A stretch of 38,115 nucleotides of DNA, taken from positions 1 to 38,115 of the IMG/VR virus record IMGVR_UViG_3300045902_000409; one strand, written 5' to 3'. This stretch comes from a virus. Below are positions 1-38,115 of this stretch, in pieces. The position numbers and the translations under genes are program-made. Below the pieces are notes generated by a model. It did no database searches. It saw only the letters and a list, made by a program, of their open reading frames with translations, and was not told where the DNA came from. Numbering within the stretch: the stretch's first letter is position 1; every line of letters starts with the position of its first letter.

Positions 1-424
1 TGGATTTTATGCCAAGAAGGCCGTAGATCCAAATGGCAACCACCCGCCAAATGGCGTCCCTCTATCCGGTAAGCTGTCAGACATAGTTATAGACGGACGA
101 TTGATCGAATGCAAACACCTCCCTACGGGCTTTTTAATGATATCTCGCGAAGGTGTCAATAAGATGGTCAAATCTTTCCCAGAGCTGGAATATGAGGAAG
201 ATTATATTCAAATGAAGTTCGGCAAAGATAAAATGGCCTATGCTCTATACCAGACGATAGTGGGTGAAGTGGATGGTAAGAAGAGTTTTGTCTCCGAGGA
301 CTATTCATTTTGCATGAGAGCTACGCAGTGCGGCATTAAGATTTTTGGTGACACAGCAGCCGTATTGGGGCATATTGGCAATACCATTTATCATCTAGGA
401 CATTTAATTCCAGGAGGCAAGTAA
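1..424 (+). CDS. Glycosyltransferase, GT-A type (5' end outside window)
   Basis: The frame is open from base 2, so this is the C-terminal part of a longer protein, about 140 residues visible; the TTG at 101 is internal. Visible blocks are a P-T-G-F-L-M-I segment, then S-E-D-Y-S-F-C (bases about 295-315), then G-H-I-G-N-T near the end. That order (a PTGF stretch, an E-D acid pair followed by an aromatic residue and Cys, and a downstream G-H-I-G) is typical of GT-A fold glycosyltransferases found in phage genomes. The likely role is transfer of a sugar from a nucleotide-sugar onto DNA, a virion protein or a surface glycan; the acceptor cannot be told. The next gene follows after one base. The family call is fairly secure, the substrate unknown. 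Confidence 0.6.
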   Translation, partial: GFYAKKAVDPNGNHPPNGVPLSGKLSDIVIDGRLIECKHLPTGFLMISREGVNKMVKSFPELEYEEDYIQMKFGKDKMAYALYQTIVGEVDGKKSFVSEDYSFCMRATQCGIKIFGDTAAVLGHIGNTIYHLGHLIPGGK

Positions 425-425
425 C

Positions 426-1349
426 ATGGAGAATAAAAAATATTTGGAAATGATTCAAGACTTAGAGAGTAAGATTAGTCTAGTTTTGGACGAAGAGAAA
501 GTTAAGCTAGTTCGCGAAGCGGCTGGCATGTATTACTCTCTCGACGACTCGACCAATGGCCTGGATTTTTGGCGCGAACATATTCTGGAAAAGACTCAGG
601 ACTATCCGACTGATGCTATGAAATTTTGGCAAGCTAACCGAGAGCTTAAGGGTCGTCTTGGTAGGCTTTACGATGAGGCTATTGCTTTTCAAAAGGCGGA
701 GCTAGATTTGCAGGAACTTCAGCTTGATCTTGAGGATCTTCAAAAGCGCCCAGCAGACCAAGAAATAGACAAGCGCACACTTATTCAAATTGCGCGAAAA
801 GAATTAGAGCTTAAGCAGGCTTCGATTAGGCTAGAAAATGCTAAGTTGCAGTTAGAGCGAACCCAAAGAGAAGTTGAAGACTTTAAGCAACTTTGCGACC
901 AATACTCCGAAGGGGGTAAGAAAATACTCCCATACGAGAAAGCACGGGTGGAAGAGATCCGAGTTAAGATGGAGAACCGCTACCTGCATCATGTACTGAC
1001 CGGGACGCCACTAACTACTCCAGAACATGCCTTACTAAGCAAGAATGGGGTGGTAGCTCCTCCTTCTGAAAATGTCATTAAGAAATTGCGCTTGCTGGGC
1101 CGAGACGACTTGGCTGTGCAAGAACATAGTAAACTTGTAGCCGCAGAAAGAATGCATCAATTGGTGCTAAGTGGGGCCATGAACCAACCATTGCCTCAAT
1201 TGCCTGCGGATATCCCATTTGCAGTCAAAGACCTGGAGAGAAATCATGGTGGAATTAGTATGGTCAATCCTGCGCAAACTCTTCCCGAGCCGCCAAAACC
1301 AATCGCAGTCACAGACGAGCCCGATTTTGAAGTCAAGTCCGACGGTTAA
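426..1349 (+). CDS. Coiled-coil protein of unknown function
   Basis: A 307-residue protein starting at an ATG with a strong SD (AGGAGG, 9 bases upstream). Residues about 90-165 are a long Leu/Glu/Gln/Lys-rich heptad region predicted to form a coiled coil. The N-terminal 80 residues are mixed and contain a Y-Y-S-L-D-D stretch. The C-terminal 60 residues are Pro-rich and probably disordered. There is no signal peptide, membrane segment or recognisable catalytic motif. It lies between a glycosyltransferase and a peptidoglycan peptidase in one plus-strand run, and its last 104 bases overlap the peptidase gene in another frame. A structural or scaffold-like role is possible but only a guess. Confidence 0.6.
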   Translation: MENKKYLEMIQDLESKISLVLDEEKVKLVREAAGMYYSLDDSTNGLDFWREHILEKTQDYPTDAMKFWQANRELKGRLGRLYDEAIAFQKAELDLQELQLDLEDLQKRPADQEIDKRTLIQIARKELELKQASIRLENAKLQLERTQREVEDFKQLCDQYSEGGKKILPYEKARVEEIRVKMENRYLHHVLTGTPLTTPEHALLSKNGVVAPPSENVIKKLRLLGRDDLAVQEHSKLVAAERMHQLVLSGAMNQPLPQLPADIPFAVKDLERNHGGISMVNPAQTLPEPPKPIAVTDEPDFEVKSDG

Positions 1350-1833
1350 CAATGTGTCAATAAATTTATCAGATAAAATCCCCGGCTCTAGCTATTTTAC
1401 CTGGAAAGAGGCGTTATGGCTTCCTAGATGGAACATGGCCTATATTCCCGATCAGGCTACCTTAGATAACATTATTGAGCTTGCGAGGCGTATGGATGCG
1501 GTTCGGGTTCTTGTAGGTAAACCTATTAATGTTACTGTTTGGTTGCGACCTAATGTGCCTGGCAAGGGCGACTACAACGCTTTAATTGGCGGGGCATCCA
1601 ATAGCTCTCACAAGACCGGTCAGGCTGTAGATTTTGGAGTAAACGGCCTTACAGTAGATCAGGTTTTAGATATTGTCCAACCCAAACTAATGGGCCTACA
1701 GCTATCCGCTGAAAACAATGGATCTATTGACAGAATAGCCAAGAACGGTGGCAGTGGCGGTCCCAGAAATTGGATTCATCTACAGAGTCGCCCTTTGTCT
1801 GGTTCTGTACCGTGGCGGATCTTTAATCCCTAA
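1246..1833 (+). CDS. M15/LAS-family peptidoglycan peptidase (endolysin candidate)
   Basis: A 195-residue zinc peptidase of the D,D-carboxypeptidase/endopeptidase type, expected to cut peptide cross-links in the cell wall. The metal site is visible: S-x-H-x-x-G-x-A-x-D with His122 and Asp129, and the second His in W-I-H (His178) near the C-terminus. The ATG at 1246 is preferred because GGAGAG lies 5 bases upstream; a TTG nine codons earlier has no better site. The first 35 residues are a short hydrophobic/basic stretch and a Ser/Gln-rich linker, not a classical signal peptide, so export would need a holin or delivery with the virion. It starts 104 bases inside the previous gene and ends overlapping the convergent glycosyltransferase by 11 bases. 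The fold is well supported; lysis versus virion-entry role is undecided. Confidence 0.8.
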   Translation: MVELVWSILRKLFPSRQNQSQSQTSPILKSSPTVNNVSINLSDKIPGSSYFTWKEALWLPRWNMAYIPDQATLDNIIELARRMDAVRVLVGKPINVTVWLRPNVPGKGDYNALIGGASNSSHKTGQAVDFGVNGLTVDQVLDIVQPKLMGLQLSAENNGSIDRIAKNGGSGGPRNWIHLQSRPLSGSVPWRIFNP

Positions 1834-2893
1834 GCAGTTTGGTTATTAAAAAAGCTATTTGTCCCCATTCTGGCTTGGCCAGCATTTCTTGATTTGCTCT
1901 TTCTTGCCAAAATCGTAGGTACTTTGAATCATTAAATAGGCGGACCATTTCTCCGATAAACTGCTCTTTGTATTCTGGCGTATCGGGATTGCCAGGTAAT
2001 AGTATGCCTCCACATCCTACGGTCTCAGGTAAGCACCCTATGGCAGAAGTTAAAATGGCGTTATTGGCCAATCCGGCCTCTTGGGCTGTGATGCAGTAAG
2101 TTTCTTCAAAATGGGTGCCATACATCCATATCTGGGATTGTCGCTGCACCTTAGATAAGTCTAAATGACCTAGGCGGCCATAGTATTTTACGAATGGCTT
2201 ATGTAGCAAGGATTTGCATTTATTCATGTCCTCTAGTAGCTGCGGGGTACCTCGCTGCTTTATGATGCCGTCTATGGTCGTAAAGTTATTACATACTGCC
2301 AATTTGAAGTCCGGCACATACTTAACAATCTCTTCAGACCATTGCAGCATACGCAAAAGCCCGCGACTAGGACAGGATGAATAAAACGCCTGGAAAGGAT
2401 GTCGCTTGATCATTTTTTGATACAGGCTGGCGTCGGCTGTTAGAGGGACTATGTATACCTTATCTTTGGGCATTTTTTGTTGTTTGGCCATATTATCAGC
2501 AGCCCATTTAGATAGTGCCCAAATTTGGTCCAGCCGATTCCAGTCAAAACCGCCTGGAGGTTCAGATATTACGGTATCTGTAGCCCATGCAATTGCTTTG
2601 TTGTATGTTATCGGTATTTTGCAAAAATCAGTCAAAGGAAAAACTGTTCGATACATGATTAATATGTCCGTACCGATAGAGTCTACTGAGTCGTGGGGTA
2701 TGTATTTGACCCCTTCTTTGGTCGTTATATTTGAAGGTACGTCCCCATATACTTCTACGTCGTAGCCATACCTAACTAACTTAGGAGCTAATTGAATGAT
2801 GGCGCCCTCCGATCCTCCGATGCCGCCATTTTCAATTACCCCAGGATGCCATTTTTCCCAAGCAGGTCCCATGTATATAGCTATTTTTTTCAT
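1823..2893 (-). CDS. GT-B fold glycosyltransferase (GT4-like)
   Basis: A 356-residue protein. The N-terminus (I-A-I-Y-M-G-P) followed by a Gly-rich G-G-I-G-G-S-E loop and an A-P-K-L helix is the usual opening of GT-B glycosyltransferases. The C-terminal half has the donor-site pattern F-E-E-T-Y-C-I-T-A-Q-E-A (E-x7-E type) followed by a G-C-L-P-E-T-V block, typical of GT4 enzymes such as mannosyl- and glucosyltransferases. It probably glycosylates a host surface glycan or a phage component. ATG 2893 fits the usual GT4 opening; a GTG three codons upstream is possible. Neither has a clear SD. It is the last gene of the leftward block and overlaps the convergent peptidase by 11 bases. Its donor and acceptor cannot be told. 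Confidence 0.75.
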   Translation of the reverse strand: MKKIAIYMGPAWEKWHPGVIENGGIGGSEGAIIQLAPKLVRYGYDVEVYGDVPSNITTKEGVKYIPHDSVDSIGTDILIMYRTVFPLTDFCKIPITYNKAIAWATDTVISEPPGGFDWNRLDQIWALSKWAADNMAKQQKMPKDKVYIVPLTADASLYQKMIKRHPFQAFYSSCPSRGLLRMLQWSEEIVKYVPDFKLAVCNNFTTIDGIIKQRGTPQLLEDMNKCKSLLHKPFVKYYGRLGHLDLSKVQRQSQIWMYGTHFEETYCITAQEAGLANNAILTSAIGCLPETVGCGGILLPGNPDTPEYKEQFIGEMVRLFNDSKYLRFWQERANQEMLAKPEWGQIAFLITKLLRD

Positions 2894-3075
2894 GACCACC
2901 ACATATTCATTTTCTTTTCAAGAATTTTAAAGATCAATTTATAGGCTTTATAAAGTCACGATCTTTATAGATAATCGGCAACCACTCCATTACCCTTTTA
3001 ATATTATTAAAAAAACTCCATATGGAATTATATATTCTATAGACCAAGCTCGTGCCTCGGTATCTTTTTATTTTT
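2894..3075 (-). other. AT-rich intergenic gap with a possible 18-codon ORF
   Basis: This is the longest gene-free stretch in the leftward block. On the minus strand it holds a short palindrome, TCCATATGGA (about 3017-3026), followed by GTTTTTTT, which could act as a weak terminator for the upstream gene. An 18-codon frame at 2990-2934 begins with ATG and ends with TGA, with AAAAGGG placed very close to its start; it has no recognisable product and may be chance. Several TATAAA-like strings occur, but none pairs with a -35 at 16-18 bases. No tRNA or convincing promoter was seen. Confidence 0.3.
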
Positions 3076-3300
3076 TTAGCTAAGGTCCTGTTCATTGAGT
3101 CCGCCCTGCTCCATTAGCCGCTCTAGTGATTTGCCTTGAAGCCACCAAGATCCTACGCAAAATAGGGCTACTACGCCATTCAACCACTGAGCAGTTACTA
3201 CCAGAAGTAGGGTAGCCAATATAGCTATAGTAAGAGACATCCGTCTGCTTTGCTGCAACATGCCAATTTGTAATAATAGTTTTACTTGTTCCTTTTCCAT
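3076..3300 (-). CDS. Small two-helix membrane protein (holin-like candidate)
   Basis: A 74-residue protein with SD AAGGAGC upstream of the ATG. Two closely spaced hydrophobic helices are visible, about residues 20-37 (M-S-L-T-I-A-I-L-A-T) and 40-55 (N-G-V-V-A-L-F-C-V), separated by a short turn, with charged ends (a basic R-R before the first helix, an acidic tail). Size and hairpin topology suit a class II-like holin or a small inner-membrane protein. It sits 2 bases after a secreted protein gene and a few genes from the peptidase at 1246, which is compatible with a lysis role but does not prove it. Confidence 0.55.
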   Translation of the reverse strand: MEKEQVKLLLQIGMLQQSRRMSLTIAILATLLLVVTAQWLNGVVALFCVGSWWLQGKSLERLMEQGGLNEQDLS

Positions 3301-3301
3301 T

Positions 3302-3799
3302 CTACAGCTCCTTGTATGTTTTATTGCAGTCGTTTTTATCCATTTTGCAACGCACCTTTACAATGGCGGCTTCCCTTTTAAGTCTGGCTTGTTTTTGGTA
3401 TTCCGTCTCAGGCTTCTTAGTTTCTGCAATATGGGCAATGGTTGTCTGAGTTTCTTTTTCTGTAGCATAGTAGTCGTCGCCCGCCCCAACTGCCTCTTCT
3501 TTTGTTTTATCGGCAGCCTCAGTATTCTCTTCTTTTAACTCATTTACTTTTTGGCGAGATTCAGACAATTCGTGATGCAGCCTCTCTTTCGTCTTGAAAT
3601 AATACAGAGCACGACTTCTTAATGTATTGTACCGATCTGCTGTCACGTCTTGCTCTGACTCAGGACCATTTTCTTGCTCAAAATTGCGCTCCGCGTCTTC
3701 CTCATTGTATCCATTCCGCTCTTCGTTATACTGAGCTTCGCGTCCATTATATTGGGCAAATACATTGGTCGACATAAGTAGCAGTATGAGTTTCTTCAT
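3302..3799 (-). CDS. Secreted, highly charged protein with signal peptide
   Basis: A 165-residue protein. The N-terminus is a short Sec signal: M-K-K, a Leu-rich core, and a likely cut after the F-A pair at about residue 15. The mature part is extremely polar, rich in Glu, Asn, Gln, Lys and Tyr, with an N-terminal stretch of N-G/Y-N-E repeats (about 18-50) and a Glu/Lys helical region (about 75-115). Two Cys near the end (C-K-M-D-K-N-D-C) could form a disulphide in the periplasm. No family is recognised. There is no SD; a promoter-like element (separate entry) ends 7 bases before the ATG. A spanin-like or host-envelope role is conceivable only from location. Confidence 0.6.
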   Translation of the reverse strand: MKKLILLLMSTNVFAQYNGREAQYNEERNGYNEEDAERNFEQENGPESEQDVTADRYNTLRSRALYYFKTKERLHHELSESRQKVNELKEENTEAADKTKEEAVGAGDDYYATEKETQTTIAHIAETKKPETEYQKQARLKREAAIVKVRCKMDKNDCNKTYKEL

Positions 3800-3835
3800 A
3801 CTTAAGATATTACTTTAATGGGATCTTCTTGTGAA
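3800..3835 (-). promoter_or_regulatory. Candidate leaderless promoter for the 3799 gene
   Basis: On the minus strand TTCACA (3835-3830), a 17-base spacer, TAATAT (3812-3807), then 7 bases and the ATG at 3799. The -35 matches 5 of 6 and the -10 only 4 of 6 consensus bases. It lies over the end of the upstream gene. It is the weakest of six elements with the same layout. Confidence 0.35.
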
Positions 3836-4092
3836 GATGTAATAACTTTGACACCCCAAAAAAATAAACTGTTATCTAATTCCGGTCCAAGTTTAGCCTT
3901 TAAATGTTTATATATGGACCAACTTACTGAAATTACTGAAGGAAACTTCCACTCTATCTCAATATGGTCATATATTTTTTGCTCTAGCATAAACAGTGCC
4001 ACTGTTATGCCAACTTCTTGGCGACGACTTAGGGATCCATACCGGTCCATATGCTGACCCTCCAAAAGATAAAATCTATGATTATAGTCCAT
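3802..4092 (-). CDS. Hypothetical protein, 96 residues
   Basis: A small protein of unknown family with no signal peptide or membrane helix. It has a basic/aromatic first third (D-Y-N-H-R-F-Y, then a S-R-R-Q-E-V helix), a hydrophobic V-A-L-F-M-L-E-Q segment and a W-K-F-P-S-V-I-S-V-S strand. The ATG lacks a good SD (GGTCGGA directly upstream). It ends 3 bases before the secreted-protein gene and is preceded by a 96-base gap (4093-4188) in which I see no promoter, RNA or ORF. The frame is long and placed like a gene, but its function is unknown. Confidence 0.5.
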   Translation of the reverse strand: MDYNHRFYLLEGQHMDRYGSLSRRQEVGITVALFMLEQKIYDHIEIEWKFPSVISVSWSIYKHLKAKLGPELDNSLFFWGVKVITSSQEDPIKVIS

Positions 4093-4188
4093 TCCGACCT
4101 AAACCAGTCATCCGGTTCTGGATAGCAGATATGGATTCCTAAAGCAAGGGATCTTCTATTTTTATAGAAATAAGTTTGCCACTGTCTT

Positions 4189-5076
4189 TTAGAATTTAGC
4201 ATTTACGTTTATCCATTCTTTATATTTTGCGTGAATCTCTGCGAATAGTTTTTCGCCCCCTAGTTTTGCGTGATCTACTTGCTTAATTCTGGCCATTTCT
4301 ACAAAGGTGCCTGTCAAAAAAACTAACTTGGCAGTATATAAGTCATATTTAGTAATGGGTCTTTCTTCGGCACCTACATTCTTAATAACCCAATTGCGAG
4401 TACATCCTTCCAAGATATTGCCGTCATTTGGCGGAGTATATAGCCTCCCGTTGCTGTTCATAACAAATAAGTTAGCAACAGTAGCTTCTGCTATGTGCCC
4501 TGTGGGTGTTTGTAGCAGTGCGTCGTCAAATCCTTGGCGCTTAGCTTCCTTGTAGGCTAGATCGTTAACAACGTAATTGGCGGAGTTTTTAATCTGCATT
4601 TGGTGTTGCGGATATCCCCTAGTTTGGTTAGATATGCAAACTTTAATTTCTCTTTTGGGGAGTGCCATTTCCCTGATGGGCGTAAAAAAGATCTCGGTCT
4701 TGGTAGGAAACTCTTTATTTTGAACACCTTCGGCTGGTGCGTCAATATACATGACTGGCCGAATATAGAACTCTTTGGTGTCTAGTGCGTTGTCCCATAC
4801 ATAGTCAATGATAGCTTGTTTGATGTCCTTTTGTGTAAACACAGGCTCCATTCCTAGGGCTTTGGCGGATCTAAACAGCCGATCTATATGCTCGTCCAGA
4901 AAGACAATATTGATTTTCTGGATATCGAACGGTCCTGTAAATTGGTAGGATCGAATGCCTTCCCAGACAACCGGACCGTAATGCAGAGAGAAATTAAACC
5001 CAGCAGGATAACCACCCCCATCGTAGTGTGACTCGACAAATGACCCATCCGACCATTTTATCCACGTCTCTTTCAT
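4189..5076 (-). CDS. Branched-chain amino acid aminotransferase-like PLP enzyme
   Basis: A fold-type IV aminotransferase of 295 residues, close to the size of bacterial IlvE (about 309). It would interconvert Leu/Ile/Val and their 2-keto acids using glutamate/2-oxoglutarate. Visible motifs: V-V-W-E-G-I-R-S-Y (the G-x-F-E-G-I-R-x-Y block), the PLP lysine in Q-I-K-N-S-A-N-Y (Lys163), A-K-R-Q-G-F-D-D-A-L, the PLP-anchoring G-H-I-A-E-A-T-x-A-N-L-F, and I-L-E-G-C-T-R (the phosphate-binding L-x-G-x-T-R). All core residues look intact. The ATG at 5076 is chosen over one 8 codons upstream because GGGGGA precedes it and it overlaps the stop of a 27-codon gene as TAATG. Such a gene is very unusual in a phage. 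D-amino-acid transaminase or aminodeoxychorismate lyase are possible alternatives. Confidence 0.85.
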   Translation of the reverse strand: MKETWIKWSDGSFVESHYDGGGYPAGFNFSLHYGPVVWEGIRSYQFTGPFDIQKINIVFLDEHIDRLFRSAKALGMEPVFTQKDIKQAIIDYVWDNALDTKEFYIRPVMYIDAPAEGVQNKEFPTKTEIFFTPIREMALPKREIKVCISNQTRGYPQHQMQIKNSANYVVNDLAYKEAKRQGFDDALLQTPTGHIAEATVANLFVMNSNGRLYTPPNDGNILEGCTRNWVIKNVGAEERPITKYDLYTAKLVFLTGTFVEMARIKQVDHAKLGGEKLFAEIHAKYKEWINVNAKF

Positions 5077-5159
5077 TAATCCCCCCGATTCATTAGCCAT
5101 AAGACAAAAGCAGTAGCGAGAGCAAAGTACAATAAGACACCAATAGCAATAATTTTCAT
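5076..5159 (-). CDS. 27-residue single-pass membrane peptide
   Basis: A short frame with a perfect SD, GGAGGA (5170-5165), 5 bases before its ATG. The product is M-K followed by about 20 uninterrupted hydrophobic residues (I-I-A-I-G-V-L-L-Y-F and on to V-L-W-L-M) and a polar end N-R-G-D: one transmembrane helix with a positive N-terminus. Its TAA overlaps the ATG of the aminotransferase (TAATG), so translation of the two is probably coupled. The strong SD and exact coupling argue against chance. It could be a membrane micropeptide or a translated leader for the aminotransferase. Confidence 0.6.
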   Translation of the reverse strand: MKIIAIGVLLYFALATAFVLWLMNRGD

Positions 5160-5187
5160 TTTTGTCCTCCGCCTATTTCTTCCGCCA

Positions 5188-5937
5188 TTAATTATTCGAA
5201 ATTTTGACGTAGACATGCATAAAGTCTCCATTTTTTATTTTAGAAGGAAGATCCAACGATGCCCAGGACAGGGCTTTGTGAATTTCATATTCATCGTCCA
5301 TTTTTAAAGTTTTTCTGGCGTAAATATCTAAAATTTTATTAAATGCCTTATCGGTGTCTGTGCTCCAAACAACAGCCTTCATTTTATTTTTATCGACTTG
5401 TCGATGAACCACCTTTGTCAGCTCGTCTATTGGGCTATGTTGTATAGTGTATTTTTTTTCTAAAAGAAGTGCCGATATATCTATATCTGTCCAGCTAGAG
5501 AGATTGACTGTGGGGTATTCCGGCTCTACCGCTTCCATGTCATCCTGCTTTAGGAAGGGGCGACCATTTTCAAAGATTGTGGAAAGTTGCAAAGAAGAGG
5601 AGAGCTGAATGCCGCCTGAATGGCGGATGCTGGGGCCAATAGCGCATAGTGCTTTGGATAGGTCGGGGCTAAATTCTCTTCCAAATCTACCTTCTGATTC
5701 ACTTAAAATTAAAAGAAACTGGCCAGACTCCATAGCTGCTTCTTTTAGCATTTCGAGATCTTGGGTAGAGATGTCTATGTCTCCGTACCACACCTTTTCT
5801 TTGTTGGATGTATAAATATTGGCGTTAAAAAACACCACATGGGTTGGATTGTTAAAAAGATATCGCCCCTTACTTCCTGATATAAGTCTACCGGCATTGC
5901 CGAGCTTTGCCGAGATTAGATCTGTCAAGTAATTCAT
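5188..5937 (-). CDS. Hypothetical protein, 249 residues
   Basis: The family is not recognised. The ATG has a very strong SD (AAGGAGGA), suggesting good expression. No signal or membrane helix. The N-terminal third carries a strand-rich stretch (T-H-V-V-F-F-N-A-N-I-Y), then a helical acidic part and S-G-Q-F-L-L-I-L-S-E-S-E-G-R-F-G. The C-terminal third has a helix with K-A-V-V-W-S-T-D-T-D-K-A-F. It overlaps the end of the FmdB-like gene by 4 bases, so the two are probably co-translated. The block of host-interaction-like small genes around it hints at an accessory role, without direct evidence. Confidence 0.6.
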   Translation of the reverse strand: MNYLTDLISAKLGNAGRLISGSKGRYLFNNPTHVVFFNANIYTSNKEKVWYGDIDISTQDLEMLKEAAMESGQFLLILSESEGRFGREFSPDLSKALCAIGPSIRHSGGIQLSSSLQLSTIFENGRPFLKQDDMEAVEPEYPTVNLSSWTDIDISALLLEKKYTIQHSPIDELTKVVHRQVDKNKMKAVVWSTDTDKAFNKILDIYARKTLKMDDEYEIHKALSWASLDLPSKIKNGDFMHVYVKISNN

Positions 5938-6311
5938 TTGTTGTCCTCCTTTTTTCGGACTCTGAATCTTCCACCTTCTTTAACAAATACACCATTTTGC
6001 TTCGCCTTATCTATAGGAAGTTTGCCTCTACCGTCTTCTATAATCTCATGAATGCCTTGATTGGCAAAATGGTCCTTAACTCTCTTATCAATAGCTTCGT
6101 CCCACTTAATGTCGCGCCTAGCTCCGGTGTCCCTATTTACAAGTGCCTTGACTGTTGTTACAGCTACCTGACTTAACTGCCTTTCCGTATTGCTGCCGCA
6201 AATAGGACAAATTGGCGTCTCTTCGGGCTTGGGAGTGCCATCAAAATACTGCTTAATCTCATAAAGCTCTTCTTCTTGATGATTTGGGCAGACAAATCTA
6301 TAGATCGGCAT
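5934..6311 (-). CDS. FmdB-type zinc-ribbon protein
   Basis: A 125-residue protein opening with M-P-I-Y-R-F-x-C, the signature start of the FmdB/zf-RRPxxxx family of small zinc ribbons. Metal ligands are Cys8 with His11 (C-P-N-H, in place of the usual C-x-x-C) and Cys35/Cys38 (C-P-I-C). The rest is a basic helical tail (about residues 70-125) ending in R-V-R-K-K-E-D-N-K, compatible with nucleic-acid binding. FmdB proteins are annotated as putative regulators; in phages the family is common and its job is unknown. The start has an AGGA SD and overlaps the stop of the upstream gene by one base. Confidence 0.75.
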   Translation of the reverse strand: MPIYRFVCPNHQEEELYEIKQYFDGTPKPEETPICPICGSNTERQLSQVAVTTVKALVNRDTGARRDIKWDEAIDKRVKDHFANQGIHEIIEDGRGKLPIDKAKQNGVFVKEGGRFRVRKKEDNK

Positions 6312-6760
6312 TAGGCATCCTGTATAGTGGTCAAGTGAGACGCTTTTTCAAAAATTCGCTTAGCAGCATAATAATCGTGCCTAGAAGCTTCAAGCTTCCC
6401 TTGAAGGAACGTAAGAACAGCCTTCGCTTGTTCTTGGTGCTCTTTAGCCTTAATATATAACTCATCTGTGTCTGCATAAGCCTTCCTTAATGTATCAGTT
6501 AGTTTGAGTTGTTTTTGTTCTGCATATATACTAGCCCGTTCCAGTAGTGCAAGAGCATACTGCCGCTCGGACTCAATCTTGGCTTGGCTGTACTGTAGCT
6601 CTGCCTTCGCCACTTCTCCAGAAAGTTCCGAAAAAATCATGTTTGCTGTTCGCATCAACAAGGGAGTCTCATTAATCACTGGCTCCATTAACTTCTCGTT
6701 GTTCTTGTTCAGTGCGTCTATCAGATCTTGTCGAATACTGAAGTTTGTAAGTTGGCTCAT
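6311..6760 (-). CDS. Helical coiled-coil protein, 149 residues
   Basis: The ATG at 6760 is preferred to an ATG 26 codons upstream because AAAGGGGAGT lies just before it. The product is almost entirely helical: Ala/Gln/Glu/Lys-rich heptads from about residue 45 to 140, with no Cys and no membrane segment. No family is recognised. Its first 89 bases overlap the lipoprotein gene at 6672 in another frame, and its stop overlaps the FmdB-like start by one base. A structural, adaptor or scaffold role would fit the composition. Confidence 0.6.
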   Translation of the reverse strand: MSQLTNFSIRQDLIDALNKNNEKLMEPVINETPLLMRTANMIFSELSGEVAKAELQYSQAKIESERQYALALLERASIYAEQKQLKLTDTLRKAYADTDELYIKAKEHQEQAKAVLTFLQGKLEASRHDYYAAKRIFEKASHLTTIQDA

Positions 6761-6980
6761 TTGACTCCCCTTTCGTTCTGCATTGGCAGAAGCTTGTCTC
6801 TCCGTCAGAGAATATCGCAAATCTAGTTCCAGGTCCATGCATTTTTTTACAAAAATTAGCGCATTTGGCCGATTCGCTTAAGTTATCGTAACTTCTGACT
6901 TTTGTTCGAGTTACTGGTCCAGGAGAGACACACCCGACCATAATGTTAGCTATGAGGATCGCTGTCCAAAACTTCAACAT
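6672..6980 (-). CDS. Small lipoprotein
   Basis: A 102-residue protein. The ATG at 6980 has GGAGAG 4 bases upstream and sits inside the 3' end of recA. The N-terminus is a lipoprotein signal: M-L-K-F, a short hydrophobic core and lipobox I-M-V-G-C, so Cys18 should be lipidated. The mature domain has four further Cys (C-A-N-F-C about residues 40-44, C-Q-C about 65-67) probably forming two disulphides, followed by a polar Arg/Glu/Gln tail encoded in the 89-base overlap with the next gene. A lipidated envelope protein could serve as an outer spanin, a superinfection-exclusion factor or similar; which one cannot be told. Confidence 0.65.
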   Translation of the reverse strand: MLKFWTAILIANIMVGCVSPGPVTRTKVRSYDNLSESAKCANFCKKMHGPGTRFAIFSDGETSFCQCRTKGESNEPTYKLQYSTRSDRRTEQEQREVNGASD

Positions 6981-8010
6981 GATGCTCTCCTTTTGCCCAT
7001 ATGGCGTCCATAACTGTTTTTTGTTCTTCTGGATTTTCCGACAAACTCTTGACCAAAGCAGCAAAGCCTACCAAGCTCTTGCCCCCAGGAAGGACGTATG
7101 TACGATTATTGGGCCGCTGGATTACGCCCTGATTAATCCCAAGTTTGGCGACTTCCTCGCCTTGATTAATGATGCCCTGACTAAAATGAAGCGTAAACTC
7201 AGCAACGCGACCCTCTCCGCCGGATCTAGTTTTGGTAACTTTTGCCCGGATTTTTTTGCCAACTACCTCGCCAGTGTCATTCATATTGTTGCTGGTTTCA
7301 TCTACAATAATAGAATCTTTAGAGCTAATTTTTTCTACCCTGACAACCAGTGAGGTGTTGTGTCTCAAAGTCATTCCAGACGGGAGAATGTACTTTTCGT
7401 ATTTGCTGGTGTTGGGATCCATATTGGTCCTGGCCTGACTGATAAGTACGCACAAAATATTATGTTGATTGATGTATTGCATTATAGACTTAAGTGCGAC
7501 TCCCAAAAACTTAGATAGGTCGCCGATAACCTGATCTCCGGTAGAGTCTTGATTATTTTCTTTAGGGCCGACCATGTTAGTTACAGAGTCAATGATAATA
7601 GCCTTAATTGGTGCACCTTCTTGGGACAGGGCCTGGGCTGTATTTTTAATATAATCAAAAATTTCCGAACCAATATTGCCGGACCTGTGCATCACTAGAT
7701 CGGCGTTAACCCCTTGAGTTTGTGCCCATTTTGGGCTAAAAGAGAACTCGGTGTCGAACCATAACGCAATGGCTTCTGGATCTTCTTTTTGAAGTTGTGC
7801 AATTAGGTTCATTGCAATAGTAGACTTGGAGCTTCCTTCCGGTCCCCAAAGAACAGTGATATGTCCTTTTGGAATGCCGCCGTGCGTAGCCCAATTAAGG
7901 GAAGGGGACGGAGTAACCAACAAATTTTCACTAATATCTTTGACTTGTGATGCGACCTTAGCAGCATCGTCAGCTTTAATTAAGGCAGACATCCACTTAT
8001 TTTTCGACAT
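6946..8010 (-). CDS. recA: RecA/UvsX-type recombinase
   Basis: A 354-residue strand-exchange ATPase that coats single-stranded DNA and drives homologous pairing for recombination-dependent replication and repair. Visible: Walker A G-P-E-G-S-S-K-S-T (residues 56-64), F-D-T-E (about 85-88, the catalytic Glu region), Walker B A-I-I-I-D-S-V (Asp141), an L1/L2 region and V-L-I-S-Q-A-R-T-N (the Q-x-R block). The last P-loop Gly is Ser, resembling T4 UvsX, where the Gly is also replaced. Length equals bacterial RecA. SD AAGGGG precedes the ATG, with a 7-bp hairpin directly upstream (separate entry). It works with the gp46/gp47, UvsW and SSB homologues elsewhere in the window. Confidence 0.93.
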   Translation of the reverse strand: MSKNKWMSALIKADDAAKVASQVKDISENLLVTPSPSLNWATHGGIPKGHITVLWGPEGSSKSTIAMNLIAQLQKEDPEAIALWFDTEFSFSPKWAQTQGVNADLVMHRSGNIGSEIFDYIKNTAQALSQEGAPIKAIIIDSVTNMVGPKENNQDSTGDQVIGDLSKFLGVALKSIMQYINQHNILCVLISQARTNMDPNTSKYEKYILPSGMTLRHNTSLVVRVEKISSKDSIIVDETSNNMNDTGEVVGKKIRAKVTKTRSGGEGRVAEFTLHFSQGIINQGEEVAKLGINQGVIQRPNNRTYVLPGGKSLVGFAALVKSLSENPEEQKTVMDAIWAKGEHHVEVLDSDPHS

Positions 8011-8019
8011 AAAACCCCT

Positions 8020-8039
8020 TTCAGATAGTTCAATCTGAA
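8020..8039 (-). promoter_or_regulatory. Hairpin abutting the recA ribosome-binding site
   Basis: A perfect 7-bp stem (TTCAGAT/ATCTGAA) with a 6-base loop. In the mRNA it spans the stop codon of the upstream gene and ends directly before the AGGGG of recA. No U-run follows, so a translational control or mRNA-end role is more likely than termination. Confidence 0.4.
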
Positions 8040-8305
8040 GTATGGCTTACAAAATTCGCGGGGTCAAGTCCTAAATTATACAGAGCGGTTAGAAGTATAT
8101 CTTTGATGTCACAACCTGTGACAACATAATCCTTGGGATAATGTTTTGCAACTACTTGTTGTATATACAGGGCAACCAGCCAGGCCGCTTCTAGCCTGTG
8201 TTGACACAGCTCGCAAGAGTCTTGGTGCTCAAAGCCTATGCGCCTTAGTTCGGTCTTGCAATTTTGCCGACTTAGCTTAGGCTTAAAATCAACGATATCG
8301 GCCAT
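8030..8305 (-). CDS. Hypothetical protein with Cys cluster, 91 residues
   Basis: A small soluble protein between recA and a membrane protein gene. A C-E-L-C pair with a following His (C-Q-H region, about residues 31-36) plus an earlier Cys could bind zinc; the rest is a hydrophobic helix (A-A-W-L-V-A-L-Y-I-Q) and a D-I-L-L-T-A-L-Y helix. SD is weak (AGGA 13 bases upstream); its ATG follows the previous stop with no gap. No family is recognised. Confidence 0.55.
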   Translation of the reverse strand: MADIVDFKPKLSRQNCKTELRRIGFEHQDSCELCQHRLEAAWLVALYIQQVVAKHYPKDYVVTGCDIKDILLTALYNLGLDPANFVSHTSD

Positions 8306-8839
8306 TTAGAATTGAAATCCTACCGAGAGACCTACTTGTTTATTTGTAATTCCAAAAGCGCCAAGATACACGGGTCCCAATATTCTGCGTTGGACGCTGA
8401 TGCCGTAATCGGGCTGTAAGGATTTGATATCTTTCATATTTGAAGAGGCTAGGGCAGATATCATCCAGTCGGGTTTTTTGTTTTTTACAATCTTTTCTTT
8501 GAGCTTCTCTTTCTCGGTTTTCTTTTTTTCTTCACTTTTTTCTTTGGTGTCTATGGCAATAATGCTGTTATCTTCCTCTACAATCTCGGTTCGCTCTTCT
8601 ATGGTTCCGTCTGGCTTAGTAATTCGAATAATGACTGTGCGCTTCTTTTTGTCCTTATTCTCTTTCTTAGTCTCATCCTTGACGTATATTTTCTTCTCAA
8701 CTTCAACAATTTTTTCTTTTTCAACAATCTGAACCTTAGAGGGTGCCAGGAGTCGACCGAAACCCACACCTATCGCTAATGCAATAATAACCCAAAAGAT
8801 CGGGCTTTTAGCCCATTTTAAGAGGGTGTCCTTTATCAT
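8306..8839 (-). CDS. N-terminally anchored charged phage protein
   Basis: A 177-residue protein. ATG 8839 is chosen because GGAGCAGG lies just upstream; an ATG seven codons earlier overlaps that SD. Order of parts: a transmembrane helix at about residues 10-30, a V-E-K-E-K-I-V-E-V-E-K coiled-coil repeat, a block with I-T-K-P-D-G-T-I-E-E-R, a Lys/Glu-only linker, then a small strand-rich C-terminal domain ending in G-L-S-V-G-F-Q-F. From memory, proteins with this layout occur in many tailed phages with no assigned role. Membrane anchor plus coiled coil resembles an inner spanin, but the folded C-terminal domain does not. It overlaps groEL by 32 bases. Confidence 0.6.
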   Translation of the reverse strand: MIKDTLLKWAKSPIFWVIIALAIGVGFGRLLAPSKVQIVEKEKIVEVEKKIYVKDETKKENKDKKKRTVIIRITKPDGTIEERTEIVEEDNSIIAIDTKEKSEEKKKTEKEKLKEKIVKNKKPDWMISALASSNMKDIKSLQPDYGISVQRRILGPVYLGAFGITNKQVGLSVGFQF

Positions 8840-10457
8840 TTTCCTGCTCCTTTTTTTCAAATGTTACCAGTCCGCCCAAGTTGCACAAAGTATTGGCAAT
8901 ACTTAATGCGCTGCGTAAAGATACGATGGCTACCTTAGTGGGATCTACAATACCACTCTCGAAAGCATCCTGTACAGTTTTATGGTTCCGAGCATCGTAT
9001 GCTGCCGGAGACTTCTTTTGTGCCAGGCTCTTGATTAGTTCCGCATAGTTCAAAATACCGGCATTTTTGAATAGAGTTTCTATAGGAGCCTTTAAAGATC
9101 TTGCTATGGCCTGATTGAAGGGATTTATGTCTTCTTGCAATAAGGACACAGCAGCACGAAGCAGGGTCGTTCCGCCCCCAGGAACGATCCCGCTTTCTTG
9201 TGCGCTGCGTATTGAGCATAAGGCGTCATCAATTCTAGCTCTTATTTCCTTGAACTCAGCAGGTGTCGGTGTACTGAGATTGATGACTGCTATGCCCCCA
9301 ACCAATCGACTAATTCTTTTCTTTTGGCCGTCACGGTCATAGTCTGACTCTAGCGACGGCATTTGTTCTTTTAATGCTGCAATATGCTTTTCCAATCTTG
9401 GTTGATTTGGATAGGCGTAGAATGTTGTTTGATATTTACCAGAAGTAACAGAAATAGCCTGACCAAGGCGCTCCAATAGATTTTCACCGGACATTGGATT
9501 ATTTACCCCGTTGAACACTTCCCCGTCTGTATATGTAGCCAAGTCGTGCAAAAAGTGCTGTGCTGAATTGGGCATGTAGTTTGCCTCTGAGATCATGGGG
9601 TAAATGTTTACGCTGGTTTTATTGAGGATAAAGAGTTTAAGAATGTCGTTGGCAAAGGAATGCGCCACTAAAACAACTGGCGGTCTTTGGCCCACAGGAA
9701 AGGTAGCTATAGCTTCCATTAATGGCACTACTTGATTTATTTGTTCAATGTTGCCATCAAAACAAGCTACTAGAACCTTGTCAGCTCGGAATTGCTGAGA
9801 TTCTTGATCAACAAAAAGACCTCCGCTGACTCCTATATCCTTCCAGCCCTTCCTACCGCTAAACCCAGGAGTATGCTTCACTGACATGGTTTTTTTGCCA
9901 GGATATCCTTCTTCTACGGTGATTTCTCCGTCTTCTCCTACCATATCAAAAGCCTGAATAAGGGACTCGGATATGTCAGGATCTCCATTAGAAGAAATGA
10001 TTGCGACGTGCTTCAAGTCTTCTAAACTCTTAACAGGCCGAGATTCTGACTCAATAAAAGGGATAATCCTAGCTTCAATAATTTTTTCAATTTGACGTAA
10101 AACTTCCTGAGTTGATCGGGTTCGATCTTGAGACATTAAGTTATTCAATTCATTAATGAAAGCATCGGCAAGGATAATAGAGGTAGTCGTTCCGTCTCCT
10201 GCTATATTTCCACATTCTTCGGAGGCTTGAATAATAACCTTAGCAATAGTATCTTTATTTGGATCCTTATAGCCCACGGACTTGGCTACGGTAACCCCAT
10301 CCTTAGTAACTTCGGGTGTGCGATCTAAGTGCTGAATCAATACAGGTCTTCCGCCAGGGCCATGAGTAGCTCCTACGATTTCAGCTATATCTCGAGATAC
10401 TTCCTTAACTAAGCTGTCAATATCTGTTTTTGATCTGAGTACAAGTTTTCTATCCAT
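8808..10457 (-). CDS. groEL: GroEL-type (group I) chaperonin
   Basis: A 549-residue subunit, the size of bacterial GroEL, expected to form the ATP-driven ring that folds virion or replication proteins. Visible: the nucleotide loop A-T-H-G-P-G-G-R-P-V-L (30-40), E-V-T-K-D-G-V-T-V-A-K (Asp53), A-G-D-G-T-T-T-S (Asp88), the hydrolysis Asp in R-I-D-D-A-L (Asp411), G-I-V-P-G-G-G-T, and D-P-T-K-V-A near the end. The apical domain (about 190-380) is divergent. The Gly-Gly-Met tail of cellular GroEL is absent; the end is charged. SD AGGTAGGA. No groES gene is visible in the window. Phage-encoded GroELs are known in some large phages. Confidence 0.92.
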   Translation of the reverse strand: MDRKLVLRSKTDIDSLVKEVSRDIAEIVGATHGPGGRPVLIQHLDRTPEVTKDGVTVAKSVGYKDPNKDTIAKVIIQASEECGNIAGDGTTTSIILADAFINELNNLMSQDRTRSTQEVLRQIEKIIEARIIPFIESESRPVKSLEDLKHVAIISSNGDPDISESLIQAFDMVGEDGEITVEEGYPGKKTMSVKHTPGFSGRKGWKDIGVSGGLFVDQESQQFRADKVLVACFDGNIEQINQVVPLMEAIATFPVGQRPPVVLVAHSFANDILKLFILNKTSVNIYPMISEANYMPNSAQHFLHDLATYTDGEVFNGVNNPMSGENLLERLGQAISVTSGKYQTTFYAYPNQPRLEKHIAALKEQMPSLESDYDRDGQKKRISRLVGGIAVINLSTPTPAEFKEIRARIDDALCSIRSAQESGIVPGGGTTLLRAAVSLLQEDINPFNQAIARSLKAPIETLFKNAGILNYAELIKSLAQKKSPAAYDARNHKTVQDAFESGIVDPTKVAIVSLRSALSIANTLCNLGGLVTFEKKEQENDKGHPLKMG

Positions 10458-10995
10458 CGAATCCTACCTTTATGATGTTTGAATCTTCAGGAACATTGGC
10501 AAATTCAATTATTCCGTTCATCAAATCCCGGGGAAACTCTGTTTGCTTGTGATTCTTAACAAGCCATACGTCACCGCAACATTGAGAATTTTCGTCATTA
10601 AATTCGGTGTTTAATAATCTCATTCCTACTGCATAGCGTCGATCCCGCCATTGGAACTTTTTGTCTTTATTAACAAAAGCAAATAGCGAATGCCCATGTA
10701 GGTTAATCTCATTATGAGTGGAATTCATGTACTGAGGTTTAATCTTAACAACGAAAATAAGGTCCTTTAGGATTAGCTCTGGCTTTTTAATTTCTGCCAA
10801 AAGATTAGATACCTTAGTTCCGATCTCATATCCTAGCATGGGATTTTTGCTATTTTTATGAACTAAAACAAATATTTGAGTCAGATGTCCTATAACTTTC
10901 TTTTTTATTAAGGAGCTTAGATGTTTATAGACTGCTGCTTCATTGTTTTTATGCACATTGAGCAGCATAAGGTCTGCGTATTTCTTTTTTTTCAT
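10450..10995 (-). CDS. Hypothetical protein, 181 residues
   Basis: A basic N-terminus (M-K-K-K-K-Y), alternating strands and helices, and a C-C-G-D-V-W-L-V segment near residue 145. There is no membrane helix or recognised motif. SD GGGAGC. It lies between the WxEFFAD-repeat protein and groEL and overlaps groEL by 8 bases, so it is probably co-translated with the chaperonin. It does not resemble GroES or T4 gp31 in length or in having a mobile loop I can identify, so a co-chaperonin role is not supported. Confidence 0.6.
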   Translation of the reverse strand: MKKKKYADLMLLNVHKNNEAAVYKHLSSLIKKKVIGHLTQIFVLVHKNSKNPMLGYEIGTKVSNLLAEIKKPELILKDLIFVVKIKPQYMNSTHNEINLHGHSLFAFVNKDKKFQWRDRRYAVGMRLLNTEFNDENSQCCGDVWLVKNHKQTEFPRDLMNGIIEFANVPEDSNIIKVGFDG

Positions 10996-11005
10996 TTAGC
11001 TCCCG

Positions 11006-12271
11006 CTAATCGTTAAAAAATTCATCCCAGGCGTCCATTCGCTGCTTAAGCTTCCTATCTTCTTCCTCATCAGCAAAAAACTCATCCCAGGTTTCTAGTC
11101 GCCTTTTAGTTTCTTCTTCCTGCTTCTTAATTTCATCTGCGAAGAACTCATACCAGGTATCTAGTCGCCTTTTAGTTTCTTCTTCCTGCTTCTTAATTTC
11201 ATCTGCGAAGAACTCGTTCCAAGTATTTCTGCGCTCTTCTTCTTTTACTTCAGAAACAAGCTTACCGTTTTCCATATAATCATCGTCTGATGCTAGTATT
11301 GGGTCTCTATCGTCCATATATTTCCTTACGTAGGTTTGGTAATAATAACTCGAAGTTATACAGTTATCAAGTTTTCCAGCTTTTGCTTCAATGCCGCATT
11401 GTGTTATAATACTTATCAAATCTGGGCGGATTCTTTCATCGGATAACTTCATTGGGGCTCCATATATTGAAACTGATGTATCGTAAATAAAAACTTTTTC
11501 TTTCCCATTACTTAAATAAAAACCCGCTCTGTAGAGCGGCTTATCTTTCTCGTAAGAGAAATGTAGAGATTCAGTTTGCCCTTTAAATTTTTTAATCTTA
11601 TGATAATTAGCGCGACGCACCAAAAGCTGATCCTGCCTCTTTACTTCATCCTGCTTTTCGTAGTCGTTGCAGGCCCAGCCACAAGTAGATAAAAACGGAT
11701 TAATCTTATCTACCATTTCATTCGATGGGTTCTGGTCATATATATCCCTTCCCCACTTATAGGAGGCTTTGGCATGTTCTAGTTGGGCGAAGTACAGCTT
11801 AGAAGGGGATGTCCATAACTTACCTTTGACGTGATAATAGCCGGATACATAAATATTCGAATGGATTTTAGCTTTATAATTTACTCGGAGTCGGATGATC
11901 CCTATTGCTTTCATTAATTTAATCAAGCGGTTAGCTCTTGGAAATCCTCCAGCTAAGCCTTCGAAGTGCTTCTTACCGAGATTATTTCTAAAAGTAAGCC
12001 CGTATCCTGACTTACTAAATGCATCATAATGCTTTGCCAAAAAGAAAAAGATTTTTGGAAGCCTCTTATTTAACTTCTTAATTTCATTAATTAAATGCTG
12101 CGGCTTTTGATACATATGCCCGTACTTATTTACATAAGCAGGGAGTATAAGTCTGCGAAATTGTTTTACAGTCTTTATGTGCTTCGGGCATCGAGTTTTT
12201 TTAAAAAGGGAAATTATAACGCTGCACGTCATCTTATTGTGCAATTTGTTGATAATTTCTTGATCAGACAT
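11006..12271 (-). CDS. Protein with C-terminal W-x-E-F-F-A-D repeats
   Basis: A 421-residue protein, first gene of the leftward transcript. Residues 1-345 are basic with many Tyr/Lys and no recognised family; a helix with R-L-I-K-L-M-K-A-I-G-I-I-R-L (about 115-130) could be part of a winged-helix DNA-binding unit. The C-terminus (about 350-421) holds four copies of W-[NYD]-E-F-F-[AN]-D; the first three are joined by a Lys/Glu/Arg helical linker with a 22-residue period. The ATG has no SD and sits 7 bases after a sigma70-like promoter. Repeated short aromatic-acidic motifs in a helical tail suggest multivalent binding to a partner protein. A replication or host-takeover role is only a guess. 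Confidence 0.6.
   Translation of the reverse strand: MSDQEIINKLHNKMTCSVIISLFKKTRCPKHIKTVKQFRRLILPAYVNKYGHMYQKPQHLINEIKKLNKRLPKIFFFLAKHYDAFSKSGYGLTFRNNLGKKHFEGLAGGFPRANRLIKLMKAIGIIRLRVNYKAKIHSNIYVSGYYHVKGKLWTSPSKLYFAQLEHAKASYKWGRDIYDQNPSNEMVDKINPFLSTCGWACNDYEKQDEVKRQDQLLVRRANYHKIKKFKGQTESLHFSYEKDKPLYRAGFYLSNGKEKVFIYDTSVSIYGAPMKLSDERIRPDLISIITQCGIEAKAGKLDNCITSSYYYQTYVRKYMDDRDPILASDDDYMENGKLVSEVKEEERRNTWNEFFADEIKKQEEETKRRLDTWYEFFADEIKKQEEETKRRLETWDEFFADEEEDRKLKQRMDAWDEFFND
11091..11222 (-). repeat. 66-bp tandem repeat inside the 11006 gene
   Basis: Two nearly identical 66-base copies (11091-11156 and 11157-11222) that differ at only a few positions, mostly at the unit ends. Each encodes one 22-residue W-x-E-F-F-A-D plus linker unit. 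Partial, more diverged copies flank them towards 11020. The near identity at synonymous positions points to a recent duplication. Confidence 0.9.
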
Positions 12272-12278
12272 TGAAGCT

Positions 12279-12307
12279 AGTATTGTACCAAATCATTTGA
12301 CTGTCAA
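12279..12307 (-). promoter_or_regulatory. Leftward sigma70-type promoter, leaderless layout
   Basis: On the minus strand TTGACA (12307-12302), a 17-base spacer, AATACT (12284-12279), then 7 bases to the ATG at 12271. The -35 is a perfect consensus match, the -10 matches 4 of 6. Transcription would start at or within a base or two of the ATG. Its -35 is one arm of the palindrome TTGACTGTCAA shared with the rightward promoter. Confidence 0.7.
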
Positions 12308-12325
12308 GCCTAGACACCATATACT
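12297..12325 (+). promoter_or_regulatory. Rightward sigma70-type promoter, leaderless layout
   Basis: TTGACT (12297-12302), 17-base spacer, TATACT (12320-12325), then TGGGGA and the ATG at 12332. Both hexamers match 5 of 6 consensus bases with ideal spacing. The start site is expected at about 12331-12333, on the start codon. It overlaps the leftward -35 by one base, so the two promoters probably compete for polymerase. Confidence 0.75.
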
Positions 12326-12331
12326 TGGGGA

Positions 12332-14092
12332 ATGAAGATCGAATTTACAGACTTTCAAGCTTTTGAAGGTTCTCACGAGCTGCATTTAGACGATCAAACT
12401 TGCTATTTATTGCACGGCAAAAATCTTGACGAAGGTGGATCTAATGGGTCCGGCAAGACTAGCCTTATGACCGCAATAGCGCTAGCCTTTACGGGCGAAG
12501 CCCCTAAAAACATTACAAAAAAAGAATTGCCGTTTAGCGGCAAAAATAACTTCCAGCTTTCTCTATCCTATGGAGACTTCAAATCTACTTTCGGAGATCA
12601 TGTAGTTATTAATGGTCAGGAAATGGGAAAATCTAAGTTTAACCAGGACTTCCAATCTCTATTGGGTTTCACAAAAGACCAATTTAACACCGTGTGCTAC
12701 ATATATCAAAACTCTAAAAATAGGTTTATGGATCTTTCTGACTCCGAAAAGAAAGACTTTTTATTCCCTTTAATGAACTGGGACTCTATTTTTGTCGGAC
12801 TGGAGCAGGCCAATTCAGATAAGAAGGCTTTGCCAGATACATCAATCAACCAAGAAGCCATAGTTGCGCTAGAGGGCCGCAGACAGAGCGCATTAAGTGC
12901 AGCAGCCGACCTGGCCATGAAAAAGGAGCTAGCACTATCTAAACTTAAGCAAGAAGTAGAAATCGCCAGAAATGAAGCCCAGACTATGGATGCAACATTA
13001 ATTAGACACCAAGAGGAGTTATTGAGTTTAAAAAAGTCTTTGGCGGACAAACTACGGTCTGACAAAAATCGACTCGATGAAATGAAAGACAAGTTAAAGT
13101 TAGTAGATCTTAAAAAACAAGAACTTATAAAGTTAGAGCTGCAAATATCTCAATTAAGCAATACTATTGCTGCCTTGCGCAATCCAAACACCAAGTGCCC
13201 TACTTGCGGTTCTGATATGCACAAAGACCACTCCGTAGCCATCAAGGAGCACTTAGCCGCCCTAGAAGATAAGCAACTACAACAAAAAGCTGTCAAAGAC
13301 TTTCTACAGGGCAGCGAAGAACTGCACGAATTAGCCACAAACTTAGAGCTACAGATTAGAACCGAAATCATCAACGGCACTCAGCAAAAGGAAACTGAAG
13401 TTGCCGGTCTCTCCACCTTGTCCGACCAATTGAAGAAGAATTTGGCAAATATTGAAAGACATTACAAGGAACAATCACAGAGCTTTGAACGAGAAGAATC
13501 ATCCCTAAAGCTGGCTATAGATACAATAGACAAGGATATTTTTGCCAATAAAAAAACCATAGAAGAGATCAATCTTAAGTCCATCCAACTTACTGAAATT
13601 ATTGACATTCTTAAAAAAGTTCAAAGTATTGCCATAGATATGGCCATGCGCGATCTTGTGGAGATTTCTAATATATGGCTTTCTCCGATGTCAGGAGGTG
13701 CGCTGAGCATAGATTTTGAGACTACCAAGGTACAAGGCAATAAGAAAGTAGCCCAAAAGATAGTTCCGGTAATCAATCACAAAGTAAGGGGGCCTGTATC
13801 TGTCGGCAGCCTTTCTGGGGGCGAATATGCCAAATGCCGCCTAGCCGTAGATATGGCCCTTCATGAGATCGTGACTGCTCGCGTCAATACCATTCCGAAG
13901 GTGCTAATGCTTGATGAAGTAACTCACGATATTGATGCAGAAGGCAAAATAGCTTTCTATAACTTGATAACTCAAAGACTTAGTGATAGATTTGTCTTAA
14001 TAGCAGAACACCATGAAGAAATAAAGGGGATGTTCAGTAACATTATCGTCGAAAAAAAAGACGGAAGGGCGCGGGTAATAAATAATGAGTAA
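12332..14092 (+). CDS. SbcC/Rad50-like ATPase (T4 gp46 type)
   Basis: A 586-residue SMC-like ATPase that, with the Mre11/SbcD-type nuclease, resects DNA ends to start recombination. Visible: Walker A G-S-N-G-S-G-K-T (36-43), the Q-loop area Y-I-Y-Q-N (about 130), two coiled-coil arms (about 175-280 and 305-430), a zinc hook C-P-T-C (289-292), the ABC signature S-G-G-E (495-498), and Walker B V-L-M-L-D-E (Asp528, Glu529) followed by D-I-D (D-loop). The arms are short, as in T4 gp46. The partner nuclease is encoded at 20348, not next door. First gene of the rightward block; its ATG lies 6 bases after the promoter -10. Confidence 0.93.
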   Translation: MKIEFTDFQAFEGSHELHLDDQTCYLLHGKNLDEGGSNGSGKTSLMTAIALAFTGEAPKNITKKELPFSGKNNFQLSLSYGDFKSTFGDHVVINGQEMGKSKFNQDFQSLLGFTKDQFNTVCYIYQNSKNRFMDLSDSEKKDFLFPLMNWDSIFVGLEQANSDKKALPDTSINQEAIVALEGRRQSALSAAADLAMKKELALSKLKQEVEIARNEAQTMDATLIRHQEELLSLKKSLADKLRSDKNRLDEMKDKLKLVDLKKQELIKLELQISQLSNTIAALRNPNTKCPTCGSDMHKDHSVAIKEHLAALEDKQLQQKAVKDFLQGSEELHELATNLELQIRTEIINGTQQKETEVAGLSTLSDQLKKNLANIERHYKEQSQSFEREESSLKLAIDTIDKDIFANKKTIEEINLKSIQLTEIIDILKKVQSIAIDMAMRDLVEISNIWLSPMSGGALSIDFETTKVQGNKKVAQKIVPVINHKVRGPVSVGSLSGGEYAKCRLAVDMALHEIVTARVNTIPKVLMLDEVTHDIDAEGKIAFYNLITQRLSDRFVLIAEHHEEIKGMFSNIIVEKKDGRARVINNE

Positions 14093-14918
14093 ACTAAAGA
14101 AACAAATGGGTAAGGCAAAAGATGCGGCAATGTCCGCTCTTAAAAAAATTGGTAAAGTTCTTAAAAAGGGGACTCTTCCTGTTCTAGCGTTCCTAGCCAC
14201 TTTGGCAATTTTCGGATTGGTATCTGCAAAAGGACCTCAGTGGCACGGTGATTATATTCGCTCAAAAGTAGGCTCAGTTACCTTAAAGATTGTTAAAGAC
14301 AATACGGAGAGATCCGGCGGAACTGGCTTTCATGTTAGAACAGAAAAAGGCAACGACTACATTTTAACTAACGCACATATTTGTGAAATGGCGGTAAATG
14401 GACAAGTTCTAGCCGTTACTCCAGACGGTAAAAAAAGAATGAATCGACGCGTTATCGAATCTTCCGAAGATCACGATCTATGCCTAGTAGAAGGCCTTCC
14501 CAATATGAAAGGCGTCCCTCTAGCAGCCAAAGATCCTGAAATTGGAGAGCTTATTGGAGTAGTAGGCCACCCTGCCCTATACCCTCTGACACTGTCCAGA
14601 GGCGAGTTTCGCGGCTTTACTACGATACAATTAGTAGTAGCAGTGAATGTTGAAAAAGAAGAATGTAGCAAGTCTAATCAGAAACTAATCGAAATGCCGC
14701 CAGATTCTTTAGAATTTGCTTTTGGATTAGAAAATATCTGCATTCAAGACTTCAGCGCCGGAGGAACCTCAGCTATGATTTTCCCAGGCAATAGCGGCTC
14801 TGCTACTGTTAATTTTTGGGGCAATTTGATTGGCGTTATATTTGCTGGTGACCGTCGCGGTTCTAGCGGCTTTTTTGTTCCGCTAAAAGAAATTCGAAAA
14901 TTCCTTACTCACTATTAA
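14085..14918 (+). CDS. Membrane-anchored trypsin-like serine protease
   Basis: A 277-residue protease. Order: a basic amphipathic N-terminus (1-28), one transmembrane helix (about 29-48, L-P-V-L-A-F-L-A-T-L), then a chymotrypsin-fold domain. The triad is visible: His98 in L-T-N-A-H-I-C, Asp131 in H-D-L-C-L-V, Ser237 in F-P-G-N-S-G-S-A. Four Cys could form disulphides, so the domain probably faces the periplasm. No PDZ domain, unlike HtrA/DegP. It overlaps the gp46 gene by 8 bases and the resolvase follows 2 bases later. An active envelope protease in a replication operon is unusual; it could process a phage or host envelope protein. A prohead protease is unlikely given the anchor. Confidence 0.8.
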   Translation: MSKLKKQMGKAKDAAMSALKKIGKVLKKGTLPVLAFLATLAIFGLVSAKGPQWHGDYIRSKVGSVTLKIVKDNTERSGGTGFHVRTEKGNDYILTNAHICEMAVNGQVLAVTPDGKKRMNRRVIESSEDHDLCLVEGLPNMKGVPLAAKDPEIGELIGVVGHPALYPLTLSRGEFRGFTTIQLVVAVNVEKEECSKSNQKLIEMPPDSLEFAFGLENICIQDFSAGGTSAMIFPGNSGSATVNFWGNLIGVIFAGDRRGSSGFFVPLKEIRKFLTHY

Positions 14919-14920
14919 GA

Positions 14921-15508
14921 ATGAAGATATTGGCAATTGACCTATCAACAAAACCAGGGGTGGCTCTTCTTGACGGAGAGCGACCCCTTTTTCATACGAC
15001 ACTATTCAATGACCTAACAAAGCGTGACTTCGGAACTTATCCAGAAAACATGCTCAAGATGACCTATTATGTAATAAACAAGCTTACAAATTTAACACAT
15101 AAATTAATTAGTGAGCACGGCAGACCAGACCTCATAGTCATAGAAGAGACTGTACCTGGTCGAGAAACCTATTCACAAAAACAATTAGAGTGGTTGCATT
15201 TTTGGCTTTGTCAAAAATTAATTGGAGAGTTTCAAATTGTTCCAAAATACATAAGAACTGGTGATTGGCGCAAAACATTAAATATGCGCCTGTCCAAGGA
15301 AGATAAAAAAAATAATCAACTTGTCTCTAAAGGAAAAAAACGAGGCCGCATCGGCAAGAAACATTTGAGCGTCCGAATGGCAAATGCTCGATGGAATTTA
15401 TCCTTAAAAATAAAAGATGAAGATGCGGCAGACGCATTAAATTTAGGACTTGCAGCATATATGGGCGCGCCATTCAGTACAGGAGAAATAATTAAAAAAA
15501 ATAGTTGA
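14921..15508 (+). CDS. RuvC-like Holliday junction resolvase
   Basis: A 195-residue RNase H-fold nuclease. Three acidic blocks match the RuvC family: M-K-I-L-A-I-D-L-S-T-K-P-G (Asp7), L-I-V-I-E-E (Glu75/76), and a C-terminal D-E-D-A-A-D-A-L helix (Asp168, Asp171). A basic insert of Lys/Arg/Gly residues (about 126-148) would contact DNA. It is expected to cut four-way or branched DNA before packaging and during recombination. There is no SD and no promoter at its start, so it is probably translated by coupling to the protease gene two bases upstream. A related DnaQ-unrelated crossover nuclease of pox/phage type is the only alternative. Confidence 0.8.
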   Translation: MKILAIDLSTKPGVALLDGERPLFHTTLFNDLTKRDFGTYPENMLKMTYYVINKLTNLTHKLISEHGRPDLIVIEETVPGRETYSQKQLEWLHFWLCQKLIGEFQIVPKYIRTGDWRKTLNMRLSKEDKKNNQLVSKGKKRGRIGKKHLSVRMANARWNLSLKIKDEDAADALNLGLAAYMGAPFSTGEIIKKNS

Positions 15509-15550
15509 TTGAATCTTCACAAAAAGATATCATCTAAGCGTGGAGGTTCA

Positions 15551-17404
15551 ATGAACGCATCAAACAAGCTACTGTCCGATATCGTCGCTTTTAGAACATA
15601 CGCAAAATTTTTACCAACCAAACAACGCAGAGAATCCCTGGAAGAAACCATTAATAGAACAATGGTCATGCACCTAGACCGATTCCCTAAGCTATCTAAA
15701 GAAATAACTAAGGCTTTTACTAAGGTACATAACCTATCTGTCATGCCTTCCATGAGGACCTTGCAGTTTGCAGGCGACGCTATTCTGAAAAACAATGCGC
15801 GAGGATATAACTGCTCCTTTGCACCCATTAGCGACATTCGAGTCTTTTCGGAAGGGCTCTTTGTCATGCTAAGTGGATGTGGCTTTGGATATTCAGTACA
15901 AAAGCACAACATTGAAAAGTTGCCAAAAGTGGGAAGAACTAAAGAAGAAAATATTTTTATAGTGCATGACAGCATTATGGGCTGGGCCCAGGCTCTTGAG
16001 GCTCTGATGTCGGCCTACTTTAATAGCAGCATCCGTCCTGTGTTTGATTTTTCAAATATCCGCCCTAAAGGTAGTTACCTCGTAACAACGGGAGCAAGAG
16101 CGCCAGGTCCCGAACCATTAAAAAAGATGCTTGAGCAGGTTGAAGAAAAGTTAAAGACTGCCAGGGATAGGAAATTAACCTCACTAGAGGTTCACGACAT
16201 AATGTGCATAATAGCTCAATCTGTATTGTCTGGCGGAATTAGACGTGCAGCTATGATTGTGCTATTTGATCGTGACGATACTGAAATGCTTAAATGCAAA
16301 TCTGGAGAATGGTGGATCAAGTACCCCTATAGAGCTAGAGCTAACAATAGTGCGGTGCTTCCAAGAAATGAAGTATCTAAAGAAGAGTTTTATGAGATAT
16401 TCAAGATGACTCAAGAAAGTGGTGCCGGAGAACCAGGTTTTTTCTGGACCAACGACATAAACATGGGCACGAACCCTTGCTGCGAAATTGCGCTCAATCC
16501 ATTCCAGTTTTGCAATCTTAGTACAATCAATCAGACAGGGATTACTTCCAAAAAAGAGTTTCTAAGTAGAATATATTCCGCCTCCCTATTGGGGACGCTA
16601 CAGGCTTCGTATACGGATTTTCCTTATTTAAGGGATATTTGGAGACAGACCACGGAAGCCGAGGCATTGCTAGGGGTCTCTTCTACAGGTATTGCAGACG
16701 CCGCTAACCTCATAACTGAAGATTGGCTTCAAGAAGGTGCCAAGCTGGCTCTTGATGTCAATGAAAAATATGCTAAAAAACTGGGCATTAATCCAGCAGC
16801 CAGAGTTACTGCTATTAAACCGGAGGGGACCTCATCAACCGTACTAATGTCCAGCTCAGGTATTCACGATAGGCATGCCCCCTTCTATCTTCGAAGAATT
16901 AGGATGAATAAGGACGATCCATTAACCATGTACCTAAAGCACACAATACCTGAACTCGTAGAGGACGATCTTTTTGATGCAGGCGGTGCAGTAGTAACAA
17001 TACCGCAAGAATCTCCTAACGGGGCGCTACTGAGGAACAACACGTCGGCAATTGACCTACTGAATCGAGCAATAAAATATAATCAAAACTGGGTAGCGCC
17101 AGGGCATAGATCTGGCAAAAACATGCACAACGTATCCTGCACTGTGTCGGTTAAAGATCATGAATGGAGCGCATTATGCGACGCAATGTGGCAACAAAAG
17201 GATCTGTACACAGGAATATCTTTACTTCCGTACGACGGGGGTACATATCAGCAAGCACCTTTTGAGGAATGTACAAAAGAAGTGTTTGACAGTTTGAGTT
17301 TATTAGTTAAGAATATTGACTTAAGAGAAGTAAAAGAAGAGCAAGACAACACAGCTAGAATGGATGCTCCAGCATGTGCTGGAGGTTTATGTGAAATTAT
17401 ATGA
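15551..17404 (+). CDS. nrdJ: Class II (B12-dependent) ribonucleotide reductase
   Basis: A 617-residue monomeric-type reductase making deoxyribonucleotides with adenosylcobalamin. ATG 15551 has GGAGG 4 bases upstream; a TTG 14 codons earlier does not. Active-site residues: Cys88 (N-C-S-F), Asn308/Cys310/Glu312 in N-P-C-C-E-I, Cys321 in F-C-N-L, and the C-terminal redox pair C-A-G-G-L-C (609, 614). The 310-321 spacing of 11 equals Cys408-Cys419 of the Lactobacillus leichmannii enzyme. The interval from the first redox Cys to the radical Cys is about 67 residues shorter than in that 739-residue enzyme, so the allosteric/insertion part is reduced. It needs no second subunit, but depends on host cobalamin and a thiol reductant. 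Confidence 0.92.
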   Translation: MNASNKLLSDIVAFRTYAKFLPTKQRRESLEETINRTMVMHLDRFPKLSKEITKAFTKVHNLSVMPSMRTLQFAGDAILKNNARGYNCSFAPISDIRVFSEGLFVMLSGCGFGYSVQKHNIEKLPKVGRTKEENIFIVHDSIMGWAQALEALMSAYFNSSIRPVFDFSNIRPKGSYLVTTGARAPGPEPLKKMLEQVEEKLKTARDRKLTSLEVHDIMCIIAQSVLSGGIRRAAMIVLFDRDDTEMLKCKSGEWWIKYPYRARANNSAVLPRNEVSKEEFYEIFKMTQESGAGEPGFFWTNDINMGTNPCCEIALNPFQFCNLSTINQTGITSKKEFLSRIYSASLLGTLQASYTDFPYLRDIWRQTTEAEALLGVSSTGIADAANLITEDWLQEGAKLALDVNEKYAKKLGINPAARVTAIKPEGTSSTVLMSSSGIHDRHAPFYLRRIRMNKDDPLTMYLKHTIPELVEDDLFDAGGAVVTIPQESPNGALLRNNTSAIDLLNRAIKYNQNWVAPGHRSGKNMHNVSCTVSVKDHEWSALCDAMWQQKDLYTGISLLPYDGGTYQQAPFEECTKEVFDSLSLLVKNIDLREVKEEQDNTARMDAPACAGGLCEII

Positions 17405-17688
17405 AGTTTTCTGATTACAACATAGAAAGGATTAGAGGGACTGGTCTAAGGACGGATATTCGCTCAATCTTTAACAGCAATTATCTTTGGACCGAGCTAT
17501 ATGAGGAGTGCGACGATCCTGCGCTAACGGAATGGGAGCTGGATTTTAAAGCCCGCAAAAAACCATATCATTTTGTAGAGGCTGTAGATAAAAAAACAGG
17601 AAACATATACTACTGCATTCTAGTTGAGGAAATCCCTTATGGCCGAAAAGCAAAGAATAAAAAAAATCAGAGCGGAAATCAGGCATGA
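17401..17688 (+). CDS. Hypothetical protein, 95 residues
   Basis: A small soluble protein whose ATG overlaps the nrdJ stop (ATATGA). It begins with an Arg-rich stretch (I-E-R-I-R-G-T-G-L-R), has an acidic centre (E-E-C-D-D-P) and a strand pair around Y-H-F-V-E-A-V-D-K-K-T-G-N-I-Y-Y-C, then a Lys-rich tail. No family is recognised. Position after nrdJ suggests co-expression, not necessarily related function. Its end overlaps the next gene by 50 bases. Confidence 0.55.
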   Translation: MKFSDYNIERIRGTGLRTDIRSIFNSNYLWTELYEECDDPALTEWELDFKARKKPYHFVEAVDKKTGNIYYCILVEEIPYGRKAKNKKNQSGNQA

Positions 17689-17884
17689 AAAAAACAAACT
17701 CCGCTCTGGAAGTAACACTGGAGACGATATATGGATAGCCAACATGATAAAACTTTTGAGGGAACAAAAAGCCCTTCAAAGCGACGACGCAGAAAAAGAT
17801 CCGTTCAGCCTGTCGCTCTTAGGCTACCCAGCGATAATGCTCCTGGTCGCCATATGGATATCAATGCGAATCTACAACCAGTAA
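17639..17884 (+). CDS. Small C-tail-anchored membrane protein
   Basis: An 81-residue protein. ATG 17639 follows TTGAGGA; the first 45 residues are basic and helical (E-K-Q-R-I-K-K-I-R-A-E-I), and the last 20 form one transmembrane helix (Y-P-A-I-M-L-L-V-A-I-W-I-S-M) near the very end, so the bulk should face the cytoplasm. It overlaps the previous gene by 50 bases and the next frame by up to 154. No family is recognised. Confidence 0.5.
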   Translation: MAEKQRIKKIRAEIRHEKNKLRSGSNTGDDIWIANMIKLLREQKALQSDDAEKDPFSLSLLGYPAIMLLVAIWISMRIYNQ

Positions 17885-18333
17885 ATGATTTTGTAATTCT
17901 GCACAGAATAGGGGAGATATTGATTGGTCTCATGGGGAAAACTTTGGCCAAATCTGCCAAATACCCTAAAGAAGCTGAAATAGTGAATGAAGCTCTTCAG
18001 AGTTTTATTAATCGTAAGTTGAAGGAAATATACGGGTTTCCTGAAATACCCGCAAAAGAAGAAACTCCAGTAACCAAGGAAGAAGCGATGCGTATGGTCA
18101 AGGAAGCGATTAATAAGGTCAAGGGAAAGGCGAGCGCCGCCCCCAAGCAGTCGCCCCCGGCCTCGTATGTTTCCGATACATATGTCAATCCACCAGAAAC
18201 TCCGTCGGTAGATAACTACAATCCTCACTCTTTTATTAATAGGAGAATGGCAGACGATAGCCTTGATTCGGGTCGGGGCGATTTTTCTAGTGGACAAATT
18301 ACCGATCTTGCACAAAGATTACTTAAGGGTTAG
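17731..18333 (+). CDS. Hypothetical protein, up to 200 residues
   Basis: The ATG at 17731 has GGAGA 6 bases upstream but makes a 154-base overlap with the membrane protein, and its first 41 residues are Arg/Lys-rich and look like an out-of-frame reading. An ATG at 17854 (159 residues) reduces the overlap to 31 bases but has no good SD; the true start is undecided. The common part has a helix (V-I-L-H-R-I-G-E-I-L-I), a second helix with N-E-A-L-Q-S-F-I, a Pro/Ala-rich linker and a polar tail ending in D-L-A-Q-R-L-L-K-G. Its place just before the DnaB-type helicase makes a helicase-loader-like role conceivable but unproven. Confidence 0.5.
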   Translation: MDSQHDKTFEGTKSPSKRRRRKRSVQPVALRLPSDNAPGRHMDINANLQPVNDFVILHRIGEILIGLMGKTLAKSAKYPKEAEIVNEALQSFINRKLKEIYGFPEIPAKEETPVTKEEAMRMVKEAINKVKGKASAAPKQSPPASYVSDTYVNPPETPSVDNYNPHSFINRRMADDSLDSGRGDFSSGQITDLAQRLLKG

Positions 18334-18356
18334 TTTCACAAATAGTAGGAGTTTTC

Positions 18357-19799
18357 GTGAATAGGCCAGCACACCTAACGGCAGTAGAGAAGACGGACTT
18401 TGAATTTGGAAGAGACTATAGACTGGCACTAATCAAGGCCATGTGGGAGTCTCCAGAAAAACTACTCATATCTGCAAGAGACTTCGATTCTAAATTACTA
18501 GAAGACCAAAATATGGCCTTCTTGTTTGACTTCATAAAGAGATTCGCTGAAGGCTCGGGACAGGCACCTACCAGAGCTACAATAGTTGCATATATTCAGG
18601 ACGTAGCCAAGTCGGACTTTACTCAAAAAACTAGACTTCTTGACCTGTTATCGGAAATTGAAAATTGCCAAATTCAGACCCAATATGCAGTAGATAGGTT
18701 TAAAAAATTTGCTATCCGCCAAAAATTGCGCAAGGGCTTTAAGGAAATAATCTCCTCTGGCGAAGATTTGAGGCCCGAAAGAGTTTCATCCAGTCTTTCT
18801 GCACTGTTAAAAGACATACAAGATATCCATAACAATGACCACACGTATAACCCATTAGACCTTAATAAAAACAATGTCTTAAGTTCTTTATCGAGAATAT
18901 ACTTAAATAGGCAAAATCCAATCCGTTGCGGAGTGAAGGCTATCGACGATGCCTTGGGTGGTGGTTTTCAAAAAGCCGGTCTTTATTTTTTCATAGGCGG
19001 TGCAGGTACTATGAAGTCCATGACCATGATGAATATTACTTACGAGGCGGTCAGGGCAGGGAAAAAAGTGGCGTATGTGGATATGGAAAACGGCAACGAC
19101 AATCTGCTTGTTAGGTTCATAGTCAGATTTTCTGGACTAACTAATAAAACCGTGCTCTATAATATGGACGCATGGACACAAGAACAGCAAGACGCCATAC
19201 TCCAAGCCGAAGAGACCCTGAAGCGCCAAGTTAATTTTCTTAACTTTTCCATTACGGGCAAGAACAAAATCGAGGACTTAGATGCTTTTATTGAAGCATC
19301 GCGTAAAGATATGCCATTTGACTTGCTCATTATAGATTCACCTAGGAATATGCATTCTTATGATTCAGCCGGGCTGAAGTCCATGCACGAAAGAGAAGCG
19401 ATTATTTACCATAAGATAAAAGGAATGGCGTCCAAGTACCAGGTCCCTATAGTCTGCCCATTGCAATTTAATAGAGAAGGAAATAGAAAATCAAGAAATT
19501 CCAATGAAAGCGCCGATAGGCAGGATGTGGCTGGTACTTTTGAAGCTATTAACTTGGCCGACATGGTAGTCCTTTTGAAGAAAGTTACGGACGATCAGTC
19601 ATCAGGTAGAGGTAGCTGGATAGTATGGCATGTTGACAAGATTAGGAGCGGAGACAAGGATAACATTAAGGTAGCCTGCCGATCAGACCTATCAAGACTC
19701 ATTACTCACTCCCCAGATTTGCCGCAGCAAGTCGTATTAGGTAAGTCCCTAGACGATATAATGAATGAAATAGCCATGTTAGATAGGGATAATAGATGA
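18357..19799 (+). CDS. dnaB: DnaB-type replicative helicase
   Basis: A 480-residue hexameric 5'-3' helicase that unwinds DNA ahead of the polymerase. GTG start with AGGAG upstream. Residues 1-155 are a helical N-terminal domain; from about 185 a RecA-fold motor with C-G-V-K-A-I-D-D-A-L-G-G-G-F (the usual DnaB lead-in), Walker A G-G-A-G-T-M-K-S (214-221), D-M-E-N (catalytic Glu region, about 242-245), Walker B L-L-I-I-D-S (Asp327), and P-L-Q-F-N-R-E (motif H4-like). The P-loop Gly before Lys is Met, which is atypical. No separate DnaG primase is recognised in the window. Confidence 0.88.
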   Translation: MNRPAHLTAVEKTDFEFGRDYRLALIKAMWESPEKLLISARDFDSKLLEDQNMAFLFDFIKRFAEGSGQAPTRATIVAYIQDVAKSDFTQKTRLLDLLSEIENCQIQTQYAVDRFKKFAIRQKLRKGFKEIISSGEDLRPERVSSSLSALLKDIQDIHNNDHTYNPLDLNKNNVLSSLSRIYLNRQNPIRCGVKAIDDALGGGFQKAGLYFFIGGAGTMKSMTMMNITYEAVRAGKKVAYVDMENGNDNLLVRFIVRFSGLTNKTVLYNMDAWTQEQQDAILQAEETLKRQVNFLNFSITGKNKIEDLDAFIEASRKDMPFDLLIIDSPRNMHSYDSAGLKSMHEREAIIYHKIKGMASKYQVPIVCPLQFNREGNRKSRNSNESADRQDVAGTFEAINLADMVVLLKKVTDDQSSGRGSWIVWHVDKIRSGDKDNIKVACRSDLSRLITHSPDLPQQVVLGKSLDDIMNEIAMLDRDNR

Positions 19800-19808
19800 C
19801 GGTATTTT

Positions 19809-20321
19809 ATGCGGCGCAGCAAAAAAAATAATAAAAAAGCCTCTCCGCGAGTGCCATTGCAGAGCCTTGAGGAAAAAGTGACCTTTCTGACACTTGAAGA
19901 GTACGAGGCTATACAATCAGCTATTGACCTAGGCCAAAACGATCTTGATTTTTATGCAGTGTGTTTTGACGATGGAGAAGGCTTTAGACCCATAACAAAG
20001 ACTATTGTATGTGCATATAGTAATAATAAAGCGGCAATATTTCCATTATTTCAGATGCCTGGGTCGGCAGAAGCATTTGCTAGAGACCGTCGAATATACC
20101 TAAAGAATAAGATATCGGCCAACAAATTAACCAAGTTTAAGGTAGTTAGAGGCTCATTAGAGGACTTCAGAACGGTAATGCAGTACATAACGTCGAAAGA
20201 TTTGAAATTTAATCTTCAAATAAGCATGGCAATTGTATGGCCCCATCAAATCAAGCATTTAGATGGACATACAGAGGAATTACAGGTCTTAGATATTATA
20301 GATCAATTGCACTTGAACTAG
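19809..20321 (+). CDS. Hypothetical protein, 170 residues
   Basis: A soluble protein with a basic N-terminus (M-R-R-S-K-K-N-N-K-K), then mixed alpha/beta sequence with D-F-Y-A-V-C-F-D-D-G-E-G-F and a region rich in Lys/Arg (about 95-115). No Cys cluster, membrane helix or known motif. It starts 9 bases after the helicase and ends just before a terminator-like hairpin, so it closes this transcription segment. SD is poor. Confidence 0.5.
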   Translation: MRRSKKNNKKASPRVPLQSLEEKVTFLTLEEYEAIQSAIDLGQNDLDFYAVCFDDGEGFRPITKTIVCAYSNNKAAIFPLFQMPGSAEAFARDRRIYLKNKISANKLTKFKVVRGSLEDFRTVMQYITSKDLKFNLQISMAIVWPHQIKHLDGHTEELQVLDIIDQLHLN

Positions 20322-20341
20322 CCTTAGTTTGGCTGTAAACT
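20313..20341 (+). promoter_or_regulatory. Candidate leaderless promoter for gp47 gene
   Basis: TTGAAC (20313-20318), 17-base spacer, TAAACT (20336-20341), then AATTTT and the ATG at 20348. Each hexamer matches 4 of 6, but the spacer and the 6-base gap to the ATG equal those of the promoters at 12332 and 37353, and the -10 with its preceding TG (TGTAAACT) is identical to the one at 37353. No SD is present. Confidence 0.45.
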
Positions 20342-20347
20342 AATTTT
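20324..20347 (+). terminator. Terminator-like hairpin before gp47 gene
   Basis: A 7-bp stem TTAGTTT/AAACTAA (20324-20330 and 20337-20343) with loop GGCTGT, followed by TTTT (20344-20347) and immediately the ATG. AT-rich and short, so termination would be partial. Its right arm contains the -10 of the promoter candidate. Confidence 0.4.
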
Positions 20348-21199
20348 ATGAAATACTTAGTAATCGGAGATCCTCACCTAAAACTAGATAATTTGGAATC
20401 TGTAGGCAAACTTATGCTAGCTTACAGGGATTTTGCCAAGTCCGAGGGATTAAGAATAATCTTTTTGGGTGACTTATATCATACTCATGCCATGGTTCGT
20501 TCAGAAGTGCATCAATTTTGGTTCGATTATTTTAATCATGGCCATCACTTTAGTGGAAAGCCATTTGTAATTATTGGAAATCACGACATGGCCAATCAAG
20601 TCCTTCATGCCATGGAGTCAGAGAGCCCCATTAAGACCCTGCCCAATATTGTGCCGGTAGCGAGCCTAACGTGCTTCGAAAATATCTACCTGGCTCCCTA
20701 TTGCCACACCCCAGAAATGTTTCACAAAGAATTGGGTGTCAACCCAAAGGGCATTTTATTGTGTCATCAGGAATTTGCAGGCTTTCGCTATGAGACAGGG
20801 ATGGAAACCTCTCCAAATGCCTACAGCCCCGCATATCTTAAGGCATTTGATTTGGTATTGTCGGGACACATACACAAGCATCAAATAGCTAATAATGTAC
20901 ATTATGTAGGCGCCCCGTATCATCAAAAAAAATCTGATTGGCAAAATCCACGACACGTCGCCATACTAAATGCTGCAACTGCTTCCATTGAGTATATTTC
21001 GCCATTTCTAGATATCTCGCCCCTTGTCCCGCCCCCAGCGCCTACAGATAAAGCAGCTGCCCCGGAAGTTCGCAAAGTGAATAATTTCCAAAACCTAGAC
21101 GAGATAGTTGATTTTGTGATACAAAGTAAGTACGACAATGAACAAGAAAGAAGACAATACAAAGAACTTGCCCGAAAGTACCTTTCAGGGACTTCCTGA
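20348..21199 (+). CDS. SbcD/Mre11-like nuclease (T4 gp47 type)
   Basis: A 283-residue calcineurin-fold nuclease, the partner of the SbcC-like ATPase at 12332; together they resect double-strand ends. Phosphoesterase motifs in order: G-D-P-H-L (Asp8, His10), G-D-L-Y-H (Asp42), G-N-H-D (Asn78, His79), L-C-H-Q-E (about 158-162) and S-G-H-I-H-K-H. Residues 1-215 are the catalytic domain; the short C-terminal helix (about 240-283) would bind the coiled-coil base of the ATPase. There is no SD; a hairpin and promoter-like element lie directly before the ATG. Its last 62 bases overlap the terminase small subunit gene. Confidence 0.9.
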   Translation: MKYLVIGDPHLKLDNLESVGKLMLAYRDFAKSEGLRIIFLGDLYHTHAMVRSEVHQFWFDYFNHGHHFSGKPFVIIGNHDMANQVLHAMESESPIKTLPNIVPVASLTCFENIYLAPYCHTPEMFHKELGVNPKGILLCHQEFAGFRYETGMETSPNAYSPAYLKAFDLVLSGHIHKHQIANNVHYVGAPYHQKKSDWQNPRHVAILNAATASIEYISPFLDISPLVPPPAPTDKAAAPEVRKVNNFQNLDEIVDFVIQSKYDNEQERRQYKELARKYLSGTS

Positions 21200-21758
21200 C
21201 GCTACTTCTGAACAAAACACTCTTTTGTTTCAAAGGATTGAAGGAGGGATTAGGCCGATCTCTGCCGAACTATCTACAAAATGGTACGAGCTGTACTTGG
21301 CCGGATATGATTACGCAGAGATACAGAAAACCTATCCAGCATATAATTTAGCGGACGTGCTCTGGTGCGCCTGGAAGTACGGTTGGTTTGATAAGAAAAA
21401 TGACTATACCAGGGCCCTACAGAACAGGGTTGCAGAGCGTATGGCACAGGTCCGTTTCGAGATAGCTGACCATGTATTGGACCTTATGAAGGTTCATGAC
21501 GTAATGAATAAGGATGCGGTTAAAAAATATATTGCCGATCCCGAAAACAACCCTTTACCTCCCTCAGCCATAAAGGGCACCAAACAGTTTAAAGACTTAA
21601 TTGATGTACTAGAAAAGATAACTACCTTGGGGCAGCCTATTAAGCACGAAGTAGAGGTATTGCACACAGGAGAAGTCAACGTCGCTGGACCTAAACAAAA
21701 GGCCATTATTCTGGCAGAACTAGCCAAAGAAGTTGACGACATGACTGAAGATGAGTAG
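21138..21758 (+). CDS. Terminase small subunit (putative)
   Basis: A 206-residue protein directly before, and overlapping by 8 bases, the large terminase gene, the standard place for the DNA-recognition subunit. Residues about 45-80 read as a helix-turn-helix unit (W-Y-E-L-Y-L-A-G-Y-D-Y-A-E-I-Q-K) as in small terminases; a helical region (about 90-175) would form the oligomer ring and the acidic tail would contact the large subunit. The role would be to bind viral DNA at the packaging start and load the motor. The call rests mostly on position and the helix-turn-helix. It starts inside the gp47 gene with a weak SD. Confidence 0.65.
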   Translation: MNKKEDNTKNLPESTFQGLPDATSEQNTLLFQRIEGGIRPISAELSTKWYELYLAGYDYAEIQKTYPAYNLADVLWCAWKYGWFDKKNDYTRALQNRVAERMAQVRFEIADHVLDLMKVHDVMNKDAVKKYIADPENNPLPPSAIKGTKQFKDLIDVLEKITTLGQPIKHEVEVLHTGEVNVAGPKQKAIILAELAKEVDDMTEDE

Positions 21759-23661
21759 AAGCCCAGAAGAAATTAAAAGTTTCTTATTTTCTCCATGTGA
21801 TTCAAGAGAAGAGCTGCTCAATTGGATTAGGTTCTTTTTAGGGTTTTATCCTTTAGATGTAAGGGTGTCGCGCTACGCCACATCTACCCCTGCGGATATG
21901 GTCTGGGAACTATATCAAGCCATGATGAAGGAACCATACAATCCCAGGCTGTCTATTTGGATTGCAGCACGAGGACATCAGAAAACCGCGACTGTTGCCA
22001 TCTTTGAGATTTTGGCACTGTTCCATGGAAAACGAAATGTATTCCACCTAGCTGCAATTGAAAAACAGGCAGCCAGGGCAAAGGAATGGGCCAACAAATT
22101 CAGCACTAGAGAGCACCTAAAGCCCTACTTTTCTGGCACCAATAATGCGTCAGTTATCCAATTAAATCACCCGGAAACAGAAGATCCACTTACATATGAA
22201 ATTGCACCCGCCCAGCTAACCAGGGTACAAGGTCCACGATCCAATGTCATGGTCATAGACGAGGTGTCGGTTCTAAAAGGTGAAAGAATTCAGGCATATA
22301 AGGAGGCCGCATATATTCCCGTCAATACTTTGGACGGAAAGCCTCCTATCGTGGCCTCCATTACCTCAAGACGCGGAGCATATACGGTCACCGAAGAAGA
22401 GATAGCTAATGCTAGCAAAACCGGCACGCAAGTTAAATTTTGGACGTGCCTAGAGGGTACAAAAGTATGTCCAGAAACTAGAAGAGGCAAAGACCGAGTC
22501 GATCTATATGTAGACATATTGAAGAATCGTGTAATTGAGCAACCTCAATACAACGCACTGCCTTTTAAAGAACAGGACGCCTTTAAAAAGGTGGAAATGT
22601 ATAGTAACTGCAAGTCTTGCCCGATAGCAGCAATATGCCAAGGCGATCTTGCCGCCAAAAGAAAAACATATAAGTTCATGAGGACAATCGAGGACCTAAT
22701 CGTTGACTTCAGAAAGAGTGAATACGACCTATTCCTTTCTCAAATGATGTCGCTACAGCCATCTACTGAAGGACTAGTTTTCTCTAAATATTCCTCAGCT
22801 CAACACAAAATTTCTTATCGCAAAATGTGGGAAATTTATACAGGTGAAGATCCCAATAGAGACATTACCGAAGGAGAGCTAGTAGCTAGGTTTCGAGCTG
22901 ACGGTGTTCCTTGCTACGCGGGCATTGACTGGGGTGTCACAAATGACCCGTCCGTTGCCGTATTTGCTTTCGTAACTCCCTCCGAACAGGTATTTGTGCT
23001 AAGGGCTCACTACGCCCACCTGGACGCACAGCTATTTCTAGATGAGCTATGGAATGTATTTCATCAGTTCTACTTGCCGCAGAAGTATTTTTGCGATTCA
23101 GCTCAGCCAGGCAATATCCGCATGATGAAGCGCAATTGGGGCTTCCCGGTCTCGGAAGACGATAAAAAAGACAGAACAATCATAGAGGGAATCTTCCAGA
23201 TTAGAAGGTTATTGAGTCCTTCCGTAGGGCCGCCTAAGTTCTATATAGCTGACCAAAATTGTGACAAGTTAGATGAGGAATTTAGGAAGTACCACCATGC
23301 CACAGATACCGCCGGTAAAATTATTGACGATGCTTTTGAAGATGACTGGAATCACGGACTTGATGCCGTCCGCTACTTCCTGTCTAAAGTAGTATCAAAG
23401 TTTCGAGGCGACATTGGGCTAGCCGACATTCCTCAAACTGATGCCGTAAGACAAGCAATGGCTAGCGGTACACCTATGACAGAAAAGCAAGCTATAAATC
23501 CAGATATCACTGACTTACTGCGAAGGGCCAATGTACATTTTGTAGATAATCGTAGTGATGCCGGTCAGGCCATACCGGGTATCCAATCGTTGGCCCCCAT
23601 ACCGAGCAGTCCTGCTGAAGTACCTAAAAAACCCGGCTCAAATTACGATGTTGACTTCTAA
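21751..23661 (+). CDS. terL: Terminase large subunit (packaging ATPase-nuclease)
   Basis: A 636-residue DNA-packaging motor. The ATPase half has Walker A A-R-G-H-Q-K-T (73-79) and Walker B V-M-V-I-D-E (Asp170, Glu171), with an S-I-T-S-R motif III-like block (about 204-208). The RNase H-like nuclease half has Asp393 (G-I-D-W-G), Asp449 (F-C-D-S) and Asp538 (G-L-D-A-V). Between them is a Cys cluster: Cys233, Cys240 and C-K-S-C-P-I-A-A-I-C (287, 290, 296), probably a zinc or metal-binding insert. All catalytic residues look intact. The enzyme cuts concatemers and pumps DNA into the prohead through the portal at 30367. Confidence 0.93.
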   Translation: MSRSPEEIKSFLFSPCDSREELLNWIRFFLGFYPLDVRVSRYATSTPADMVWELYQAMMKEPYNPRLSIWIAARGHQKTATVAIFEILALFHGKRNVFHLAAIEKQAARAKEWANKFSTREHLKPYFSGTNNASVIQLNHPETEDPLTYEIAPAQLTRVQGPRSNVMVIDEVSVLKGERIQAYKEAAYIPVNTLDGKPPIVASITSRRGAYTVTEEEIANASKTGTQVKFWTCLEGTKVCPETRRGKDRVDLYVDILKNRVIEQPQYNALPFKEQDAFKKVEMYSNCKSCPIAAICQGDLAAKRKTYKFMRTIEDLIVDFRKSEYDLFLSQMMSLQPSTEGLVFSKYSSAQHKISYRKMWEIYTGEDPNRDITEGELVARFRADGVPCYAGIDWGVTNDPSVAVFAFVTPSEQVFVLRAHYAHLDAQLFLDELWNVFHQFYLPQKYFCDSAQPGNIRMMKRNWGFPVSEDDKKDRTIIEGIFQIRRLLSPSVGPPKFYIADQNCDKLDEEFRKYHHATDTAGKIIDDAFEDDWNHGLDAVRYFLSKVVSKFRGDIGLADIPQTDAVRQAMASGTPMTEKQAINPDITDLLRRANVHFVDNRSDAGQAIPGIQSLAPIPSSPAEVPKKPGSNYDVDF

Positions 23662-23679
23662 AATATAAAACTATATAGT
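23651..23679 (+). promoter_or_regulatory. Strong sigma70-type promoter for the SSB gene
   Basis: TTGACT (23651-23656), 17-base spacer, TATAGT (23674-23679); both hexamers match 5 of 6. Start site expected near 23686, giving a leader of about 35 bases that contains the SD AAGGAGATAT before the ATG at 23720. The -35 lies in the last codons of the terminase gene. Confidence 0.75.
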
Positions 23680-23682
23680 TTT
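23667..23682. promoter_or_regulatory. Palindrome over the SSB promoter -10
   Basis: AAAACTATATAGTTTT is a perfect 16-base palindrome covering the -10 element, the kind of place where a repressor or activator dimer would bind. It could also be a weak terminator for the terminase transcript, but there is no loop and no proper T-run. Confidence 0.4.
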
Positions 23683-23719
23683 CTTATTAACAAGCCATTA
23701 GTGGCAAAGGAGATATAAA

Positions 23720-24769
23720 ATGAGTTTCGCAAGTGATTATGATGCAACACAAGATTCCAAAAAAGAAGAAAGCAAGATTCACCGATTCTGGTTACCAAAA
23801 AATGTAGGCGAATCAGTAGTTTACAGATTACTACCCGGATTTTCCCGAGACCCAAATATTTCGCCGGATAGCGTTAAACCATATGCGTATTACAAAGTTC
23901 ATAAAGTAGAGGTTATGTATGCAGGGCAAGAAAAAGCATATAGTCGTCGTTTTGTTAGCATGACGCAAAATATTAGTCGAGAAGAGCGAGAAAAATTTAA
24001 AGCAATTAAAAATGTTGTCGTTACCCAAAGCAATGCTTTGGATAAGTCTGTTCGTGAGCAAGTATTGGATCAGATTGAAGAGTTAAAGAAATTTTGCCCA
24101 TTGGCGGCGTTAGCCAAGAAAAACGAACTAATCTACTTTACTAAAAAAGCTGAAGGTGCTCCCAAAGAAGTCCTAGATGCCTTATGGCGCAGAATGCTTG
24201 ACAGCAATCCTAAAAGCATTTATCTTTTTAATGCTGTTAATAAGGACGGCGTAGTTGGTCTTTTTGAGATTGGATATACAGTATTTAAAAAAATCGAAAA
24301 CGTACTTATTCCAAAGGCACGAGAAAAACAACTATCTATATATTCCGTAGGCAAGAACGGCGTATGGATTAAGTTTACTCGGGTATCAAAAGGCGAAAAA
24401 GATAACTACTCTGTAGAGCTAGCTACTGTTGAACGTGAAGTTGACGGCGAAATGCTGTCCGCTATTGATCGGTCTCCAATCCCAGAAGCCACCCTAAGAG
24501 ACCTAGGGAAGCTTGGAGTAGACATCCACCATATCTATGACAAAGCAATGCTATCCAAGCAAGAAGCAATGCAGCTATTTTTGGAAAAGCCTCTTATTCC
24601 TCGGGTTCAGGAAAAAAAATCTGAAAGCCGCTCAGCTCCAATAGTAGAAGACCATATGATGGAAGAAGAGTCCATGGATGACCAAGAAATGTCCTTGACT
24701 GCCTCATCCCTACCTAGTACAACTACTGTTACTGCCACCAAATCAGTAGAGGATCTTTTCGACCTCTAA
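23720..24769 (+). CDS. Single-stranded DNA-binding protein (gp32-like)
   Basis: A 349-residue protein, probably the phage SSB that coats unwound DNA and recruits replication proteins. The opening resembles T4 gp32: a short Ser/Lys N-terminal arm, then V-G-E-S-V-V-Y-R-L-L-P-G (gp32 has an I-R-F-L-P strand), F-C-P-L-A-A-L (near the gp32 zinc-site area, but with only one Cys), and S-I-Y-L-F-N-A-V followed by L-F-E-I-G-Y-T-V-F-K-K-I, matching the gp32 core pattern. The C-terminus is Ser/Thr-rich and acidic and ends in V-E-D-L-F-D-L, a typical SSB tail. Zinc ligands appear lost. The strong promoter and perfect SD fit a protein needed in large amounts. DnaE follows 12 bases later. Confidence 0.75.
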   Translation: MSFASDYDATQDSKKEESKIHRFWLPKNVGESVVYRLLPGFSRDPNISPDSVKPYAYYKVHKVEVMYAGQEKAYSRRFVSMTQNISREEREKFKAIKNVVVTQSNALDKSVREQVLDQIEELKKFCPLAALAKKNELIYFTKKAEGAPKEVLDALWRRMLDSNPKSIYLFNAVNKDGVVGLFEIGYTVFKKIENVLIPKAREKQLSIYSVGKNGVWIKFTRVSKGEKDNYSVELATVEREVDGEMLSAIDRSPIPEATLRDLGKLGVDIHHIYDKAMLSKQEAMQLFLEKPLIPRVQEKKSESRSAPIVEDHMMEEESMDDQEMSLTASSLPSTTTVTATKSVEDLFDL

Positions 24770-24781
24770 GAAAGGCTTTTT

Positions 24782-27700
24782 GTGCCTAAATTTGCAAGGC
24801 CATTGGTCTCATTACATACTCACTCAACGGGGTCGATGCTGGACGGTGCATCGACTCCACAACAACACATAGACTTTTGCGTAATGCACAACATCCCTGG
24901 GATGGGCTTGACGGACCATGGAACCATGGTTGGAATCCATGATTTTGTGACTTATTCTAAAAAGAAGAATATAGTTGGAGTCCCTGGTTGCGAAATATAC
25001 CTAGATCTTTCCTCTGATTTTGACGGCTACGGCCACCTCACCCTTTGGGCACTAGATGCCGAAGGCTACAGAATACTCAGCATACTTAGTTCACGAGCTT
25101 TTGATAATAAAATTAGTCGATTCGGCAAAGACAAACCCAGGGTGCTATGGTCGGAGTTTCAGAAACACAATCTAAAGGGACATATAGCGGCAGGTACGGG
25201 CTGTATTGTTGGAGCAGTGGCCAGGCCATTTTTAAATGGCCAAGAGAGCGTAGCCCTAAAAAACTTAAATCGCCTTATAGAGATATTTGGCAAAGATAAC
25301 TTATATGCCGAAGTCATGTTCCATAAGGTTACTCACGACTATGACAGAAAATCTAAACAATTTGTACCCAATCCATGTACTCCAATTTGTCCGGACGGCG
25401 ACCCGCAAAGAGCATATAATCAATGGATTATTAGGCAAGCAGATATTTACAACCTAAAGGTTATAATTACGGACGACGCCCATTTCTGCTATCCAGAAGA
25501 TAAAGTGCTTCAGGATGCCCTATTGACTAACGGAGACCCCACGGGCTGGAGGTTTCATTCTAGCTACCATAGGCAATCTGCTGAAGAAGCATTCAATATC
25601 GCTAGAGATACTATTATTATTGACGAAAGTAAGTTTGAGGGCTGGATGGATAACTCCTTGGAAATACTAGACAAGGCCAAGGATTTTAAATTTACCAAGC
25701 AGTTAGTCATGCCACCCGTAGAAATTTCACCCATTTACCTTCAAGATTCCGACCCATACCGATCAGAAGCTATTGCAAAAATGAAAAAAGTAGGTAGAAT
25801 TAATGAAGATCCTGCTTACATAGGGAGGCTTGAATATGAACTCAAAGTCATTAGTAAAAATGGTGTTGTTGATTTCTTACCTTACTTCCTTTTCTTGGCT
25901 CAGGTCTGCGAAACCGCACGAGAGAAGGGTATTGCCATGGGTCCTTGCCGTGGTTCTGCTGGTGGATCTCTTGTTTCTTATTGGCTTGGTATCACTCATT
26001 TGGATCCTATCAAACTAAACCTACCTTTTGAGCGATTTTTATCATTTGATCGTATTAAAAGACAAAAGTTCCCGGACATTGACTTAGACTTTGATGCAGT
26101 TCGTAGGCCAGAGCTGGTTGAATACTTGCAAACAAAATACGGCACAAAATGTGCTCAAATCGGAACACACTCTACTCTTGGACTTAAGCAAGCCCTACAG
26201 GATTCATCTAGGGCTGTATATGGGGAAGTCTTACCCGAAATATATGCTATGAACAGAGACCTAAAATCAGCTCCGCAAGGAGTCAATATCCATGATTATC
26301 TCTATGGATATACTGATGAGGACGGCAATGTTGTCCAGGGCTACATAGAGCAAAATCCTCGCTTAAATCAATTTTTGACGGCTCAGCCCAAAATTAAAAA
26401 CTTATTAGAGCGTATGTGTGGAATTACGAGACAATTTGGCCGCCATGCAGGAGGTTTTTGTTTGGCGGACAGAGACATATTCGAATATATCCCTACAGCC
26501 AAGATAGGTAAGGAAGCCCACTACATTACGCAGTACAGCAAAGACTGGGTGGAAAAAGCGGGCTTAATTAAGATGGATCTTTTAGGGGTCAATACACTTG
26601 CAGACATAGGAAGCTGCCTTAAGCTAATTAAAAATAGGTACAACAAAGATATTGATATTTACAACTTGCCCGAAGATCCGGAAGTATTCGAGCAATATCA
26701 TCGTGGCGATACAATTACAGTTTTTCAAATGGAACCTGGCACGACTTGTCATTATGACGCCAGAGCTAAGCGTTCATGGTTGAGAGATATGAAGCCGAAC
26801 TCTATAGCGGATCTAGCAGTAGTCACGGCCTTGGTGCGTCCAGGTGCTCTAGATGCCATTATCGAAGACGGCAAGACCACGGCAGCCGCCGCTTATGTAG
26901 ATCGAAAAAACGGCGCAAAATTTGAATACTTACACCCAGACCTAGCTAATATTGTGGGGGACACTTACGGCATCTTTACTTATCAAGAACAGGTTATGCA
27001 GCTATTTATCGATCTAGCAGGTTACAGTATGGAAAAAGCCGATGTAGTCCGGGAAGGTATCGGAAAGAAAAAGCAGGATGTTATTGATGCAGCTAAAAAG
27101 GACTTAGAAAAAGCACTTCTTGGTCGGGAAGGATGGACGCAAGAAAAAATAAACATACTGACTCAGCAGGTTCAGGCATTCGCCAAATACGCATTCAACA
27201 AATCTCATGCCGCCGGATATGGGATGCTTTCTTATATATCAGCGTTCTTAAAAAAGAAGTATCCGCTAGAGTGGTGGACCTCTGTTTTGAGCAATTCAGA
27301 CAAGGAAGAGATCAAAGATAAGTACTGGTCTAGCGTAAAGGAGTTTGTATTACTGCCAAGCGTCAATAATAAAAACACAAACTTTGAAATATTCGATAAT
27401 AAAATTAAATCCCCATTAAGCCTTATTCACGGGATAGGTCCCTCTGCCTATCAAGAATTGGTCGCAAAAGCTCCTTACGTTAGCTTGTTAGACCTCTTTA
27501 CTAGGACGAATGGACGAGTCGTAAAAGTAGATACCATAGCGGCCTTAGCGTATGCCGGTGCTTTTTCTGAACTCACCACAAAAAACCCTGCTGACATCAT
27601 GCAAGAATATTTTATATACAAGAAAGCGAAAGACCCTAAGTATAAGCAAACAAAGGACTTTTCCAAATTTAGCAAAATTGACACACTATTAAAAATCAAA

Positions 27701-28192
27701 AAACACCTACCAATGCTGCGCATAGACTACTCCGACTATTACGCTGAAGATTTTAAAGTCAACGGATATTCTGTAGCCATTGAGCAGCACAGGGCCTCCG
27801 GTGTCGAATTTTATAAACAAAGCGCACACGGAAACGAATTAGTAATGTCATCTGCCGAAACTGCTTTAAAGTATAAGGATAAACACCCATTAAAACAAGG
27901 AGTTAGCATCAGCTTACTGGGCTTGGTTAGTGAAATTAAAACATTTGAATATACTAAAAAGAGCACCGGAGAAAGAAAATCGGCAGTAAAAGTAAAACTC
28001 ATTACAAGAGATCAGCCGTTCAGTATTATTTACTGGGGCCAGTCAATTTGCCCTATAGAAGTGAACTCTTTGGTAATGGTTTCAGTACCTTATGAAGATA
28101 TTATATATAACGATAGAGATTACTTGAGTTTTGGAAAGTTTAAGGCTACAGTTATAGACAGAAAAAACATAATCGAAGAGGGGGACGAATGA
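24782..28192 (+). CDS. dnaE: DNA polymerase III alpha subunit (DnaE type)
   Basis: A 1136-residue family-C replicase, almost the length of E. coli DnaE (1160). GTG start with AAAGG upstream. Order: PHP domain (1-275) with L-H-T-H-S (His12, His14), T-D-H-G (Asp45, His46) and I-T-D-D-A-H; polymerase palm with G-R-G-S-A-G-G-S, then catalytic P-D-I-D-L-D-F (Asp432, Asp434); fingers with R-Q-F-G-R-H-A-G-G-F and V-R-P-G-A-L-D; F-N-K-S-H-A-A-G-Y; a helix-hairpin-helix-like segment (I-H-G-I-G-P-S-A-Y) and a C-terminal OB fold (about 1035-1110). PHP metal ligands appear present, so intrinsic proofreading is possible. No clamp or separate epsilon exonuclease is seen here, so host factors or genes outside the window are needed. 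Confidence 0.95.
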   Translation: MPKFARPLVSLHTHSTGSMLDGASTPQQHIDFCVMHNIPGMGLTDHGTMVGIHDFVTYSKKKNIVGVPGCEIYLDLSSDFDGYGHLTLWALDAEGYRILSILSSRAFDNKISRFGKDKPRVLWSEFQKHNLKGHIAAGTGCIVGAVARPFLNGQESVALKNLNRLIEIFGKDNLYAEVMFHKVTHDYDRKSKQFVPNPCTPICPDGDPQRAYNQWIIRQADIYNLKVIITDDAHFCYPEDKVLQDALLTNGDPTGWRFHSSYHRQSAEEAFNIARDTIIIDESKFEGWMDNSLEILDKAKDFKFTKQLVMPPVEISPIYLQDSDPYRSEAIAKMKKVGRINEDPAYIGRLEYELKVISKNGVVDFLPYFLFLAQVCETAREKGIAMGPCRGSAGGSLVSYWLGITHLDPIKLNLPFERFLSFDRIKRQKFPDIDLDFDAVRRPELVEYLQTKYGTKCAQIGTHSTLGLKQALQDSSRAVYGEVLPEIYAMNRDLKSAPQGVNIHDYLYGYTDEDGNVVQGYIEQNPRLNQFLTAQPKIKNLLERMCGITRQFGRHAGGFCLADRDIFEYIPTAKIGKEAHYITQYSKDWVEKAGLIKMDLLGVNTLADIGSCLKLIKNRYNKDIDIYNLPEDPEVFEQYHRGDTITVFQMEPGTTCHYDARAKRSWLRDMKPNSIADLAVVTALVRPGALDAIIEDGKTTAAAAYVDRKNGAKFEYLHPDLANIVGDTYGIFTYQEQVMQLFIDLAGYSMEKADVVREGIGKKKQDVIDAAKKDLEKALLGREGWTQEKINILTQQVQAFAKYAFNKSHAAGYGMLSYISAFLKKKYPLEWWTSVLSNSDKEEIKDKYWSSVKEFVLLPSVNNKNTNFEIFDNKIKSPLSLIHGIGPSAYQELVAKAPYVSLLDLFTRTNGRVVKVDTIAALAYAGAFSELTTKNPADIMQEYFIYKKAKDPKYKQTKDFSKFSKIDTLLKIKKHLPMLRIDYSDYYAEDFKVNGYSVAIEQHRASGVEFYKQSAHGNELVMSSAETALKYKDKHPLKQGVSISLLGLVSEIKTFEYTKKSTGERKSAVKVKLITRDQPFSIIYWGQSICPIEVNSLVMVSVPYEDIIYNDRDYLSFGKFKATVIDRKNIIEEGDE

Positions 28193-28464
28193 CCAAAGAA
28201 AAGAAAAAAAGCTACCTAAAAAAACTACCTGAAGGAACCGAGGAATCAATGGCATCTTTGGATAGTCAAGCTCTTAAGGAAATCATTGTGACTTGCCAGC
28301 AACAATTGGCAGAGCTTAAAAAAGAAATGGACGATAATAAGCAGTACCAGGCAGCCAAAGAAATTATAGCTGAATTTAATAAAGGTCAGTCTGGTGTTAA
28401 GTCCGTTTTAAAAGCTAAGGTCCAGTACGCCCTGGACTTGCTAGAGGCCAAAGGTGCAATCTAA
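28189..28464 (+). CDS. Small helical protein, 91 residues
   Basis: It begins within the last codons of dnaE with a good SD (GAGGGGG). The sequence is a basic N-terminus (T-K-E-K-K-K-S-Y-L-K-K) followed by helices rich in Gln/Glu/Lys (about 30-65) and a K-V-Q-Y-A-L-D-L-L-E helix at the end. No known family. Translational coupling to dnaE would allow a small polymerase accessory, but nothing in the sequence shows this. Confidence 0.6.
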   Translation: MTKEKKKSYLKKLPEGTEESMASLDSQALKEIIVTCQQQLAELKKEMDDNKQYQAAKEIIAEFNKGQSGVKSVLKAKVQYALDLLEAKGAI

Positions 28465-28811
28465 TGTTGGACTTTGCTCAATTGGAAGCTATCGTCAGGT
28501 CCATAGCAGCCAAGCATAGGGACGTGTTTCCGAGCGAAATGGCCAATATTATGGTCAATGTCGTAAAGAGTTTTTTGGAAATTAATGCCCAGCCTGTCTT
28601 AATCAATAAAAATGACTTTGAGTGCATTAGGAGCGCTTCTATTGCTAAGCTCAATCAAAAAAGAAGACCTTTCTGGCACGAAAATGTTTATAAGTCGGAA
28701 ATGACGCAAGAAGAACAACGCATGGCCTCGATTATCGAAGCTACAATTGACTTCCTAGTCTCAAAGGGTTATATTAATAGAAACGTGACGATCAACTACA
28801 AGGAGTCATAA
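28464..28811 (+). CDS. Hypothetical protein, 115 residues
   Basis: A soluble helical protein overlapping the previous stop by one base (TAATG) with AAGGTG as SD. It has a helix D-F-A-Q-L-E-A-I-V-R-S-I-A, a D-F-E-C-I-R segment, a basic K-R-R-P-F-W-H stretch and a final helix around A-T-I-D-F-L-V-S-K-G-Y. No family is recognised. It lies in a three-gene group of unknowns leading into the virion genes. Confidence 0.6.
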   Translation: MLDFAQLEAIVRSIAAKHRDVFPSEMANIMVNVVKSFLEINAQPVLINKNDFECIRSASIAKLNQKRRPFWHENVYKSEMTQEEQRMASIIEATIDFLVSKGYINRNVTINYKES

Positions 28812-29384
28812 ATGAAGCAAATTGACAATCGCAAAATCTTTGTCATTATCAAAAAACCAGATGTATCTGGATCGGAAGTTGTGGCTTTGACGCAAAGTCT
28901 TTCGGATAGTGCTGTGTTTACTTCCGTAGGGCGAGCACTAAAAGAAATCATAACTAAGTTTTATGTTTCCCACAAGCCGCTCAATCAGCCCTTTGAAAAG
29001 GAAGTCTTCCTTGAATCTTCAGTAGTTAGCAAGATCTTTAGGGAGTTAGAGAGCCGGATTGACCGAAACTTCTTCAATATCCCCAGTAACAGTACCGTTA
29101 ACCAGCCATTTAACAGTCTTATGGAGATGTCTGAATGGTTCGCAAAGATCGTAACAGACAACTACGGCAGTGACGCCCTTCTTGAAGTTATGCTCCAATC
29201 CAAAGAAATCCCTGCTGGCAAAGGTGCTGTTGTGGTAGTAAACCCACCGGCAGACCTAGAAGCGTCCATTTCCCGGCGCTTTGTCAACACTTTTGAGGTT
29301 GACCTGGCAGCCGGACCTGAACTAGCCGCCAAGCACGTCAAGGAGCAAATGGCCGTTAGAATGCCTACTGTAAACCTGCTATAA
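28812..29384 (+). CDS. Hypothetical protein, 190 residues
   Basis: A strong SD (AAGGAG) precedes the ATG, and the gene follows the previous stop with no gap. Mixed alpha/beta sequence, no membrane helix; a V-V-V-V-N-P-P segment and a Leu/Ala-rich C-terminal helix (A-A-G-P-E-L-A-A-K-H). Located just upstream of a putative virion protein and the portal, so a head or connector part is plausible, but no motif confirms it. Confidence 0.6.
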   Translation: MKQIDNRKIFVIIKKPDVSGSEVVALTQSLSDSAVFTSVGRALKEIITKFYVSHKPLNQPFEKEVFLESSVVSKIFRELESRIDRNFFNIPSNSTVNQPFNSLMEMSEWFAKIVTDNYGSDALLEVMLQSKEIPAGKGAVVVVNPPADLEASISRRFVNTFEVDLAAGPELAAKHVKEQMAVRMPTVNLL

Positions 29385-29402
29385 TTAGATCTGAGGGCTA
29401 CA

Positions 29403-30365
29403 ATGGCAAAAAAATTAAATCTAGCTATCAATCTAAGTATTTACAGTGACTCAATTCAGAGCACCAATCCTCTTCTGCGGGACGTTTACCTAGTTAGGGA
29501 CTTTGCTGATAGCGGACTTTATGACACATTGCATGAATCAATTGAAATAGATCCATCCGAGACTTTTGAAGTTTTTGATGGAACTCGCAATCTTAATCTG
29601 GATGCCCTTACGCAGGCCACCCTGGCCCTTGTTTCTGGCGATAAATACAAACTTACCCTAGCAGCCAATGGCGGTACTTTTTCTGGGTTCAGAACTAAAA
29701 GGACGATAACGCTAGATAACACCTCGGTTCTTGATTTTGATAAAATTACGGGACAATTACTGGAGATTAATGTTATTGGTGGAACTATTTGGTCGTTGGC
29801 TACTGTACAAATAGGCGATCAAATCAAAATAGAAAATGCCGCCAACGTCAATGTAAATAATAAAGGTCTATTTACCGTTAAGGCCAAATCAGGCACTATC
29901 CTAACTGTTGAAAATCCTAATGGAGTTAGCGAAGTCGTGACGCTCAATAATGGGGCAAATATAACCATATTTTCGGCAGCCGGAACTCAGCCAGGAGACA
30001 ACCTCACTCTAGCTTCGCCATTTGCTGAAACTAATCGAGGCGAATTTACTGTCTTAGAGGTTACTGCCGATTACGTCACTTTCTCTGCCAATGTAATAGT
30101 ACCAGAGGGTCCAATAACTGGTATTCAATCCGGTGGATTGGTAGTCTACAATAGAGCCTATAAGTTTGTTTATATCGAAGTTGAGTCTGGAGAGGCAGCA
30201 ATGTTGCTGAACGACTCTAACGACGAGTCCCATAAAGTCAAGCCCTTAAACTCAGAAATTCCGGGCATTTACATGAAAACTGGTCCGGTTTTCAAAATTG
30301 AAATTAAAAATCTTAGAAACGACATTCCTCTTTCATTGAGAGTCGTTGCAAGTCAGAGAGAATAA
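29403..30365 (+). CDS. Beta-rich putative virion protein
   Basis: A 320-residue protein with SD GAGGG. The sequence is dominated by alternating hydrophobic strands with Thr, Asn, Gly and Val (for example T-L-T-V and V-E-N-P-N-G-V repeats in the middle) and contains no Cys or membrane helix. Composition and the position immediately upstream of the portal gene resemble phage decoration, tail or fibre-like beta proteins. Two internal stretches (about residues 120-165 and 175-225) share an I-G-D-Q-I / P-G-D-N-L plus G-x-F-T-V pattern, suggesting a duplicated beta module. No family is assigned. Confidence 0.6.
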   Translation: MAKKLNLAINLSIYSDSIQSTNPLLRDVYLVRDFADSGLYDTLHESIEIDPSETFEVFDGTRNLNLDALTQATLALVSGDKYKLTLAANGGTFSGFRTKRTITLDNTSVLDFDKITGQLLEINVIGGTIWSLATVQIGDQIKIENAANVNVNNKGLFTVKAKSGTILTVENPNGVSEVVTLNNGANITIFSAAGTQPGDNLTLASPFAETNRGEFTVLEVTADYVTFSANVIVPEGPITGIQSGGLVVYNRAYKFVYIEVESGEAAMLLNDSNDESHKVKPLNSEIPGIYMKTGPVFKIEIKNLRNDIPLSLRVVASQRE

Positions 30366-30366
30366 A

Positions 30367-32292
30367 ATGGCATTAGAGTTTAGCCAGAAAAAATCTCCTA
30401 CAAGAGACACGATATCTGACATTCTGTACGGCTCAAGTTATGAAAAACTAGACAAAAACATACAGGATGGCATGGGATCTATCGTTCAATTGGCAAATGC
30501 CGTAGAGACCCCAGAGCTAGAGGATCTTCGCAAAATTAGCATGATGGTCGGTTTTGATGACCACGCATCCATAGTGCGCCCAAAGGCGATACAAAAAGAT
30601 CCTAATGAAATGTACTCCAAAGAAAATCCATTGATTGTGGATAAGGTTCATGGCGTACCTAAAGTGATGCTTAAACAGCTATCGGTACGAGATCCGGTAG
30701 TGTCGGCCATCATTAAAGAGTTTTCAATTAGAATTGCTGCATTCGGAATTAAGTCGCGCAATCGTTATGATATTGGTGCCAAGGTGGTCCCAATTGAAGG
30801 ACTAATCTCCGAAGACAATAAAGATAAAGTTGAGGCCGTTGTTAAGAATTTAGAAAACTGGTTTTTTAACATTGGAAATTTAAGAAAGCGCCCACCCAAA
30901 TACAGAATGACCTTTGAAGAGTTTTTGGGAATTGTAACGAGGGACATGCTAACTTACGGCTATGCTGCGGTAGAAAAAGTCCGAGATAAGGACGGCAACT
31001 TGTCGTACCTATGGCCTGCGGATACCTCTACCATCTATTACGCAAGGCCCGGAGTTAGTAAGGCCGATCTAATAGGTCAACTTTCTAATTATGTGGACGA
31101 TAAGGGCACATATAAATTCGAATTACATAATCACTATAGCTACATACAGGTAATCCAAGGAAAGGCATATAAAGGCTTCACCGATGCCGAAATGGACTTT
31201 ATTTTCCTAAATAGGCAATCATGGTGGGAAAATCAAGGCATTACGACCGGACCGCTAGAGCTATGCTTGCCGCTAATCAACTCCCACCTACAGTCCATCA
31301 ACTATAACAACAACTTCCTGCTTCAGGGCACAGCATCAAAAATGATCTTAATGCTCAAGAATGCCTCTCCACAAACCGTACAGGAATTTAGAGCTAGATG
31401 GAACTCAATGATATCTCAGGCCCATATTAACGGCTTTAGAACCCCTATTGTTGGGGGAGAGTTTGATATTGAGCAATTATCTTTGGGTAATGGTCCGAAA
31501 GATATGGAAATGGTTCAATTCCAGGACGATTTGGTTCGCAAAATGTGCTCCATATTTGGAATAGATCCTGCCGCTTTGGGCTGGTCTCACCTAGCAAGAA
31601 CGGCCAACCAGAATAGCCTATCTGAGGGCTCCCAAGCATGGAAAGTGTCGTACTCCGAAAAAAGAGGGTTCAAGCCCGTACTTAATATCTTACAAAATTG
31701 GCTAAACTCGTCTGTATTGCCAGAAATTCAAGAAGGGATCGAAGAAATCCTAGAGTTTACGTTTGTCGGCCTAGATAGAGAAGATAAGCAGGTAGAGCTA
31801 CAGAGATTCCAGCAAGAGCTTTCCACATATAGAACCATTAATGACATTAGAAAAGAGGTAGGTCTTGATCCATTGCCGGACCTAGGCTCTAATATGGTAC
31901 TTAATCCGACAGCACTACAAATCAATCAGGTTTATATGAAGGCAAACGAGATTAGAGCTACCTATATGGGCCAGGAGGCTATGCAGCCAGAATTCGAAGC
32001 TCCTCCGGCAAATGCTGCTTTTATGCAAACCCAGCAAATGGAAATGCAAGCGACACAACAAGCTGAAATGGTGCAACAAGAGGCAGACGATAAAGCAGAG
32101 AAAATGGAAAAAAACATGCCAGTCCATAGGAGTCAGGCAGAGAACATAAGAGACGACCTTATTAATATCAAAAATTCCATTGAAGAAGAATTTGACAGAG
32201 CTTCTAAGTTGGCATTAGCTAAGCTTAAAATACATTCCGATGGACTATTAAAGCACGAGGGCAATTGTGGACCAGAGTGCGATCACGAATAA
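30367..32292 (+). CDS. Portal protein
   Basis: A 641-residue protein forming the dodecameric ring through which DNA enters the head. ATG 30367 has GAGAG upstream; a TTG seven codons earlier is inside the previous gene. Portal-like features: a wing/clip region with G-Y-A-A-V-E-K-V-R-D and Y-L-W-P-A-D-T-S (about 200-225), I-T-T-G-P-L-E-L, and the stem-crown part with F-Q-D-D-L-V-R-K-M-C-S-I-F-G-I-D-P-A-A-L (about 385-405), the most conserved portal block. The tail is Gln/Met/Glu-rich coiled coil and ends in a Cys/His string (C-G-P-E-C-D-H-E). It overlaps the head-morphogenesis gene by 26 bases. Confidence 0.85.
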   Translation: MALEFSQKKSPTRDTISDILYGSSYEKLDKNIQDGMGSIVQLANAVETPELEDLRKISMMVGFDDHASIVRPKAIQKDPNEMYSKENPLIVDKVHGVPKVMLKQLSVRDPVVSAIIKEFSIRIAAFGIKSRNRYDIGAKVVPIEGLISEDNKDKVEAVVKNLENWFFNIGNLRKRPPKYRMTFEEFLGIVTRDMLTYGYAAVEKVRDKDGNLSYLWPADTSTIYYARPGVSKADLIGQLSNYVDDKGTYKFELHNHYSYIQVIQGKAYKGFTDAEMDFIFLNRQSWWENQGITTGPLELCLPLINSHLQSINYNNNFLLQGTASKMILMLKNASPQTVQEFRARWNSMISQAHINGFRTPIVGGEFDIEQLSLGNGPKDMEMVQFQDDLVRKMCSIFGIDPAALGWSHLARTANQNSLSEGSQAWKVSYSEKRGFKPVLNILQNWLNSSVLPEIQEGIEEILEFTFVGLDREDKQVELQRFQQELSTYRTINDIRKEVGLDPLPDLGSNMVLNPTALQINQVYMKANEIRATYMGQEAMQPEFEAPPANAAFMQTQQMEMQATQQAEMVQQEADDKAEKMEKNMPVHRSQAENIRDDLINIKNSIEEEFDRASKLALAKLKIHSDGLLKHEGNCGPECDHE

Positions 32293-33145
32293 AATTGAAG
32301 AAGAATTAATCAAGATATCTGGTCGAGATTTTTCCAAGATTAAAAAGATCATTTCCAACTTGACCGCCTTTTTTAAATTAAAAATGATCGGACCGGACGC
32401 AGTCCGCCCTACTGAGTGGGCATCATTGGTTGCGGATAATTGGGTAAATCCAGCCGACCCTATTGATGCCATGAAAACCATTCCAGGTATTTACATCAGA
32501 ACTATATCCATGCTCCCATTGCCGCCCCCGCCCGAAAGTATACGTAATAGGACAATCAAATTTCTCAAAACCAATTCCTTAAACTACCTGGAAGGTTTAA
32601 GACAAAAGCTAACTAATGATGCCCATGCCATAATATTGGGCGAGGGTGCAGCGTCAGAAAAGATGCGTTCCATTCTTGGAGAAGGCGTTGAGGCCGGAGC
32701 AAGCAATCAAGAAATAGCCCAGAAGTTGTCTGAAGCCTTTGGAAGGTTTAATGCCAATTGGCAGTCTGTTGTCAGAACAGAATTAGCTCATGCCCAAAAC
32801 ATCGCATCATTTGACGCCATTATTTCCAACAATGAAGGCAAGAATCCCGAAGAAATACTCGTGGCCAAATACGGACCCTGGGACGCAAAAACCTGCAAAT
32901 CTTGCCAAAAACTTTGGCATTGGGAAGAAAATCCTTTAATTCCAAAGATATATAAGCTGTCTGAATTACAAGCGAATAACATTGGACGCAAGGCGGCTGA
33001 TGCAGTCGCATCAATTGCCCCCACGCACCCCCACTGCCGCCATGTACTGGTGCAAGTCCCCGTGGGTTATGGTTTTGATAATGAAGGAAATCTGACATAT
33101 AAAGGCAGCAGCTACTCAGAATTAGATAGGCAAAGGAAGAAGTAG
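32267..33145 (+). CDS. Head morphogenesis protein (SPP1 gp7/Mu gpF type)
   Basis: A 292-residue minor head protein, typically a few copies attached to the portal and injected or needed for correct head assembly. GTG start with GAGGG upstream, inside the portal gene. The C-terminal half matches the Mu F-like domain: S-V-V-R-T-E-L-A-H-A-Q-N (about 165-177), T-C-K-S-C-Q-K-L (about 208-215) and H-P-H-C-R-H-V-L (about 250-257), with Cys/His residues that may bind zinc. The N-terminus is helical. Position right after the portal is the rule for this family. It ends the rightward block, facing the convergent zinc-ribbon gene with no gap. Confidence 0.85.
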   Translation: MDQSAITNKIEEELIKISGRDFSKIKKIISNLTAFFKLKMIGPDAVRPTEWASLVADNWVNPADPIDAMKTIPGIYIRTISMLPLPPPPESIRNRTIKFLKTNSLNYLEGLRQKLTNDAHAIILGEGAASEKMRSILGEGVEAGASNQEIAQKLSEAFGRFNANWQSVVRTELAHAQNIASFDAIISNNEGKNPEEILVAKYGPWDAKTCKSCQKLWHWEENPLIPKIYKLSELQANNIGRKAADAVASIAPTHPHCRHVLVQVPVGYGFDNEGNLTYKGSSYSELDRQRKK

Positions 33146-33155
33146 CTACTCTTCC
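33135..33155. terminator. Hairpin at convergent gene ends
   Basis: GGAAG-A-AGTAG / CTACT-CTTCC forms a 10-bp stem with one bulged A, centred exactly on the two facing stop codons (TAG and CTA, 33143-33148). It could protect or stop transcripts from both directions, although no long T-run follows on either strand. Confidence 0.45.
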
Positions 33156-33475
33156 GACTGTATGATTGGTTGAACGGTAAATGCTCCCTCTTTTTCAAAA
33201 GGCAAGTTTACTTCCTTATAGTGAGCGCCGCAATTAAAACAATATTCGTATAGGCTTATTGATGAAGGACTTTTCCAATACTTCATGCGCTCTTCTTTTG
33301 GAGTTTTTTCATATATACGATTAAATTCTTTAACCTGCTTTTCTGCCTCTTTTCTAGTAACAGCATAGTGGCCCCAGCCGCATTTGCTGCAAGCTACCAT
33401 CCTTTGCGCTCTAATCTTTAGAGGTTTTTTTCTTTGAGGCTTTGAGCTCTTTTTCTTCGTGCTCGGCGCTGACAT
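33146..33475 (-). CDS. Small zinc-ribbon protein
   Basis: A 109-residue protein with SD GGAAGG. A very basic N-terminus (about 20 Lys/Arg/Ser/Pro residues) is followed by a zinc ribbon made of C-S-K-C (29-32) and C-F-N-C (79-82), separated by a Lys/Glu helix. Basic tail plus ribbon suggests binding to nucleic acid or to polymerase. Its start lies within the last 65 bases of the SprT-like gene in another frame. The last gene of this leftward block. Confidence 0.65.
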   Translation of the reverse strand: MSAPSTKKKSSKPQRKKPLKIRAQRMVACSKCGWGHYAVTRKEAEKQVKEFNRIYEKTPKEERMKYWKSPSSISLYEYCFNCGAHYKEVNLPFEKEGAFTVQPIIQSEE

Positions 33476-33845
33476 AACCTTCCTTCTCTAGCATCTTTAC
33501 AAAAAGAAGCGTTAATTTGGACTCTATCTTCTTATGTAGTGGTGAATGATCAAAGTCATCTAAGTGCGCAATTTCGTGAGCTAATGTCACCAATAAGTCC
33601 ATCTTACTGTAGGGAGTAAATTCGCAAGTAAAAGGATCTACAGTCTTGATGTGTTGATGATGTGTCCACAATGTGATAACGTATTTCTTGCCGTCATTTG
33701 TGCTGCACAGCCCCATTGTTCTTTGCAGTTTATTTTTAGTAGGGCGGATAGTTTTAATAGACGTTACCTTCTTCAAAGAAGGCACAATCTTTTTGGCCTC
33801 TTCTACGTAGGGTCTAATCCATTCTATTTTTTTAGAAATATACAT
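33411..33845 (-). CDS. SprT-like zinc metallopeptidase
   Basis: A 144-residue protein with the zinc-protease motif H-E-I-A-H (His90, Glu91, His94) followed by D-H-S-P-L-H-K-K (His100 as the likely third ligand, like the H-G-x-x-F of SprT/Spartan proteins). Residues 1-80 form the small alpha/beta lead-in; the last 35 residues are a Lys/Glu tail. SprT-type enzymes cleave proteins bound or cross-linked to DNA, which would fit a phage clearing host proteins from its template, but the substrate is unknown. SD AGGTGA. It sits between a DNA metallophosphoesterase and a zinc ribbon and starts 3 bases after the former. Confidence 0.75.
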   Translation of the reverse strand: MYISKKIEWIRPYVEEAKKIVPSLKKVTSIKTIRPTKNKLQRTMGLCSTNDGKKYVITLWTHHQHIKTVDPFTCEFTPYSKMDLLVTLAHEIAHLDDFDHSPLHKKIESKLTLLFVKMLEKEGYVSAEHEEKELKASKKKTSKD

Positions 33846-33848
33846 CTG

Positions 33849-35426
33849 TCACCTAGTTATTTTTAGTCGCCACTTACCCTGTACTGATATTATCATTTGT
33901 CGCTGACCATTGCTAAATAAAATGCATGACGCATGTAGCCAAGAACTTGGTCCACGGTTATAACGTAGCTTTAGTAAGGTAGAAGTTCCAACCTGCCACA
34001 CTCTCCTCAAGATCCCTGGACTGTGGGAGTGACCTACAATTGCACTACCATAAGCTGTCTCTATATTGGCTATACTACCCCTAGAGCCATTTGGCCCTAG
34101 ATCTCCATGGGCACCTAATTGAACTCCCGCGATCTTATAATCATCGTCTCGTTTCAACCAAACACAATTAGTCAATTTGATCTTTAAATCTCGTTCAATA
34201 GCGAACTGCACTGGATTGTGGCCATCGCACAGAGCTGCTGCTAAATCGAGAGCCAGCCGATAGTTATGAGGATCTTTAAGGTATCGCCCCTCAGACAAGT
34301 ATCTATTTAGAAACTCATCGTGATTAGAGGCAACAATAACAAATTTCTGGTTGATCCACTTTTTCCTAAGCTCCATTAACAAATGTCCAGTATATGCAAG
34401 CTCTTTTTGTAGGGTTGTCGCCATGAAGTTCCGAGTGCTTTTGGCAGTTATATTATTATCTTCATGATGATTGACGCTTTGGCCGGAGAATACGTCATGA
34501 AGTACGACTCTCTTGGGCTCCACTATTTCTATGACTTCATCCCATGTATTTATGGCAGATGCAGCATGCTCTCCTGCATGAAGATCTCCCAATATCAAAG
34601 CCTCTGTATCCTTATGGCTTTTCCGACCTTGTGGGGTATATAAAGAATCTAGGTCATAAAAGTGACCGTTGGTGTCAGCCTGAACTTGCCTTACAAAAAA
34701 TAACTTAGCGTCCTGAATTTCTACAATCAGGCCACCAACAACATGATCTTGCGTCGCCAATAAATCGGTCTTGCTGCGACCATAAAAAGGTACATTAATT
34801 GCGCCGGTAGAAAGCATAATGTGCGGCATCTTAGCATTAGAGGTGGCTACAGACTCTAGTTGTTGCTTGGGGGAGGCTACAATCACGCTCCATTCCTTTT
34901 GCCCTAGCCGCTTCAAGCCGGTCAGTGGATTAATTTGCTTTGGCGATATGCCAAAGTCTTGGGCAATCAAATTAGAATTAAATTGAAACGAAGTATAGAA
35001 AAACTGCCTTAGCTCATGATCTAATTCAAAACCTGCTTTCTTATGAGTGCCTTTCATTGGCAAGACAATAAGCTCAGCATGTTCAGCCTTTAAAAACTGC
35101 CTGATGCTTTCTAAGAATTTATAATGCACTGGCATTCCCGGGATACATGCGGTAACAAAGTACCGCTTTCCACGTCCACCCTTGCCATCGCGCTCAATAA
35201 CCTCTAAAGACTTTGCCTTTGATTCTCTCTTGTATTCGCCCAGTGCTTCATCAGCAAGTTGCTTGTATGTCCAGCCATGATATCGCATCCCGTATTCAGA
35301 CAGACTATCTTTTGCACGGTGCCTGTCATACTCAGAATGATTTGGTCTCTTGCCTAGTTTATCTGCTACTGCCTTAATAGATTTTAACGTAGCAGCCTTG
35401 AGACCTTTATTGTCCTTCTTTGACAT
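33849..35426 (-). CDS. Calcineurin-like phosphoesterase with DNA-binding-like N-terminus
   Basis: A 525-residue protein. Residues 1-70 contain G-K-R-P-N-H-S-E-Y-D-R-H-R and a Tyr/Trp-rich second half, resembling the short DNA-binding repeats found next to homing endonucleases. The phosphoesterase domain (about 275-480) shows all metal motifs: G-D-L-H-A-G-E-H (Asp281, His283), Asp311, A-S-N-H-D (Asn368, His369), G-A-H-G-D (His440) and G-H-S-H-S (His466, His468). The middle part (90-270) is not recognised. It is probably a nuclease; layout and size recall the T5 A1 early protein, but I cannot align them. It is clearly different from the gp47 homologue at 20348. Confidence 0.75.
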   Translation of the reverse strand: MSKKDNKGLKAATLKSIKAVADKLGKRPNHSEYDRHRAKDSLSEYGMRYHGWTYKQLADEALGEYKRESKAKSLEVIERDGKGGRGKRYFVTACIPGMPVHYKFLESIRQFLKAEHAELIVLPMKGTHKKAGFELDHELRQFFYTSFQFNSNLIAQDFGISPKQINPLTGLKRLGQKEWSVIVASPKQQLESVATSNAKMPHIMLSTGAINVPFYGRSKTDLLATQDHVVGGLIVEIQDAKLFFVRQVQADTNGHFYDLDSLYTPQGRKSHKDTEALILGDLHAGEHAASAINTWDEVIEIVEPKRVVLHDVFSGQSVNHHEDNNITAKSTRNFMATTLQKELAYTGHLLMELRKKWINQKFVIVASNHDEFLNRYLSEGRYLKDPHNYRLALDLAAALCDGHNPVQFAIERDLKIKLTNCVWLKRDDDYKIAGVQLGAHGDLGPNGSRGSIANIETAYGSAIVGHSHSPGILRRVWQVGTSTLLKLRYNRGPSSWLHASCILFSNGQRQMIISVQGKWRLKITR

Positions 35427-35883
35427 CTACAGCCTTCTTTTTATAGATCTTGACTACCTCTAGCTTCAAATTGCCTTGTGGAGTTTCTTTTGTATGTGAA
35501 TCCCCGACCCTTAGCCCAGCCATGGCGGCTTCGTCGTCAGAAATTTCAGCAAGAGCAGGAACTCCAAATTCATCGCCGTCAGCTTTGGCCAATACACTGG
35601 CACAATCGCCCAAAGCAATAGGCTCGTCTGACTCTTCAAAGCCATAGCCGTTCATGCGCTCCTGATGCTGCTCAAAAGCTAATTCATTTTGCAAGGAAGA
35701 GATTGTTGAATCGTCTAGGCCAAGCTTTCTTTTGGCAAAGCGAGCAATAATCCCACTTTGGATTAGCATGTCGCTCAATGCGCCGTCCAGCGCAGCTACG
35801 GCCTGTTCAAGTCGCGTAAGCCTTGCATCAAGCCGATCTGTCTTGCTGCCTGAGAAAAGATCTACTGGTTTATTCGGATTCAT
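35407..35883 (-). CDS. Coiled-coil protein with GreA-like C-terminus
   Basis: A 158-residue protein with strong SD AGGGGGATAA. Residues about 15-40 form a heptad helix (L-D-A-R-L-T-R-L-E-Q-A-V). The last 60 residues read L-G-D-C-A-S-V-L-A, then I-S-D-D-E-A and V-G-D-S-H-T-K-E-T-P-Q-G followed by L-E-V-V-K-I, close to the G-D-x-V-x-V-x-T-P-x-G...E-I-x-x-I pattern of the GreA/GreB FKBP-like domain. GreA factors reactivate stalled RNA polymerase by inserting a coiled coil with two acidic residues at its tip; here the coil is short and the tip is not evident. A polymerase-binding regulator is a reasonable inference but unproven. It overlaps the phosphoesterase start by 20 bases. Confidence 0.55.
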   Translation of the reverse strand: MNPNKPVDLFSGSKTDRLDARLTRLEQAVAALDGALSDMLIQSGIIARFAKRKLGLDDSTISSLQNELAFEQHQERMNGYGFEESDEPIALGDCASVLAKADGDEFGVPALAEISDDEAAMAGLRVGDSHTKETPQGNLKLEVVKIYKKKAVDVKEGQ

Positions 35884-37353
35884 TTATCCCCCTGTGTTAA
35901 TTTTGCAAAATTCTACTGACCCTATGGGCTCGTAGATTTTTTTAATTCTTAACCAAGAATGCCTCAATAACATCGGATTGTCAACAGTCTGAATGTCAAA
36001 TATAAGCGACCGGTCCTTATCGGCAGTCGTTCTGAGCGCCCTACCTATGGCCTGCTTATTTAGAGGCTCTGATGCAGTGCACAAAATATTAAATAATACG
36101 TCAGTGGTTTTTAGGTCCGATCCCCGGCCCAGTACTGTCGTAGCTATTAGACATTTAACATCTTTATTATTAAAGTCAATTACGGCCTGGTTCACGCCCT
36201 TCTTATCGTCCCCAGAAACAAAAACAGCCCCAGGGATCATACTGACCAGCATTTCCCCGTATTCTTTCAACGGAACCAATATCAATACTTGCTTGGATTG
36301 ATTGACAAATTTTGTAGCTAAAGCAACAATAGACCGATTCAACGCCATATTGCCCATTACATTGGTCTGGATATTTCTTAATCTGTCGTCGATATTGGGA
36401 GCAATCGCCTCGTGCTGCAAAATAACAAACCTTGGCCTACTAAGCACCCCGTCCTGTATACCTTCGCTAGTTTCGTATTTGTAGATTGGATCATAGGTAA
36501 TACCGCGCAACCGTATGTCGGCACCGTCATTGCGCATCCAGGTCCCAGTTAGAGACAGTCTATTCCAGGTATTTGGGAAAATCTTTAAGGCCACGTTTTC
36601 AAAGGTCTTTGCAGGCATAAGGTCTGCTTCATCAAAAATAACCAATTCAACATCCACAAAGGGATTTTCCCCAGATATCTTAGCTAGACTCTGCAATGTG
36701 GCTACTGTTATCAAATAGTCAACTTTTTTGACACCTGCACCATACTTACCCACCCACCGCTGCCCTAGGTGCTCTTTAAAGGTCCTATATGTCTGCTCTA
36801 AAATCTGGGCACTAGGTACGCAGAATACGGTCTTGACGCCTAGTTCACGAATAACGCGAAGAGCCAACGAGGTTTTGCCGGACCCTGTACCAGCAATAAT
36901 AGTAGAGCGCCTTTCTCCATTGATATAGCGTTCAAAGGCAATTTTCTGCCATTCCCTCATTGGTGGGGGCTCTTTATGCCAGGGGATTTTTTTAGAATTG
37001 TCTGGGCGATTCACAACATCCAAAACCCTATACGGCTTTTTAGACATCTTCAATATATCCTCGACTATGGGCCAAAGACCACCTAAAATGTTGATATTAT
37101 TGGCATCATCCTGTTCGTAGCATTTTTCAAATACTAGATCCTTTAGCTCCTGAAGCTTATTGGATGCCCATTCCGTCCCGTATCGACTAGAATAAAAGCC
37201 GAATTTTTTAACAAAGTTTTTAACTTGAAACTCAGCGGACTTATTTTTATAGCGCAAGGCGTTATCAATTAATTCCAAAACCCTGTCGTAACTCTCGGTC
37301 GCTTCATTAAAATTTAGGGTCGTGTATGTAGGGCCGTGGGTTACTAATATCAT
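35884..37353 (-). CDS. SF2 DNA helicase (UvsW-like)
   Basis: A 489-residue helicase. Motif I A-G-T-G-S-G-K-T (154-161), Ia V-P-S-A-Q-I-L-E-Q (179-187), Ib V-A-T-L-Q-S-L (217-223), II D-E-A-D (241-244), III L-S-L-T-G-T (267-271), IV V-L-I-L-V-P, V A-T-T-V-L-G-R-G-S-D and VI Q-A-I-G-R-A-L-R-T are all present, in the order of UvsW/RecG-like branch-migrating enzymes. T4 UvsW unwinds R-loops and regresses forks, turning off origin replication in favour of recombination; the same use is likely here. About 130 N-terminal residues precede the motor. There is no SD; a promoter-like element ends 6 bases before the ATG. First gene of this leftward block. Confidence 0.88.
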   Translation of the reverse strand: MILVTHGPTYTTLNFNEATESYDRVLELIDNALRYKNKSAEFQVKNFVKKFGFYSSRYGTEWASNKLQELKDLVFEKCYEQDDANNINILGGLWPIVEDILKMSKKPYRVLDVVNRPDNSKKIPWHKEPPPMREWQKIAFERYINGERRSTIIAGTGSGKTSLALRVIRELGVKTVFCVPSAQILEQTYRTFKEHLGQRWVGKYGAGVKKVDYLITVATLQSLAKISGENPFVDVELVIFDEADLMPAKTFENVALKIFPNTWNRLSLTGTWMRNDGADIRLRGITYDPIYKYETSEGIQDGVLSRPRFVILQHEAIAPNIDDRLRNIQTNVMGNMALNRSIVALATKFVNQSKQVLILVPLKEYGEMLVSMIPGAVFVSGDDKKGVNQAVIDFNNKDVKCLIATTVLGRGSDLKTTDVLFNILCTASEPLNKQAIGRALRTTADKDRSLIFDIQTVDNPMLLRHSWLRIKKIYEPIGSVEFCKINTGG

Positions 37354-37359
37354 ACCCAG

Positions 37360-37388
37360 AGTTTACAACTATTTGGAAATATAGTAAA
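37360..37388 (-). promoter_or_regulatory. Leftward promoter for UvsW-like gene, leaderless layout
   Basis: Minus strand TTTACT (37388-37383), 17-base spacer, TAAACT (37365-37360), then CTGGGT and the ATG at 37353. Each hexamer matches 4 of 6 with ideal spacing. It interleaves with the rightward promoter across the same 30 bases. Confidence 0.5.
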
Positions 37389-37390
37389 TT
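37362..37390 (+). promoter_or_regulatory. Rightward promoter for 37398 gene, leaderless layout
   Basis: TTTACA (37362-37367), 17-base spacer, TAAATT (37385-37390), then seven A and the ATG at 37398. The -35 matches 5 of 6, the -10 4 of 6. No SD is present. The two opposing promoters occupy almost the same bases, so only one polymerase can bind at a time. Confidence 0.55.
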
Positions 37391-37397
37391 AAAAAAA

Positions 37398-37712
37398 ATG
37401 AGTCGCAGCAGAAGAGGCGGTAATAGGGATAGGGACGAGATTTTAAGAGGTGAGCTTAGGAAAGCCAAAAAGCAAATTAAGCAACTCCAGAAAGAAAATC
37501 AAAGACTTATCATTTTATTAGAGCATCAAAATAGACCAATTGTGGTAAGGAAAGGAGTGTCAAAAACTAAGACACCTGTCCAAAAAGGTGACTGCCCTGA
37601 TTGCGGAGTGGGTATATTGGAAGTAATAGATTTGGGACTTAGGAAGATGCATGTGTGTAAGGAGTGTGGCTTTAGGAAAGTCATTAAATTAGATGGCAAA
37701 GACAAAACGTGA
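37398..37712 (+). CDS. Coiled-coil zinc-ribbon protein
   Basis: A 104-residue protein. The N-terminus is Arg/Gly-rich (S-R-S-R-R-G-G-N-R-D-R), then a Lys/Gln/Leu helix (about 18-42) likely to form a coiled coil, then a zinc ribbon: C-P-D-C (66-69) and C-K-E-C (88-91), spaced like the ribbons of transcription factors. Basic arm plus ribbon suggests nucleic-acid or RNA-polymerase binding, and its position as first gene of a rightward unit facing the UvsW-like gene suggests a regulator. No SD. It overlaps the next gene by 20 bases. Confidence 0.6.
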   Translation: MSRSRRGGNRDRDEILRGELRKAKKQIKQLQKENQRLIILLEHQNRPIVVRKGVSKTKTPVQKGDCPDCGVGILEVIDLGLRKMHVCKECGFRKVIKLDGKDKT

Positions 37713-38115
37713 AGCTCTAGTTGAGTTAATGGTAAATATGCCCATGGACAAAAGATGTCCAAGGAAACTCAACACTCACGCCGAAATAGGTCTATGTCCC
37801 AATGCGCTGCAAAAAATTAACGCAATTAGACAATTTATAAATGAACACGGGAAATATCCTTCGGAAGTTGAAGAAAATGAACTTCCCGGATGCCAATTTT
37901 TTGCCAATGACCATAGGTCTGGTTATTGCGTATTTGCTAAGTTCGGCAAAATAGGTCCAAACGACGCAATGAGTAGGGATGAAATAGCGGCGACCATTAT
38001 GGTGGACAAAAAGGAACTAGAGAAGATTGAATCAACGGCCATGGAAAAGCTTAAGATGTCCTTTACTAAAGAAGATATCCCCGACCAGCAATCCGGTGGA
38101 GGATATACGGTTTAT
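37693..38115 (+). CDS. Cys-rich protein with helix-turn-helix-like segment (3' end outside window)
   Basis: An ATG at 37693 opens a frame that runs to the window end, 141 codons, so it is 3'-truncated. It starts 20 bases inside the previous gene. Four Cys are paired in two groups (Cys22 and Cys35; Cys67 and Cys79, the latter in C-Q-F-F-A-N-D-H-R-S-G-Y-C), with a His in between, suggesting metal binding. Residues about 92-121 (M-S-R-D-E-I-A-A-T-I-M-V-D-K-K-E-L and the following helix with A-M-E-K-L) look like a sigma region 4-type helix-turn-helix. A transcription factor is the likeliest reading, at modest confidence. Confidence 0.55.
   Translation, partial: MAKTKREALVELMVNMPMDKRCPRKLNTHAEIGLCPNALQKINAIRQFINEHGKYPSEVEENELPGCQFFANDHRSGYCVFAKFGKIGPNDAMSRDEIAATIMVDKKELEKIESTAMEKLKMSFTKEDIPDQQSGGGYTVY

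Follow-up and report, generated by a model that had tools for sequence, protein, structure and literature searches.

Predicted Promoters of the 60-bp Divergent Gap

The window analyzed in this work, a 38-kb fragment of an uncultivated virus (38,115 nt), carries two divergent gene arms separated by a gap of 60 bp (12272-12331), which raises the question of how two opposing promoters are accommodated in this region, how the flanking genes are translated, and whether the arrangement acts as a switch. The gap contains two opposing sigma70-type promoters, a leftward and a rightward one. In the rightward promoter, the -35 box TTGACT (12297-12302, + strand) is separated by a 17-nt spacer from the -10 box TATACT (12320-12325, + strand), which is followed by TGGGGA (6 nt) and the ATG at 12332. 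The leftward promoter consists of the -35 box TTGACA (TGTCAA on the + strand; 12302-12307, - strand), a 17-nt spacer and the -10 box AATACT (AGTATT on the + strand; 12279-12284, - strand), followed by AGCTTCA (7 nt) and the ATG ending at 12271. Base 12302 is common to both -35 hexamers, and the two abutting boxes form the palindrome TTGACTGTCAA (12297-12307, no strand). Direct reading of the sequence showed that the boxes, the N17 spacers and the 6- and 7-nt distances to the ATGs given in the original prediction were exact to the base. An alternative leftward extended -10 element (TGGTACAAT) overlaps AATACT and would leave a 3-nt leader, i.e., the transcript would still be near-leaderless.

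The leftward gene (11006-12271, - strand) encodes a 421-aa protein with no assigned family (no match in Pfam, PHROG or NCBIfam) and heads the GroEL/RecA arm, while the rightward gene (12332-14092, + strand) encodes an SbcC/gp46-like ATPase (phrog_77, E 3e-38) and heads the replication/packaging arm; both are predicted to be leaderless. The two arms had been correctly described; the left one encodes GroEL and RecA-like proteins, and the right one SbcC-like, RNR, DnaB-like helicase, terminase and portal proteins. A single-sequence structure model of the 421-aa protein was uninformative (pLDDT 41). Near the 3' end of its gene, 66-nt tandem repeats (11067-11226; 2.4 copies, 91% matches) encode repeated DTWYEFFADEIKKQEEETKRRL-like units.

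Both start codons are well defined. In-frame stop codons are located 24 nt (TGA, left gene) and 21 nt (TAG, right gene) upstream with no start codon between, so longer proteins and upstream starts are excluded, and the rightward start is also fixed by homology of the SbcC N-terminus. The earlier claim that neither gene has a usable Shine-Dalgarno (SD) sequence held up, as the pairing energies were -2.8 kcal/mol for the left gene and -0.9 kcal/mol for the right gene (the latter with the last 3 nt omitted), vs. a median of -6.5 kcal/mol for the other 34 window genes. The rightward GGGG is placed 1 nt from the ATG, which is too close to act as an SD.

The -10 box is usually located 7 nt from the transcription start (PMC12825309), and the distances in the gap fit this value. 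Leaderless genes are marked by a TANNNT motif that precedes the start codon by about 12 bp (PMC3160421), and the gap also fits this pattern: the distance to the ATG is 12 nt from the start of TATACT and 13 nt from that of AATACT, which deviates from the motif at its first base. From these elements, we infer two active back-to-back sigma70-type (housekeeping sigma) promoters with abutting -35 boxes, in which each RNA would have its 5' end on the start codon or no more than about 1-4 nt away. The 421-aa gene and the SbcC-like gene would then be expressed from leaderless mRNAs, and 70S ribosomes would presumably recognise the 5' AUG of both.

Placement of the Promoters and Chance Expectation

Both gap promoters show 10/12 sigma70 matches and rank at the top of the 41 promoter-like sites found in region 5000-24000. 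Since this number equals the shuffle expectation (mean of 42.3), a bare consensus match alone means little, and the non-random feature of the gap promoters is their placement. When the 60-mer was subjected to 20,000 dinucleotide shuffles, a correctly placed promoter scoring at least 8.5 appeared 56 times in the rightward and 29 times in the leftward direction, and both appeared together in none. The palindrome itself is not significant, as TTGACNGTCAA has a single exact occurrence in the window and, with one mismatch allowed, gives 1 match vs. 1.05 expected; it is a consequence of the two -35 boxes abutting. This -35 junction was the sole palindrome examined between the promoters; its count was not in excess, and a role as an operator was set aside as unsupported.

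For all gene starts in the window, a 17-spaced promoter was sought at every -10-to-start distance and scored with an approximate E. coli sigma70 matrix written for the test, which was assumed to suit the host. The threshold (8.5) was chosen after viewing the window; its unchanged application to the relatives (see below) constitutes an independent test. A promoter reaching at least this score, with the -10 box ending 6-7 nt before the start, was found at 6 of 40 window gene starts [i.e., 3302-3799 (-), 11006-12271 (-), 12332-14092 (+), 20348-21199 (+), 35884-37353 (-), and 37398-37712 (+)], and at none of 1279 non-start ATGs of the window, whereas 2000 upstream shuffles gave a mean of 0.06 such genes and a maximum of 2. 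All six genes are without a good SD, and their SDs are weaker than those in the rest of the window (Mann-Whitney p=4e-4).

Outside the two divergent gaps, leaderless-type promoters are represented by TTGAAC-N17-TAAACT (20313-20341, + strand), located 6 nt before the ATG (20348) of an SbcD-like phosphoesterase gene, and TTCACA-N17-TAATAT (3807-3835, - strand), located 7 nt upstream of the start codon (ATG ending at 3799) of a gene encoding a 165-aa protein. In contrast, the promoter TTGACT-N17-TATAGT (23651-23679, + strand) lies 40 nt before the ATG at 23720, and its leader carries a GGAG SD. The phage, therefore, appears to use two layouts, i.e., promoters linked to the start codon of genes without an SD, and promoters about 40 nt upstream of genes with an SD. 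The pattern is wider than the single gap originally noticed and looks like a shared expression mode rather than a one-off switch. SbcC and SbcD are normally partners; the genes of the SbcC-like (12332-14092) and SbcD-like (20348-21199) proteins are 6 kb apart, and the leaderless-type promoters present on both may keep them co-regulated.

The gap at 37354-37397 (44 bp) holds a second divergent leaderless-type pair, in which the overlap is even tighter. The leftward promoter comprises the -35 box TTTACT (37383-37388, - strand) and the -10 box TAAACT (37360-37365, - strand), placed 6 nt before the ATG of a DNA helicase gene (35884-37353), and the rightward one comprises TTTACA (37362-37367, + strand) and TAAATT (37385-37390, + strand), placed 7 nt before the ATG of gene 37398-37712. 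The two promoters are nearly fully interlocked, as each -35 box overlaps the opposite -10 box, and both transcripts are predicted to be leaderless. In Mx1, a related phage described below, a phage sigma factor is annotated beside the helicase; the equivalent window gene gave no family match.

Leaderless-Type Spacing in Related Phages

Four proteins of the window were similar to those of Myxococcus phage Mx1 (genome of 169.6 kb), i.e., terminase (30% identity), GroEL (30%), DnaE (34%), and SbcC (26%), and a profile search yielded 31 IMG/VR loci belonging to the same broad lineage, several of which lie on 160-170 kb contigs. The GroEL arm and the terminase arm diverge in Mx1 and in many relatives, with SbcC on the GroEL side, whereas in the window SbcC heads the opposite (terminase) arm. 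Judging by the four homologues and the two-arm layout, the window can be assigned to an Mx1-like lineage of ~170-kb phages. Of 33 delta-proteobacterial genomes, 8 had predicted leaderless genes, which made up 15.8% of genes on average (PMC3160421), a usage compatible with an Mx1-like host range for the window phage. Single-protein queries of IMG/VR revealed no close relatives of the flanking genes, terminase or GroEL, and the nucleotide search of a phage collection gave no match. In the examined part of G001, the nearest terminase relative, there was no comparable junction.

Within 11 distant relative records (1164 genes), a promoter was placed 6 nt before the start in 21 genes and 7 nt before it in 17, while other distances were represented by a mean of 2.6 genes each (38 genes at 6-7 nt vs. 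about 5 expected). The peak persisted at thresholds from 7 to 10.5, and 84% of the matches forming it were without a strong SD. For the relatives, the P values are somewhat inflated, since the records share ancestry, ORFs were called in a simple way and up to four candidate starts were allowed per ORF; they are optimistic in that orthologous sites may be counted in more than one relative. The records vary: G016, G020, G012, and G002 are rich in such genes, and there was no excess in G001, G009 or Mx1. The pooled controls (T4, KVP40, SPO1, lambda, and the segments of Mx1) showed no peak (P 0.4), although KVP40 alone gave a few matches (3 vs. 0.74 expected); 42 bacterial loci showed a slight peak only, and Thermus phage P23-45, a weak positive control, gave 2 matches vs. 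0.06 expected.

Amongst 25 SbcC orthologues, 5 had a good -10 box at 4-6 nt upstream of the start (0.4 expected). Divergent leaderless-type pairs were found in G012, G017, and G002, 93-427 bp apart and with separate -35 boxes. Two strong pairs of this kind occur in a single locus of G012 (L022, at 3572-3666 and 14648-14766), and a near-identical promoter, TTGACATTTAATCG-TAAATGGATATATTAAATC, is present at one gene of each pair.

The original claim that both transcripts of the main gap are leaderless is, thus, well supported as a sequence-level prediction, in the window and as a property of the lineage. We consider it likely, with good confidence, that the gap exemplifies a mode of expression that serves part of the genes throughout this lineage of ~170-kb phages: where a gene has its own promoter but lacks an SD, the -10 box would keep a constant distance of 6-7 nt from the start codon. 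The -35 overlap is best read as two promoters of this start-codon-linked kind packed into 60 bp.

Competition, Switching and Other Readings

It had also been proposed that polymerase serves one direction at a time, as a built-in switch between the arms. The steric exclusion of two polymerases is sound, but the switch is unsupported: no DNA-binding regulator family was recognised beside the gap and, with no regulator, exclusion gives competition, not switching. The overlap should make the two polymerases mutually exclusive, so competition is possible; at bidirectional promoters of E. coli, it was not seen at basal strength but only when one side was strong or activated (PMC12825309).

A true regulatory switch, in which a phage or host protein would bind TTGACTGTCAA or one of the promoters and tip polymerase in a cI/cro-like manner, seems to us improbable, although it is the best of the alternatives. 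Occupancy of the overlapping promoters would be mutually exclusive, both are near consensus, which makes competition plausible, and in E. coli, a bidirectional promoter that is strengthened in one direction becomes repressed in the opposite one (PMC12825309). However, no repressor or regulator gene was recognised beside the gap, the two -35 boxes account for the whole palindrome, which is not in excess, the right arm has more promoters inside (20313-20341 and 23651-23679), and the divergent pairs of the relatives do not overlap.

Somewhat less likely still are leadered, SD-independent transcripts, which would start upstream, inside the opposite gene, and be translated with the help of S1 or of AT-rich stretches free of structure. 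Genes without an SD are numerous in bacteria and phages, and a 9/12 leftward promoter-like match does occur inside the right gene (12709-12681), but such matches inside genes appear at chance rate (41 vs. 42.3), and the fixed 6-7 nt distance from the -10 box to the start, in the window and in the relatives, would be left unexplained. Finally, the idea that AT-rich intergenic DNA happens by chance to match a loose consensus is barely credible, since promoter-like matches are indeed common in the window sequence but the joint placement of both promoters was never reproduced by shuffling, its spacing was absent from the non-start ATGs, and the peak was replicated in the relatives.

Comparison with Known Systems

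The compact, start-codon-linked promoters proposed here resemble several described systems in part. In phage PY54 the cI and cro genes are divergent and both mRNAs were shown by RACE to be leaderless, starting from the AUG (PMC4488713). The main gap likewise lies within a divergent phage gene pair, for which leaderless transcripts are predicted from the sequence; however, the PY54 genes encode repressors, with a mapped operator and no reported shared -35 box, whereas neither of the proteins flanking the gap (SbcC-like and 421-aa) is recognised as a regulator, and no operator was found. Unlike a cI/cro-type switch, the gap has no recognised DNA-binding regulator beside it, one flank being an SbcC-like ATPase.

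Leaderless genes are widespread in bacteria (PMC3160421, PMC12340547). Both the TA-led leaderless bacterial genes (PMC3160421) and the Deinococcus-Thermus genes with an adjoining -10 motif (PMC12340547) share with the window the -10 box located about 12 bp upstream and the lack of an SD, and in Deinococcus a -35 box placed 17 bp from the -10 box raises expression (PMC12340547). Those cases are cellular, whereas the present one concerns a phage lineage in which the -35 boxes are well formed. The E. coli bidirectional promoters are alike in that opposing polymerases cannot bind together and may compete, but their start sites mostly lie 18, 10 or 23 bp from each other and their -10 regions interlock (PMC12825309). 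Here, the predicted start sites are 61 bp apart in the main gap and 45 bp apart in the second one, and the overlap involves the two -35 boxes or a -35 and a -10 box, respectively, which places both gaps outside the class of Warman and Grainger. The lambda PRM-cI transcript is also leaderless (PMC3160421); it concerns another gene and another host. The same holds for Thermus phage P23-45 and Saccharopolyspora ermE/eryCI, where leaderless transcripts originate in part from divergent promoters; amongst these three, the comparison at the sequence level covered P23-45.

Divergent leaderless phage gene pairs were, therefore, already known (PY54 cI/cro). What is new is the shared -35 geometry of two predicted leaderless promoters, neither of whose genes was recognised as encoding a regulator, together with the statistics that indicate leaderless-type spacing across a phage lineage. 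Leaderless phage transcripts have so far been mainly scattered cases (e.g., lambda cI, PY54 cI/cro), whereas the spacing data suggest a habit of a whole lineage of large uncultivated phages, which concerns about 15% of the window genes, DNA-processing ones included. If true, starts in these genomes would be misplaced or scored too low by automated annotation and SD-based start calling, and the lineage would offer a natural system for studying why a virus keeps two modes of translation initiation. It is conceivable, though rather doubtful, that start-codon-linked promoters mark a distinct class, by which SbcC-like, SbcD-like and helicase mRNAs would be 70S-initiated during impairment or remodelling of SD-dependent initiation, and that overlapping divergent promoters time the arms.

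Accessory Observations

The window also contains a class IV aminotransferase gene (4189-5076; PF01063, E 1e-41), an unusual cargo for a phage. Exact peptide patterns revealed no relatives of this protein in sequenced genomes, and its gene together with terminases in genome contigs provided no usable host signal.

In the related phages, in-frame inserts were found in GroEL, one of 146 aa (L062:6080-6517, G017) and one of 330 aa (L075:14711-15700, minus strand, G016). They sit inside the ATP-binding motif (AGDG / TTT) and end in HN before T. The 330-aa insert matches homing-endonuclease (LAGLIDADG) and Hint models, and the 146-aa one weakly matches an intein splicing domain. They are probably inteins within the chaperonin gene of a phage, and their first residue (Pro) is unusual.
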